51,219 nt of DNA, taken from Nitrospirota bacterium (GTDB taxonomy: Bacteria > Nitrospirota > JACRHL01). The DNA is taken from positions 1 through 51,219 of the forward strand of contig JACRHL010000013.1 in the NCBI GenBank assembly GCA_016212085.1, written 5' to 3'. The position numbers were made by a program, and so were the translations under genes. This document shows, piece by piece, positions 1-51,219 of the stretch (position 1 is the first letter of the stretch; every line of letters starts with the position of its first letter). The notes under the pieces were generated by a model that searched no databases, had not been told where the DNA came from, and worked only from the letters and a program-made list of their open reading frames with translations.

Positions 1-1423
1 CCGCGTCGGCCACCACCCGGCCGCCGTGCTCCGCCTGGGAGCGGGCGCCCACGGCCATCTGATTGGCCTTGGCCGCGTTGTCCGCCGACTGCCGCACGTT
101 GGCGGTCATCTGCTCCATGCTCGATGCCGTCTCCTCCAGCGCGGATGCCTGCTCCTCCGTGCGTTGCGACAGGTCCGCATTGCCCGTCGCCATCTCCTGC
201 GTGCCGTGGCCGATGGCGGAGGCGGCGGCGGATACCTGCACGACCACGCCGCGGATCTTGTCCGTGAAACGGTTGAACGCGACGGCCACCGCGCCGATCT
301 CGTCGGCCCGGCGTTCGTCCAGGCGCCGGGTCAGGTCGCCGTCGCCATCGGCGATCTCCTCCAGGGCGGCGAGCATCTGCGCCAGGGGCCGGGTGATCAT
401 GCGGGTGATGCCCCACGCGATGGCCACCGCGAGGCCGAGCGCGAGTGCGCCCAGGGCGAACAGGGCCACCTTGAGGTTGTCCATGGACTGCCGGGCCGCC
501 GTGGAGTCCGTATTGGCCAGGCCCCTCTGGTCCTCGACCATCTCCCCAAGCCAGCCCTTGATCTTGGCGGCCTCCGGCGCGGCCTTGGTGCCCAGCCACA
601 GGTTGGCGAGGTTCCACGCCTCGCCACTGCGGATCTCGAACATCTGCGGCGGCAGCCCCTTGAAGGCGTCGCGGGCCTGGCTGAACTTGTCGAACGCGTC
701 GCGCTGGGCGCCGGTGAGCAGGCCCCGCTTGCGGCTCAGGTCGGCGAAGCGCTGTTCGTTCCTGGTCCAGAACGTGTTGTAGTCGTGGCGGAACGCATCG
801 TCGCCGGTGAGCAGGAAGGCACGGATGTTGGCCAGGGCCATGCCGGTGCTGCCGCGCACGTCGGCCATCATGCCCAGCAGCGCCTTGCGCTCGGCGGTGG
901 CGGGCTGCGCCGCCTCGATGTCGATCATGGTGGTGATCTCGGCGATCATCACCTTGGCCAGGGGCGCCGCCTGGGTGACCAGTATCCGGGTGGCCGGCGT
1001 GTTGTCCGGCGTCTGGCTGATGTCCTCGATCTCCCGCTGGGCCTGGGCGAAGGCCGTCAGGCTCTGCTTGATCCGGGCGAGGCGCTCCACGTTGTCCGCG
1101 TTGGTCCAGCCCTGGGCGTAACGGTCCAGGTCGGCCACGGCGTCGTTGATCTCCCGCCAGCCGTCGGCGCGCTCGGCCTTGAAGCTGTCCTTGCCCAGGA
1201 TCATGTAGCCGCGCAACCCCGCCAGGGACTGGTTGACGCCGTTCAGAAGCCGGGTGGAGGCGATCACGGTCGGCTGGCGCAGGTCGATGACGCGCGCGTT
1301 GAGCGTGTTGTTCGCGTCGATCCTCCAATTCACGACGCACATCATCAGCAGCATGACCGCCGTGGTGAGGCCGAAGCCCATGGCGATCTTTTTGCCCACC
1401 CCGATATGGTTCAACCAATTCAT
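1..1423 (-). CDS. Methyl-accepting chemotaxis protein (C-terminus cut by window edge)
   Basis: Transmembrane chemoreceptor that would signal to CheA/CheW. Reading the minus strand from the ATG at 1423 gives a start MNWLNHIGVGKKIAMGFG followed by a first membrane segment (about residues 10-30), a long periplasmic helical sensor of roughly 280 residues, a second membrane segment (LALGLAVAIAWGI), a HAMP region (RPLAQMLAALEEIADGDGDLT) and the beginning of the signalling coiled coil with the typical run SQRTEEQASALEETASSMEQ. A strong ribosome site, GGGGAGGG, lies 10 bases before the ATG. The frame stays open to base 1, so the cytoplasmic hairpin tip is outside the window. The ligand cannot be read from sequence. 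It is divergent from the nitrate reductase operon and shares a 405-base spacer with it. Confidence 0.93.
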   Translation of the reverse strand, partial: MNWLNHIGVGKKIAMGFGLTTAVMLLMMCVVNWRIDANNTLNARVIDLRQPTVIASTRLLNGVNQSLAGLRGYMILGKDSFKAERADGWREINDAVADLDRYAQGWTNADNVERLARIKQSLTAFAQAQREIEDISQTPDNTPATRILVTQAAPLAKVMIAEITTMIDIEAAQPATAERKALLGMMADVRGSTGMALANIRAFLLTGDDAFRHDYNTFWTRNEQRFADLSRKRGLLTGAQRDAFDKFSQARDAFKGLPPQMFEIRSGEAWNLANLWLGTKAAPEAAKIKGWLGEMVEDQRGLANTDSTAARQSMDNLKVALFALGALALGLAVAIAWGITRMITRPLAQMLAALEEIADGDGDLTRRLDERRADEIGAVAVAFNRFTDKIRGVVVQVSAAASAIGHGTQEMATGNADLSQRTEEQASALEETASSMEQMTANVRQSADNAAKANQMAVGARSQAEHGGRVVADA

Positions 1424-1828
1424 CGTGCTGTCCCTCCCCTGTAACGCGTGCGCTTTGACCGCTCGGTCCATTCCTGTCGATTCGGATACGGGTATCCACG
1501 TATAAAGATGTAACTGGCACACACTTTTCTGGTGTGCAGGGTGCCGCGCATTGTGTCGCGCACGAAACGGCACGGGCGCCAAGCAGACAATATCGTTTGC
1601 ATCGCGCCCTTTGCGGCATGGCCGCGGCGTGTTCCCCGTGGCCTGGGAGCGCCCATTAACATTGGTAATGCAGGCGGTTGCAAGCGTCGCCGCGCGGTTC
1701 CGCGCGTTTGGCACCGGTTTCGCACTACCCATCCGGCACAAACCATCCACAGCGGGTGCGCGCCACCCGGAACCATAAGGCCGGCCCGGTGTGCGACGGG
1801 GTACCGGCATCATGCGGAGCAACCTGCC
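1424..1828. other. Divergent spacer between chemoreceptor and nitrate operon
   Basis: A 405-base spacer that should hold promoters for both flanking genes. No gene is convincing in it. Three inverted repeats are visible: GGATAC-GG-GTATCC at 1484-1497, a hairpin GCACAC...GTGTGC near 1518-1537, and CATTA-N7-TAATG at 1654-1670. Local composition is clearly more AT-rich than the genes (for example around 1490-1515 and 1585-1600). No clean -35/-10 pair could be assigned. Confidence 0.5.
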
Positions 1829-4018
1829 ATGGGGCTCATTCCCGACGACATCACGATCTTCAAGGGGGACTACCAGGACCGGGTTCCCAACATCCGCCGG
1901 AACCCGGTGCAGGACTGGCGCTACACCACCTGCGGCTACTGCTCCACCGGCTGCGGCATCGAGGTGGGCGTGCGCGACGGCCGGGCGGTGACCGTGCGCG
2001 GCAAGGCCGGCCACCCGGTCAACGACGGCAAGCTGTGCCTGAAGGGGATCTGGGAGTTCGAGGCCATCAACGCCCCCAACCGGGCCACCGTTCCGCTGCT
2101 GCGCGAGGACATCGGCCAGCCGTTCCGGGAGGCGGGGTGGGACGCCGCCCTGGCCCGCACCGCCGCCGAGTTCCGCCGGGTGCAGCAGCGCCACGGCAGG
2201 GACGCGCTGGCGGTGGTATCCACCGGCCAGATCTACACGGAGGAGTTCTACACCCTGGGCAAGCTGGTGCGCGGCGGCCTGGGCACCAACAATTACGACG
2301 GCAACACCACCCTGTGCATGGCCTCGGCCGTGTCTGGCTACAAGCGCTCGTTCGGCTCCGACGGCCCGCCCGGCTGCTATGACGACTTCGAGCATACGGA
2401 ATGCCTGCTGGCGTTCGGCTCGAACCTGGTGGAGTGCCACCCGGTCATCTATTGGCGCCTGAAGAGCGCGCTGGAGCGGCGCCGCTTTCCGGTGATCGTG
2501 GTGGACCCGCGGGTGACCATGTTCGCGCAGATGGCCGACATCCACCTGCCCATCAATCCGGGCACCGACGTGGTGCTGCTCAACGCCCTGGCCCACGTGA
2601 TCCTGGTGGAGGGGCTTGCCGACCAGGGCTACATCGCCACCCACGCCAGTGGCTACGACGCCTGGCGCGAGGAGATCGCCCGCTTTGCGCCGGAGGCGGC
2701 GGCGCCCGTGTGCGGCATCCCCGCCCGGAGCATCCGCGAGGTGGCGCGCATCTACGCCGGCGCCGGCGCCGCCATGTGCATCTGGACCATGGGCATCAAC
2801 CAGTCCACCCACGGCTCCGACGGGGTGGTGGGCATCAACAACCTGTCGCTGATCACCGGCAACGTGGGCAAGCCCGGCGGCACCGCCCTGTCCATCACCG
2901 GCCAGTGCAACGCCATGGGCACGCGCGAGTTCTCGTCCTGCTCCGGCCTGCCCGGCTACCGGGCGCTGGAGAATCCGGAGCACCGTCGCTTCGTCGCCGA
3001 TTTCTGGGGGGTGGACGAGGCCCTGTTCCCGGCCGGGCGCGGCCCCGCCATGACCGACATCTTCCCGGCCATCGAGCGTGGCGAGATCAAGGCCCTGTGG
3101 CTGGTGGCCACCAACCCCATGACCTCCATGCCCGACACCGCCCGCACCGCCGCCGCCCTGCGCAAGCTGGAGTTCCTGGTGGTGCAGGACGTGTATCACC
3201 CCCTGGCCTCGGCGGAATTCGCCCATGTGATGCTGCCCGCCGCCATGTGGGCGGAAAAGGAGGGGTGCTTCACCAACAGCGAGCGGCGCGTCAACCTGGT
3301 GCGCAAGGTGGTGGACCCGCCGGGCCAGGCGAAAAGCGACCTGGACATCTTCCTGGGGGTGGCCGACGCCATGGGCTTCACCCACCTGACCGCGCGCACC
3401 CCCGCCCAGGTGATGGCGGAGATCGGCCAGGTCAGCGCCGGGCGGCCGTGCGACTATTCGGGGATCACCTACCCGGCCCTGGAGGCGGCGGGGGGCATCC
3501 AGTGGCCGGCCCCGCCATCCGCCGACGGCGCCGCCCAGGGCAGCCCGCGCCTCTACACGGACGGCCGCTTCCACCACCCGGACAGCCGGGCCAGGCTCAT
3601 CCCCCTGCCGTTCGAGGACGACAACGAGCGGCCGGACGCGGAATACCCGTTCTGGCTCAACACGGGCCGGGTGGTGGAGCACTGGCACACCCGAACCAAG
3701 ACCGGGCGCATCGGCAACCTCAACAAGTTCTCGCCGCTGCCATACCTGGAAATGAACCCGAGGGACGCCGCCGGCCTGGGCATCGGCCCCCAGGACTTCG
3801 CCCGCGTGCGCTCGCGCCGGGGCGAGGTCACGGTGCTGGTGCGGCTCACGGAGCGGGTGGCGCCGGGCATGGTGTTCATCCCCTTCCACTTCGCCCGTGG
3901 CGCCAACCTGCTCACCCTGGGCCTGCTGGACCCCCACTCCCGCCAGCCGGCCTTCAAGCAGCAGGCGGTGCGGGTGGAAAAGGCCGCCCGCCCGGCGGCC
4001 CTGGCGCAGGAGGTGTAG
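1829..4018 (+). CDS. Assimilatory-type molybdopterin nitrate reductase, catalytic subunit
   Basis: Reduces nitrate to nitrite at a molybdenum bis-MGD centre. The 729-residue protein opens with a [4Fe-4S] site, C35-x2-C38-x3-C42-x27-C70, followed by LKG. The segment TTLCMASAVSGYKRSFG carries C163, which matches the molybdenum-ligating cysteine of the Nap/Nas group. The C-terminal molydopterin dinucleotide-binding domain is recognisable (LNTGRVVEHWHTRTKTGR). There is no twin-arginine or Sec signal, so the enzyme should be cytoplasmic, as in assimilatory NasA/NarB. ATG 1829 was chosen because GGAG sits 9 bases upstream; the frame is open further up to 1532 without family similarity. The next gene begins 3 bases after the stop, so they are co-transcribed. 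The similarity is to nitrate reductases rather than formate dehydrogenases because of the Cys ligand context and the nirA neighbour. Confidence 0.88.
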   Translation: MGLIPDDITIFKGDYQDRVPNIRRNPVQDWRYTTCGYCSTGCGIEVGVRDGRAVTVRGKAGHPVNDGKLCLKGIWEFEAINAPNRATVPLLREDIGQPFREAGWDAALARTAAEFRRVQQRHGRDALAVVSTGQIYTEEFYTLGKLVRGGLGTNNYDGNTTLCMASAVSGYKRSFGSDGPPGCYDDFEHTECLLAFGSNLVECHPVIYWRLKSALERRRFPVIVVDPRVTMFAQMADIHLPINPGTDVVLLNALAHVILVEGLADQGYIATHASGYDAWREEIARFAPEAAAPVCGIPARSIREVARIYAGAGAAMCIWTMGINQSTHGSDGVVGINNLSLITGNVGKPGGTALSITGQCNAMGTREFSSCSGLPGYRALENPEHRRFVADFWGVDEALFPAGRGPAMTDIFPAIERGEIKALWLVATNPMTSMPDTARTAAALRKLEFLVVQDVYHPLASAEFAHVMLPAAMWAEKEGCFTNSERRVNLVRKVVDPPGQAKSDLDIFLGVADAMGFTHLTARTPAQVMAEIGQVSAGRPCDYSGITYPALEAAGGIQWPAPPSADGAAQGSPRLYTDGRFHHPDSRARLIPLPFEDDNERPDAEYPFWLNTGRVVEHWHTRTKTGRIGNLNKFSPLPYLEMNPRDAAGLGIGPQDFARVRSRRGEVTVLVRLTERVAPGMVFIPFHFARGANLLTLGLLDPHSRQPAFKQQAVRVEKAARPAALAQEV

Positions 4019-4021
4019 CCC

Positions 4022-5797
4022 ATGTCGCTGACCATGGCCCCCGGCCGGCAGAAGGCCTTCCACTTCACCGCCAGCAACTGCATCGGCTGCCACTCGTGCG
4101 AGGCGGCGTGCAGCGAGAAGAACGGCCTGCCGGCGCACATCGCGTGGCGCAAGGTGGGCTTCATCGAGACCGGCGCCTTTCCGGACTACCGGCGCATCAA
4201 CGTATCCATGGCCTGCAACCACTGCGACGACCCGGTGTGCCTCAAGGGGTGCCCCACCCGCGCCTACGTCAAGTACGCCGACAGCGGCGCCGTGGTGCAG
4301 GATTCCGACGTCTGCTTCGGCTGCCAGTACTGCACCTGGGTGTGCCCCTACGGCGCCCCGGCCTTCAACCCGGACACGGGCACCGTGTCCAAGTGCAATT
4401 TCTGCGTGGACCGCCAGGCGGAGGGGCGCGAGCCCGCCTGCGTGGAGGCGTGCCTGGGCCACGCCCTGGCGTTCGGCGAGCGGGACGGGCTGCTGGCCGT
4501 CCACGGCGCCGCCGACCGCACCCTGCCCGGCTTTCCAGACCCGGCGATCACCGGCCCCAACGTGCGCTTCCGGTTCGACGGCGGCCACGCGCCGCGCTAC
4601 GGCCGGGGCGACGGCGATCCGCTGGCCTACGTGGACCACGGCCACGGCCACCGGCCCGATCCGGGCCCGGTGGTCACCCGCATCGACTGGAGCCGCCTGC
4701 GCTGGTCGGCCCTGCGCTCCGGGGAGACGCCGCTGATGGTGTTCACCCTCATCGCCCAGGGGGTGGTGGGGGCGTTCGCCGTGCTTTACGCCCTGTCCCT
4801 GGGGCCCCACGCCGGCGCCGTCCAGGGCGCGGCGGGCGGCCTGCTGGGGGTGATGGCGGCGCTGCTGGGCTATGGTCTGTTCACGTCCACCATGCACCTG
4901 GGGCGTCCCCGCTATTTCTATCGGGCCATGAACAACCTGCGCCATTCGTGGGTGAGCCGCGAGATCCTGTTCGTGGGCGGCTTCATGCCGCTGCTCGTGA
5001 CCTATGCGCTGGCGCGCGGCCTTGGGCTTCTGGGCGGGCCATGGCTGACCGCCCTGGGCGGCGCCGCGAGTCTGTCCGGGATGGTGGGCATCTATTGCAT
5101 GGTGCGCATCTACCGCATCCCGGCCCGCCCCTATTGGCACCATTTTCACACCGGCACGCTGTTCGCCAAGAGCGGCCTGGCCCTGGGGCCCCTGTTCCTG
5201 GGCGCCGGTGTGGGCGGCTGGTCGCTGGTGGCCGGCGCCGCGCCGGACACGGTGACGGTGCTGCACTGGTGCGCGGGCATCGCCCTGTGGGCGGTCATGT
5301 CCGGCGTGGGCGCCAACTTCGACCTGGAGGCCGACCTGGAGCGGCAGGGCGGGGAGGGCAGGGCCGCCATCATCCGCCTGAAGGGCGATCATGGCGCCGC
5401 GTGGCTGAGCCGCGTGGTGCTGGCCCTGGCCGCGTCGGTGGTGCTGTGCGGCGCGCTCGCGGCCGGTGCCGTGGGGATGACGACCGCCCTCGTCTCCCTG
5501 GCGCTGGTGCTGACCCTGGCCGGCGAGGTGCTGGAGCGCTCGCTGTTCTACCTGGTGGTGGTGCCCACCTCCATGTCCGGTGGGTATTTCCTCAAGAACC
5601 GGCGTTTCGAGGACCTGGCGCGGGAAACCGGCCTGGCCCGCGATCCCATGGTGGGCGTGGCGCCCGATCCGCACCACGCCGGCGACGGCGCCCACGCGCC
5701 GGAGCAGCCGGAGCCGGAAGCGGCCGAGCCGGAGGTGCCGGGAAGCGCGCGGCCGCCGCTGGCGCCGCAACACGCATGGAGGGCGCAGGCAGAATGA
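4022..5797 (+). CDS. DmsB-DmsC fusion: four-cluster ferredoxin joined to a quinol-oxidising membrane anchor
   Basis: Electron-transfer partner for the molybdenum enzyme just upstream. Residues 1-150 hold sixteen cysteines in four [4Fe-4S] sets (C20/23/26/30; C65/68/73/77; C98/101/104/108; C125/128/140/144), the DmsB arrangement. From about residue 235 the protein becomes hydrophobic with some eight membrane helices, matching DmsC/NrfD-like anchors, including HLGRPRYFYRAMNNL. DmsB and DmsC are separate in E. coli but fused here. A soluble Pro/Glu/Ala-rich tail follows residue 550. AGGAGG lies 8 bases before the ATG. The last bases overlap the nirA start as ATGA. In known families this anchor draws electrons from menaquinol or ubiquinol; its use for nitrate assimilation is inferred from the operon. 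Confidence 0.9.
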   Translation: MSLTMAPGRQKAFHFTASNCIGCHSCEAACSEKNGLPAHIAWRKVGFIETGAFPDYRRINVSMACNHCDDPVCLKGCPTRAYVKYADSGAVVQDSDVCFGCQYCTWVCPYGAPAFNPDTGTVSKCNFCVDRQAEGREPACVEACLGHALAFGERDGLLAVHGAADRTLPGFPDPAITGPNVRFRFDGGHAPRYGRGDGDPLAYVDHGHGHRPDPGPVVTRIDWSRLRWSALRSGETPLMVFTLIAQGVVGAFAVLYALSLGPHAGAVQGAAGGLLGVMAALLGYGLFTSTMHLGRPRYFYRAMNNLRHSWVSREILFVGGFMPLLVTYALARGLGLLGGPWLTALGGAASLSGMVGIYCMVRIYRIPARPYWHHFHTGTLFAKSGLALGPLFLGAGVGGWSLVAGAAPDTVTVLHWCAGIALWAVMSGVGANFDLEADLERQGGEGRAAIIRLKGDHGAAWLSRVVLALAASVVLCGALAAGAVGMTTALVSLALVLTLAGEVLERSLFYLVVVPTSMSGGYFLKNRRFEDLARETGLARDPMVGVAPDPHHAGDGAHAPEQPEPEAAEPEVPGSARPPLAPQHAWRAQAE

Positions 5798-7470
5798 TCC
5801 GCAAGCATGCCGAGGGAGACGTGACACCCACCAAGGAGACGGCGGAGGAGGGCTTCAAGCGGGCCCGCCACCCCCTGGACATCTGGCCGGATATCCTCGA
5901 TCTGACTCGCGCCGGCACGGCGGACCTTCCCAAGGAGTGGGCGTTCCGGCTGCGCTGGTTCGGCCTGTTCTGGGAGGGGCCCCGGTCCGACACCTTCATG
6001 CTGCGCATCAAGTTGCATGGCGGCCGGCTCACGGCGCACCAGTTGCGGGGGATCTGCGACCTGACGGAGACCCACGGCCTGCCGTTCCTGGACATCACCA
6101 CGCGCCAGGGCATCCAGATCCGCGGCATTCCCATCGCCCGGGTGCCCGACGTGTTCGCGGGGCTGGAGCGGCTGGGGCTGACCAGCATGGGTTCCGGCGC
6201 CGACAACGTGCGCAACCTCACCGCCTGCCCGCAGGCGGGCATCGCGCCGGACGAACTGGCGGACGTGACGGCGCTGGTGGACCGGCTTAGGGACCTGTTC
6301 ATCGGCAACCGGGATTTTGCCAACCTGCCGCGCAAGTTCAACATCGCCGTGGCCGGGTGTGGTGCCAACTGTACCCACCCGGAGATGCACGATATCGCCG
6401 TGCAGGCGGTCCGCGGCGAGGGTGGCGCGGTGGGTTACGCCCTGTGGGTGGGCGGGCAGCCGTCCACCTCGCACTTCGTGTCCCAGGATCTGGAGGTGTT
6501 TCTGGCCGAGGCGGAGGTGCCCCGGGTGTGCGCGGCCATCGTGGCCGTGTTCCGCGATCACGGCGACCGCGGCAGCCGCAAGACGGCGCGCATGGGCCAC
6601 CTCATCGAGCACTGGGGAATGGAAAAGTTCCGCGCCGCCGTCGTGGCGGAGCTGGGCCGCCCCCTGGAGCGGGCGCGCGCCGCGTTCGTCATCCGCGACC
6701 AGGAGCGCGACCCCATCGGCGTCCACCCCCAGCGGCAGGCGGGCCTGCACTTCGTGGGCATCCCGTTCCCGGTGGGCCGGGTCACCCTGGAGCAGGCGCG
6801 CGCCATCGCCACGCTGGCGGACAGCCACGGCAGCGGCGACCTGCGCACCACCAACCGCCAGAACCTGCTGATCATCAACGTGGCCGCCGGCCTATTGAAC
6901 GGGTTGCTGGAATCCCTGGACGCGGCCGCCATCCCCTACGGCGGCTCCACCCTTAGGGCCGGGGTGACCGCCTGTTCCGGCAACACCTACTGCAAGCTGG
7001 CCACCATCGAGACCAAGGCGCGCGCGCTGTCCATCGTGGAACACCTGGAGCGGGAGGGGCTGGGCGAATCCCCCCTGAACATCGCGCTCTCCGCCTGCCC
7101 CAACACCTGCGCCAACCACTCCACGGCGGACATCGGCCTGCAGGGCTGCAAGACCAAGGTGGACGGGCGCACGGTGGATGCCTTCAACGTCTTCTACGGC
7201 GGCGCCACCGGCCACGACGTGGCGTTTGGCGAGCAGGTGTTCCGGCAGATTCCGGGTGACCAGATCAACGGCTACCTGGCCTACGGGGCGAGGGTGTTCG
7301 CGCGGCGGCGCCGGCGCGGCGAGTCGTTCGCGGCGTTCTGCCGGCGCCACGGCGCGGCGGCGCTGGAGGCCATGTTCCAGCCCCAGGTGAGCCCGCGGGC
7401 GCCGGTCCTGCGCTGGCTCGCGGAGCGCGTCGTGAGGGTGTCCGGCGACCGCTGGACCACTTACGTGTGA
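5794..7470 (+). CDS. nirA: Ferredoxin-type siroheme nitrite reductase
   Basis: Six-electron reduction of nitrite to ammonium, the second step of nitrate assimilation. The 558-residue protein has the duplicated nitrite/sulfite reductase fold. The cluster/siroheme ligands are C394-x5-C400 (TACSGNTYC) and C435-x3-C439 (SACPNTCANH). The upstream half carries NLTACPQAG and LPRKFNIAVAGCGANC, typical of NirA. ATG 5794 overlaps the previous stop as ATGA and has GGAGGG about 10 bases upstream; ATG 5776 is an in-frame alternative. A sulfite reductase is the main alternative, but adjacency to a nitrate reductase favours nitrite. No ferredoxin or NAD(P)H-binding domain is fused, so the electron donor is not visible. 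Confidence 0.9.
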   Translation: MIRKHAEGDVTPTKETAEEGFKRARHPLDIWPDILDLTRAGTADLPKEWAFRLRWFGLFWEGPRSDTFMLRIKLHGGRLTAHQLRGICDLTETHGLPFLDITTRQGIQIRGIPIARVPDVFAGLERLGLTSMGSGADNVRNLTACPQAGIAPDELADVTALVDRLRDLFIGNRDFANLPRKFNIAVAGCGANCTHPEMHDIAVQAVRGEGGAVGYALWVGGQPSTSHFVSQDLEVFLAEAEVPRVCAAIVAVFRDHGDRGSRKTARMGHLIEHWGMEKFRAAVVAELGRPLERARAAFVIRDQERDPIGVHPQRQAGLHFVGIPFPVGRVTLEQARAIATLADSHGSGDLRTTNRQNLLIINVAAGLLNGLLESLDAAAIPYGGSTLRAGVTACSGNTYCKLATIETKARALSIVEHLEREGLGESPLNIALSACPNTCANHSTADIGLQGCKTKVDGRTVDAFNVFYGGATGHDVAFGEQVFRQIPGDQINGYLAYGARVFARRRRRGESFAAFCRRHGAAALEAMFQPQVSPRAPVLRWLAERVVRVSGDRWTTYV

Positions 7471-7601
7471 CCCCGCCGGGAGAGGGGCCGCGCGGGCTTG
7501 CGAGGGGGCCTGCGGCCATCGCCACCGGGGCGCCCAGGGCGCCACATTCCATAACCTGACGGGGATTCGTTGCCGGCCGGGGAGCCGTGCGCGGGTCACG
7601 G

Positions 7602-7637
7602 CAAAAAGAAAGGGGCTGCGATGGCTCGCAACCCCTT
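7602..7637 (-). terminator. Intrinsic terminator downstream of tRNA-Met
   Basis: On the minus strand a strong stem (AAGGGG + TGCGA paired with TCGCA + CCCCTT, arms 7610-7621 and 7626-7637) is followed immediately by TTTCTTTTT. It lies 5 bases downstream of the tRNA 3' end, where tRNA transcription should stop. Confidence 0.85.
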
Positions 7638-7642
7638 GGAAA

Positions 7643-7719
7643 TGGTAGCGGCGCAGGGATTCGAACCCCGGACACGCGGATTATGATTCCGCTGCTCTAA
7701 CCAGCTGAGCTACGCCGCC
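7643..7719 (-). tRNA. tRNA-Met (CAU), elongator type
   Basis: The minus strand folds into a complete cloverleaf of 77 bases with encoded CCA. The acceptor stem GGCGGCG pairs with CGCCGCU (G1-U72 wobble), the D-loop is AGCUGGUUAG, the anticodon stem GCGGA/UCCGC encloses the loop AUCAUAA with anticodon CAU, and the T-loop is UUCGAAU. The paired first position argues against initiator tRNA, which has an unpaired C1. A lysidine-modified tRNA-Ile with the same CAU anticodon cannot be wholly excluded. It has its own intrinsic terminator immediately downstream. Confidence 0.95.
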
Positions 7720-7779
7720 AAAAAGCCGATAGGCCGAAGAGGATACCGCTCCCGGATGTGCCGCGTCAATCGGCGTTTC

Positions 7780-8832
7780 TCAGGCGCCGGCGGCGACCAT
7801 GCGCAGCGGGTTTGGCGCCGGGGCGGGGGCCGGCTCGCAGTGGCCGTTGCCGGGGATCAGCCCCAGGTCGGCGATCATGCGGAAGTCGTCCGCCGGGCCG
7901 CGGCCGGGGGTGGTGAGGTAGTTGCCCACCATCACCGCGTTGGCGCCGGCGTGGAACGCCCACGACTGCATGTCGCGCAGGTTCACCTCGCGGCCGCCCG
8001 CCAGCATCAGGTTGGCCTCGGGGATCATCAGCCGGTACAGGGCGATGGTTTGCAGGCACTCCTGGGGGGACAGCGGCGTGGCGTGCTCCAGTGGGGTGCC
8101 GGGGATGGGGTTCAGGAAGTTCATGGGCAGCACGTCGGTGCCCACGTCGCGCAGGTGGATGGCCAGCTCCACGCGCTGCGCGGGGGTTTCGCCCATGCCG
8201 AAGATGGCGCCGGAGCAGATGCGGATGCCCGCCGCCTTGAGGCGGCCGATGGTGTCGAGCCGGTCCTGGAAGGTGTGGGTGGAGCAGATGTTCGGAAAGT
8301 GGCTGGGCGCCGTCTCCAGGTTGTGGTTGTAGGTGCGGATGCCCGCCTCCCGGAGGCGGGTGGCCATCTCCACCGTGGGCACGTGGCCCAGGGAGCCGTC
8401 CACATGGCCCTTGCCCTTCCGGGCCAGCTCGCGGATGCGCTCCAGCAGTGTGTCGAACTCCCGCCCCTCGCGTAGGCCCTTCCAGGCGGCGACGATGCCG
8501 AACGCCTCGGCCCCGGCGGCATAGGCCGCGTCCGCCGCCTGGCCGATGGCGGCGCCGTCCATGAGCGGGTAGACGGCCGCCTCGGTGCCGTGGTGGGCGG
8601 ACTGGGCGCAGAAGGCGCAATCCTCCGAGCAGGCGCCGGACTTGGCGTTGACGATGGCGCAGGTGTCCACCTTGGCGCCCTTGTAGTGCAGGCGCACCCG
8701 GTTGGCGGAGGCGATCAGGTCGAGCAGGTCCGGCGAACCGGCGGGGATGGCGGCGAGGCGGCAGCCCTCGTCGTGGGTGAGCCGCTCGCCGGCGATCACG
8801 CGCTCCTCGTATTCACGGATGACGTCGCGCAT
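7780..8832 (-). CDS. bioB: Biotin synthase
   Basis: Radical-SAM enzyme that inserts sulfur into dethiobiotin, the last step of biotin synthesis. The 350-residue protein shows the SAM-cluster motif C68-x3-C72-x2-C75 in SGACSEDCAFCAQS, followed by the family signatures YNHNLET, CSGAIFGMGE and MNFLNPIPGTP. These match BioB throughout. GAGGGA lies 5 bases before the ATG, and a good promoter (TTGATC-18-TAAAAT) stands about 45 bases upstream. No other bio genes are adjacent, so this is a lone biotin locus, which is common for bioB. The last 20 residues are an Ala/Pro-rich extension. Confidence 0.97.
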   Translation of the reverse strand: MRDVIREYEERVIAGERLTHDEGCRLAAIPAGSPDLLDLIASANRVRLHYKGAKVDTCAIVNAKSGACSEDCAFCAQSAHHGTEAAVYPLMDGAAIGQAADAAYAAGAEAFGIVAAWKGLREGREFDTLLERIRELARKGKGHVDGSLGHVPTVEMATRLREAGIRTYNHNLETAPSHFPNICSTHTFQDRLDTIGRLKAAGIRICSGAIFGMGETPAQRVELAIHLRDVGTDVLPMNFLNPIPGTPLEHATPLSPQECLQTIALYRLMIPEANLMLAGGREVNLRDMQSWAFHAGANAVMVGNYLTTPGRGPADDFRMIADLGLIPGNGHCEPAPAPAPNPLRMVAAGA

Positions 8833-8877
8833 GGGATCCCTCGTGGCGGTGGGTGGGAAGGTGTCGAAAGAAAAGCG

Positions 8878-8907
8878 ATTTTAGCAGCGGACCCGGGCAA
8901 CGATCAA
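8878..8907 (-). promoter_or_regulatory. Probable sigma-70 promoter for bioB
   Basis: On the minus strand TTGATC (8907-8902) and TAAAAT (8883-8878) are separated by 18 bases. The -10 hexamer matches five of six consensus bases. It lies 45 bases before the bioB start codon. Confidence 0.55.
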
Positions 8908-8957
8908 CCGGATTGGCGCCGGAGGTTGACGGTTGTCCGGGGCGCCGGCAGGGCCGT

Positions 8958-9839
8958 TCAGGCGCGGGTCAGCCGTTCCGCCCGCGCAGCGAAGTGGTTC
9001 GCGGCCTCCGGGTAGTGGGTGTTCAGCATGCGCGCGAACACGGGCCAGGCGGCCTTGCGCAGGTTCATGCGGCCCTTGCACACGAACGCCGCCCCGGCCC
9101 GCCGCGCCGCCGTTTCCAGCCGCTCGATCTGGCGCGGGTCGTCGTTGATGCCGGGGATGATCGGCATCAAAAACAGCCCCACGCGGATGCCGTGGCGGGC
9201 CAGGCAGGCAATGGCCTCCAGGCGCTTTTGCGGGGTGGCCGCCTTGGGCTCCAGGCGGCGGATCACGTCGGCGTCCAGGCTGATGAGGCTCATGTGCACC
9301 GTCAGGGTGGACTTGCGGGCCAGGCGCAGCAGCAGGTGCAGGTCGTCCAGGATGAGGGGCGACTTGGTGGTGATGGACAGGGTGAGCCCCGAGAAGGCGG
9401 CCAGCTTCTCCAGGATGCGGCGCGTCACCCGGTAGCGCCGCTCGGCGGGCTGATAGGGGTCGGTGGCGGTGCCGATGGCGATCTCGGCCCCGGCAAAATG
9501 GTCGTCGCGCAGGTCGTGGGCCACGCGCCGGTCGGCCCCCAGCTTCACGAACACCTGGCGCTCGAAGGCGAACGGGTCGTCCAGCCCCAGGTAGGCGTGG
9601 GTGTAGCGGGCGTAGCAGTAGGTGCAGCCGATCTCGCAGCCGCGGTACGGGTTCACCGTGTGCGAGAACGGGTAGCCCCCGCCCGCCGCCCCCGGCGAGC
9701 GGCCGATGATGGTTTTACAGGGGATCTCCCGATACACCACATCGGCCCCGTGGTCGCCCACCGGGGGGCCCAGCGGCATGGTGCCCGTGGCGGGGCGGGT
9801 GGGGAGGTCGGATAACAGGGGTAGCTGTGTCACAAACAT
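8958..9839 (-). CDS. Radical-SAM protein of the SplB-like / PA0069 family
   Basis: A 293-residue radical-SAM protein of unknown substrate. The SAM-cluster motif is C68-x3-C72-x2-C75 in NPYRGCEIGCTYCYAR, the hallmark of the COG1533 (SplB-related) group. Other family pieces are GTATDPYQPAE, ITTKSPLILDDL and GLFLMPIIPGINDD. Despite the distant relation to spore photoproduct lyase, members in non-sporulating bacteria have no established reaction. It stands alone, with a 125-base gap to bioB and divergent from ygfZ. The start ATG 9839 has no strong ribosome site. Confidence 0.85.
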   Translation of the reverse strand: MFVTQLPLLSDLPTRPATGTMPLGPPVGDHGADVVYREIPCKTIIGRSPGAAGGGYPFSHTVNPYRGCEIGCTYCYARYTHAYLGLDDPFAFERQVFVKLGADRRVAHDLRDDHFAGAEIAIGTATDPYQPAERRYRVTRRILEKLAAFSGLTLSITTKSPLILDDLHLLLRLARKSTLTVHMSLISLDADVIRRLEPKAATPQKRLEAIACLARHGIRVGLFLMPIIPGINDDPRQIERLETAARRAGAAFVCKGRMNLRKAAWPVFARMLNTHYPEAANHFAARAERLTRA

Positions 9840-9927
9840 ATGTTTGCAATTCCCGCGGTCGCCGTCAAGGGGGGGGCACGAAATAATCCGGTTGCCGATG
9901 CGGGTGGCGCAGGCGGGCGGGGGCCTT

Positions 9928-9974
9928 TACAATCAACGTGATCCATAGGATCCGAGCGCGCGCGCGCGTTTTTT
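9928..9974 (+). promoter_or_regulatory. Possible promoter and GC-hairpin/T-tract leader of ygfZ
   Basis: A good -10 hexamer TACAAT (9928-9933) precedes a 13-base alternating GC run (9956-9968) that can fold on itself and is followed directly by six T (9969-9974). That is the shape of a small intrinsic terminator, placed 22 bases before the ygfZ start. No convincing -35 is present, so the promoter is tentative. Confidence 0.35.
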
Positions 9975-9995
9975 ACCGGAAAAATCGACGACGGA

Positions 9996-11072
9996 ATGCG
10001 AACCATGACCCCCTCCCCCCTTGCCGACGTGCACCGCGCCCTGGGCGCCCGCTTCCTGGAACTGGACGGCCACGAGGTGGTGGCCGACTACGGCGACCCC
10101 CTCGCCGAGCAGCGCCGGGTGCGCGCCACGGGCGGGCTGATCGACCGCAGCTACCGGGGCACGTTGAGGGTGAGCGGCCCGGACCGGGTTGCCCTGCTGC
10201 AAGGCATGACCACCAACGACGTGCTGAAGCAGGCGGACGACAGCGCCATTCCCAACGCCATCTGCACCGGCCACGGCAAGGTGCAGAGCCTGTTCACCAC
10301 CATCCGCCGCGCCGACCACTTCCTGCTCGACATGGACCCGGCGCTGACCGGGTTCACCACGAAATTCCTGGAGAAATACACCATCATCCGCGACGCCAAG
10401 ACCGAGGACGTGAGCGACCGGTTCGCCCACTTCGGCCTGTACGGCCCCCACGCGCGGGCGGTGGCCGCCGCCGGCCTGAGCCTGGCGGAGGACAGGCTGC
10501 CGGACGCGGGCCGGGTGGCGGAGGCGGGCACCGCCCTGGTGATCGGCACCGCAGAGCTGGGGATGCCGGGGTTCGAGATCCTCCCTCCCCGCGCCGCCGC
10601 GCGGGAGACGTGGGACGCCCTGCTGGCCGCCGGCGTGGCGCGGGACGTGCTGCCGTTCGGCTTTACCGCCCTGGAGGGGCTGCGCATCGAGATGGGCCGC
10701 GCCCGCTACGGCGTGGAGGTGGACGACACCGTCATCCTGCTGGAGGCGGGCTTCCGCGACACGGCCAGCTTCGGCAAGGGGTGCTACATCGGCCAGGAGA
10801 CCCTGTCGCGCATCGTGTTCCGGGGCCACGTGAACCGGGCGCTCAAGGCCCTGCTTCTGGACGGTGACGCCCCGGCCCCGGTGTCGGGCACCGAGGTGAC
10901 GGCGGACGGCAAGGGGGTGGGGCAGGTGAAAAGCGCCGCCTTCTCCCCCAGCCTGGGCAAGGTGGTGGCCCTGGCCTACGTGAAGGCCAGCCACTGGGAC
11001 GCGGGCACGGCGGTGGACGTGGGCGGCGTGCCCGCCCGGGTGGCGGAGCCGCCGCTGATCCCGGCGGCGTAG
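9996..11072 (+). CDS. ygfZ: Folate-binding YgfZ/GcvT-like protein
   Basis: Tetrahydrofolate-binding protein of the aminomethyltransferase fold; YgfZ proteins assist iron-sulfur cluster maturation and repair, including for radical-SAM enzymes. The 358-residue protein carries the diagnostic motif GKGCYIGQE near residue 260, which separates YgfZ from true GcvT. The N-terminal GcvT-like region includes LIDRSYRGTLRVSGPDR and LLQGMTTNDV. Start choice is uncertain: ATG 9996 directly follows CGGA, so ATG 10005 has better ribosome-site spacing (9 bases). It is divergent from the radical-SAM gene; nearby bioB is also a cluster-dependent enzyme, so the grouping makes functional sense. Confidence 0.9.
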   Translation: MRTMTPSPLADVHRALGARFLELDGHEVVADYGDPLAEQRRVRATGGLIDRSYRGTLRVSGPDRVALLQGMTTNDVLKQADDSAIPNAICTGHGKVQSLFTTIRRADHFLLDMDPALTGFTTKFLEKYTIIRDAKTEDVSDRFAHFGLYGPHARAVAAAGLSLAEDRLPDAGRVAEAGTALVIGTAELGMPGFEILPPRAAARETWDALLAAGVARDVLPFGFTALEGLRIEMGRARYGVEVDDTVILLEAGFRDTASFGKGCYIGQETLSRIVFRGHVNRALKALLLDGDAPAPVSGTEVTADGKGVGQVKSAAFSPSLGKVVALAYVKASHWDAGTAVDVGGVPARVAEPPLIPAA

Positions 11073-11169
11073 CCCGTCAGTCCGATTCCCCCGGGGCCGT
11101 CGGCTGGAGGCCGGGTTGCGCCGATTTACGCATGGTGTTCCCGGGGATGCGGCACGGTGCGTGCGCCCG

Positions 11170-11940
11170 TCACGCGCCGCGGACGGGTCTTGGCTCGGTC
11201 AGTGTCAGCAGGATGTCGGCATACCAGGCGCAGTTCAGTCCAAGGGCTTCGTCCAGCTTCAGGTCACGGGTCCCGACGTCGAGCCGTGCCGAGTGGACAC
11301 CGAGCAGTATCCACGGCAGGTCGCCCTGGACCCGCTTTCCGCCGCTGGCGCGGAGCACGACGGGCGCCCCACTCGTGCCCCGGTGCGTGCGCGCATCGGT
11401 GAGGAAGTAACCCTCGCCCTGGAAACGCAGCCCGAACGACGACGCGATCACCGCGTGGCGCACCACGGGCATGTGGTGCAGCGTGTCGTGGAAGCCGAGC
11501 GGAAACCCCGGCACCAGTAGTGAACTTCCGATTTCGACCCGATCATCCGGGCGCAGCAGGTGTCGGTGCGTGAAGGTGCGGTAAACGGTCGTGTCCGGGA
11601 GCGCGGCGCGCTCGATCTCGATCACCGCCACGTCCACCTCTCCCGACGTATCGAGGCCCTGGTACCAGATGCTCTTTCCGTCGCGGTACAGCGGGATCGA
11701 GAATCCGGTGGACTTGGCCAGGTTGTTCCGGTCGATGTGCAGTTCGATCTCAATGCGGTCCGGGAAGTGCTTGCTCGGTTCGTCGATCACCACGTGCCGG
11801 CTCGTCACCAGGAACAGCCGCTCGTCGCGCTCGAAGAAAAAACCGCTCGCACCGGTCAGCGGCCGTTGTTGTTCGAAGGTGAGGACGCGGGCCGCAGTGA
11901 GCAGGAGGGATTCGACCATGGCCGATTCAGTGTATCCCAT
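11170..11940 (-). CDS. Trypsin-like serine protease domain protein
   Basis: A 256-residue single-domain protein with the chymotrypsin-fold triad in order: His in TSRHVV (about residue 49), Asp in DVAVIEI (about 104) and Ser in THRGTSGAP (about 191). There is no signal peptide and no PDZ domain, so it is not a DegP-type protease. It is probably cytoplasmic, resembling stand-alone trypsin-like modules often found in defence or stress contexts, but no partner gene is adjacent and I assign no role. Codon use is visibly less GC-rich at third positions than in flanking genes, suggesting acquisition. ATG 11919 (residue 8) is an alternative start; neither has a clear ribosome site. Confidence 0.8.
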   Translation of the reverse strand: MGYTESAMVESLLLTAARVLTFEQQRPLTGASGFFFERDERLFLVTSRHVVIDEPSKHFPDRIEIELHIDRNNLAKSTGFSIPLYRDGKSIWYQGLDTSGEVDVAVIEIERAALPDTTVYRTFTHRHLLRPDDRVEIGSSLLVPGFPLGFHDTLHHMPVVRHAVIASSFGLRFQGEGYFLTDARTHRGTSGAPVVLRASGGKRVQGDLPWILLGVHSARLDVGTRDLKLDEALGLNCAWYADILLTLTEPRPVRGA

Positions 11941-11998
11941 TGGCCGTGAGTCGGGTGGGCATCGGAGAAACCGAGAAACCGCGCCGTTCCGGGTTCGA

Positions 11999-12032
11999 GT
12001 TGAAAAAAAGGCCAGGGATGGACTTTTTCAAC
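11999..12032. repeat. Dispersed palindrome, copy A (GTTGAAAAA family)
   Basis: Arms GTTGAAAAA (11999-12007) and TTTTTCAAC (12024-12032) enclose a 16-base loop. The right arm with its flank, GGACTTTTTCAAC-like, recurs at 42934-42946. It may also act as a terminator for a transcript reading either way. Confidence 0.65.
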
Positions 12033-12038
12033 AGCCTG

Positions 12039-12100
12039 CCAATAACCGTCGCGAGCGGTTCGAGTGCAAGGCGGACGGCGCAGGTTCTTGGAGGTTCCCT
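12039..12100 (-). mobile_element. Truncated inverted fragment of the short mobile element
   Basis: The stretch AATAACCGTCGCGAGCG, then GAGTGCAAGGCGGACGG, matches the reverse complement of the right part of the full copies at 12109-12272 and 14374-14516. It lacks the outer GGGCACCT terminus. It looks like a decayed third copy lying head-to-head with the intact one. Confidence 0.6.
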
Positions 12101-12108
12101 CTACCCTT

Positions 12109-12272
12109 GGGCACCTCTATTAACCGGCTGCGCGCCCCGATTGCTGCGTTGGGCGGTGCTCGAACCCTCGCCTATCTCCCAGATATGTCTCGGGTTCTGC
12201 GCGGTGTAACGGTGCCGCTCCGCTCGGGGCGCCTTGCACTCAGGGCGCTCGCGACGGTTAATAGAGGTGCCC
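12109..12272 (+). mobile_element. MITE-like element, copy 1 (164 bp)
   Basis: The ends are perfect 18-base inverted repeats, GGGCACCTCTATTAACCG at 12109-12126 and its complement at 12255-12272. The element is flanked by a direct CCTT on both sides (12105-12108 and 12273-12276), consistent with a 4-base target duplication. The interior shares long identical blocks with copy 2, such as ATTGCTGCGTTGGGCG and GATATGTCTCGGGTTCT. There is no room for a transposase, so it would move only with help from elsewhere. It ends 12 bases beyond the moeA stop. Confidence 0.8.
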
Positions 12273-12284
12273 CCTTGTCGGGAA

Positions 12285-13457
12285 TCAGTCCCCGATGCCG
12301 ATCCCGATGCCGGGCGCGGGCAGCAGGTCCAGCACGGTCCCGGCGGGAAGCGGCGTGTCCCCCGCCGGCAGCAGCACCCAGGCCCCCTCGGCGGCGCGCT
12401 CCGGGTGGGCCAGCAGGGCCCCCTCCCGCAACGTGAGCCGCGCCGCCGCCAGCAGCGGCAGCGGGCCGCGTGGTTTTTCGTAATCCGTTCCCAGGCGGGC
12501 GCTCCCGCGCGGCGGCGGGCCCGTTTCCCCGGACAGGTGGCGCAGGATCGGCCACGCCAGCAGGGTGAACAGGGGCGCCAGCGCCCCCGGCGTGCCCGGC
12601 AGCGATACCAGCGTCCGCGCGCCGTTCACCGCCACCCGCGCAGTTTGGCCGGGGCGCAGCGCCAGGCCGCTCACCACCCAGCGGAACCCCGCCGCCTCCG
12701 CCCCCTGGCGGGTCAGGTCGAAGCGCCCCTTGGCGGTGCCGCCGGTGGTGATGGTGAGGGGGGCCGTGCAGCGCCCCAGGGCGGCGGCGATGGCCTCCAC
12801 CTGGTCCGGCGCCGGGGGCTGGCGGCGCGGCACCGCCCCGGCGCGCTTCACCAGGGCCGCCAGGTGGGCGCCGTTGCCGTCGTGATGGGTGCCCGTGGCG
12901 CCGGCGGAAAACTCGCTGCCGATGGCCAGCAGGTCCACCACCGGGAGGGTGAACACCCCCACCCGCCACACGCCGCAGTCCGCCAGCCGGCCCGCCTGGG
13001 CGGGGGTGACGGGGTGGCCGGCGCGGAGGATGTGCCGCCCCTTGCGCAGCCGCGCCCCGGTGGCCACGGGCGGCACCGGGGCGGTGCCGTCCAGGACCAC
13101 GGTGCCCGCCGCCTCCCGCGCCGCCTCGCGCGGCACCACCCCGGCGCAGTCCGACGGCAGCGGGCCGCCGGTCATGGCGAACAGCGCCTCGCCGGGGCCG
13201 GGGGGCGGGGGCGGCGGTCCGCCGGGAACGCTCTCCGCCACCACCCGCAGCGGCGTTCCCGACGGGGAGCCGGGGACATAGCCGTCCACCGCCGCCACGG
13301 GGGTGGACGGCAGGTCGCGGTCGGCCACGAGGTCGGCGGCGGCCACGCGGCCGGCGGCCTCGTCCAGGGGCACCTCGCAGCGGCCCGGAGTGGGCCATGG
13401 CAGGGAATCGGCAAGCGCCCGCTCCAGGTCGGCGGGGGCGACGGGGGGCGGCGTCAC
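12285..13457 (-). CDS. MoeA-like molybdopterin molybdotransferase paralog (diverged)
   Basis: MoeA inserts molybdate into molybdopterin to complete the cofactor. This 390-residue protein keeps the MoeA layout and some signatures (AVDGY in place of MDGYA; MTGGPLPSDC; a LPGTP loop for LPGNP). Several normally conserved positions differ: the GED of the RRxGED motif reads GRH, STGDEL reads AIGSEF, SSGGVS reads TTGGTA, and the KPGKP lysine pair reads RPGQT. It may therefore be a non-canonical paralog. The start is GTG 13457; it begins 5 bases after the stop of the SirB1-like gene, so the two are co-transcribed. The C-terminus ends in a short GIG repeat and lies next to the mobile element. Confidence 0.72.
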   Translation of the reverse strand: MTPPPVAPADLERALADSLPWPTPGRCEVPLDEAAGRVAAADLVADRDLPSTPVAAVDGYVPGSPSGTPLRVVAESVPGGPPPPPPGPGEALFAMTGGPLPSDCAGVVPREAAREAAGTVVLDGTAPVPPVATGARLRKGRHILRAGHPVTPAQAGRLADCGVWRVGVFTLPVVDLLAIGSEFSAGATGTHHDGNGAHLAALVKRAGAVPRRQPPAPDQVEAIAAALGRCTAPLTITTGGTAKGRFDLTRQGAEAAGFRWVVSGLALRPGQTARVAVNGARTLVSLPGTPGALAPLFTLLAWPILRHLSGETGPPPRGSARLGTDYEKPRGPLPLLAAARLTLREGALLAHPERAAEGAWVLLPAGDTPLPAGTVLDLLPAPGIGIGIGD

Positions 13458-13462
13458 CGGGG

Positions 13463-14344
13463 TCAGGCGCCCTTGCGCACCGCCTCCAGGGCGCGCTGGT
13501 GCAGGGCCAGCGGCCCGGCCATCTGGCGGTCGGCGAACACGGCCACCAGGTTCTTGAGGGTGCGCTCCAGGATGTAGCGGGTGGTGACCGGCGTCAGGTA
13601 GCGCTCGTCAAAGCTCAGCCCCAGGCCGCGCAACAGGCGCGAGCACCCCTCCCGGTCGAGCGCGCGGCCCTTGTGGAACGGGTCCAGCACCCGCACCTGA
13701 TGGCCGTCGTCGTACTTCACCAGAAAGTGGCCGGGCATGCCCACGCCGTAGATGGGCAGGCCCAGGCGCTGGGCCAGCACCAGGTAGAGGCACGACAGGC
13801 TGATGGGGATGCCGCGCCGCGTCTCCAGCAGGGTGTGCAGGTAGGTGTTGGCGGAGTTGTAGTAATCCTCGGTGTTGCCGGAAAAGCCCTGTTCGTCATA
13901 CAGGTAGCGCGACAGGGCGGAGAGCATGGGGTCGACGCCGTCGCCGGGGTCCAGGCGCAGCATCAGGTCTTCGGTCATGTGGCTCAGGATGGCCGCGCAG
14001 GCGGCCGTGTCCAGCTCCGGATCGTGCAGGCGGGCGATCAGCAGCAGCCCCTCCTCCAGCCGGCGGCCGTTGGTGCCGGAAAAGGTGGACAGCTCGCCGA
14101 TCACCTGTTCCAGGCGCATCTCGCGCAGCAGCCCGGAGGCCCGCCCAGCCAGGGTGGGGTTGAGGCTGTGGACGGCCTCCCGGAGGCGCGGCAGGGCGGC
14201 GGCGCCCACCTCGCGCAGGTGGCCGCTGATGGCGTCGCCCACGCGGGGATCCTCGTCCGCCAGCAGGGTCAGAAGGGCGCCCACGCGCGCCTCCACGGAG
14301 GCGTCTGGCGCGGTGCTTACGGGGCCGTTGTCCATGCCATGCAT
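13463..14344 (-). CDS. SirB1-type transglutaminase-like protein
   Basis: A 293-residue member of the SirB1/transglutaminase-core-2 family, whose biochemical role is not settled. The signature lies in the middle: NSANTYLHTLLETRRGIPIS, then LSCLYLVLAQRLGLPIYGVG and MPGHFLVKY, with a conserved Cys and His that match the papain-like core. The N-terminal third is helical. ATG 14344 (MHGMDN) is taken as the start; ATG 14335 is an alternative. Open frame upstream of this runs through the inserted mobile element and is not family-like. The 5' leader is therefore only 29 bases from the element at 14374-14516. It is followed by the MoeA-like gene with a 5-base gap. Confidence 0.85.
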   Translation of the reverse strand: MHGMDNGPVSTAPDASVEARVGALLTLLADEDPRVGDAISGHLREVGAAALPRLREAVHSLNPTLAGRASGLLREMRLEQVIGELSTFSGTNGRRLEEGLLLIARLHDPELDTAACAAILSHMTEDLMLRLDPGDGVDPMLSALSRYLYDEQGFSGNTEDYYNSANTYLHTLLETRRGIPISLSCLYLVLAQRLGLPIYGVGMPGHFLVKYDDGHQVRVLDPFHKGRALDREGCSRLLRGLGLSFDERYLTPVTTRYILERTLKNLVAVFADRQMAGPLALHQRALEAVRKGA

Positions 14345-14373
14345 GATATGAGGGGACGCGGAATCAGTCAAAC

Positions 14374-14516
14374 GGGCACCTCTAATAACCTGCTGCGCGT
14401 CCTGATTGCTGCGTTGGGCGCTGCTCGAACCCTCGCCTATCACCAAGATATGTCTCGGGTTCTCCACTCCGTCTGCCTTGCACTGACGACGCTCGCGACG
14501 GTTATTAAAGGTGCCC
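14374..14516 (+). mobile_element. MITE-like element, copy 2 (143 bp)
   Basis: Left end GGGCACCTCTAATAACC (14374 on) and right end complementary to GGGCACCTTTAATAACCG (to 14516) are near-matching inverted repeats. AAAC stands on both sides (14370-14373 and 14517-14520), consistent with a 4-base target duplication. It is in the same orientation as copy 1 and about 21 bases shorter inside. Its right end overlaps the last codons and stop of copA. Confidence 0.8.
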
Positions 14517-17000
14517 AAACGGGCCGGGTGGGGTGAACCGGCGCAGCCGTAGCGAGTTGCCAACCACCGACACGGACGAGAACGCCATGGCCAGGGCGGC
14601 GATCACCGGCGACAGCAGCAGCCCCGTGAACGGATACAGCACGCCGGCGGCGACGGGGATGCCGGCGGTGTTGTAGCCGAATGCCCAAAACAGATTCTGG
14701 CGGATGGTGCGCAGGGTGCGGCGCGACAGGTCGATGGCGGTCACCACCCCCTGTACGTTGCCGCCCATCAGGGTCATGTCCGCCGCCTCCATGGCCACAT
14801 CGGTGCCGGTGCCCAGGGCGATGCCGATGTCGGCCTGGGCCAGCGCCGGGGCGTCGTTGATGCCGTCACCCACCATGGCCACCACCTCGCCCTGGGACTG
14901 GAGGCGTTGCACCTCGGCCGCCTTGTCGCCGGGCAGCACCTCGGCCAGCACCCGGTCGATGCCCAGCTCCGAGGCGATGGCCCGGGCGGTGACCGGGTTG
15001 TCGCCGGTGATCATGGCCACCTTGAGCCCCATGCGGTGCAGCGCCGCCACCACCGCCTTCGATTCCGGCTTGATGGGGTCGGCCACCGCCACCAGGCCCA
15101 TCAGGCGGCCATCCCGCGCCACCAGAACCGGCGTCTTGCCCTGGGCGGCCAGGCGCGCCAGGTGGGGCCCGGCCCAATCCAGGGGCACCTGGCCGTCGGC
15201 CATCAAGGCCGGGTTGCCCAGCAGCACCGCCGCCCCCGCCACGGTGGCGCGCACCCCCTTGCCGGGCACGGCCTCGAAGCCGTCCACCGCCACGGGCTCA
15301 AGGCCGCGCTCGCGGGCGGCGGCCAGCACCGCCTGGGCCAGCGGGTGCTCGGAGGCGTGCTCCACCCCGGCGGCCAGGGCCAGCAGGGCGTCCTCGTCCC
15401 CGTCGGCCAGCACGTCGGTCACCCGGGGGGCGCCCCGGGTGAGGGTGCCGGTCTTGTCGAACACCACGGTGGTGATGCGGTGGGCGTTCTCCAGGGTTTC
15501 GCCCCCCTTGATGAGCACCCCCAGCTCGGCGCCGCGCCCGGTACCCACCATGATGGCGGTGGGGGTGGCCAGCCCCAGGGAGCACGGGCAGGCGATGATG
15601 AGCACCGCCACGCAGGCGGTGAGGGCGTGGATGAAGGCGGGCTCCGGCCCCGCCAGGTACCAGACCAGGAAGGTGAGTGCCGCGACGGCCAGCACGATGG
15701 GCACGAAGATGCCGGACACCTTGTCCGCCAGGCGCTGGATGGGGGCCTTGGAGCCCTGGGCGCGGCGCACCATCTCGATGATGTGCGCCAGGGCCGTGTC
15801 CTTCCCCACGCGGGTGGCGGCGAAGCGGAACGCGCCGGTCTTGTTGAGGGTGCCGCCCACCACCGTGGCGCCGGCGGATTTTTCCACCGGCAGCGGCTCG
15901 CCGGTGATCATGCTCTCGTCCACGCTGGAGTGGCCGTCCAGCACCTTGCCGTCCACCGGAACCTGCTGGCCGGGGCGCACGACGACCGTATCGCCCGTCC
16001 GCACCTGGGCCAGGTCGATGGTGACCTCGGTGCCGTCGCGCACCACCGTGGCCTGCTTGGGCGCAAGGCCCATGAGGCGGCGGATGGCGTCGGAGGTGTG
16101 GCCCTTGGCGCGGGCCTCCAGGGTGCGGCCCATGAGGATCAGGGTGATGATCACCGCCGAGGTGTCGAAGTAGACGTGCGGGGCGTCACCGCTCGCCGGG
16201 AACAGCCCCGGCGCCAGGGTGGCGACGGCGGAGAAGCCGTAGGCGGCGGTGGTGCCCACCACCACCAGGGTGTTCATGTCCGTGCCGCCGTGGCGGGCGG
16301 CGCTCCAGGCGGCCTTGTAGAACGGCCAGCCGGCCCAGAACTGCACCGGCGTGGCGAGCAGCAGCAGCCACAGGTCGCGGCCGGGGATGCCGGACACGAA
16401 CGGGAACAGCATGGACATGCCGCCCACGAACACCGGCACCGACAAGGCCGCCGCCACGACGAAGCGCCGGGTGAGGCCGCGCCGCTCGCGCTCCGCCGCC
16501 TCCCGGGCCGCGTCGCGGGTGGGGCCTTCCCCGGCCTCCTCCGCACCGGCATCCGGCCGGCCGCCGGGCACCGAGAAGCCGGCGCGCTCGATGGCGGCCA
16601 CCAGTTCCGCCCGCTCCAGGCCCAGGTGGGTGACGCGGGCGCTGCCGTTGCCGAAGTTCACCTCCGCCGCCGTGACCCCCTCCACGCGCGTCAGCACCTT
16701 TTCGATGCGGCCGGCGCAGGCGGCGCAGCTCATGCCCGCCACCGGCAGGTCGGTGGTGGTCCGTGGCACGCCGTAGCCGGTCTTCTCGATGCGTTGCACC
16801 AGGTCCGCCGGGGTGAGCTGGGCCGGGTCGTAGTCGATGCTGGCCACCGCGTTGGCGAAGTTGACCCGCGCACCGGCGATGGCCGGGTCGCGGCTCAGCA
16901 CCTTCTCGATGCGGCTGGCGCAGGCGGCGCAGGTCATGCCGGAAACCGGCAGACGGGCGGTGCGCGTCGGGGCCGGTGGGGTGACGGTGGCGTTGTCCAT
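14505..17000 (-). CDS. copA: Copper-exporting P1B-type ATPase
   Basis: Pumps Cu(I) out of the cytoplasm. The 831-residue protein has two N-terminal heavy-metal-binding domains (GMTCAAC with C24/C27; GMSCAAC with C92/C95), a hydrophobic region with eight expected helices, the translocation motif CPC at 471-473, the phosphorylation motif DKTGTLT (D515), and the hinge [10 protein letters not shown]. The C-terminal helix ends in [17 protein letters not shown] 17000 follows directly from the family N-terminus; the frame is open upstream without similarity. The final residues GHL and the TAA stop (14505-14507) come from the terminal repeat of the inserted element, so the original tail has been replaced. 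It is divergent from pyrF. Confidence 0.96.
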
Positions 17001-17102
17001 CGTCGTATTGTAACGCCGTTTCGCGCCATGCCGCCTTGCCGGCCGGCCGCCGCTGCCGCTATCCTGCCCCGTCTCCCCCCTTGCCGCGCACAGGAGGTCC
17101 GC

Positions 17103-17816
17103 ATGACCGCCATCCCCCCCGCCGGGCGCATCATCTACGCCCTTGACGTGCCCGACCTGGCCGCCGCACGCGCGCAGGTGGCGTTGCTGGCCGGGCACGT
17201 GGGGGTGTTCAAGGTGGGGCTCGAGCTGTTCGTGAGGGAGGGGCCGGGCGTGGTGCGCATGGTGCACGACGCCGGCTGCGCGGTGTTCCTGGACCTGAAG
17301 CTGCACGACATCCCGGCCACCACCACCGCCGCCATCCGCTCCGCCGCCGCCCTGGGCACGCGCTTCTTGACCGTGCACGCCGAGGCGCTGGCGGGCATGC
17401 CCGTCAAGATGGGCGAGATCGCCCCCGGCCTGGCGGTGCTGGCGGTGACCGCCCTCACCAGCCTGGACCGGGCGGCGCTTTCCGCCATGGGCTACAAGGC
17501 GGCCCTGTGCGACCCGGCGCGGCTGGTGCTGAAGCGCGCGCGCATGGCCTTCGAGGCGGGCTGCGCCGGTGTGGTGTGCTCCGCCCACGAGGCGCGCCGG
17601 GTGCGCGCGGAGTATGGCCCCGGCTTCATCATCGTCACCCCCGGCATCCGTCCCGCCGACGTTTCGACGGACGACCAGGCGCGGGTGGCCACCCCCGCCC
17701 AGGCCGTGCTGGACGGCGCCGACTACCTGGTGATCGGCCGCCCCATCCGCAACGCGCCCGACCCGGTGGCGGCCGCCGCCGCCATCGCCGCCGGGATCGC
17801 CGCCGCCCTGGGTTAG
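17103..17816 (+). CDS. pyrF: Orotidine 5'-phosphate decarboxylase
   Basis: Last step of UMP synthesis, converting OMP to UMP. The 237-residue barrel shows the catalytic signature D64-x-K66-x-x-D69 in [13 protein letters not shown], the substrate residues D15 (ALDV) and K37 (FKVG), and the phosphate-binding end (VTPGIRP and YLVIGRPI). AGGAGGT at 17092-17098 is 4 bases from the ATG. Length and domain order are normal for bacterial PyrF. It is transcribed away from copA with a 102-base spacer. Confidence 0.97.
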
Positions 17817-17989
17817 CGGCCGCCACCTATCGGGCAGTTTTTTTCCCTGGATGGGGTGGGCGGGGTGTCTCCGCCACCCCCGCACCGGTGGTTTTCAGCG
17901 CGTAAAGTAATTTAATAACAACGAGTTGGATTCGTCATCCCGCGCCGGGTACGGTTGTTGCACAAAATCGGGTCAGATTGACGACCGTC
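17817..17989. other. Spacer between pyrF and the riboswitch
   Basis: A short AT-rich patch (17905-17945, including GTAAAGTAATTTAATAAC) stands out in the GC-rich surroundings and probably holds the promoter for the riboswitch transcript. A GC-rich hairpin (17852-17881) follows a T-run just past pyrF. No gene is seen. Confidence 0.45.
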
Positions 17990-18079
17990 GAGGTATGTCT
18001 GTCCAAGGGCAAACCGTCCGCGAGGGCGGGGCGCAAAGGCACCGGGTCTCCAGCGTGTGTGGGAGACGGCCGGCCTGCC
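17990..18079 (+). promoter_or_regulatory. Cyclic di-GMP-I (GEMM) riboswitch aptamer
   Basis: The sequence follows the GEMM-I plan. AGGGCAAACC (18006-18015) opens a first hairpin, CCGUCC paired with GGGCGG and capped by the GNRA tetraloop GCGA (18020-18023). Next comes the conserved GCGCAAAGG block. A second hairpin follows, made of CCGG + GUCUCC paired with GGAGAC + CCGG (18042-18073), with a two-base G asymmetry where the tetraloop receptor is expected. The aptamer closes with GGCCGGCCUGCC, comparable to the family 3' consensus AGCCGGGUUGCC. The block after GCAAAG departs from consensus (GGCACC rather than GCCAC). It is 29 bases ahead of a small gene. A covariance-model search was not possible here. 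Confidence 0.75.
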
Positions 18080-18107
18080 AGCAGCCTCCGTAACCGGAGC
18101 TGTTCCC
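18080..18107 (+). promoter_or_regulatory. Ribosome-site-sequestering hairpin (riboswitch expression platform)
   Basis: CAG + CTCCG (18082-18090) pairs with CGGAG + CTG (18095-18102) around the loop TAAC. The paired strand contains the GGAG ribosome site (18096-18099), which is 8 bases before the ATG at 18108. This would make the control translational. Whether c-di-GMP turns it on or off cannot be told from sequence. Confidence 0.6.
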
Positions 18108-18245
18108 ATGCGCGAGAGGCAATCCGCTTCCGTTCAATTCCTGGTGGGCGTGCTGACCAAGGCGCGCCTGATCCTCATCTTCATGGTGCTGGCCGTCATG
18201 TGGCTGATCTGGACGGACCGGTACACCCGCGGCCTGCTGGGGTAA
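18108..18245 (+). CDS. Riboswitch-controlled membrane microprotein 1 (45 aa)
   Basis: A 45-residue protein, MRERQSASVQFL..., with a short charged N-terminus, one strong membrane helix (about residues 19-35, LILIFMVLAVMWLIW) and a charged tail DRYTRGLLG. I do not recognise a family. Evidence that it is real is the GGAG ribosome site 8 bases upstream, the riboswitch directly in front, the clean hydrophobic profile and the 3-base gap to a second small membrane gene. The basic N-terminus suggests that end stays in the cytoplasm. An upstream GTG/ATG in frame at 18057 lies inside the aptamer and is not plausible. Confidence 0.72.
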   Translation: MRERQSASVQFLVGVLTKARLILIFMVLAVMWLIWTDRYTRGLLG

Positions 18246-18248
18246 CCC

Positions 18249-18389
18249 ATGCGCGGGGCCATCATGGTGTCGGCGTTCTGGGCGAGCTTTCTGGCGACCT
18301 CGGCCCTGGTGTTCGCCGGCACCTATCTGGCGCCGCCGTGGCTGCGCTGGGTGATGGGGCTGCCGGGGGTGATCGCCGCCACGTTCTGA
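18249..18389 (+). CDS. Riboswitch-controlled membrane microprotein 2 (46 aa)
   Basis: A 46-residue hydrophobic protein with a first membrane helix (about 6-27, [20 protein letters not shown]), a turn with PPWLRW and a second short hydrophobic stretch (GLPGVIAAT). No family is recognised. It starts 3 bases after the stop of microprotein 1, so translation is probably coupled; its own ribosome site is poor. ATG 18264 is an in-frame alternative. The pair may form a small membrane complex, which is inference. It ends 28 bases before the convergent terB-like gene. Confidence 0.62.
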
Positions 18390-18417
18390 GCGGCCCCGCC
18401 GCTCCCGACCGGTTGCG

Positions 18418-18900
18418 TTAAAGCCCGCCCTTGTGCAGCGCGGCGGCGCGCACGCGCAGCTTGGCGTCGATGAAGTCCTTGTGGGGCACGTGGATGAGGC
18501 CGGAGATGCGCCGCACCAGGGCCTCCTCGTGCTGCTCCAGCACCCGGTCGGCGAACACCACCCGCCACAGCAGCTCGATCACCCGGATCTTGTGCTCCCG
18601 GTCGAAGCCCTTGTCGATGAGGTGGGTGAACTCGAACAGGGAGGTGGCCTGCCGTGCCTCCTGCTCCGCCAGGGCCACCAGCTCGTCCGCCTCCGCGTGG
18701 CCGAGCCCGAACTTGTCGCGCATGGCGGCCAGGGCCGTGGCGCGTTCGGCGTCGGTCACGGTGCTGTCGGCGCGCATCACCTCGATGAGCAGGGCGGCGG
18801 TGGCCAGGCGCAGGGCATGGCCGGTGGCCTCGCGGTCGGTGATCGCCTCCGAGGCGGGGCGGATGTTGCTGTCGAAGAAGCGCTGGATGGCCTTCAGCAT
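18418..18900 (-). CDS. TerB-family protein
   Basis: A 160-residue, mostly helical protein of the TerB (tellurite-resistance-associated, COG4103-like) family. The core has acidic helix pairs such as [17 protein letters not shown] and [16 protein letters not shown], the repeated D-x-x-x-x-x-x-E pattern that binds metal in TerB proteins. The start ATG 18900 has GGGAG 5 bases upstream. No other ter genes are near, so a link to tellurite is not supported; stand-alone members have no fixed role. It is divergent from the luxR-type regulator with a 138-base shared spacer and convergent with the microproteins. Confidence 0.8.
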
Positions 18901-19038
18901 CGGGTCTCCCTTCGGGTCGGGTTTTTCCGGACATCTTGGCGCACGGGGCCCCGGTTGTCGAGGTGCGCGGCGCTCAAGTTTTTGGTCCGGGATGGCGATG
19001 AGACAGGCATCACACGCGATCTCCCGAGAGGCGGAACG

Positions 19039-19617
19039 ATGCCCCGAAAGCCGGCCGACCCGTTGGCCATCGTCAAGAAACGCCAGCTCCCCGGCGTGGT
19101 GGTGCTGGACCTGGCGCTCAACGTCCTGGCGGTCAACGGCCAGGCCGCCCAGCGCGTGATGCCGGACTGGATGGGGCAACACGGCGAGGTGATCGCCAAC
19201 CCCCTGCGCGGCGACGTGGTGCGCCTGGCCAGGCGGGTCATCGAGGAGAGCCTGGCGGACCCGCATGTGACCGACTGGGCCGCCGTGCACCTGGATGGCG
19301 ACAGCGTCTACGGCCTGAAGGCCGAGTTCATTTCCCCCCCCGGCTCCATGGGGGCCGACCGGCTGGTGCTGGTGCACGTGGACACGGTGAGCCTGAAGCG
19401 CGAGATCGACTTCGACGGCGTGCGCCGCCGCTGGGGCGTGAGCCGCCGCGAGCAGGACGTGCTGCGCCTGCTCTACTACGGCAAGAGCAACCGCGAGATC
19501 GCCGAACTGCTGTTCATCTCCGAATACACCGTCAAGGACCACATCAAGGCCATCATGGCCAAGATGTCCGCCGGCAACCGCGCCGAGATCGTCTACAAAC
19601 TCACCACCACGGCCTAG
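19039..19617 (+). CDS. LuxR-type transcriptional regulator with PAS-like N-terminus
   Basis: DNA-binding regulator of 192 residues. The C-terminal helix-turn-helix (about 134-188) is typical: [32 protein letters not shown] and an IMAKM recognition-helix end. The N-terminal 120 residues ([22 protein letters not shown]...) read like a small PAS-type sensor rather than a phospho-receiver, since no DD/D/K pocket is visible. ATG 19039 has GAGGCGGA upstream. It is divergent from the terB-like gene, so it may regulate it; targets are otherwise unknown. Downstream is a tandem-repeat spacer. Confidence 0.88.
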
Positions 19618-19923
19618 CCGGCCGGGCATAACCGGGCGGACCGCCGGCGGTGGCGGGGTGGGATCAGGCCACCGCGCGGCCGGCGCCCCTTGGGCGGGGG
19701 CGCGGGCGGCTCCAGAAAAAACCGGACCTGGCCGGCCGGGCATAACCGGGCGGATCGCCGGCGGTGGCGGGGTGGGATCAGGCCACCGCGCGGCCGGCGC
19801 CCCTTGGGTGGGGGCGCGGGCGGCTCCAGAAAAAACCGGACCTGGCCGGCCGGGCATAACCGGGCGGACCGCCGGCGGTGGCGGGGTGGGATCAGGCCAC
19901 CGCGCGGCCGGCGCCCCTTGGGT
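19618..19923. repeat. Tandem repeat, 114-bp unit, about 2.7 copies
   Basis: Units begin at 19618, 19732 and 19846 with CCGGCCGGGCATAACCGGGC and are nearly identical; only a few single-base changes are seen (for example GGACCGCC / GGATCGCC and TTGGGCGGG / TTGGGTGGG). The third breaks off after about 78 bases. The unit contains CCAGAAAAAACCGG and several GC-rich inverted stretches. Because 114 is 38 codons, all frames repeat in register, which gives misleading open frames on both strands. It lies between convergent luxR-type and der genes. Confidence 0.92.
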
Positions 19924-19935
19924 GGCGCGCACCTC

Positions 19936-19965
19936 GCAAAATACAACCGGGCCGAATCCGGCCCC
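19936..19965 (-). terminator. Probable intrinsic terminator of der
   Basis: On the minus strand the hairpin GGGCCGG-ATT-CGGCCC (19965-19949) is followed by TTGTATTTTG. It lies about 40 bases beyond the der stop. Confidence 0.5.
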
Positions 19966-20007
19966 GGAGGCAGGCGGGGGCACGGCGGCGGGCGCCCGCC
20001 GGGGCCG

Positions 20008-21387
20008 TCAGGTGCGCTTTTCCTTGCTGCGGTGGCGCACGCTGATGGCGAGCGGGGTGCCCACGAAGTCGTAGGCGGCGCGCAGGCCGTTTTCCAGATA
20101 GCGCAGGTAGGGCTCCTGGATGCCGCCCGGCATGTTGGTGAACAGCACGAAGCGAGGCGGCGCCACACCCGCCTGGGTGGCGTAGTAGATGCGCACCCGG
20201 CGGTTCTTGTGGAGGGGCGGCTCCTGGCGCGCCACCAGTTGCTCGATGGTGCGGTTCAGCTCGGCGGTGGGGATGCGCCGGCGGAACGCGGCGGCCACCG
20301 CGTCGATGCGCGGGAACAGCTTGCTCAGGTTGAAGCCGGACAGGCCGGACAGGAACATGGTGGGGGCGAAGGTGAGGAACGGGAACAGCCGGTCCAGCTC
20401 GCGCTTGATGCGGGCGCGGGTGTCGTCGTCGCCCTTGTGCAGGTCCCACTTGTTGAAGGCGATGATGCAGCCGCGCCGGGCCTGGATGATCTGCCCGGAG
20501 ATCTTGGTGTCCTGCTCGGTGATGCCCTCGGTGGCGTCGAGCAGCAGCACGGCCACCTCGGCCCGGTCCAGCCCCTGCATGGTGCGGCCCACGCTGGCGC
20601 GCTCCACCCCCCTGCCGATCTTGCCCCGGCGGCGGATGCCCGCGGTGTCGATGAACAGATAGGGCCGGCCCTGGTAGGTGAGCAGGGAGTCGATGGCGTC
20701 GCGGGTGGTGCCCGGCACGTCGCTCACGATCAGCCGGTCCTCCCCCAGCAGCCGGTTGATCAGGGTGGACTTGCCCACGTTGGGGCGGCCCAGCACCGCC
20801 ACCCGTATGGTGGCTTCCACCTCCGCTTCCACCTCCGCCTCCTCCCCTGCCTCGGGCTCGATGGCCGTTTCCGAGGGGCCGAGGGCGGCGAGCAGGTGGT
20901 CGTACAGGTCGTCCAGGCCGCGGCTGTGCTCGGCGGAGATGGGGATGACCGTGTCGAGCCCCAGGGCGCAGGCCTCCATGGCCACGTGGTCCAGGTGCTC
21001 GGTGTCGGCCTTGTTGACCAGGTGGATCACCGGGCCCCGGTAGCGGCGCAGCAGGGCGGCCATCTCCTGGTCGGCGGGGGTCACGCCGTCGCGGGCGTCG
21101 GTGAGGAACAGCACCGCCGCCGCCTCGTCCAGGATGCGCAGCGCCTGGTCGCCCACCAGGCGCCCCATGTGGTCCGCGTCGACCACGTCCACGCCGCCGG
21201 TGTCGACCAGGGTGAAGTGCAGGCGGCCCCAGCGCAGTTCCAGGTAGTGGCGGTCGCGGGTCACCCCCGGCGTGTCCATGACGATGGCCACGCGCCGCCC
21301 GATGAGGCGGTTGAACAGGGTGGACTTGCCCACGTTGGGCCGGCCGACGATGGCCACCACGGGCAGCTTGGCGGGAGAGGGGCGCAT
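20008..21387 (-). CDS. der: Ribosome biogenesis GTPase Der
   Basis: Essential double-GTPase that helps assemble the 50S subunit. The 459-residue protein carries two G domains, each with the P-loop GRPNVGKSTL (about residues 15-24 and again near 195), DTPG/DTGG and DTAGIRR switch motifs, NKAD and NKWD specificity motifs, and a C-terminal KH-like domain (TPLAISVRHRSKEK). A short Glu-rich linker (EPEAGEEAEVEAEVEA) joins the two G domains. ATG 21387 fits the family start. It is divergent from leuS. Confidence 0.97.
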   Translation of the reverse strand: MRPSPAKLPVVAIVGRPNVGKSTLFNRLIGRRVAIVMDTPGVTRDRHYLELRWGRLHFTLVDTGGVDVVDADHMGRLVGDQALRILDEAAAVLFLTDARDGVTPADQEMAALLRRYRGPVIHLVNKADTEHLDHVAMEACALGLDTVIPISAEHSRGLDDLYDHLLAALGPSETAIEPEAGEEAEVEAEVEATIRVAVLGRPNVGKSTLINRLLGEDRLIVSDVPGTTRDAIDSLLTYQGRPYLFIDTAGIRRRGKIGRGVERASVGRTMQGLDRAEVAVLLLDATEGITEQDTKISGQIIQARRGCIIAFNKWDLHKGDDDTRARIKRELDRLFPFLTFAPTMFLSGLSGFNLSKLFPRIDAVAAAFRRRIPTAELNRTIEQLVARQEPPLHKNRRVRIYYATQAGVAPPRFVLFTNMPGGIQEPYLRYLENGLRAAYDFVGTPLAISVRHRSKEKRT

Positions 21388-21598
21388 GGGTTCCGAATCG
21401 GCTGAGGGGAAAGGCCAAACCGTAGCACGAAGGCCCCTTTCCCCACAATCCGGCCGCGCCCTCCGGGGGGCGGGATGCGGCGCGCGCGCGGGCCCATCTC
21501 CTTGAAGCGGCGGGGCCCGCCGTGCTAGATTCGGGCCGGCCGCCCCGTGCCGGTTCGGGGGTGGCCGGTGCTCTTTTTTCCGCCGTTTCCTGGTATCC

Positions 21599-24079
21599 GT
21601 GACCCCCTATCAGCCCCATCAGATCGAAGCCAAGTGGCAGGCCCGCTGGCAGGAGACCCGCGCCTTCGCCGTGGGTGCCGGCGACGACCGCCCCACCTTC
21701 TACTGCCTCGAGATGTTCCCCTACCCCTCGGGCAAGATCCACATGGGGCACGTGCGCAACTACGCCATCGGCGACGTGATCGCCCGCTACAAGCGCATGC
21801 GCGGCTTTGCGGTGCTGCACCCCATGGGGTGGGACGCCTTCGGCCTGCCGGCGGAGAACGCCGCCATCAAGCACAAGCTCGCGCCGGACGTGTGGACCCG
21901 CGCCAACATCGCCGACATGCGCGGCCAGCTTGGCAGGCTCGGCCTCAGCTACGACTGGGGGCGCGAGGTGGCCACCTGCGACCCGGACTACTACCGCTGG
22001 AACCAGTGGCTGTTCCTGCGCCTGCTGAAAAAGGGCATCGCCTACCGCAAGAACGCCAAGGTGAACTGGTGCCAGGACTGCCACACGGTGCTCGCCAACG
22101 AGCAGGTGGTGGACGGCGCCTGCTGGCGCTGCGACAACCCGGTGCAGGCGCGCGAGCTGGAGCAGTGGTCGCTGCGCATCACCGACTATGCCCAGGAGCT
22201 GCTGGACGACCTGGACACCCTTTCCGAGTGGCCGGAGCGGGTGGTGGCCATGCAAAAAAACTGGATCGGCCGCTCCACCGGCGTGGAGATCGCCTTCGAC
22301 CTGGAGGGGGCCGAGGGGCCGCTCGCGGTCTATACCACCCGGCCCGACACGCTCATGGGCGTCACCTTCGTGTCCGTGGCGACCGACCATCCGGTGGCCA
22401 CGGCGGCGGCCAGGTCCAACCCGGAGCTGGCGCGCTTTGTCGAATCGTGTCGCGAGCACGCCGTGTCCGAGGCGGTGCTCGAGACCATGGAAAAGCGTGG
22501 CATGGACACGGGGGTGGTGGCCATCCACCCCCTCACCGGCGACAAGGTGCCCGTGTACGCCGCCAACTTCGTGCTGATGGGCTACGGCACCGGCGCGGTG
22601 ATGGCGGTGCCCGCCCACGACCAGCGCGACTTCGAGTTCGCGAAAAAATACGGACTGCCCATCCGCGTGGTGATCCAGCCGGACGGGGCGTCCCTGGACC
22701 CGGCCACCATGACCTTGGCCCACACGGGCCCCGGCGCCATGGTGAACTCCGGCGCCTTTTCGGGCCTGGCCAGCGAGCCGGGCCGGGAGGCGGTGGCCGA
22801 CGCCCTGGAACGGGCGGGCAGGGGCGTGCGCAAGGTGAACTTCCGCCTGCGCGACTGGGGCATCAGCCGCCAGCGCTACTGGGGCACCCCCATCCCGGTG
22901 GTGCATTGCGAACAGTGCGGCGTGGTGCCGGTGCCGGACGACCGGCTTCCGGTGCTGCTGCCCACGGGTGTGACCCTGCCGGAAACCGGCTCCTACCTGG
23001 CCCAGTCCCCGGCGTTTTACGAGACGACGTGCCCGAGTTGTTCCGCCCCGGCCCGGCGCGAAACCGACACCATGGACACGTTCATCGACTCGTCCTGGTA
23101 CTTCGCCCGCTATACCTGCCAGAACACCCCGCAAGGGGCGGCGAACATGGTGGACAGGGCCCTGGCCGACCGGTGGCTGCCGGTGGACCAGTACATCGGC
23201 GGCATCGAGCACGCCATCCTGCACCTGCTGTACGCGCGCTTCTTTACAAAACTGCTGCGCGACGAGGGGCTGACGGCGGTGAGCGAGCCGTTCAAGCGCC
23301 TGCTCACCCAGGGCATGGTCATCAAGGACGGCGCCAAGATGTCCAAGAGCAAGGGCAACGTGGTGGACCCGGAGGCGCTCATGGCGCGCTACGGCGCCGA
23401 CACGGCGCGCCTGTTCATGCTGTTCGCGGCGCCGCCGGAGCGCGACCTGGAGTGGTCCGATTCCGGGGTGGAAGGGGCGTTCCGCTTCATCCGCCGGGTG
23501 TGGGCGCTCATGGAGCGGGTGCCCGCGCCGGGCGCCGTTCCCGCCGATCTGGCGGGCGACCTGCCCGACGCCTGCAAGGCCCTGCGCCGGACCACCCACC
23601 GGACCATCGCCAAGGTGACCGACGACATCGAGCGCAGCTACCAGTTCAACACCGCCATCGCCGCCCAGATGGAGCTGGTGAACGCCATGGCGGCGTTCTC
23701 CGCCGATTGGGCCGAAGGCGCGCCGGACGCCCCCCGGGGCGCCGTGTACCGGGAGGCCGCGGAGGCACTGCTGGCGCTGCTCTGCCCGTTCGCCCCGCAC
23801 GTGGCCGAGGAGCTGTGGGAGCGCATCGGCGGCCAGGGGCTGGTGGGGGCGCGGCCGTGGCCGGAGGCGGACGCGGCGTGGCTGGTGTCGGACATGGTCA
23901 CCGTGGTGGTGCAGGTGAACGGCAAGCTGCGCGACAAGCTGGAGCTGCCCGTGGACGCGGACGAGGCCGCCGCCAGGGCCGCCGCCCTCGCCAGCGACAA
24001 GGTGCTTCCGTTCCTGGAGGGCAAGGCGCCCCGGCGGGTGATCTACGTGCCGGGCCGCCTGATCAACGTGGTGGTGTAG
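21599..24079 (+). CDS. leuS: Leucyl-tRNA synthetase
   Basis: Charges tRNA-Leu. The 826-residue class-I synthetase has the HIGH-type motif HMGH at 48-51 ([14 protein letters not shown]), an editing domain, and KMSKS near residue 580 ([15 protein letters not shown]). The C-terminal tRNA-binding end is [16 protein letters not shown]. The only suitable start is GTG 21599, giving [14 protein letters not shown] as in the family; its ribosome site is weak. Length is slightly below the usual 860. It begins a run leuS-lptE-holA with gaps of 4 and -4 bases, an arrangement known from many proteobacteria. Confidence 0.98.
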
Positions 24080-24083
24080 GGCG

Positions 24084-24611
24084 GTGCCACGCCGCACCCT
24101 GCTGCGTGCCGCCACCCTGCTGCTGGCGGCCGCGCTCGCCGGTTGCGCCGGCTACCGCTGGGTGGGCGACGCGGACGGCGCCCTGCCCGTCCACGGCGGA
24201 ACCGCCCGGTTGGCCGTGCCCCCGGTGATCAACGACACCGCCGAGCCGCTGCTGTCGGAACGCATCACGTCCACCTTGAGGTCGCGCCTCATCGCCGGGG
24301 GGGTGAACGTGGGCATGGGGGGCGAGCCGCGCCTGGTGGGGCGCGTGGTGCGTTTTGCCGACGACGTGCTGGCCTTCGGCGCCGACGGCCGGGCCAGCCA
24401 CCGGCGCATCGTGCTCACCGCCAGCGTGCGCCTGGAGCGGGGCGGCAAGGCCGAGTGGGAGGCGCCGGCCATGGTCAGCTCGGCGGTGTACACGGTGAGC
24501 GGCGACGCCACCATCAACCGCGACAACAAGGACCGCGCCGTGGCCGAGGCGGCGCTGGGGCTCTCGGAACAGATCCTGCTGGCCCTGGGCACCCTGGAGG
24601 CGGCGCCGTGA
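24084..24611 (+). CDS. lptE: LPS-assembly lipoprotein LptE-like
   Basis: Outer-membrane lipoprotein expected to plug the LptD barrel and deliver LPS to the surface. The 175-residue protein starts with a lipoprotein signal (MPRRTLLRAATLLLAAALAGC, lipobox LAGC with Cys21) followed by GYRW and the family pattern of PPVINDTAEPLLSERITSTL. Sequence similarity within LptE is low, so position between leuS and holA is important support. The start is GTG 24084, 4 bases after leuS. The end overlaps the holA start as GTGA. Confidence 0.82.
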   Translation: MPRRTLLRAATLLLAAALAGCAGYRWVGDADGALPVHGGTARLAVPPVINDTAEPLLSERITSTLRSRLIAGGVNVGMGGEPRLVGRVVRFADDVLAFGADGRASHRRIVLTASVRLERGGKAEWEAPAMVSSAVYTVSGDATINRDNKDRAVAEAALGLSEQILLALGTLEAAP

Positions 24612-25615
24612 GCGCGGCGGGGATCCCCCTCGATCCGCCGGCGCCCGTGTACCTGGTGCACGGCCCCGAGCAGCTGCTGCGCGATGAGGCGGTGGCCGCC
24701 ATCGTCGGCGCCGCCCTCGACCCGTCCCTGGCGGACTTCAACCATGACCGGTTCGAGGCGGGCCAGTGCCGCCCGGAGGAGGTGGTGGCCGCCGCCCAGA
24801 TGCTGCCGGTGATGGCGGCGTTGCGGGTGGTGGTGGTGCGCGGCGTGGAGCGCTTCAAGGCCGAGGCCCTGGCGCCGCTGGCCGCCTACGTGGCCGATCC
24901 CTCGCCCTCCACCTGCCTGGTGCTGGAGGGCGAGAAGGTGGACATGCGGCGCGCGCTGTTCGTCTCGGTGAAAAAGGTGGGGCAGGTGGTGGAGTGCAAG
25001 CCGCCCTACGACAACCAGCTGGTGCCGTGGATCATGGCGCGGGTGCGCGGCACGGGGCGCTCCATCAGCCCGGAGGCGGCGCAGTTCATGGCCAACTACA
25101 CCGGCGCCAACCTGGGGGCGCTGGCGGGGGAGCTGGAAAAGGCCGCCACCTACGCGGGCGGCGGTCCCATCGACCTGACGGCGGTATCGGAAACCGTGGG
25201 GGCGGGGCGGGTGCACACCGTGTTCGAGCTTACCGACGCCCTGGGCGACCGGCGCCCGGCGGCGGCGCTCAAGGCACTGGCCACCCTGCTCGATTCCGGC
25301 GAGGCGCCCCTGCGCGTGCAGGCGATCATCGTGCGCCACTACCGGCTGCTGTGGCGCGCCCACGAGGCGCGCCGGGCGGGCGCCGGCGACCTGGCGCGCA
25401 CCCTGGGGGTGGCGCCGTTCCTGGCCAAGAAGCTGACCGCCCAGGCGGGCCGCTATGGGGGGGACGAACTGGCCGGCTGCGTCCGCCGCTTCGCCCAGGT
25501 GGACCTGGACCTGAAGGGGGGCGCCCTGTCCCCCAGGCGGGCCCTGGAGGACGAGGTACTGGCGCTGACGCGCCGCGCCCCGGCCGGGGCGGGCCGGATC
25601 AGCTCAGGGCGTTGA
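24608..25615 (+). CDS. holA: DNA polymerase III delta subunit
   Basis: Clamp-loader subunit that opens the beta clamp. The 335-residue protein fits HolA: an N-terminal VYLVHGPEQLLRDEAVAAI (in place of FLLYGPE), DFNHDRFEAG, VVVVRGVERFKAEAL, and the helical collar with RHYRLLWRAHEA near the C-terminus. Start GTG 24608 overlaps the lptE stop (GTGA). Its last 17 bases overlap the 3' end of the convergent rpsT gene. Confidence 0.92.
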   Translation: MSAAGIPLDPPAPVYLVHGPEQLLRDEAVAAIVGAALDPSLADFNHDRFEAGQCRPEEVVAAAQMLPVMAALRVVVVRGVERFKAEALAPLAAYVADPSPSTCLVLEGEKVDMRRALFVSVKKVGQVVECKPPYDNQLVPWIMARVRGTGRSISPEAAQFMANYTGANLGALAGELEKAATYAGGGPIDLTAVSETVGAGRVHTVFELTDALGDRRPAAALKALATLLDSGEAPLRVQAIIVRHYRLLWRAHEARRAGAGDLARTLGVAPFLAKKLTAQAGRYGGDELAGCVRRFAQVDLDLKGGALSPRRALEDEVLALTRRAPAGAGRISSGR

Positions 25616-25862
25616 CCAGGTTGGTGAGGCGCGAAACCTTGCGGCCGGCGGTGTTCCGGTGCAACACGCCCTTGCCCGCGGCGCGGTCGATGGCCGAGGT
25701 GGCCTGGGTCAGGGCGGTGGCGGCGGAGGCCTTGTCGTTGCCCTGCACGGCGGTTTCCACCTTCTTGATGGCGGTGCGCAGGGTGGACATGATGCTGCGG
25801 TTGCGGGCCCGGCGAACGATGGCCTGGCGGGCGCGCTTTTCCGCTGAACGGTGATTAGCCAT
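25599..25862 (-). CDS. rpsT: 30S ribosomal protein S20
   Basis: Binds 16S rRNA during small-subunit assembly. The 87-residue basic helical protein is a full S20, from MANHRSAEKRARQA through STLRTAIKKVE to HRNTAGRKVSRLTNLVN. AAGGAAG lies about 9 bases before the ATG, followed by a T-run. It is convergent with holA, overlapping it by 17 bases, and divergent from murJ. Confidence 0.98.
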   Translation of the reverse strand: MANHRSAEKRARQAIVRRARNRSIMSTLRTAIKKVETAVQGNDKASAATALTQATSAIDRAAGKGVLHRNTAGRKVSRLTNLVNALS

Positions 25863-25886
25863 TAAAAAACTTCCTTACAAAACCGG

Positions 25887-25902
25887 TTTCACGCGCGTGA
25901 AA
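25887..25902. promoter_or_regulatory. 16-bp perfect palindrome between rpsT and murJ
   Basis: TTTCACGCGCGTGAAA reads the same on both strands. It sits in the 72-base divergent spacer, 24 bases from the rpsT start and 33 from murJ, where an operator or an rpsT leader hairpin would be expected. No matching regulator is known to me. Confidence 0.4.
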
Positions 25903-25934
25903 ACAGGAACGGTGCTCAAAGAACCAGATAATTT

Positions 25935-27596
25935 ATGAGATCCGATACCCCCTTGTCAACGGGAAAACAATCGGCCGGTCATTCCGGCGACGGCGCCGGC
26001 GAGACGGAACGGGTGGCCCGGGCCGCCGGCACCATCGGCCTGTTCACCCTGCTTTCGCGCATCCTGGGCTTCATCCGCGACATGGTGGTGGCGCGGCTGT
26101 TCGGCGCCTCGGCGGTGGCGGACGCGTTCTTCGTGGCGTTCCGCATCCCCAACCTGCTGCGCGAGCTGCTGGCGGAGGGCAGCATGAGCGCCGCATTCGT
26201 GCCCGTGTTCACCGAAAAGCTCGCCAACGGCAGCCGGCGCGAGGCGTGGGAGCTGGCGTCGCGGGTGTTCACCCTGCTGCTGGTGGTGCTGGTGGCGGCC
26301 ACCTGCCTGGGCATCCTGGTGGCGCCGCTGATCGTGAGCGTGATCGCGCCCGGCTTCGACGGCGACGGCCGGCAGCGCGAGCTGACCGTGCTGCTCACCC
26401 GCATCATGTTCCCCTATCTGCTGTTCATCGGCCTGTCGGCGCTGGCCATGGGCATTTTGAACGCGCTGCGCGCCTTCGCCCTGCCGGCGCTGGCGCCGCT
26501 GGCCTTCAACATGGGCATCATCGGTTGCGCCCTGTGGGTGGCGCCGGCCATGGAGCAGCCGGCGCTGGGGCTGGCCCTGGGGGTGCTGCTGGGGGGGCTG
26601 GGCCAGTTCGCCATCCAACTGCCGGGCCTGATGCGCGCGCGGATGGTGCCGCGCCTGGCCTGGGCGCCGGGCGACCCGGACGTGCGGCGCATCGGGCGGC
26701 TGATGCTGCCGATGCTGTTCGGCCTGTCGGTGACCCAGGTGAACCTGCTGGTGAACACCCTGCTGGCGTCGTTCCTGGACGAGGGCTCGGTGAGCTACCT
26801 GTATTACGGCATGCGCCTGATCCACTTCCCGCTGGGCGTCTTCGGGGTGGCCCTGGCCACCGCCATCCTGCCCACCCTGTCCACCATGGCCGCCCGGGGC
26901 GACCGCCCCGCCATGGCGCGCGGGGTGGCCGACGCGCTGGGGCTGGTCCTGTTCGTCACCGTGCCCGCCATGGCGGGGCTGATCGCCCTGCGCGGCCCCA
27001 TCGTGGGGGTGCTGTTCGAGCGCGGCGCGTTCGACGCGGCGGCCACCGTGGGCACCGCCAGCGCGGTGCTGGCCTACGCCACCGGGCTGTGGGCGTTCGC
27101 CGGGGTACGCATCGTCGCCTCCACCTTCTATGCCCTGAAGGACACGGCCACGCCGGTGCGGGTGGCGGCGCTGGCCATGGCCGTCAACATCCTCCTCAAC
27201 CTGGTGCTGATGGGACCCCTGGCGCACACGGGCCTGGCCCTGGCCACGGCCCTGGCCGCCATGCTCAACGTGGGCCTGCTGCTGTTCGCCCTGGGCCGCC
27301 GCCTGCCGGAGCTGGACCTGGGCGCGGTGGTCCCCGGCGCCCTGCGCACGGCGGCGGCGGCCCTGGCGATGGGGGCGGGCTGCGCCTGGGTGGCGGGCCG
27401 GCCGCTGTGGGACGGTGGCGGCACCGCCGTCCGGGCCGGCTGGCTGGTGGTTTCGGTGGTGGGTTTCGGTATGCTGTACCTGTTGGCGCACCGGGCGCTG
27501 GGCGGGCGCGAGGGGGGGATTCTGCTCGCCGCCCTGCGCCGCCGCCGGCGCCGAGCGGGTGATGGTGGTGGCGGGATCGGCCCGCCGGGCCGATAA
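25935..27596 (+). CDS. murJ: Lipid II flippase MurJ
   Basis: Flips the peptidoglycan precursor lipid II across the inner membrane. The 553-residue protein has a hydrophilic N-terminal 30 residues and then about 14 membrane helices. The family signatures are LSRILGFIRDMVVARLFGAS, DAFFVAFRIPNLLREL and AEGSMSAAFVPVF, with the later SYLYYGMRLIHFPLGVFGVALATAILP. ATG 25935 is close to the rpsT divergent region, with a weak ribosome site. The order rpsT-murJ divergent is common in proteobacteria. Confidence 0.97.
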   Translation: MRSDTPLSTGKQSAGHSGDGAGETERVARAAGTIGLFTLLSRILGFIRDMVVARLFGASAVADAFFVAFRIPNLLRELLAEGSMSAAFVPVFTEKLANGSRREAWELASRVFTLLLVVLVAATCLGILVAPLIVSVIAPGFDGDGRQRELTVLLTRIMFPYLLFIGLSALAMGILNALRAFALPALAPLAFNMGIIGCALWVAPAMEQPALGLALGVLLGGLGQFAIQLPGLMRARMVPRLAWAPGDPDVRRIGRLMLPMLFGLSVTQVNLLVNTLLASFLDEGSVSYLYYGMRLIHFPLGVFGVALATAILPTLSTMAARGDRPAMARGVADALGLVLFVTVPAMAGLIALRGPIVGVLFERGAFDAAATVGTASAVLAYATGLWAFAGVRIVASTFYALKDTATPVRVAALAMAVNILLNLVLMGPLAHTGLALATALAAMLNVGLLLFALGRRLPELDLGAVVPGALRTAAAALAMGAGCAWVAGRPLWDGGGTAVRAGWLVVSVVGFGMLYLLAHRALGGREGGILLAALRRRRRRAGDGGGGIGPPGR

Positions 27597-27643
27597 GGAG
27601 CAGGTTACGCATCGGCCCCGGCACGGACGCCGGGAGACCACAC

Positions 27644-28945
27644 ATGGGGATTGGCAGCATGCGCAAGGTTTGCATCGTCGATGGGGTGCGCACCCCGTTC
27701 ACCAAGGCCGGCACCACCCAGGCGGGGGCGCGGGCGGTGGATCTGGGGCGCTACGTGGTGGCGGAGCTGGTCGCCCGCACCCGCATCGACCCGAACCAGG
27801 TGGACGAGGTGGTGGCGGGCAACGTCATCCAGCCGGGCGACGCGGTGAACGTGGCGCGGGTGATCGCCCTGCGCGCCGGCATCCCCGACCGGGTGCCCGC
27901 CTACACGGTGCACCGCAACTGCGCCTCGGGCATCCAGGCCCTGGCGGAGGCCCACATGCTGGTGTCCGGCGGCCGCGCCGAGTGCGTGGTGGCCCTGGGG
28001 GTGGAAAGCATGTCCGACGCGCCGTTCTACGTGCGCCGGGAGGTGCGTGCCTGGCTCACCCAGATGCAGCGCATGAAGACGGCCATGGACAAGCTCCGGC
28101 ACGTCACGCGCTTTCCGCTGGGGAAGCTGTCGCCCGAGATCGGCCTGATGCTGGGCCTCACCGACCCGGTGAGCACCCTCAACATGGGGCAGACGGCGGA
28201 AAAGCTGGCGCGGGAGTTCGCCATCAGCCGTACCGAGCAGGATCAGCTCGCCATGGAAAGCAACCTGCGCACCGCCGCCGCCTGGGACGCGGGCAGGCTC
28301 GACGGCGAGGTGATGCCCACCTTCCCCGCCCCCAAGTTCGAGGCGGTGCGGCGCGACAACGGCTTCCGCGCCGACTCGGACCTGGAGAAGCTGGGGGCCC
28401 TGAAGCCGGTGTTCGACCGGGACAACGGCACCGTCACCGCCGGCAACAGCTCGCAGATCACCGACGGCGCCTGCGCGATCCTGGTGACCAGCGTGGACTT
28501 CGCCCGCAAGGCGGGGCTGACCCCCCTGGGCACCATGGTGGACTTCGCCTTCGGCGGCCTGGACCCGTCGCGCATGGGGCTGGGGCCCGTGTTCTCCACC
28601 CAGAGGCTGTTCGACAAGCACAAGCTGGGGTGGGACGGCATCGACCTCGTCGAGCTCAACGAGGCGTTCGCCGCCCAGGCCATCGCCTGCATGCGCGCCT
28701 TCGACTCCAAGGGCTTCTACGACCGCGAAATGGGCGGGGCGGCCCCGCCGGGGGCGCCGGACTGGGAACGCACCAATGTGAATGGCGGCGCCGTGGCCCT
28801 GGGCCACCCCGTGGGGGCCAGCGGCGCGCGCATCGTGCTCACCGTGTTGAACGAACTGAAGCGGCGCGGCGGCCGGACCGGCCTCGCCACCCTGTGCATC
28901 GGCGGCGGCCAGGGGGCCTCCGTGCTGGTGGAGGCGCAGCCATGA
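27644..28945 (+). CDS. fadI: Acetyl-CoA C-acyltransferase (thiolase), FadI-like
   Basis: Thiolytic cleavage of 3-ketoacyl-CoA, the last step of beta-oxidation. The 433-residue protein has nucleophile C93 in HRNCASGIQ, the NVNGGAVALGHPVGASG block with the catalytic His, and CIGGGQGAS with the second catalytic Cys. The length and an insertion around 130-175 fit the FadI branch rather than the shorter FadA. GGGAG lies 7 bases before ATG 27644; ATG 27659 is an alternative. It overlaps the next gene by ATGA, giving a two-gene beta-oxidation operon. Confidence 0.93.
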   Translation: MGIGSMRKVCIVDGVRTPFTKAGTTQAGARAVDLGRYVVAELVARTRIDPNQVDEVVAGNVIQPGDAVNVARVIALRAGIPDRVPAYTVHRNCASGIQALAEAHMLVSGGRAECVVALGVESMSDAPFYVRREVRAWLTQMQRMKTAMDKLRHVTRFPLGKLSPEIGLMLGLTDPVSTLNMGQTAEKLAREFAISRTEQDQLAMESNLRTAAAWDAGRLDGEVMPTFPAPKFEAVRRDNGFRADSDLEKLGALKPVFDRDNGTVTAGNSSQITDGACAILVTSVDFARKAGLTPLGTMVDFAFGGLDPSRMGLGPVFSTQRLFDKHKLGWDGIDLVELNEAFAAQAIACMRAFDSKGFYDREMGGAAPPGAPDWERTNVNGGAVALGHPVGASGARIVLTVLNELKRRGGRTGLATLCIGGGQGASVLVEAQP

Positions 28946-31029
28946 GCGGTTTCAAGCACTGGCGCTACGACGAGGACGGCGGCGTCGGCACCCTGACCAT
29001 CGACGTGGCGGGCAAGCCGGTCAACGTGCTGGCGGGGGAGGTGTTGAGGGAGCTTTCCGACCACCTGCACGACATCGCCCGCAAGCCCATCACGGGGCTG
29101 ATCGTGCGTTCCGGCAAGGCGGGCTTCATCGCCGGGGCCGAGATCGCCGAGATCGCCGAGCTGGCCGACCCCATCCGCGCCACCACCATGGTGGAGACGG
29201 GGCAGAAGGTGCTGATCCAGCTCGAGAAGCTGCCGTTCCCAACGGTGGCGGCCATCCACGGCGTGTGCCTGGGCGGCGGCATGGAGCTGGCCCTGGCCTG
29301 CACCCACCGGGTGTGCAGCGACGACCCCTCCACGCGCCTGGGCCTGCCCGAGGTGAAGCTGGGCATCCATCCGGGCTTTGGCGGTTGCGTGCGGCTGCCC
29401 AAGGTGGTGGGCCTGGAACGCGCCACCGACTGGATCCTGGCGGGCAAGGTCGTGGGCGCCGTTCAGGCCAGGAAGGCCGGATTGGTGGCCCAGGCGGTGC
29501 CGGTGGAGGTGCTGCTGTCCGCCGCCCGCAAGCAGCTCGACCGGCCCAGGGTGCGCCACAAGGCGGGCCTCGGGGGCGTCCTGCTCACCGGCAACCCGCT
29601 GGGGCGCAAGGTGTTCTTCGACCGGGCCCGCAAGATGCTGGCGGCGCGGGTGCGCGAGGACCAGTACCCGGCGCCGTTCGCGGCCCTCACGGTGCTGCGG
29701 GAGATTGCCGCCATGGGCTCCACCCAGGCGCACCGGGTGGAGGCGGAGTCGTGCGGGGCGCTGATCCCCCTGCAGGTGACCAAGAACCTCATCCGCGTGT
29801 TCCACGCCTCCGAGAAGCTCAAGCACCAGGAGGCGGTGAAGTTCGGCAAGGCCGACGCCGCCGCCGTGCAACGGGTGGTGGTGGTGGGCGCCGGCGTGAT
29901 GGGCGCGGGCATCGCCGGAGAGTTCGCCCGCAAGGGCATCCGGGTGCGCTTCGCCGACCTGTCGGCGGAGCAGATGGGCAAGGGGCTGGCGGCCATCGCC
30001 AAGGACGTTCAGCGCGACAGCCGCAACGCCCCCAGGGGCGAGGCGGAGCGCATCATGGCATGCATCTCCCCCACCCTCGACCTGCGCCACCTGGGGCCGG
30101 CCGACGCGCTCATCGAGGCGGTGCCGGAGAGGATGGCCATCAAGAAATCCCTGTTCGAGCAGGCGGTGCCGCAACTGGGCGAGGGGGCGATGCTGCTCAC
30201 CAACACCTCGTCCCTGTCGGTGACCGAGATGTTCGACACGGTGCCCAGCCCGGGCGCCGGCTGCGGCATGCACTTCTTCAATCCGGTGCCCAAGATGCCG
30301 CTGGTGGAGGTGGTGGTGGGCGAGAAAACCTCCCCGGAGACGGTGGCCACCGTGGCCGCCCTCGCGGCGCGCATCGGCAAGATGCCGCTGGTGGTGCAGG
30401 AGTGCCCCGGCTTCCTGGTGAACCGCATCCTGATGCCGTTCCTGAACGAGGCCATGCTCATGTACGAGGCGGGGGCCGGCGTGGTCCACGTGGACAAGGT
30501 GCTCAAGGACTTTGGCATGCCCATGGGGGCGTTCCGCCTGATCGACGAGATCGGCATGGACATCTGCCAGCACGTGTCCGGCGTGCTGCACGCCGGCTAC
30601 GGCGCGCGCATGACCCCGGCCCAGGGCATGGCCACCCTGTTCGAGGCGGGGCGCTACGGCAGGAAGGTGGGCAAGGGGTTCTACCGCTATCAGGACGGCA
30701 AGCAGGCCGGCGTCGATCCGGACACCGACGGGCTGATCGCGGGGCGTGGCCAGACGGCCTTTGCCGACGACGACATCCGCGACCGCTGCATCCTGGCCAT
30801 GGTGGCCGAGGCCGGCCGCATCCTCGACGAGGGCATCGTGGAGGATGCGCAGATGCTGGACGCGGGCATGATCTTCGGCACCGGCTTTCCGCCCTTCCGC
30901 GGCGGCCTGATGCGCTACGTGGAGGAGCGCGGCGTGGGCCAGGTGCTGGCGGTGCTGGACCGCCTGGCGGAACAGCACGGCGAGCGTTTCGCCCCCAACG
31001 GCTGGCTGCGCGCCTTCGGCGGCCGCTAG
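28942..31029 (+). CDS. fadJ: Beta-oxidation multifunctional enzyme (enoyl-CoA hydratase / 3-hydroxyacyl-CoA dehydrogenase), FadJ-like
   Basis: Carries out hydration and oxidation of enoyl-CoA. In the 695-residue protein, residues 1-190 are crotonase-fold with the two catalytic glutamates E115 (GGGMELALA) and E137 (LPEVKLGIHPG). Residues 310-490 form the NAD domain with GAGVMGAG at 316-323 and HFFNPVPKMPLVEVV. The rest are C-terminal helical domains with GFLVNRILMPFLNEA and GKGFYRY. The ATGA overlap with the thiolase implies coupled translation. FadB is the main alternative name; the gene order thiolase-first fits FadI/FadJ. Confidence 0.93.
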   Translation: MSGFKHWRYDEDGGVGTLTIDVAGKPVNVLAGEVLRELSDHLHDIARKPITGLIVRSGKAGFIAGAEIAEIAELADPIRATTMVETGQKVLIQLEKLPFPTVAAIHGVCLGGGMELALACTHRVCSDDPSTRLGLPEVKLGIHPGFGGCVRLPKVVGLERATDWILAGKVVGAVQARKAGLVAQAVPVEVLLSAARKQLDRPRVRHKAGLGGVLLTGNPLGRKVFFDRARKMLAARVREDQYPAPFAALTVLREIAAMGSTQAHRVEAESCGALIPLQVTKNLIRVFHASEKLKHQEAVKFGKADAAAVQRVVVVGAGVMGAGIAGEFARKGIRVRFADLSAEQMGKGLAAIAKDVQRDSRNAPRGEAERIMACISPTLDLRHLGPADALIEAVPERMAIKKSLFEQAVPQLGEGAMLLTNTSSLSVTEMFDTVPSPGAGCGMHFFNPVPKMPLVEVVVGEKTSPETVATVAALAARIGKMPLVVQECPGFLVNRILMPFLNEAMLMYEAGAGVVHVDKVLKDFGMPMGAFRLIDEIGMDICQHVSGVLHAGYGARMTPAQGMATLFEAGRYGRKVGKGFYRYQDGKQAGVDPDTDGLIAGRGQTAFADDDIRDRCILAMVAEAGRILDEGIVEDAQMLDAGMIFGTGFPPFRGGLMRYVEERGVGQVLAVLDRLAEQHGERFAPNGWLRAFGGR

Positions 31030-31038
31030 CCAGACCCG

Positions 31039-32433
31039 CTACAGGTTGCGCACGATCTGTTCCGCCACCACCTTGGCGTCGCCGAACAGCATCAGGGTGT
31101 TTTCCATGTAGAACAGCGGGTTGTCGATGCCCGCATAGCCCGGAGACAGGCTGCGCTTGACCACCATGACCGTCTTCGCCTTGTCCACGTCGAGCACGGG
31201 CATGCCGTAGATGGGGCAGCCCGGGTCCGTGCGCGCCGCCGGGTTGACCACGTCGTTGGCGCCGATCACCAGCACGATGTCGGTCTCGGCGAACTCGCGG
31301 TTGATCTCGTCCATCTCGAACACGATGTCGTAGGGCACCTCGGCCTCGGCCAGGAGCACGTTCATGTGCCCCGGCATGCGCCCGGCCACCGGGTGGATGG
31401 CGAAGCGCACGTTCACCCCCTCCCCGGTCAGCGCGTCCACCATCTCCTTCACCGCGTGCTGGGCGCGCCCCACGGCCATGCCGTAGCCGGGCACGACGAT
31501 CACGCTGGCGGCGTTCTTCATCAGGAACGCCGCGTCCTCCGGGCTGCCGCTCTTGGCGCCCTGGTTCGCGGCCTGCTGGGCGGCTTCGGTGCCGCCCCCG
31601 CCACCGAAGCCGCCCAGCAGCACGTTGATGATGGAGCGGTTCATGGCCCGGCACATGATGTAGGACAGGATGGCGCCGGAGCTGCCCACCAGGGCGCCGG
31701 TGATGATCAGCAGGTTGTTGCCCAGGGTGAAGCCGATGCCCGCCGCCGCCCAGCCCGAGTAGGAGTTGAGCATGGACACCACCACCGGCATGTCGGCCCC
31801 GCCGATGGGCACGATGAGCAGCACCCCCAACAGCAGCGCGATCGCCACCAGCCCCAGGAACGCCAGCAGCGACGCGTTGCCGCAGAACTGGACCACCAGC
31901 ACCACCATGGCCAGCGCCAGCGCCAGGTTGAGCAGGTGCTGGCCGGCAAACTTGAGGGGGGCGCTGGAGATGCTGCCCTTCAGCTTGCCGAACGCGATCA
32001 CCGAGCCGGTGAAGGTGATGGCGCCCACCGCCGCGCCGATGCCCATCTCGATCAGGCTGGCGGCGGCGATGCGGCCGGCGGCGGTGAGGTGGATGCCGTA
32101 GTCCGCCGGGTTCAGGAAGGCGGCCAGGGCGATGAGCACCGCCGCCAGGCCCACCAGGCTGTGCATGGCCGCGACCAGCTCGGGCATGGCGGTCATCTGG
32201 ATGCGCCTGGCCACCACCGAGCCGATGCCGGCGCCGATCACCAGGGCGGTGAGGATCATGCCGAAATTCATGATGCCCGGGCTGAGCAGGGTGGCCACCA
32301 CGGCGATGGCCATGCCCAGCATGCCGAGCAGGTTGCCCCGGCGGGCGCTTTCCGGCGAGCTCAGCCCCTTGAGGGACAGGATGAACAGGACCGAGGCGGC
32401 CAGGTATGCCAGGCTGATTGCGTTCTGCGACAC
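31039..32433 (-). CDS. pntB: NAD(P) transhydrogenase beta subunit
   Basis: Membrane subunit with the NADP-binding domain of the proton-translocating transhydrogenase, which makes NADPH from NADH using the proton gradient. The 464-residue protein has about nine N-terminal helices and, from about residue 290, domain III with VPGYGMAVGRAQH, GRMPGHMNVLLAEA and IGANDVVNPAAR. It is third in the operon pntA1-pntA2-pntB, 12 bases after pntA2. Confidence 0.97.
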   Translation of the reverse strand: MSQNAISLAYLAASVLFILSLKGLSSPESARRGNLLGMLGMAIAVVATLLSPGIMNFGMILTALVIGAGIGSVVARRIQMTAMPELVAAMHSLVGLAAVLIALAAFLNPADYGIHLTAAGRIAAASLIEMGIGAAVGAITFTGSVIAFGKLKGSISSAPLKFAGQHLLNLALALAMVVLVVQFCGNASLLAFLGLVAIALLLGVLLIVPIGGADMPVVVSMLNSYSGWAAAGIGFTLGNNLLIITGALVGSSGAILSYIMCRAMNRSIINVLLGGFGGGGGTEAAQQAANQGAKSGSPEDAAFLMKNAASVIVVPGYGMAVGRAQHAVKEMVDALTGEGVNVRFAIHPVAGRMPGHMNVLLAEAEVPYDIVFEMDEINREFAETDIVLVIGANDVVNPAARTDPGCPIYGMPVLDVDKAKTVMVVKRSLSPGYAGIDNPLFYMENTLMLFGDAKVVAEQIVRNL

Positions 32434-32445
32434 GGAGGCCCCCGG

Positions 32446-32781
32446 CTACTTCTTTTTTTTGAACATGGCCAGCATGCGCTGGGTGACCAGGAACCCGCCG
32501 AACAGGTTCACCGCCGCCAGCGTCACCGCCACCAGCCCCAGAGCGGTGGCCGTGCCGAAACCCTCGGGCCCGGCGGCGAGCAGCGCGCCGACGATGATCA
32601 CCGCGCTGATGGCGTTGGTGACGGCCATCAGCGGCGTGTGCAGGGCGGGGGTGACCTTCCACACCACGTGATAGCCCACGAACACCGCCAGCACGAACAC
32701 GGTGAGCCCGGCGATGAAGGGGGACGGCCCGGCGCCGTGGACGGCGGCCTGGGCGGCGTCGAGGGCGGCGTTGGCGGTCAT
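32446..32781 (-). CDS. pntA2: NAD(P) transhydrogenase alpha subunit, membrane part
   Basis: A 111-residue protein with three to four membrane helices that corresponds to the C-terminal membrane part of E. coli PntA. Signatures are HVVWKVTPALHTPLMAVTNAIS and NLFGGFLVTQRMLAMFKKKK. ATG 32781 overlaps the pntA1 stop as ATGA. The split of alpha into two genes is standard in many alphaproteobacteria and others. Confidence 0.96.
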   Translation of the reverse strand: MTANAALDAAQAAVHGAGPSPFIAGLTVFVLAVFVGYHVVWKVTPALHTPLMAVTNAISAVIIVGALLAAGPEGFGTATALGLVAVTLAAVNLFGGFLVTQRMLAMFKKKK

Positions 32782-33920
32782 GACGTCTCCTTTTCGGCAA
32801 AGCGGGGGTGGACCACCCGGCCGCCCCGGGTGAGCAGGCAGGCGCCGACGATCTCGTCCGCCGGGTCCACCTTGAGGGTGCGGGAGGCCTTGTCCACCAT
32901 GGGTTCGATGAAGGCCATCAGGTTGCGGGCGAACAGGTGGCTGGCGTCCCCCGCCCACAGGGCCGGCAGGTTCAGGGTGCCGATGAGGGTGACGCCGCCG
33001 TGGGTGACCACCTCGTCCGCCCGGGTCAGCTCGCAGTTGCCGCCGTTGGCGGCGGCCAGGTCGACGATCACCGCGCCGGGGCGCATGGCGGCCACCATGT
33101 CGGCGGAGATCAGCCGGGGCGCCGGGCGGCCGGGGATGAGGGCCGTGCTGATCACCACGTCGGTCTTGGCCACCTGGGCGGCCAGCACCTCGCGCTCGCG
33201 CGCCTTGTAGGCGTCGGACATCTCGCCCGCGTAGCCGGTGCCGGTGCTGGCGCCCGCCTCGCCGGCGGCGCCCACCTCCACGAATCTGGCCCCCAGGCTC
33301 TGCACCTGCTCCTTGACCTCCGGGCGCACGTCGTAGGCGGACACCACGGCCCCCAGGCGGCGTCCGGTGGCGATGGCCTGCAAGCCCGCCACGCCGGCCC
33401 CCAGCACCAGCATGCGCGCCGCGACGATGGTGCCGGCGGCGGTCATCATCATGGGAAACAGGCGGCCGTAGCGGGTGGCGGCCAGCAGCACCGAGCCGTA
33501 GCCGGCGATGTTGCTTTGCGAGGAGAGCACGTCCATGGTCTGGGCGCGGGTGATGCGCGGCAGCAGCTCCAGGGCCAGGGCGGTGATGCCGCGCTTGGCG
33601 AAGGCCCGCACCCGTTCCGGCCGGTCCAGCGGCTGGAGCATGCCGATCACCACCGCATCCGGGGCCATGGCGGCCAGGGCGTCGTCGTCCGGCGGCTGCA
33701 CGGCCAGGATGACGTTGGCCACGCCGTACAGCTCGGCGGCGGAGCGGACGATGCGCGCCCCCGCCTCCACGTAGGCGGGGTCGGGGACGGCGGCGTTCGT
33801 GCCGGCGCCGGATTCCACCAGCACCTCGAAACCCATGGCGACGGCCTTCCTGACCGTCTCGGCGGTGGCCGCCACGCGCCGTTCGCCCGCCGCGGTCTCG
33901 CGCGGGATACCGATTTTCAT
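32778..33920 (-). CDS. pntA1: NAD(P) transhydrogenase alpha subunit, NAD-binding part
   Basis: Soluble NAD(H)-binding domain I of the transhydrogenase, 380 residues. It starts MKIGIPRETAAGERRVAAT, like the alanine dehydrogenase/PNT family, with the NAD motif GAGVAGLQAIATGRRLGA and the mobile loop around TGTGYAGEMSDAY. AAGGAGG is 8 bases before the ATG at 33920. The frame is open upstream to 34184 without similarity. First gene of the three-gene operon. Confidence 0.97.
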   Translation of the reverse strand: MKIGIPRETAAGERRVAATAETVRKAVAMGFEVLVESGAGTNAAVPDPAYVEAGARIVRSAAELYGVANVILAVQPPDDDALAAMAPDAVVIGMLQPLDRPERVRAFAKRGITALALELLPRITRAQTMDVLSSQSNIAGYGSVLLAATRYGRLFPMMMTAAGTIVAARMLVLGAGVAGLQAIATGRRLGAVVSAYDVRPEVKEQVQSLGARFVEVGAAGEAGASTGTGYAGEMSDAYKAREREVLAAQVAKTDVVISTALIPGRPAPRLISADMVAAMRPGAVIVDLAAANGGNCELTRADEVVTHGGVTLIGTLNLPALWAGDASHLFARNLMAFIEPMVDKASRTLKVDPADEIVGACLLTRGGRVVHPRFAEKETS

Positions 33921-34014
33921 GCCCGATGCCTCCTTGCCTCCGGTCCGGCCAGCGGTAACGTTAGCACGGGTTTGTAAAAGCGTATATCCCCCAAGGTGGC
34001 GCGCGCGGCCGGGG

Positions 34015-34749
34015 TCAGGCCCGGCAGGCCGCCACGAAACGCTGGAACAGGGCCGACTGGGCGGGGTCGTCCCGGTACAGGTATTCCGGGTGCCACTGCA
34101 CCGCCAGCAGCCACTGGGCGGCGCGGCCCTCGATGGCCTCCACCACCCCGTCCGCCGCGCGGGCGCAGACGGCGAGGCCTTCACCCAGGCGGTCCACCGC
34201 CTGGGTGTGGGAGGAGTTGGTGGCCAGGGCGGTCCGGCCGGTGACGGCGGCCAGGCGGCTGCCGGGGGTCACCGCCACGTCGTGCACCGTGTGGGTGGCC
34301 TTGCTGGTCTGCATGTGCGCCAGGGGCTGTTCCACCTCGTCGGCGATGCGCTGGACCAGGGTGCCGCCCAGCACCACGTTGAGGGATTGCATGCCGCCGC
34401 AGATGGCCAGGACGGGCATGCCGCGCGCAAGGGCGGCGCGGATCAGGGCGAACTCCGCCGCCTGCTTGGCGGGGGCCATGATGTTCAGGTCGAAGCGTGG
34501 CCGCTCGCCGTAGGCCGCCGGGTCCAGGTGGCGGCCGCAGCCGGTGAGCACCACCCCGTCCACCTGGTCCAGGTAGGCGTTTGCCAGCCCGGCGTCGTCC
34601 GGCACCGGCAGCAGCCACGGCAGCCCGCCCGCGTCGGCCACCGCCCGGGTGTAGCGGGCGTTCAGGAAGTGGTGCGCCTCGTCGCCGCCGAAGCGCTCCA
34701 TGTTGCCGGGGTTGAAGTCGCCCATCACGGCGACGCGCGGACGGGGCAT
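34015..34749 (-). CDS. Class-I glutamine amidotransferase-like hydrolase (peptidase C26, PuuD-like)
   Basis: A 244-residue hydrolase of the gamma-glutamyl-GABA hydrolase family. The catalytic triad is C117 in AICGGMQSLNV with H220 and E222 in QWHPEY. Family pieces include GVVLTGCGRHLDPAAYGE and TNSSHTQAVDRLG. The reaction known for PuuD is cleavage of gamma-glutamyl-GABA to glutamate and GABA. It lies 3 bases after an aldehyde dehydrogenase, which is the PuuC/PuuD pairing, but no gamma-glutamylputrescine synthetase or oxidase is near, so the substrate stays uncertain. Confidence 0.85.
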   Translation of the reverse strand: MPRPRVAVMGDFNPGNMERFGGDEAHHFLNARYTRAVADAGGLPWLLPVPDDAGLANAYLDQVDGVVLTGCGRHLDPAAYGERPRFDLNIMAPAKQAAEFALIRAALARGMPVLAICGGMQSLNVVLGGTLVQRIADEVEQPLAHMQTSKATHTVHDVAVTPGSRLAAVTGRTALATNSSHTQAVDRLGEGLAVCARAADGVVEAIEGRAAQWLLAVQWHPEYLYRDDPAQSALFQRFVAACRA

Positions 34750-34752
34750 GGG

Positions 34753-36171
34753 TCACTCCTTGATGAGCAGCAGGCGCGGTTCGGTCATCTCTTCCATGGC
34801 GTAGCGTACCCCCTCGCGGCCCAGGCCCGAATCCTTGCTGCCGCCGTAGGGGGCGTGATCGAAGCGCAGGGTGGGGATGTCGCCCACCACCACGCCGCCC
34901 ACCTCCATGTGGCGGTGGGCGTACAGGGCGTGGCGCAGGTTGGTGGTGAACACCCCCGCCTGGAGGCCGTAGGGGGAGTCGTTCACCATGCGCACCGCGT
35001 CCTCGAAGGTGGCGAACGGTTGCACGGTGGCCACCGGTCCGAACACCTCGGCGCAGCACACCTTCATCCCCGGCGTCACGCCCGCGAGCAGGGTGGGGCG
35101 CACCACGTTGCCCGCGCGGGTGCCGCCGCTGAGCAGCCGGGCGCCCGCCGCCGTGGCCTCGGCGATCCAGGCCGTCACCCGGTCCGCCGCGGCGCCGTCG
35201 ATGAGGGGGCCGACCACGGTCTTGAAGGCCGCCGGGTCGCCCACCGGCAGCGCCTCGGTGGCCTTCACCAGGGCGGCCACGAACGGCTCGTACACGTCCT
35301 CCTGCACCAGGATGCGCTGCACCGAGATGCAGATCTGCCCGGCGTAGGCGAAGGCGCCGAAGGCGATGCGCCCGGCGGCGGCATCCAGGTCGGCGTCGGC
35401 GCACACCACGGCGGCGGCGTTGCCGCCCAGCTCCAGGGCCACGCGCTTCTTGCCGCAGATGCCCTTGAGGTGCCAGCCCACCCGGTCGCTGCCGGTGAAG
35501 GAGAGCATGGTCATGCGTTCGTCGGTGATCAGCGGCCGGGCCGCCTCGACGCCGCACGGCACCACCTGGAACACCCCGTCCGGCGCCCCGGCGTCATGCA
35601 CGATCCGGCCCAGCCGGAGCGCGGTGAGGGGCGCCTGCACCGGCGGCTTGAGCACCACGGTGCAGCCCGCCGCCAGCGCCGGCGCCAGCTTGTGGGCCAC
35701 CAGGTTGAGGGGGAAGTTGAACGGCGCGATGGCGGAGATGGGGCCGACGGGCACGCGCCGGGTGAGGGCGGTGTAGCCCTCGCCGGCGGCGGTGACGTCC
35801 GCCGGGATCGCCTCGCCCGCCAGGCGCTTGGCCTCCTCGGCGGCGATGGTGAAGGTGGACACGGCGCGGTCCACCTCCGCCAGCGCCTGGGTGATGGGCT
35901 TGCCCGCCTCGGCGGTGATGAGGTGGCCGAGCTCGTCCCGGGCCTGGGCGATGCCGTGGGCCACGCCGGCGCACAGGCCGGCGCGGCGGTGCGCCGGCCA
36001 GTGGCGGAAGGTGGCGAAGGCCGTCCGCGCGGCGGCGATGGCGTCCAGCACCTGGTCGTGGTCGGCCTGCGGCACGCGGGCGATGACCTCGCCGGAGTAA
36101 GGGTTGGTGACCGCGGCGGTGGCGGTGGTGGCGACGGCGCGCCCGCCGATGATGAGTGTCTCCGTATCCAT
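34753..36171 (-). CDS. NAD(P)-dependent aldehyde dehydrogenase
   Basis: Oxidises an aldehyde to an acid. The 472-residue protein has the family residues N152 (PFNFPLN), E247 (ALELGGNA) and the catalytic C281 (GQICISVQR), plus EVFGPVATV and YGGSKDSGLGREG near the end. The substrate is not readable; the linked PuuD-like hydrolase points to aldehydes from polyamine or GABA breakdown, but lactaldehyde-, succinate semialdehyde- and phosphonoacetaldehyde-type enzymes look similar. ATG 36171 has AAGAGG 7 bases upstream and was preferred to the ATG at 36204, which lies inside GC-rich spacer. Confidence 0.92.
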   Translation of the reverse strand: MDTETLIIGGRAVATTATAAVTNPYSGEVIARVPQADHDQVLDAIAAARTAFATFRHWPAHRRAGLCAGVAHGIAQARDELGHLITAEAGKPITQALAEVDRAVSTFTIAAEEAKRLAGEAIPADVTAAGEGYTALTRRVPVGPISAIAPFNFPLNLVAHKLAPALAAGCTVVLKPPVQAPLTALRLGRIVHDAGAPDGVFQVVPCGVEAARPLITDERMTMLSFTGSDRVGWHLKGICGKKRVALELGGNAAAVVCADADLDAAAGRIAFGAFAYAGQICISVQRILVQEDVYEPFVAALVKATEALPVGDPAAFKTVVGPLIDGAAADRVTAWIAEATAAGARLLSGGTRAGNVVRPTLLAGVTPGMKVCCAEVFGPVATVQPFATFEDAVRMVNDSPYGLQAGVFTTNLRHALYAHRHMEVGGVVVGDIPTLRFDHAPYGGSKDSGLGREGVRYAMEEMTEPRLLLIKE

Positions 36172-36217
36172 GGTTGCCTCTTGGGGTTCGGCGTCCGCCG
36201 CCACGGCCGCCGCCCGG

Positions 36218-36266
36218 AAACGAAAACGCCCCGCCGCCCACGTCAGAAGCGGGGCCCGGCGGGGCG
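36218..36266 (-). terminator. Intrinsic terminator of mdh
   Basis: On the minus strand CGCCCCGCCG (36266-36257) pairs with CGGCGGGGCG (36236-36227) around a 20-base loop and is followed by TTTTCGTTTC. It lies 48 bases past the mdh stop and separates mdh from the aldehyde dehydrogenase operon. Confidence 0.8.
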
Positions 36267-36313
36267 CGCGGCGGGTGGATGGAGGGCCCGGATAACGGGG
36301 CCCGGGCCGTTGC

Positions 36314-37288
36314 CTATTTCTTCTTGGACGGCTTCCTCAGGGCGGCCATCTCGGCGAGCATGGAGTCGACCTTCGCCGACTGCTCGCGCACCTGCGCCGC
36401 GGAGCGGTGCAGCATCTCCAGCTCCGGGTTGGCTAGGCGCACGTCGACGATCTCCAGCAAGCCCTCCTTGCCCAGCTTGCAGGGCACGCCCACGTAGGTG
36501 TTGTGGATGCCGTACTCGCCCTCGCACAGGGCGGAGCAGGGCAGGATCATCTTCTTGTCCACCATGATCGCCTCGATCATCTCGACGGTGGCGGCGGACG
36601 GCGCGTAGTAGGCGCTGCCGGTCTTGAGCAGCGAGACGATCTCGGCGCCGCCGTTCCGGGTGCGCTCGATGAGGGCGTCGATGCGGTCCTGGGAGAGCAG
36701 CTCGGGGATGGGGATGCCGGCCACGTTGGAATAGCGCGGGATGGGCACCATGGCGTCGCCGTGGCCGCCCAACACGAAGGCGTGGATGTTCTCCACCGAC
36801 ACGTCCAGCTCCATGGCGATGAAGGTGCGGAAGCGGGCGGTGTCGAGCACGCCGGCCATGCCGATCACGCGGCTCTTGGGAAAGCCGCTCACCTTGAGGG
36901 CGGTGTGGCACATGGCGTCGAGCGGGTTGGTGACGACGATGACGATGGCGTCGGGCGAGTACTTGACGATGTTCTCGGTGACCTCGGCCACCACCTCGAC
37001 GTTGGTCTTCAGCAGGTCATCGCGGCTCATGCCCGGCTTGCGCGGGAACCCGGCGGTGATCACCACGATGTCGGAGCCCTCGGTGGGGCCGTATTCGTGG
37101 GTGCCGATGATCTTGGTGTCGAATCCGATGATGGGGGCGCTTTGCTGCAGGTCGAGGGTCTTGCCCTCGCCGCGGTCGGTCACCCGGTCGATGAGCACCA
37201 CGTCGGTCAGCTGCTTCTCCACCAGGCGCTGGGCCAGGGTGGACCCCACGTTTCCGGCGCCCACGATGGTGGTCTTGAATCTACGCAT
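36314..37288 (-). CDS. mdh: Malate dehydrogenase, LDH-like type
   Basis: NAD-dependent interconversion of malate and oxaloacetate in the TCA cycle. The 324-residue protein has the NAD motif GAGNVGST, the specificity loop [13 protein letters not shown] whose arginine selects malate/oxaloacetate, [23 protein letters not shown] and the catalytic His in [10 protein letters not shown]. The C-terminal 25 residues are charged and helical, ending KPSKKK. ATG 37288 has AGAGGAAG 7 bases upstream; a TTG two codons earlier is less likely. Single gene with its own terminator. Confidence 0.96.
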
Positions 37289-37496
37289 CGACAATCTTCC
37301 TCTCGCACGGTCTGCCGCGGCGCACCTGCGCCCCGGGGGTTTGCGTCTCCCAACGACGCAGTGTGCATCAAGATGGGTTCGTTAAAAAAGGGATTTATAC
37401 CTTTCCAAACCGGAAAATTACAAGGGATGACCCCGTCCCTTGGTCCGCCGCCGGCGCCTTTGACCGCGCGCGGGGGGCTCTGCTACGGTGCGCCCC

Positions 37497-38873
37497 ATGG
37501 ACGACCGCGCGCTGAAGGCCCTGACCGGCATGTTTCCCGCCGACCGCCTGCTCACCGGGCGCGCCGAGCGGCTCTGCTACGCCTATGACGCCACCCAGCT
37601 GATGGCCCTGCCGGACGCAGTGGCGTTCCCCCTGGAGGCCGAGGAGGTGGCCCGGCTCATGCGCTGGGCCAACACCCACCGGGTGCCGGTGGTGCCGCGC
37701 GGCGCGGGCACCGGCTTCGTGGGGGGCAGCGTGCCGGTTGCGGGCGGGGTGGTGCTGAGCTTCGAGCGCATGAACCGCATCATCGAGATCGATACCGACA
37801 ACCTGGTGGCCATCGTCGAGCCGGGAGTGGTCACCGCCGACCTGCACCGGGCGGTGGAGGCGCTGGGGCTGTTCTATCCGCCCGACCCGTCCAGCTCCGC
37901 CAGCTGCACCGTGGGCGGCAACGCCGCCTGTGCCGCCACCGGCCCGCGCTCGGTCAAGTATGGCGGCACCAAGGACTATGTGCTGGCGGTGGACGCGGTG
38001 CTGCCCACCGGCGAACTGGTGCGCTCCGGGTCGCGCGCCGTCAAGCGGGTGGTGGGATACGACATGGCGCGCCTGCTGGTGGGCACCGAGGGCACCCTGG
38101 GCATCATCACCCGCCTCACCCTGCGGCTGATCCCCAGGCCGGAGGCGGTGCGCACCCTGCTGGCCAGCTTTCCCACGGTGACGGGCGCCGCCCGCGCCGT
38201 GGCGCGCACCATCGCCCGGGGCCTGGTGCCGCGCGCCTGCGAGTTCATGGACCACCGCAGCCTGGAGCTGGTGCGCCGCCACGGCCAGGTGGCGGTGGCG
38301 CCGGACGCCCGCGCCCTGCTCATCCTGGAGGCGGACGGCGACGCGCGCGCCGCCGCCGAGGCGGCGAAGGCCATGGAGGCGCTGTGCCGGGAGGAGGGGG
38401 CCATCGACGTGCGCCAGGCGGCCACGGCGGAGGAAACCCGCCAGGTGTGGGCGGCGCGCAAGGCCCTGTCGCAAGCCATGTACGAGGTGGCGCCCACCAA
38501 GATCAACGAGGACGTGGTGGTGCCGCGCAGCCGCCTGCCGGAGCTGGTGGAAAGGGTGGACGCCCTGGCCGGGGAGTTCGACCTGCCCATCATCTGTTTC
38601 GGCCACGCGGGCGAGGGCAACCTGCACGTGAACATCATGGCCGACCAGGCCGACCGGCCGGCCATGGTGCGTGCCCGGCAGGCGGTGGTGAAGCTGTTCG
38701 AGACGGTGGTGGCCCTGGAGGGCAGCGTGTCCGGCGAGCACGGCATCGGCGGGATGAAGGCCCCCTACCTGGCCATCGAGGCGGGGGCGGCGGGGCTGGC
38801 CGCCATGGGCCGGGTGAAGGCGGCGTTCGATCCCAACGGCGTGCTGAATCCGGGCAAGATCCTGGTGCTGTGA
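37497..38873 (+). CDS. FAD-linked 2-hydroxyacid oxidase (GlcD / D-lactate dehydrogenase family)
   Basis: Flavoprotein that oxidises a 2-hydroxyacid such as glycolate or D-lactate. The 458-residue protein has the PCMH-type FAD domain (PVVPRGAGTGFVGGSVPV, then PPDPSSSASCTVGGNAACAATG and YGGTKDYVLA) and the C-terminal FAD-oxidase domain with FGHAGEGNLHVNIM and SGEHGIGGMK. GlcE and GlcF partners are absent nearby, so it could act alone or with distant subunits. ATG 37497 is chosen; GTG 37488 is in frame. It has no clear ribosome site. Confidence 0.9.
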   Translation: MDDRALKALTGMFPADRLLTGRAERLCYAYDATQLMALPDAVAFPLEAEEVARLMRWANTHRVPVVPRGAGTGFVGGSVPVAGGVVLSFERMNRIIEIDTDNLVAIVEPGVVTADLHRAVEALGLFYPPDPSSSASCTVGGNAACAATGPRSVKYGGTKDYVLAVDAVLPTGELVRSGSRAVKRVVGYDMARLLVGTEGTLGIITRLTLRLIPRPEAVRTLLASFPTVTGAARAVARTIARGLVPRACEFMDHRSLELVRRHGQVAVAPDARALLILEADGDARAAAEAAKAMEALCREEGAIDVRQAATAEETRQVWAARKALSQAMYEVAPTKINEDVVVPRSRLPELVERVDALAGEFDLPIICFGHAGEGNLHVNIMADQADRPAMVRARQAVVKLFETVVALEGSVSGEHGIGGMKAPYLAIEAGAAGLAAMGRVKAAFDPNGVLNPGKILVL

Positions 38874-38944
38874 CCGGGCCCCCGGCGGGCCTCCCGCGGG
38901 GGCCGCGGCTCAATCTCTTGCCGCCGCGCGCCGATAAGTTCAGC

Positions 38945-38974
38945 TTGGAGGTGCCTTCCAAGGTGTGCTATAAA
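38945..38974 (+). promoter_or_regulatory. Probable promoter for mglB-mglA-TPR
   Basis: TTGGAG (38945-38950) and TATAAA (38969-38974) are 18 bases apart. The -35 lies within an inverted repeat CTTGGA-N7-TCCAAG (38944-38962), which looks like an operator overlapping the promoter. The first gene starts 48 bases further on. Confidence 0.55.
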
Positions 38975-39021
38975 ATCAAGGTTGTCGTGGGGCATGGCGC
39001 CGCTTGACGGACGGAGCGACC

Positions 39022-39501
39022 GTGGACGAGCAAAACGTTCTGACATCCGATGTTTTCGAGCGCATCGAGGCCGAGTTGCGCGGCTTCCGCCAGTTGGCGA
39101 AGGCGCGCGGCGTGCTGCTCGTCAACCGTTCCGGGCAACTGTTCGGGCAGGCCGGAGACACCTCCAGGATGGACACCACGGCGCTGGCCGCGCTGGTCGC
39201 GAGCAACGTCGCCGCCTCCCGGGCCATCGCCGACCTGGTGGGTGAACGGGAGTTCAAAGGCGTGTTCCTGGAGGGGGATCGGGAGCACATCCACATCTCT
39301 TTGGTCGGTTCCGGCACGATTCTGGCGGTGCTGTTCGATTCGCAGACCTCGCTGGGTCTGGTGCGGTTGCGGGTGAAGAGCACCGCCAAGGCGCTCGACG
39401 ACCTGCTGCGAGCCAAGGCCCAGCGCGTGGTGCACGACGATCCGGTGCTTTCCCCGTTTGCCGAAATCACGGAAGAGGATATCGACCAGTTGTTTCGGTA
39501 G
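39022..39501 (+). CDS. mglB: Roadblock/LC7-family protein, MglB-like
   Basis: Partner of the MglA GTPase; MglB proteins act as GTPase-activating proteins that set MglA's place at the cell poles. The 159-residue protein has the roadblock fold pattern in RGVLLVNRSGQLFGQAGDTSRMD, ALAALVASNVAASRAIADLVGE and HISLVGSGTILAVLFD, followed by a 50-residue helical tail. GTG 39022 was chosen because GGAG sits 5 bases upstream; TTG 39004 is also in frame. It is followed 6 bases later by mglA. Confidence 0.85.
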   Translation: MDEQNVLTSDVFERIEAELRGFRQLAKARGVLLVNRSGQLFGQAGDTSRMDTTALAALVASNVAASRAIADLVGEREFKGVFLEGDREHIHISLVGSGTILAVLFDSQTSLGLVRLRVKSTAKALDDLLRAKAQRVVHDDPVLSPFAEITEEDIDQLFR

Positions 39502-39507
39502 TCCTGG

Positions 39508-40095
39508 ATGTCGTTCATCAACTACTCGTCCCGCGAGATCAATTGCAAGATCGTCTATTACGGGCCCGGCCTGTGCGGCAAGACGAGCAATCTCAGCTAC
39601 ATCTACAAGAAGACCAACCCGGAGAACCGGGGCAAGATGATCTCGCTCGCCACCGAGACCGAGCGCACCCTGTTCTTCGACTTCCTGCCCCTGTCGCTGG
39701 GCTCGATCCGCGGCTTCAAGGTGCGCTTTCACCTGTACACGGTGCCCGGCCAGGTGTTCTACGATGCCAGCCGCAAGCTGATCCTGCGTGGCGCCGACGG
39801 CGTGGTGTTCGTGTCCGACTCCCAGGTGGACCGGCTCGAGGCCAACGTCGAGAGCATGGAGAACCTGCGCGTCAACCTGAGCGAGCACGGCCTGAACCTC
39901 GACACCATCCCGCTCACCGTCCAGCACAACAAGCGCGACCTGCCCGGCATCGTTCCCGTGGAGGAACTGAACGGCCTGCTGAACCCGCGCGGGGTGCCCT
40001 GGTTCGCCGCCTCCGCCACCAACGGCGACGGGGTGTTCGACACCCTCAAGGACATTGCCAAGCAGGTGATCCTGGAGCTCAAGCGCAAGGGCTGA
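39508..40095 (+). CDS. mglA: MglA-like small GTPase
   Basis: Ras-like GTPase that controls cell polarity, motility or pole-localised machines in other bacteria. The 195-residue protein has the P-loop GPGLCGKT (19-26), the MglA-type TVPGQ in place of DxxG (78-82), and NKRD (141-144) for guanine specificity. Directly follows mglB, the usual arrangement. In myxobacteria and Thermus the pair forms a GTPase switch. What it polarises here is unknown, although a TPR protein is next. Confidence 0.95.
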
Positions 40096-40214
40096 TCCGC
40101 CCCCCTTCCCGGCGTGGCGCCGTTTCGTGCTAACATCCCCGCACCGTCCGGCGGCGTGTTCGGCGCCGGTGCCGGTTCAGGACGGTGGTGGCAAGGCAAC
40201 CCAAGCGAGACCGG

Positions 40215-40928
40215 ATGGTCATGAACTCCGAGATCCAAAAGGTGTTCGAGTGTGCGGAGGCCCTCTACCAGAAGGGGGATTTCGACGCCTGCCAGCCCCT
40301 GTTCAAGCGCATCGCCGAGCAGTACGCCGACAGCTATCCGGACGTCCACAACCGGCTGGGGGTGATCTATCACGCCCGGGGCCAGGTGGAAACCTCGGTG
40401 CCGTGCTTCGAGACCGCCCTGTCCATCAACCCCGCCTACACGGAGGCGGCCCTCAACCTGGTGGTGGCCTATAACGACCTGGGCCGCTTCGAGGAGGCGG
40501 AGGAGGTGTTCCACGCCGCCTCCGAATACCTGTCCGAGGGCGAGGAGGCGGCGCACCGCCAGATCCTCGCCAACCGCCACGTGCGCCTGGGTGACGACTA
40601 TGTGCGCGCCGGCCGCCTGAAGGACGGCCTGCACGAATACCGCCGCGCCCTCACCCTGTGCCCGCTGTTCGTGGATGTCATCAGCAAGGTGGGCGACGTG
40701 CTGCGCCGCCTGGGCCGGATGGACGACGCCCTGCGCGTGTTCGCCCGCGCCAAGGAGCTCAACCCGAAATTCCCGCAGCCCTACGTGCACGCCGGGCAGA
40801 TCTACTTCAAGCAGGGCTTCCTGGACGTGGCCATGATGGAGTGGCAGCAGGCCCTGGAGCTGGACCCCTCGCGCCGCGACGCCGAGGCCTATCTCGCCAC
40901 CGTGCGCCGCGCCCTGCTGCAACAGTAA
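40215..40928 (+). CDS. Tetratricopeptide-repeat protein
   Basis: A 237-residue all-helical protein with about six TPR units, for example [69 protein letters not shown] and [15 protein letters not shown]. No signal peptide, so it is cytoplasmic. It lies 119 bases after mglA in the same direction and may be an adaptor for the GTPase; that is inference. ATG 40215 or 40221 are both possible starts; a GTG at 40185 extends the frame by 10 residues. Confidence 0.85.
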
Positions 40929-40931
40929 GCG

Positions 40932-41933
<1,002 letters not shown>

Positions 41934-41936
41934 GCC

Positions 41937-42908
41937 GTGGCCGACGCCCCGCTGCTCGAGGTTACCAACCTGGTCAAGCACTTCCCCGTGGGGGGCGGCC
42001 TGTTCGGGCGCGGCCGCAAGGTGCTGCACGCGGTGGACGGCGTGTCGTTCGCCATCCGCCCCGGCGAGGTGCTGTCCTTGGTGGGGGAGTCGGGCTGCGG
42101 CAAGAGCACGACGGGGCGCCTGATCCTGCGCCTGCTCGCGCCCACCGCCGGCCAGGTGCGGTTTGACGGGGAGGACGTGCTGACGGCGGACCGGCGGCGC
42201 ATGAAGGCGCTGCGCCGGCAGATGCAGGTGATCTTCCAGGACCCGTTCGCGTCCCTCAACCCGCGCATGCGCGTCCGCACCATCCTGGAGGAGCCGCTGG
42301 TGGTGCACAAGGTGGGCGATGCCGCCAGCCGCGCGGCCAGGGTGCTGGAGATCCTGGGCCAGGTGGGCCTGACGGCCGACGCCCTGGACCGCTACCCGCA
42401 CGAGTTCTCCGGCGGCCAGCGCCAGCGCATCAGCATCGCCCGCGCGCTGATGCTGGAACCCCGGCTGGTGATCGCCGACGAGCCGGTGTCGTCCCTCGAC
42501 GTGTCCATCCAGGCGCAGGTGATCAACCTGGTGCAGGACCTGCGCGACGCCCACGGCCTGGCCATCCTGTTCATCGCCCACGACCTGAACATGGTGCGCC
42601 ACGTCAGCGACCGGGTGAGCGTGATGTACCTGGGGCGGATCGTGGAGATCGGCGACGTGGAATCCGTGTTCGCCGACCCCAGGCACCCCTACACCCGCGC
42701 CCTGCTGGCGGCGGTGCCGGTGCCGGACCCGGCCCACAGGCGCGCCCGCCCCCTCCTTGCCGGCGACCTGCCGAGCCCCATCGACCTGCCGCCCGGCTGC
42801 CGCTTCCAGGGGCGCTGCCCGGAGGTGATGGCGCGCTGCCGCACGGTGGACCCCCAGCTGATCCAGCTGGGCCCGGACCACCAGGCCGCCTGCCTGCTCT
42901 ACGATTGA
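41937..42908 (+). CDS. Oligopeptide/dipeptide ABC transporter ATPase (DppF/OppF-like)
   Basis: Second ATPase of the pair, 323 residues. It shows Walker [28 protein letters not shown], signature FSGGQRQRISIARAL, Walker B LVIADEPVSSLD, switch FIAHD, and the Cys-rich tail GCRFQGRCPEVMARC, which binds an iron-sulfur cluster in some members. Start GTG 41937 is 3 bases after the upstream stop. A palindromic element follows the stop by 6 bases. Confidence 0.93.
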   Translation: MADAPLLEVTNLVKHFPVGGGLFGRGRKVLHAVDGVSFAIRPGEVLSLVGESGCGKSTTGRLILRLLAPTAGQVRFDGEDVLTADRRRMKALRRQMQVIFQDPFASLNPRMRVRTILEEPLVVHKVGDAASRAARVLEILGQVGLTADALDRYPHEFSGGQRQRISIARALMLEPRLVIADEPVSSLDVSIQAQVINLVQDLRDAHGLAILFIAHDLNMVRHVSDRVSVMYLGRIVEIGDVESVFADPRHPYTRALLAAVPVPDPAHRRARPLLAGDLPSPIDLPPGCRFQGRCPEVMARCRTVDPQLIQLGPDHQAACLLYD

Positions 42909-42914
42909 CGGGAT

Positions 42915-42946
42915 GTTGAAACAGTCCCGCCCCGGACTTTTTCAAC
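42915..42946. repeat. Dispersed palindrome, copy B (likely two-way terminator)
   Basis: Arms GTTGAAACAGTCC (42915-42927) and GGACTTTTTCAAC (42934-42946) pair over 13 bases with one mismatch around the loop CGCCCC. It sits between the convergent dppF-like and algJ-like genes, where a two-way terminator is expected, and shares its arm sequence with the palindrome at 11999-12032. Confidence 0.7.
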
Positions 42947-42985
42947 CCGGAACCGGACAGGCGGGGTTTTCCGGCCCCCGTCGCC

Positions 42986-44608
42986 TCAATCGATCGTGTC
43001 CTGACCGACGGCCGGAACCGGCCCGCCGCCCGCGCCGGGCAACGCCGCGAAATTCTCCGCCACCCCGCGCCCCTCGATGAGGCGCAGCGCGTAATCCCCC
43101 GGCGCGGTGCCGGGGGAGAGGCGCAGCTCCGCCACCGGCCCCCGGACGGGCAGGGGCAGGAACACATCGTTGGGGCCGGCGGCCAGCCGCGCCTGCACGG
43201 CGGGCTCGAATCCCGCCCCGCCGGGGCGCCGCCAGGCGACCGACAGCACCGTTTCCGCCGGGGCCGCCAGGGCCACCCGCAGCACCGGCCAGGCGTCGGC
43301 CGGGAGGTCCAGGCCCGGCAGCAGCAGGGCCGCGCCGGGACCACCCACCCGCAGGGCGCCATGTGGCGCCAGGGTCACCGGCCCGGAGATCCGGATGGGC
43401 GCATCGGCGCCGCCGGGGCTCAGCCAGCGGCGGCCCAGGGGGGCCTCGCGGTAGCGGCGGCGCAGGGTGGCCATGCGCAATTCCGGCACGAACGGCGCCG
43501 GCATGGTGAGCTTGCGCGCGGCCAGCTGGTCGATCACCACGGCGGGCCGCACGTCCGCCGCCAGCCAGTTCAGCAGGGGGAAGGAGTGCTCCAGCGGGTG
43601 CTGGGCGTTGGCCTGGGAGTCGTAGACGGCGGCCTGGAAGTGCCCGGCCAGCAGGGGGATCATGTCGTTGGCGAAGGAGTCGCGCAGCATCACCAGGCGC
43701 AAGGGCGGGGCGCCGCCGCAGCGGGTACGGAACGGGGCGCGGCGGGTGGCCCAGTCCGCCTCCAGGGGTATCTGGAAGTGCTCGGGCCGGGCGCAGGACG
43801 GGTCGGCGGGGGTCACGGTCACGCGGGTGTCCGCGTAGGCGGCGTTCAGGTTGAAGAGCTGGGCCAGGTCGCCTCCGGCTGCGGGCTCCCGCGCCACGGC
43901 GAACCGCTCCAGCGGCAGCGGCGCCAGTTCCGGGAACCAGCCGGACAGCCGCTCCATGACGGCTGCGTAGCCCACGTAGGCCCCCCGGCCGTTCCAGTGG
44001 GAATCGGTGCGCATGAACAGATCGCCATCGCCCTTGGCCGCAAGCAGCGCGGGGGTGAGGTCGACCACCGGCACGTCGGAGCGGGCGGCCAGGGCCGCCA
44101 TGAACTGCTCGCGCACGCTGGGGCCCACCGGCGCGAAGCGGGCGGGCAGGTGTTCCGGGTACACCTCCTGCTTGGCCGGGGTGACCACGAACAGGTAGCG
44201 CACGCCGCGCTCCGCCAGCCAGTCGCGCATGCCCTCCAGGTAGGCGCGCCACTGCTCCAGGTGGGCGTCCGGCAGGGTGATGCCGCCCCGGTAGGCGGTC
44301 ATGGCGTTGCCGCCGTAATAGAGCCAGCCATCGTCGCCGATGGCCACGCCGGGGCGGGTGCTCACCCCCAGGGCCAGCACCTTGACGCGGTTGTACGCCG
44401 CCACCAGCGGCGCGCGCAGGCCGAAGTGGTCGTTGAACCACGCCTCGAAGCCCTTGGGGAAGACGGCCAGGCCGTCGGACAGGGTGGGGAACGGCGCCAG
44501 CCGGCGCTTTTCCGCCTCCGACAGCTCCGCGCCGCCGGTCAACACCAGCGGCAGCACGGTCAGCGCCAGGAAGAAGGCCACCACCAGGCCCTGGAGGGTG
44601 CGTCGCAC
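42986..44608 (-). CDS. AlgJ/AlgX-like SGNH O-acetylation protein
   Basis: Periplasm-facing enzyme expected to move acetyl groups onto a surface polysaccharide with the MBOAT partner upstream. The 540-residue protein starts with a membrane/signal helix (LQGLVVAFFLALTVLPLVL) and holds the AlgX/AlgJ SGNH-like domain: DDGWLYYGGNAM, VTPAKQEVYPEHLP, the Asp-His pair in RTDSHWNGRGAY, and the serine in MLRDSFAND. The C-terminal 170 residues look like a beta-rich carbohydrate-binding part. GTG 44608 was chosen; it begins 5 bases after the algI-like stop. No alginate synthesis genes are present, so the polymer is unknown. Confidence 0.85.
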   Translation of the reverse strand: MRRTLQGLVVAFFLALTVLPLVLTGGAELSEAEKRRLAPFPTLSDGLAVFPKGFEAWFNDHFGLRAPLVAAYNRVKVLALGVSTRPGVAIGDDGWLYYGGNAMTAYRGGITLPDAHLEQWRAYLEGMRDWLAERGVRYLFVVTPAKQEVYPEHLPARFAPVGPSVREQFMAALAARSDVPVVDLTPALLAAKGDGDLFMRTDSHWNGRGAYVGYAAVMERLSGWFPELAPLPLERFAVAREPAAGGDLAQLFNLNAAYADTRVTVTPADPSCARPEHFQIPLEADWATRRAPFRTRCGGAPPLRLVMLRDSFANDMIPLLAGHFQAAVYDSQANAQHPLEHSFPLLNWLAADVRPAVVIDQLAARKLTMPAPFVPELRMATLRRRYREAPLGRRWLSPGGADAPIRISGPVTLAPHGALRVGGPGAALLLPGLDLPADAWPVLRVALAAPAETVLSVAWRRPGGAGFEPAVQARLAAGPNDVFLPLPVRGPVAELRLSPGTAPGDYALRLIEGRGVAENFAALPGAGGGPVPAVGQDTID

Positions 44609-44613
44609 GGCGT

Positions 44614-46056
44614 TCAAAAGCGGAAGTAGATGAACGGGTTGTAGGTGCCGGCGGCGAGCCCCATGGCCGAGGCGGCGAGCAGCAGGCACAGGGCCAGCGC
44701 CGCCGTGCCGGAGAAGGCCAGCTCCGCCGTCGTGCCCCAGGCGCCCCGGTCGCGGCGCCGGTCGCGCCAATCCGCCAGGCGCGGAATCAGGGGCAGGGAG
44801 CCCGCCGCGCCCACCGCCAGGCACAGCAGCACCTCGTTGTCCAGGTACAGGGCGGCGCTCCGCGCCGGGTCGCCGGCGGACAGGCCGGCCATGGCCGCCA
44901 GGTAGCCCAGGGCGTCGGGCAGGGTTTCGGCGCGGAAGAACACCCACGCCACCATCACCACCAGCAGGGCGTAGGCGTGGCGCAGGGGCGCCCAGGCGGC
45001 GTCCAGCAGGCGCCCCCAGGGGCCGCGCTCCAGGGCCAGGAACGCGCCGTGCAGCAGCCCCCAGATCACGAAGTTCCAGCTGGCCCCGTGCCACAGGCCG
45101 CACAGCAGGAACACGGTGAGCAGGTTGACGCCGGTGCGGACCCCCCCCAGCCGGTTGCCCCCCAGGGGGAGGTACAGATAGTCCCGGAACCAGCCGGAAA
45201 GGGACATGTGCCAGCGCCGCCAGAACTCCCGCACGGAGCGGGAGATGTACGGATAGTTGAAGTTCTCCGGGAAGTGGAAGCCGAACAGGCGGCCCAGGCC
45301 GATGGCCATGTCGGAATAGCCGGAGAAATCGAAATAGATTTGCAGGGTGTAGCAGGCGATTCCCAGCCACGCCAAGGGCGCGGACAGGTCGGCGGCGGGC
45401 AGGGCGAACACCTGGTCGGCCACCGCCCCCAGCGGGTTGGCGACCAGCATCTTCTTGCCCAGGCCGATGGTGAAGCGCTGGACGCCGTGGGCGAAGTCGT
45501 CGAACGTGACCAGCCGCTCCACGATCTGCCGGGCCACCTGATGGTAGCGCACGATGGGGCCGGCGATGAGCTGGGGGAACAGGGCGATGTAGAGCGCCAC
45601 CTGCAACGGACCGTGGCGCGCGGGGGCCTCGGCCCGGTACACGTCCACCAGGTAGCTCATGGCCTGGAAGGTGAAGAACGAGATGCCGACGGGCAGGTGC
45701 ACCGGGTCCAACTGCACCGGCGCCAGGCCCAGGGCGGGCAGCGCGGCGTTCAGGTTGTCCACCAGGAAGTTCGCGTACTTGAATGCCCCCAGCAGCGCCA
45801 GGTTGGCGGCCACGCCCAGGCCCAGGATCAGGCGCGCGGCCGCCCCGCCGCGCCGGCGGTCCAGCGCCACCCCCGCCAGGTGGTTGAGGGCGATGGAGAC
45901 GAGCATGACCGCCACGAACAGCCCCTCGCCCCAGGCGTAGAACAGCAGGCTGGCGGCGAGCAGCAGGGCGTTGCGCCCGCCCTTGGGCATGGCGACGTGT
46001 AGCGCCAGCACCAGGGGCAGGAACAAAAACAGGAAGACGGGCGAGCTGAATACCAT
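44614..46056 (-). CDS. MBOAT-family O-acyltransferase (AlgI-like)
   Basis: Membrane-bound acyltransferase that passes acetyl groups across the inner membrane. The 480-residue protein has about ten helices and the MBOAT signatures: SYLVDVYR, FPQLIAGPIVRYH, FDFSGYSDMAIGLGRLFGF, FWRRWHMSLSGWFRDYLYLP, and the active-site His in LCGLWHGASWNF. ATG 46056 begins MVFSSPVFLFLFLPLVLAL, the usual AlgI start. The frame is open upstream to 46347 without similarity. First gene of a two-gene operon with the AlgJ-like protein. Confidence 0.95.
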   Translation of the reverse strand: MVFSSPVFLFLFLPLVLALHVAMPKGGRNALLLAASLLFYAWGEGLFVAVMLVSIALNHLAGVALDRRRGGAAARLILGLGVAANLALLGAFKYANFLVDNLNAALPALGLAPVQLDPVHLPVGISFFTFQAMSYLVDVYRAEAPARHGPLQVALYIALFPQLIAGPIVRYHQVARQIVERLVTFDDFAHGVQRFTIGLGKKMLVANPLGAVADQVFALPAADLSAPLAWLGIACYTLQIYFDFSGYSDMAIGLGRLFGFHFPENFNYPYISRSVREFWRRWHMSLSGWFRDYLYLPLGGNRLGGVRTGVNLLTVFLLCGLWHGASWNFVIWGLLHGAFLALERGPWGRLLDAAWAPLRHAYALLVVMVAWVFFRAETLPDALGYLAAMAGLSAGDPARSAALYLDNEVLLCLAVGAAGSLPLIPRLADWRDRRRDRGAWGTTAELAFSGTAALALCLLLAASAMGLAAGTYNPFIYFRF

Positions 46057-46710
46057 GAAACGCCAGCGGGGCCGAGGGCGGAAAGGCGCCACCGGATCGG
46101 CGCCACCGGGCAAAGATAGCACATCCGCCGCGGCGGGCCGATCGCGGCGGCGCTCGCCCGGATTGGAGGACATCGCGTCGCGCCGCCGGCATGGGTGCCC
46201 ACCCACCCACGGGGAGGGGGGGGACGGGCCGGAACCAAGGCGGGCCAATGCGGACTCTTGGTGGGCCATCGGCCTGAAGCGGCCCGGATCGCGTTGTTTT
46301 AGGGCATGTTTTTTTCGATTTTTATATCGGGCATCGCCACGGCGCAAAAAAAGATGGTCAGGATGTTTGACATTGCTTTGTGAAATGAATTAGTAATCAA
46401 ACCGAGTTGCTGAGCATTATCGACGCCATGCCGGATGACGGCTTGTGCATCCCGGTGTGGGGGGACGCGCCGTGTGTGGCAACACGGATGGCGCGTGGGG
46501 GGATAAGCGTTGGCGCGTGGGTTTCCAGAACCCCGCTTCGGCGGTCACGGTGGTGGGTGGGGTCTGACGGCGCGCGGTTTCCTGCAAGCCGCGTGTTCGG
46601 ATGCGCCAGCGGGCATCGGCAACCCGAAACCGCTCGGTTCCATCATCGACAACTCGGCCGGCGCGGGTGCCCGTGGGCAGGGGCTTGGCGCCGCATGGCG
46701 TCCACCACGG
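46057..46710. other. Long divergent spacer with AT-rich promoter zone and structured leader
   Basis: A 654-base stretch without a convincing gene. 46290-46410 is strikingly AT-rich for this genome and should hold promoters for both the algI-like gene and the giant secreted protein. The following 300 bases contain strong hairpins, notably CCGTGT / ACACGG with outer CGCG arms (46466-46495), and are open in the frame of the next gene from 46507 but with weaker codon bias. Confidence 0.55.
46367..46396 (+). promoter_or_regulatory. Possible sigma-70 promoter for the giant secreted protein
   Basis: A perfect -35 TTGACA (46367-46372) is followed 18 bases later by TAGTAA (46391-46396), a moderate -10. 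It lies in the AT-rich patch and about 310 bases ahead of the chosen start codon, which implies a long leader. Confidence 0.4.
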
Positions 46711-49700
46711 GTGGCGCGGCCGTTTCCCGCATGGCTGGGCCGCTCGTTCGTGGCGTGGGGCGTTGTTGCCGCCTTGTGGCCCATGGCGGCGTTGGGCCAG
46801 GCGCCGGTTTCATTCAACACCGGCGTCCGGCCGATCCTCTCCAGCGCCGGCTGCACCGGCTGCCACGGCATATTCAACGGCACGGACTGGGCCGTGTACG
46901 GCGCCGTGCGGAGCCGCGTCAACCCGCCGCCGGGAACCCCGGCGAACAGCCTGCTGCTGCTCAAGGCCACGGCGAATCAATCCGTCGGCCATACCGGTGG
47001 CCGGCGCTTCACCACCCAAAGCGCCGAATACACCACCCTGCTGACCTGGGTTCAGCAGGGCGCCCTGTTCGACGGCCCCGCCGTCGCCCCCCGGGATGAC
47101 ACGGCACGGGCGGTCGCCGGGCAGACCATCGCCATCGCCGGCCTGCTGCTCAACGACGACGGCGGCTCCCTGGCCATCGCATCGGTGGACGCCGCGTCCG
47201 CCAACGGCGGCACCGTGGTCCTCGGGCCGGGTGCCGACACGGTCACCTACACGGCGCCCGCCGGGTATTACGGAACCGACACGTTCGCCTACGTGGCCGG
47301 CAACGGCACCGGCAGCGGGTCCGCCACCGTGCGCGTGACCGTGCTGCCCTCGGTGGTTCCCGACCGCACCATCCGGGTGGGCGTGGCGCCCCACGGGCGG
47401 GCCCTGCTGGACGTGTCCGCCACCAGCCACTTTTCCGTGAGTGACGACGGCCGCCACGTCACCTTCCTGTCCTTCGACGCCCTGGACACCGCCGACACCA
47501 ACGGCCTTCGGGACGTGTTCGCGCACGACCTGCACACGGGTGACACGGTCCGGGTGTCGCTCAACCAGGCCGGAGCGGCTCCCGGTTCCGGCGCCGGCAG
47601 CGCCGTGGTGTCCGGCGACGGGCGGTTCATCGCCTTCGACTCGTTCTCGCCGGACATCGTCGCGGCCGACGCCGCCGACGGCACGAACGACGTGTTCGTG
47701 TACGACGTGGCGGCGGGCACCACGTCCTCCGCCAGCCTTCCGCGCGGCCTTGCGAGCCCGTCCGGCCTGGCGATCCTGGAGGCCGACCGGGAAGACCCCT
47801 TCATCAGCGCGGACGGCCGCTTTGTCACCTTTGGTGCCTACCTGACCGGAGCTGCCTACCACAGCCAGGTGCTGCTCCGCGACCGCCAGGGCGGGGTCCT
47901 GGAGCTGATTTCCATCGGCCCCGGCAACACGGTGGGGGATGGCTCCGCCCACGGAACGGTCCGCGTCAGCGCGGACGGCCGGCTGGTGTTCTTTTCCAGC
48001 AGTGCCGGCAACCTGGTTTCCGGCGACACGAACCAGATGCTGGACGTGTTCGTGCGCAACCGCCAGACCGCCACCACCACCCGCCTGTCGCTGACGGCGG
48101 CGGGGGGCGAGGCGCCGTTGGAGAGCGTGCTGCTGGACGCCTCGGCGGACGGGCGCTACGTGCTGTTCCGCTCCCCCAACCCGGACATGGACACGGAGAC
48201 ATTGTTCGTGGCAGCCCCCGGCAACCACCTGTACCGGATCGACCGCACGCTGGCCATCACCACGCATATCGCCACCTGCGGTCCTCCAGGGGTCGTTACC
48301 GGTTGCGACGTGGCCTCCATCAGCAACGACGGCCGCTTTGTCGCGTTCGGCTCGGCGCGTTCCGACCTGGTCGCCGGGGACGCCAACAACGCCACCGACG
48401 TGTTCGTGTTCGACTGGCTGGACCGGAGCGTGTCGCGCGCCAGCGAGTCCCTCGGCGCCGCCGCCGGGAACGATCAAAGCGATTTTGCCCGCGTGTCCGG
48501 CAACGGCGCCATCGTCGTCTTCGCGTCGTATGCGGACGATCTGGTGGTGGGCGATGTCCCCGGCCCCTTCGGGATGGACATCTTCGCGCGGCCGACGGTG
48601 CGCTGCAACGACGGCAAGCAGGGCACGGCGGACAGCTACGACGTGGCAACGGCAAGCTGCGTGTACACGCCCATCCCCGGCTTCTGCGACGACGGCAACC
48701 CGAACACGCTGGATGCGTACGATTTGGCGACGGATAGCTGTAGCCACACATTGCAGGATGACGACAACGATGGCGTGAGCAACGCGGTCGACCTCTGTCC
48801 GAACACCCCGGCGGGTGCGGCGGTGAACGCCAATGGGTGCGCACAGACCCAACTCGACGACGATGCGGACGGGGTGAACAACGCCCTCGACCTCTGCCCC
48901 AACACCCCGTCGGGCGCGGCGGTGAATGCCGTCGGTTGCGCGCCGACCCAACTGGATGATGATGCGGACGGTGTGAACAACGCCATCGATCAGTGCCCGG
49001 CGACGCCCGTCGGTGCGGTGGTGAACGCGGTCGGTTGCGCGGCGACCCAACTGGACGATGATTCGGATGGTGTGAACAACGCCCTCGACCTCTGCCCGGC
49101 GACGCCCGTCGGTGCGGTGGTGAACGCGGTCGGTTGCGCGGCGACCCAACTCGACGACGATGCGGACGGGGTGAACAACGCCCTCGACCAGTGTCCCAAC
49201 ACCCCGGCAGGCGCGGTGGTGAATGCTGTCGGTTGCGCGCCGACCCAACTGGACGATGATTCGGATGGCGTGAGCAACGCCCTCGACCAGTGCCCGAACA
49301 CCCCGTCCGGTGCGGTGGTGAATGCCAATGGCTGCGCGGCGACCCAGTTGGATGATGATGGCGATGGGGTAAGCAACGCCATCGATCAGTGCCCGGCGAC
49401 GCCCGTCGGCGCGGTGGTGAACGCTGTCGGCTGCGCGGCGACGCAACTGGACGACGACAACGACGGTGTGAACAACGCCCTCGATCTCTGCCCCAACACC
49501 CCGGCCGGCGCGGTGGTGAATGCCGTCGGTTGTGCGGCGACACAACTGGACGACGACACGGATGGCGTGAACAACGCCCTCGAGCTCTGCCCGAACACCC
49601 CGGCCGGGGAGGCGGTCAATGCCGTCGGCTGCGCGGAGAGCCAGCTGGACGACGAAAAGGACGGGGTGAACAACGCCCTCGACCTCTGCCCCAACACCCC

Positions 49701-51219
49701 GGCGGGTGCGGCGGTGAATGCCGTCGGTTGCGCGGCGACGCAGTTGGACGACGATGCGGATGGCGTGAGCAACGCCCTCGACCTCTGCCCCAACACCCCG
49801 TCGGGCGCGGCGGTGAACGCTGTCGGCTGCTCGCCGACCCAACTGGATGATGACGGCGATGGGGTGAACAACGCCGTCGACCTCTGTCCAAACACCCCGG
49901 CGGGTGCGGCGGTGAATGCCAATGGCTGCGCGCAGACCCAACTCGACGACGATGCGGACGGGGTGAACAACGCCCTCGACCAGTGTCCCAACACCCCGGC
50001 AGGCGCGGTGGTGAATGCTGTCGGTTGCGCGGCGACCCAACTGGACGATGATTCGGATGGTGTGAACAACGCCCTCGACCACTGCCCGGCGACGCCCGTC
50101 GGTGCGGTGGTCAATGCCGTCGGCTGCTCGCCGACCCAACTGGATGATGACGGCGATGGGGTGAACAACGCCCTCGACCTCTGCCCGGCGACGCCCGTCG
50201 GTGCGGTGGTCAATGCCGTCGGCTGCGCACAGATCCAGCTGGACGACGATTCGGACGGCGTGAACAACGCCCTCGACCTCTGCCCGAACACCCCGGCGGG
50301 TGCGGCAGTGAATGCCAATGGCTGCGCGGCGACGCAGCTCGACGATGATGCGGACGGCGTGAACAACGCCCTCGATCAGTGCCCGGCGACGCCCGTCGGC
50401 GCGGTGGTGAACGCTGTCGGCTGCGCGCAGACCCAGTTGGACGACGACACGGATGGGGTGAACAACGCCCTCGATCTCTGCCCCAACACCCCGGCCGGCG
50501 TGGCGGTGAATGCCGTCGGCTGCGCGGCGACGCAACTGGACGACGACAACGACGGTGTGAACAACGCCATCGACCTCTGCCCGAACACCCCGGCCGGCGC
50601 GGTGGTGAATGCCGTCGGTTGTGCGGCGACACAACTGGACGACGACACGGATGGGGTGAACAACGCGGTCGATCTCTGCCCGAACACCCCGGCCGGCGCG
50701 GTGGTGAATGCCGTCGGCTGCGCGCAGACCCAGCTAGACGACGATGCGGACGGTGTGAGCAACGCGGTCGATCTCTGCCCCAACACCCCGGCGGGCGCGG
50801 TGGTGAACGCTGTCGGCTGTGCGGCGACCCAGCTCGACGACGATGCGGATGGCGTGAACAACGCCCTCGACCTCTGCCCGGCGACGCCCGTCGGCGCGGT
50901 GGTGAACGCTGTCGGCTGCGCGCAGACCCAGTTGGACGACGACACGGACGGGGTGAACAACGCCCTCGATCTCTGCCCGAACACCCCGGCCGGCGTGGCG
51001 GTGAATGCCGACGGCTGCTCAGCGACCCACCAGGATGAAGATGCGGACGGCGTGAACAACGCCCTCGACCTCTGCCCGCCGACGCCCGTCGGAGCGGGGG
51101 TCAATGCCGTCGGCTGCGCGGCGACGCAACTGGACGACGACAACGACGGTGTGAACAACGCCATCGACCTCTGCCCGAACACCCCGGCCGGCGCGGAGGT
51201 GAAAGCCAAAGGCTGCGAG
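46711..51219 (+). CDS. Giant secreted protein: c-type heme motif, Ig-like domain, beta-propeller, thrombospondin type 3 repeats (3' end outside window)
   Basis: At least 1,503 residues are visible and the frame is open at the right edge. Reading from GTG 46711, residues 1-31 form a signal peptide (MARPFPAWLGRSFVAWGV then VAALWPMAALGQA). Residues 32-120 form a small domain with one heme-binding motif C48-T-G-C51-H52. Residues about 124-206 are Ig/cadherin-like (LLLNDDG, GYYGTDTFAYV). Residues about 225-630 repeat the pattern SxDGRxVxF/DVFVYD about six times, as in WD40-like (TolB/PD40) propellers. From residue 682 run 25 calcium-binding TSP3 repeats. It should be exported and bind much calcium; the heme suggests redox activity. 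The exact start is uncertain (GTG 46711, or TTG 46510). It is divergent from the acetylation operon. Function unknown. Confidence 0.85.
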   Translation, partial: MARPFPAWLGRSFVAWGVVAALWPMAALGQAPVSFNTGVRPILSSAGCTGCHGIFNGTDWAVYGAVRSRVNPPPGTPANSLLLLKATANQSVGHTGGRRFTTQSAEYTTLLTWVQQGALFDGPAVAPRDDTARAVAGQTIAIAGLLLNDDGGSLAIASVDAASANGGTVVLGPGADTVTYTAPAGYYGTDTFAYVAGNGTGSGSATVRVTVLPSVVPDRTIRVGVAPHGRALLDVSATSHFSVSDDGRHVTFLSFDALDTADTNGLRDVFAHDLHTGDTVRVSLNQAGAAPGSGAGSAVVSGDGRFIAFDSFSPDIVAADAADGTNDVFVYDVAAGTTSSASLPRGLASPSGLAILEADREDPFISADGRFVTFGAYLTGAAYHSQVLLRDRQGGVLELISIGPGNTVGDGSAHGTVRVSADGRLVFFSSSAGNLVSGDTNQMLDVFVRNRQTATTTRLSLTAAGGEAPLESVLLDASADGRYVLFRSPNPDMDTETLFVAAPGNHLYRIDRTLAITTHIATCGPPGVVTGCDVASISNDGRFVAFGSARSDLVAGDANNATDVFVFDWLDRSVSRASESLGAAAGNDQSDFARVSGNGAIVVFASYADDLVVGDVPGPFGMDIFARPTVRCNDGKQGTADSYDVATASCVYTPIPGFCDDGNPNTLDAYDLATDSCSHTLQDDDNDGVSNAVDLCPNTPAGAAVNANGCAQTQLDDDADGVNNALDLCPNTPSGAAVNAVGCAPTQLDDDADGVNNAIDQCPATPVGAVVNAVGCAATQLDDDSDGVNNALDLCPATPVGAVVNAVGCAATQLDDDADGVNNALDQCPNTPAGAVVNAVGCAPTQLDDDSDGVSNALDQCPNTPSGAVVNANGCAATQLDDDGDGVSNAIDQCPATPVGAVVNAVGCAATQLDDDNDGVNNALDLCPNTPAGAVVNAVGCAATQLDDDTDGVNNALELCPNTPAGEAVNAVGCAESQLDDEKDGVNNALDLCPNTPAGAAVNAVGCAATQLDDDADGVSNALDLCPNTPSGAAVNAVGCSPTQLDDDGDGVNNAVDLCPNTPAGAAVNANGCAQTQLDDDADGVNNALDQCPNTPAGAVVNAVGCAATQLDDDSDGVNNALDHCPATPVGAVVNAVGCSPTQLDDDGDGVNNALDLCPATPVGAVVNAVGCAQIQLDDDSDGVNNALDLCPNTPAGAAVNANGCAATQLDDDADGVNNALDQCPATPVGAVVNAVGCAQTQLDDDTDGVNNALDLCPNTPAGVAVNAVGCAATQLDDDNDGVNNAIDLCPNTPAGAVVNAVGCAATQLDDDTDGVNNAVDLCPNTPAGAVVNAVGCAQTQLDDDADGVSNAVDLCPNTPAGAVVNAVGCAATQLDDDADGVNNALDLCPATPVGAVVNAVGCAQTQLDDDTDGVNNALDLCPNTPAGVAVNADGCSATHQDEDADGVNNALDLCPPTPVGAGVNAVGCAATQLDDDNDGVNNAIDLCPNTPAGAEVKAKGCE
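48754..51219 (+). repeat. TSP3 tandem array, 99-bp unit, 25 units visible
   Basis: The Asp codon preceding GVNNA recurs at exactly 99-base steps from 48769 to 51145. Each 33-residue unit reads QLDDDxDGVNNALDLCPNTP then AGAVVNAVGCAAT. The DxDxDG part is the calcium-binding loop and the two cysteines can form the disulfides seen in TSP3 folds. Two main flavours alternate irregularly (CPNTPAG and CPATPVG). The last unit changes to AEVKAKGCE, hinting that the array ends near the window edge. Confidence 0.95.

Follow-up and report, generated by a model that had tools for sequence, protein, structure and literature searches.

A predicted c-di-GMP-I riboswitch with a putative sigma-54 promoter upstream of two candidate membrane microproteins in a family of Nitrospirota

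The stretch of DNA analysed here, which we call the window, comprises 51,219 nt from a Nitrospirota bacterium. On its forward strand a c-di-GMP-I (GEMM-I) aptamer is predicted at positions 17998-18082, and two short open reading frames follow. The first (18108-18245, + strand) begins 25 nt 3′ of the aptamer and encodes a protein of 45 aa, microprotein 1, with one long hydrophobic helix. The second (18249-18389, + strand) encodes microprotein 2, a protein of 46 aa with an N-terminal hydrophobic helix, a PPWL motif and a weaker second helix. Only 3 bases separate the two frames, and a preliminary description of this DNA had given both lengths and this spacing correctly. A GGAG ribosome site for microprotein 1 (18096-18099, + strand) is present in the sequence and aligns in all three leaders available for comparison, those of the window and of two related genomes termed G002 and G003.

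The order of genes around this putative operon is the same in the window and in G003: a transglutaminase-like gene, CopA, PyrF, the operon, a TerB-family gene, a LuxR-type gene, Der and LeuS. Neighbours were assigned to families by using Pfam, and in calling genes CopA, Der and LeuS we interpret those families. A 10-kb stretch of G002 carries the same neighbours minus PyrF. In the window and G003 the operon is immediately preceded by PyrF (17103-17816 in the window), whereas in G002 (L044) the operon's neighbour is CopA. Between the LuxR-type gene and Der, the window also holds a tandem repeat (19613-19925) in which a 114-bp unit is present in 2.7 head-to-tail copies with 97% matches.

In a covariance scan of the whole window, the aptamer was matched by Rfam model RF01051 on the + strand with 49.8 bits (cut-off 35, E 7.8e-7), and the alignment spans the first to the last model position. 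It is the only RF01051 match in the organism's own 2.70 Mb genome. The preliminary description had placed a GEMM-I leader at 17990-18079 and had proposed a search with the Rfam c-di-GMP-I covariance model, taking the lack of a significant hit as grounds for rejection; the match at 17998-18082 is significant and upholds the assignment. The motifs expected of this class are present, namely GGGCAAACC, a GCGA (GNRA) loop, GCAAAG and a closing strand. When the P2 and P3 pairs (8 and 10, respectively) were enforced, all 18 proved to be standard pairs, G-U included, in the window, G002 and G003 alike. The orthologous aptamer of G002 scores 49.9 bits with the same model.

Conserved residues of the class were also scored one by one. 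The twelve positions used (G20, C22, A23, A25, G32, A35, G42, C44, G45, A47, A48 and A49) lie in the 5′ half of the aptamer and are listed as conserved in the accessible portion of PMC3764141. All twelve are matched in the window at a single offset (17988, + strand) and at no offset on the - strand, and each of the two orthologues likewise matches 12/12 at a single offset. On the 3′ side, the closing GCC aligns with the conserved CC of the model, in a region where Vc2 numbering (C92, J3-1) cannot be fixed. The covariance model, the conserved residues and the orthologues together confirm, at the level of sequence, that the window leader carries a canonical c-di-GMP-I aptamer.

We considered how widely this arrangement is conserved. 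Microprotein 1 was sought in 61 genomes, consisting of the organism's own (G000) and 60 relatives, three of which belong to the same family, and was found only in G000, G002 and G003. Of the four family genomes, only these three carry RF01051 matches. A three-row profile of microprotein 1 gave full-length matches only in these three when 295 genomes of the phylum were searched; four partial matches (G224, G034, G039 and G234; E 2.3e-4 to 0.01; frames of 76-693 aa) were weak and were not counted as homologues. For microprotein 2, a search of 99 genomes gave hits in these three alone. A scan of genome contigs returned one locus, from Nitrospirota. In each of the three genomes the aptamer, microprotein 1 and microprotein 2 occur in this order on one strand. 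The fourth family genome, G001 (540 contigs), yielded no match to the aptamer, the microproteins, PyrF or TerB, and was set aside as uninformative because the contig that holds its Der gene breaks off within that gene, on the side towards the locus.

Conservation of the small frames in relatives, and recurrence of microprotein homologues behind GEMM motifs, had been named in the preliminary description as points to be checked. Both frames are kept behind the aptamer in 3/3 family genomes with an assembled locus, and G002 and G003 represent two further genera. Because the aptamer and both frames recur in these other genera, a chance origin is unlikely. Judged from gene order, the locus is a stable place in the core genome of three genera from one Nitrospirota family.

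Both small frames look protein coding from the pattern of their sequence differences. Between G002 and G003, the microprotein 1 frames differ at 15, 5 and 19 of 45 first, second and third codon positions, respectively, and the microprotein 2 frames at 21, 10 and 23. In the pairs that include the window, which are more distant, second positions are less clearly spared (for example 27, 23 and 24 for microprotein 2 of the window and G002). BLOSUM62 scores summed over the three pairs reach 301 in frame for microprotein 1, compared with at most 215 in any other frame, and 258 compared with at most 99 for microprotein 2. The orthologues are 31 and 38% identical to the window protein in the case of microprotein 1, and 24 and 39% identical in the case of microprotein 2, whose start codon in G002 must be GTG. 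Three charged residues of microprotein 1 (K18, R20 and D37) are conserved in the orthologue alignment.

AlphaFold models were generated from three-row alignments. Microprotein 1 was modelled as one helix covering residues 3-44 (mean pLDDT 83.1), and microprotein 2 as two helices (2-26 and 30-45, the latter less certain) around the PPWL turn (mean pLDDT 78.8). Because the alignments had only three rows, we take these models to support no more than the view that both are helical, hydrophobic proteins.

The preliminary description had recognised neither protein, and this holds after searches of family collections. With the two window proteins, the best Pfam match was AtpR (E 0.066; 14.1 bits against a cut-off of 26). 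With all six proteins from the window, G002 and G003, neither NCBIfam nor PHROGs yielded a family, the single matches having E values of 0.18 and 0.17, respectively. Microprotein 1 had no match in plasmid records, microprotein 2 had none in phage records, and the microprotein 2 profile had none among solved structures. For microprotein 1 the structure search gave three designed repeat proteins (E down to 1.6e-11), which we take as a repeat artefact; 15 residues were aligned, and no stretch was significant alone. The microproteins are apparently undescribed membrane proteins. KdpF and CydX are small single-helix accessory subunits of membrane complexes, and the window proteins are like subunits of this type in size and in having one hydrophobic helix. 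However, the family searches revealed no sequence relation to them, and no partner complex is encoded beside the window pair.

A feature absent from the preliminary description, and new here, is a possible sigma-54 promoter upstream of the aptamer. Perfect TGGCAC-N5-TTGCT sites precede the aptamers of G002 and G003, and the distance from TTGC to the aptamer core is 52 nt in G002 and 50 nt in G003. At the corresponding position, 50 nt from the core, the window carries a degenerate -24/-12 site (GGGTAC-N5-TTGCA, 17947-17962, + strand) in which GG-N10-GC is kept. This site has two mismatches to TGGCAC-N5-TTGCW, and 17 such sites occur in the window where 25.66 would be expected by chance. The window site is therefore not significant alone and becomes credible only through its position, for which our own arithmetic gives a chance of about 0.002 with a tolerance of 7 nt. 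By similar arithmetic, a perfect site would fall by chance in a 60-nt stretch in about 1 of 10,000 cases per genome.

RpoN is present in 4/4 family genomes, which together hold 34 perfect sites, compared with 3 for the pattern read backwards. We fetched 30 of the 34 and picked ten downstream genes by hand for analysis with Pfam. These comprise two FliQ genes, one with a FliO match, one with a MotA/ExbB match, two whose products carry prepilin N-methylation motifs, one ECF sigma factor, one MoaA-like gene (radical SAM and molybdenum cofactor synthesis), one with Cache-domain matches below cut-off and one without a match. Because the genes were hand-picked, the proportion that serve motility should not be read as representative. 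The set nevertheless suggests that the operon may be under common sigma-54 control with motility and pilus genes, and the operon is probably transcribed by sigma-54 polymerase.

The means by which the aptamer might govern expression is less clear. The preliminary description had noted a short hairpin that buries the GGAG ribosome site. Such a hairpin (18082-18102, + strand) is indeed predicted by the unconstrained fold of the window and could serve as an expression platform, but only the window has it in strong form; it is not kept as a local hairpin in G002 or G003, and the complementarity of the ribosome binding site (RBS) to its leader is no better than that of shuffled sequences. The buried ribosome site is thus not supported as a switching element conserved among the three leaders. 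The best duplexes between RBS and leader were equalled by 122 (window), 109 (G002) and 367 (G003) of 500 shuffled RBS sequences. In G002, a 9-bp match of the aptamer strand GGGGCAAAC to the RBS spacer was rejected, 109/500 shuffles being as good, and this spacer pairing disappears from the free ensemble once the fold takes in more coding sequence. Free and constrained folds of the three leaders at six length settings gave no consistent or significant switch, and the 281-nt leader stretch has an unremarkable folding energy (z -0.42). When the aptamer and P1 were enforced, the Shine-Dalgarno (SD) sequence of the window was at most 0.17 unpaired in all six settings.

Within the window, the SD hairpin might have a competitor in a longer P1 (17990-17997 with 18082-18088), and a competition of this kind would make c-di-GMP an ON signal, but the SD stays mostly paired in the folds with aptamer and P1 enforced. 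Class I c-di-GMP riboswitches of both the ON and the OFF type are described in the available text of PMC6366702. Control of ribosome binding is in our judgement the likeliest reading of the switch. As to its direction, we lean slightly towards ON because in all three leaders the sequence that pairs best with the RBS lies at least partly in the aptamer or on the P1 side, a pairing that is not itself significant.

Taken together, these observations are consistent with the following mechanism. RNA polymerase carrying sigma-54 would start the transcript near position 17973, as estimated from the promoter, leaving about 25 nt upstream of the aptamer. The leader would then fold into a canonical c-di-GMP-I aptamer, and ligand binding would reshape the RNA beside the first ribosome site and so set the translation of both microproteins. 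The microproteins would be made when the state of the sigma-54 activator and that of c-di-GMP agree. Least certain is the final step, in which the two proteins would most likely cooperate in the inner membrane, either as small regulators or as accessory subunits of a complex that serves motility or surface functions.

We regard a c-di-GMP-responsive two-gene operon that works through this full mechanism, for which the genomes examined offer only three orthologous loci, as reasonably likely. A stronger version holds that this is a two-input operon, requiring both a sigma-54 activator and the riboswitch, whose sole products are a microprotein pair that directly tunes a motility or surface machine, so far in one Nitrospirota family; we offer this version more tentatively and would not count on it. 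At the protein level, no link between the microproteins and motility was found. The preliminary description had proposed a new effector output for the second messenger. The pair may be such an output, and its proteins match no family searched, but sigma-54 control shared with flagellar and prepilin genes would fit the usual theme of motility and surface functions.

Several other explanations for the leader deserve to be weighed against c-di-GMP-dependent control of ribosome binding. The riboswitch might act on transcription elongation, through Rho, or on RNA stability, and the three leaders do indeed share no conserved structure that sequesters the RBS. Yet with only 25 nt between aptamer and frame in the window, a Rho site would have little space unless the coding region serves instead, and no intrinsic terminator-like site was found on the + strand; control at this level seems to us unlikely, although it is the most plausible of the alternatives. 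A different doubt concerns the ligand, as the aptamer could sense another cyclic dinucleotide, either cGAMP or the molecule bound by the c-di-GMP-I-GGC variant, in which case the operon would answer another signal. The model of that variant (RF03167, a clan sister of RF01051) scores 53.1 bits in the window when 601 bases around the aptamer are scanned permissively, above the 49.8 bits of RF01051 but short of the variant's cut-off (59), and in G003 it passes the cut-off with 59.5 bits. The overall score is thus similar for the two models, but the variant has the consensus GCGAAG where the window has GCAAAG, and the window and its two orthologues all have A at the equivalent of A47. Aptamers for cGAMP (GEMM-Ib) carry A at position 20, and the equivalent residue is G in all three leaders. 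Because the equivalents of G20 and A47 are G and A, c-di-GMP is the expected ligand, and we consider a different one improbable. Hardly credible is the proposal that the leader is a free-standing, sponge-like RNA that binds c-di-GMP and that the frames behind it are spurious. It has a precedent in merRNA of Bdellovibrio, a riboswitch RNA without a conserved downstream frame that is proposed as a c-di-GMP reservoir in the part of PMC3627812 available, but both frames in the window are conserved at the protein level in three genera and bear a coding signature.

The products themselves might be a toxin-like pair that depolarizes or damages the membrane when c-di-GMP permits. Their size and hydrophobicity would suit such a role, and c-di-GMP-I riboswitches of Clostridioides difficile precede antitoxin RNAs of small membrane toxins, according to the accessible text of PMC7699646. 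At the type I toxin-antitoxin loci cdi1_4 and cdi1_5 described there, a c-di-GMP-I riboswitch lies beside a small membrane protein, as it does here; by that same partial text, however, the riboswitch of C. difficile heads the antitoxin RNA and the loci reside in prophages, whereas in the window it heads the two frames themselves at a core-genome locus. Occupation of one core-genome locus in three genera, conservation of K18, R20 and D37, the lack of any PHROGs match, and the lack of matches to microprotein 1 in plasmids and to microprotein 2 in phages all argue against toxins, and we judge this reading to be quite unlikely. Any function of the pair beyond that of membrane microproteins under c-di-GMP control is one that we infer.

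The targets of c-di-GMP-I riboswitches usually hint at function through recognizable genes. The window leader resembles other RF01051 riboswitches, such as Vc1 and Vc2 of Vibrio cholerae, in its aptamer core, GNRA loop and conserved residues, in its 5′ leader position and in belonging to a host with GGDEF proteins, but differs from them in its downstream microproteins, which match no family searched, and in its putative upstream sigma-54 promoter. The riboswitch belongs to a known class, and what would be new is the target pair and the arrangement of a sigma-54 promoter with a riboswitch. GGDEF matches occur in 4/4 family genomes, with 15 in the organism's own genome, whose single c-di-GMP-I switch points only at two membrane microproteins. 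The recurrence of the arrangement in three genera makes it look like a real signalling output. If the proposal is true, the pair would be an effector arm of c-di-GMP signalling made up of microproteins dedicated to it. For this lineage the pair is the most direct handle on RNA-level action of c-di-GMP, and it allows the idea that microproteins act as second-messenger effectors to be tested. A literature search, covering titles and the beginnings of abstracts among the matches listed and few subscription journals, returned no c-di-GMP riboswitch that controls microproteins and none in Nitrospirota.

To place the locus among others of its phylum, we surveyed 91 RF01051 matches above cut-off in 31 Nitrospirota genomes and listed the frames downstream. 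The microprotein pair lies behind three of the 91 aptamers, all in this family, and for four of the 91 the contig ends within 300 nt. Other downstream genes, classified by eye, presumably encode secreted or lipoprotein-like, cytochrome-like, PilM-like, flagellar rod-like and CBS-domain-like proteins, among more. A small (≤70 aa), hydrophobic frame preceded by an SD sequence occurs within 250 nt of 4/91 aptamers, namely the three family members and one on contig C144 of G008. The last was rejected as a further microprotein, since it looks like a truncated copy: 30 of its first 32 residues match the start of a 352-aa lipoprotein-like frame of G017. This lipoprotein-like frame lies behind an aptamer at full length (352 aa) in G017 (L059) and G025 (L024), and stops after 41 aa in G008 (L074).

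A relaxed sigma-54 site is present within 150 nt upstream of 14 of the 90 surveyed aptamers that have enough upstream sequence, and of none when the same stretches are read backwards. The 14 include G002 and G003 and exclude the degenerate site of the window, and some of the others are related loci and not independent. By this count, sigma-54 promoters may be paired with c-di-GMP riboswitches across the phylum. The survey also revealed aptamers in close succession. At one locus (L058; G057:C53, 17498-18167), three c-di-GMP-I aptamers are arranged in series on one strand with a spacing of about 290-300 nt, and two further close pairs occur at G016:C76 (226660-226915) and, more spread, on G018:C31.

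What the first reader, a model, noticed from the sequence alone, without database searches (positions are those of the whole stretch)
46711..51219. Heme-bearing giant surface protein with propeller and calcium-binding repeat stalk
One polypeptide joins a signal peptide, a CxxCH heme motif, an Ig-like module, a WD40-like propeller and at least 25 TSP3 repeats. The TSP3 array should form a long calcium-stiffened stalk, placing a redox-capable domain and a propeller away from the cell. I do not know this architecture as a described system. It could serve surface redox chemistry, adhesion or matrix building.
Basis: partly seen in the sequence, partly recalled or inferred. Interest (0 to 1): 0.78.

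Follow-up and report, generated by a model that had tools for sequence, protein, structure and literature searches.

The report
Giant heme stalk protein, split-Fn3 anchor
This is a real giant exported bacterial protein with a probable heme domain, a propeller and a calcium-repeat stalk; its missing end, found on another contig, shows an unusual anchor in which a lipoprotein signal sits inside the last protein domain, so the cell may cut that domain in two and hold the protein by the lipid-tagged half.

Summary
The ORF at 46711-51219 encodes a signal peptide, a CxxCH domain, a Big_9 Ig domain, a six-motif PD40-like propeller and exactly 25 TSP3 repeats of 33 aa, then hits the contig end. CxxCH is conserved in the aligned homologues (two have a longer C-x4-CH spacing), so a mono-heme c-type domain is likely, although the fold match is weak. 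Only one other contig end in the genome (C21, left) carries the same 99-bp repeat, same strand, open frame. It adds 9 repeats, HYR domains, choice-of-anchor U and a C-terminal Fn3 domain interrupted by TM1, a basic loop, TM2 and a lipobox Cys. This tail recurs in exported proteins of Nitrospirota, Desulfuromonadales-type bacteria and Gammaproteobacteria: the Cys is invariant in 18 of 18, and the residue before it is S/A/G in 63 of 66. NCBIfam has a related model, "lipo-invert" (NF058595); its top Nitrospirota members carry the same cassette in an Ig-like region. I propose that signal peptidase II cuts inside the Fn3 domain and the lipidated C-terminal half holds the protein by strand complementation (not shown). 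The gene borders a Pel-type polysaccharide locus, so a matrix role is likelier than electron transfer.

The parts
46711..46803 (+). signal peptide (residues 1-31; start codon GTG, uncertain)
   Evidence: sequence inspection
46804..47076 (+). probable mono-heme c-type cytochrome domain (residues 32-122)
   Evidence: homologues with conserved CxxCH; helical AF2 model, weak fold match
46852..46866 (+). CTGCH heme-binding motif
46990..46992 (+). His94, candidate distal heme ligand (HTGG; aligns near HGGG of L177/L179)
   Evidence: inference
47080..47340 (+). Big_9 bacterial Ig domain (residues 124-210)
   Evidence: PF17963 8.5e-10
47368..48597 (+). PD40-like beta-propeller, six blade motifs
   Evidence: PF07676 1.6e-4; motifs; homologues
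48601..48750 (+). CDDG-type module; the same module follows the array on C21
48751..51219 (+). TSP3 array, 25 repeats of 33 aa, cut by the contig end; continues on C21:3-1184 (9 more repeats), then HYR x2, choice-of-anchor U and split-Fn3 tail to C21:2957 (L011)

Best explanation
A giant (at least about 2490 aa) exported, surface-anchored matrix or adhesion protein. The head (one probable c-type heme domain, Ig domain, propeller) is carried on a stalk of at least 34 TSP3 repeats. The base (HYR x2, choice-of-anchor U, split Fn3) is held by an internal lipoprotein signal. Proposed mechanism: (1) Sec exports the chain [inferred from the signal peptide]. (2) TM1 inside the last Fn3 domain stops transfer, the basic loop stays in the cytoplasm, and TM2 re-inserts as a type II signal sequence [inferred from the charge pattern]. 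(3) Lgt/LspA lipidate the lipobox Cys and cut before it, freeing a C-terminal fragment of about 63 aa that carries Fn3 strands E, F and G [inferred from lipobox conservation]. (4) The lipidated fragment stays bound to strands A-C' of the upstream part by beta-strand complementation; TM1 is released by an unknown protease or later [speculative]. (5) The assembly is moved to the outer membrane or surface, perhaps by Lol and/or the type II system [speculative; GspD and LspA genes are present]. (6) It serves as a stalked adhesin or scaffold for the Pel-type polysaccharide encoded next door [inferred from context]. The role of the heme is open.
For: C9-right and C21-left are the only contig ends with this 99-bp repeat, both on + and in an open frame, with the same CDDG module bordering both sides of the array. 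Choice-of-anchor U on C21: 78.9 bits against a cut-off of 32. The tail is matched in 14 of 148 genomes searched, own included, some hits partial, and in many named MAGs. In 18 aligned tails the lipobox Cys is invariant. In 66 distinct tails, position -1 is S/A/G in 63, +2 is D in 1, the loop has 3.7 basic and 0.15 acidic residues on average, and both stretches are strongly hydrophobic. AF2 gives most of both halves of the Fn3 domain pLDDT above 90 with the insert low; Foldseek's best matches are Fn3 domains aligned across the gap. Alignment with intact Fn3 domains puts the insert in the loop before strand E. The same cassette sits in an Ig-like region in members above the NF058595 cut-off. 27 of 30 tail proteins with a complete 5' end have a signal-peptide-like N-terminus, and sampled ones carry extracellular domains such as FG-GAP, PKD, PD40, SBBP, subtilase. 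LspA, GspD and cytochrome c assembly genes present. Pel locus adjacent.
Against: No cleavage, lipidation or complementation was shown. The C9-C21 join rests on uniqueness, not on a read across the gap. This protein's own tail scores 12-15 bits against the NF058595 cut-off of 37. If LspA cuts at TM2, TM1 would still tie the upstream part to the inner membrane unless another protease acts; no such enzyme was identified. No homologue of the whole head was found in 148 relatives, so its function cannot be tested by conservation. The heme fold match is weak.
Confidence: 0.5

Rival explanations
1. The hydrophobic cassette is a plain two-helix hairpin that holds the intact protein in the inner membrane; both Fn3 halves meet in the periplasm and nothing is cut.
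For: TM1-basic loop-TM2 is a good hairpin, and the two Fn3 halves can meet without cleavage.
Against: Does not explain an invariant Cys preceded by S/A/G at the end of TM2. An inner-membrane place is odd for a stalked protein of over 2,000 aa with extracellular-type domains.
Confidence: 0.22
2. TM1 plus its basic cluster is a CTERM-type sorting signal cut by a dedicated intramembrane protease (as with rhombosortase or myxosortase); the lipobox part is a by-product or is degraded.
For: TM1 is often preceded by AGxGxG and followed by RRK, as in CTERM signals; weak CTERM-model hits in single members (JDVT-CTERM 0.0034, GPS-CTERM 0.023).
Against: The strands after the Cys are as strongly conserved as those before it, so the C-terminal fragment is under selection. 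No partner protease was identified here.
Confidence: 0.15
3. C9 and C21 are two different genes with similar repeats; the C9 protein ends otherwise (for example OmpA-like) in unassembled sequence.
For: No read or relative spans the gap.
Against: Only these two contig ends carry the repeat, facing each other in frame, in a 99% complete assembly; shared CDDG module on both sides.
Confidence: 0.06
4. One reading: the stalk places a redox-active heme outside the cell for electron transfer.
For: Conserved CxxCH and an HzsA-type heme domain relation; heme assembly genes present.
Against: A single heme at the tip of a very long non-heme stalk has no visible electron path; neighbours are polysaccharide genes, not cytochromes.
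Confidence: 0.12

Closest known systems
NCBIfam NF058595 'lipo-invert putative C-terminal anchoring domain' (invert_tail)
   Same: Same cassette: TM1, basic loop, TM2, lipobox Cys, Gly/Ser/Pro linker, then the last beta-strands; C-terminal; on exported proteins.
   Different: The clearest members above the cut-off carry the cassette in an Ig-like region. The Fn3-split form scores below the cut-off (12-15 bits for this protein, about 33 by my estimate for the best of 18 tails). No paper with the term was found in the held library.
MYXO-CTERM / myxosortase (PMC11980579)
   Same: C-terminal signal with an invariant Cys predicted to be lipidated; exported surface proteins; type II secretion used.
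   Different: The paper states that MYXO-CTERM lacks a defined lipobox and has inverted topology. Here a lipobox-like site ends a second TM and domain strands follow it.
GlyGly-CTERM / rhombosortase (PMC13393428)
   Same: Short C-terminal motif giving membrane association of type II secretion cargo.
   Different: Needs a dedicated rhomboid protease; from general knowledge, no lipobox and no domain strands after the signal.
TSP3-repeat surface proteins (PA1041, TraB, MtsC models)
   Same: DxDxDG...CPxTPxG...GC repeats; NCBIfam scores the repeat region with these models.
   Different: Longer array, no OmpA-type domain found, different head and anchor. The PA1041 score above its cut-off is repeat cross-matching in 25 stretches, not orthology.
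HzsA-related multi-heme proteins (HZS_alpha, PF18582)
   Same: A CxxCH domain of these proteins aligns with residues 32-122 (33-38% identity).
   Different: No HZS_alpha domain here and only one heme motif; His instead of the Met seen in most of the aligned domains.

Membership tests
NF058595 lipo-invert | Score at or above the curated cut-off of 37 bits | tested here: not met
   12.4-15.1 bits for this protein; best E of the 18 Fn3-type tails 6e-8
NF058595 lipo-invert | TM1, basic loop, TM2, lipobox Cys, then C-terminal beta-strands (features read from members, not from a published definition) | tested here: met
NF058595 lipo-invert | Lipid modification and cleavage at the Cys | not testable with these tools
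   needs biochemistry
Fibronectin type III domain (the interrupted C-terminal domain) | Fn3 sequence and fold on both sides of the insert | tested here: met
   fn3 2.7e-5 on the C-terminal part (24.7 bits, just under the cut-off of 25); AF2 and Foldseek; alignment with intact Fn3
c-type cytochrome | Heme-binding motif conserved among homologues | tested here: met
   C, C and H invariant in alignment A4, with C-x4-CH spacing in two of ten
c-type cytochrome | Cytochrome c fold | tested here: inconclusive
   helical model, pLDDT 68; best Foldseek hits are cytochromes c but at E 0.8 and above; no Pfam match
c-type cytochrome | Covalently bound heme | not testable with these tools
   cytochrome c assembly proteins present in the genome
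TSP3 repeat protein | PF02412 repeats above cut-off | tested here: met
   25 + 9 copies
OmpA-anchored TSP3 protein | C-terminal OmpA-like domain | tested here: not met
   no OmpA match in the C21 half
Choice-of-anchor U protein | NF041766 above cut-off | tested here: met
   78.9 bits against 32
Pel polysaccharide locus (context) | PelF and PelG present | tested here: met
   PelF 397 bits against 100; PelG 391 against 29

The most novel reading that the evidence does not exclude
A self-splitting domain anchor: signal peptidase II cuts inside a folded Fn3 (or Ig-like) domain, and the lipidated C-terminal fragment holds the large exported protein non-covalently by beta-strand complementation. This would give C-terminal lipid anchoring with the ordinary lipoprotein enzymes.
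Probability: 0.42. Interest if true: 0.85.

Novelty: new variant of a known kind. Interest (0 to 1): 0.6.

Why it matters
If the tail works as proposed, bacteria have a way to lipid-anchor very large proteins by the C-terminus with the standard Lgt/LspA enzymes, by hiding a lipoprotein signal inside a beta-sandwich domain. Programs that look for lipoprotein signals only at N-termini would miss it. It would add anchored proteins in Nitrospirota, Desulfuromonadales-type bacteria and Gammaproteobacteria (proteases, propellers, FG-GAP proteins and this heme-headed stalk), and it can be tested directly in E. coli laboratory strains. The heme-propeller-TSP3 head beside a Pel locus is a separate, weaker point: a candidate matrix scaffold.

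Tried and rejected
Pfam and PDB sequence searches for the N-terminal domain gave nothing useful, so homologues were taken from phylum genomes. No tail relative in viral contigs; neither a canonical tail nor the head in plasmids. Alignment A2 was too diverged for a genome-contig scan; a narrower alignment A3 worked. Apparent two-gene versions of the tail (L055, L066, L117) are frameshifts between TM1 and TM2, so I do not count them as support for the split model. C13 and the right end of C1 were considered as missing pieces between C9 and C21 and rejected: they carry a different repeat of about 30 aa from another giant protein. Most Bacteroidota and Thermotogota hits are plain Fn3 domains without the cassette. 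NCBIfam matches to PA1041, TraB and MtsC on the repeats were rejected as repeat cross-matches. In one search L114 was misparsed (one search gives its lipobox as VLVSC). Literature searches for 'lipo-invert' and 'internal lipobox' gave no paper.

Full report
Observation. The window is the whole of contig C9 (51,219 b) of a 2.7 Mb, 99% complete genome. The frame from 46711 to the contig end is open and encodes the listed parts: a signal peptide by inspection, CTGCH at residues 48-52, Big_9 at 124-210, a PD40-like propeller with six SxDGRxVxFxS-type motifs, a CDDG module and 25 TSP3 repeats with an exact 33-residue period. The repeats are far beyond chance (PF02412 4e-72).

The missing end. The repeat occurs elsewhere only at the left end of contig C21, on the same strand and in an open frame of 984 aa; other TSP3 proteins of this genome that I read (C23, C1/C13) use different repeats. 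The same CDDG module borders the array on both contigs. I therefore read C9 and C21 as one gene broken by the assembler inside the array, with a gap of unknown length. C21 adds nine repeats, two HYR domains (PF02494 2.6e-10), choice-of-anchor U (78.9 bits, cut-off 32) and a C-terminal Fn3 domain. The protein is at least about 2,490 aa with at least 34 TSP3 repeats. No OmpA domain was found.

The tail. The last Fn3 domain is interrupted by a hydrophobic stretch, a basic loop (RHRRH), a second hydrophobic stretch ending AASGC, and a Gly-rich linker, after which Fn3 resumes (QSVFGLRPDTTYYWKV...). A 169-aa query matches in 14 of 148 genomes searched, this one included, a few of the hits partial or plain Fn3. 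In an alignment of 18 tails chosen without regard to the Cys, that Cys is invariant, as are W26, Y136, W138 and other Fn3 core positions. A genome-collection scan found 165 relatives, of which the best 80 were kept: the tail occurs mostly in Nitrospirota, also in Desulfuromonadales/deltaproteobacterial and gammaproteobacterial MAGs and a few others, while most Bacteroidota and Thermotogota hits are plain Fn3 domains. One contig found there is identical over the query to a tail of genome G139, which is in the same phylum as this genome, so the host is probably Nitrospirota (inference). In 66 distinct tails the residue before the Cys is S, A or G in 63, +2 is G in 50 and D in one, and the loop averages 3.7 basic against 0.15 acidic residues (that set required a Cys after a hydrophobic stretch, but not its neighbours). 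AlphaFold2 gives most of both Fn3 halves pLDDT above 90 with the insert low, and Foldseek matches Fn3 domains across the gap. Aligned with intact Fn3 domains, the insert falls in the loop before the strand that precedes TTYYWKV, so strands E, F and G lie after the Cys (strand letters are my reading of the model).

Relation to lipo-invert. NCBIfam NF058595, 'lipo-invert putative C-terminal anchoring domain', matches all 18 tails, but weakly: the best E-value is 6e-8 and this protein scores 15 bits against a cut-off of 37. In the phylum sample five genomes have a match above the cut-off; the two I read in full from family f9 (L152, L153) have the same cassette in an Ig-like region before the last two strands, while one borderline member (L155) is Fn3-type. 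The same cassette in two kinds of beta-sandwich suggests that the host domain is there to be split. No paper with this name was found in the held library. MYXO-CTERM, the nearest published system, lacks a defined lipobox and has inverted topology (PMC11980579).

Who carries it. In a sample of nine tail proteins the domains are FG-GAP, ASPIC, PKD, PD40, SBBP, subtilase and choice-of-anchor D or U; two have no Pfam match. 27 of 30 with a complete 5' end have a signal-peptide-like N-terminus by a simple rule. L082, from a gammaproteobacterium, has propeller, choice-of-anchor U and the tail, the closest architecture to this one, without stalk or heme. Two further tail proteins are a 3,271-aa protein and a 1,440-aa protein whose N-terminal part looks like a metalloprotease (by inspection).

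The heme domain. Residues 32-122 have homologues in five HzsA-like multi-heme proteins (one checked by Pfam: HZS_alpha 1.5e-18) and in other CxxCH proteins of the phylum. Both Cys and the His, and a Pro, a Lys, a Tyr and a Trp among others, are invariant in ten sequences; two of these have C-x4-CH spacing. The second heme ligand could be His94, by comparison with the HGGG of L177 and L179; most of the other homologues have Met there. The model is helical as expected but of moderate confidence, and the fold match is weak. Cytochrome c assembly genes are present. A heme c domain is likely but not shown.

Function. Downstream on C21 are a GH114 glycosidase with a lipoprotein-like N-terminus, an Agd3-type deacetylase, PelG, PelF and PelE/PelD-like genes; upstream on C9 are MBOAT and AlgX-like O-acetylation genes. 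A stalked matrix or adhesion protein for this polysaccharide is the best reading; electron transfer is possible but has no other support. No relative of the whole head was found in 148 genomes.

What is shown and what is not. Shown: the ORF, the domains, the repeat count, the conserved cassette and lipobox, its position inside Fn3, its taxonomic spread and the Pel context. Inferred: one gene across the gap, heme binding, topology, LspA cleavage. Speculative: strand complementation after cleavage, fate of TM1, route to the surface.

Noticed in passing
L011 (C21) 3044-12497: Pel-type polysaccharide locus next to the giant gene: GH114 with lipoprotein-like N-terminus, Agd3-type deacetylase, PelG, PelF, PelE-like TPR protein, PelD-like GAF protein.
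   Followed up: partly
window 42986-46347 (-): MBOAT O-acyltransferase and AlgX-like SGNH acetyltransferase pair, divergent from the giant gene; probably polysaccharide O-acetylation.
   Followed up: partly
G000:C23:66500-84000 (L187, L188): Two more giant TSP3 proteins close together (1,965 and 2,464 aa open frames) that share an Asp/Lys-rich C-terminal end (KGDRGDEDKGS...DFDG.RDEDxx) and do not end in the split-Fn3 tail.
   Followed up: partly
G000:C13 (whole, 5,454 b) and C1 right end (L186, L190): A further giant repeat protein apparently broken across contigs, with about 30-aa CPADTDNDADGDGICSG-type repeats and repeated Ig-like domains; C13 is one open frame from end to end.
   Followed up: partly
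G000:C16:154863-156050 (L185): Propeller paralogue (39% identity) that looks like an ordinary N-terminal lipoprotein (LTLAACGGG), so a related propeller seems to be anchored by the usual route.
   Followed up: no
L055, L066, L117: Tail genes frameshifted exactly between TM1 and TM2; could be a sequencing error, a pseudogene or a real split gene.
   Followed up: partly
G124:C94 and C97: Long frames (up to 2,035 aa) with several Big_9-like matches in a related genome.
   Followed up: no
window 46510-46710: The open frame extends upstream of the GTG at 46711 and no clear ribosome-binding site was seen there; the true start is uncertain.
   Followed up: no
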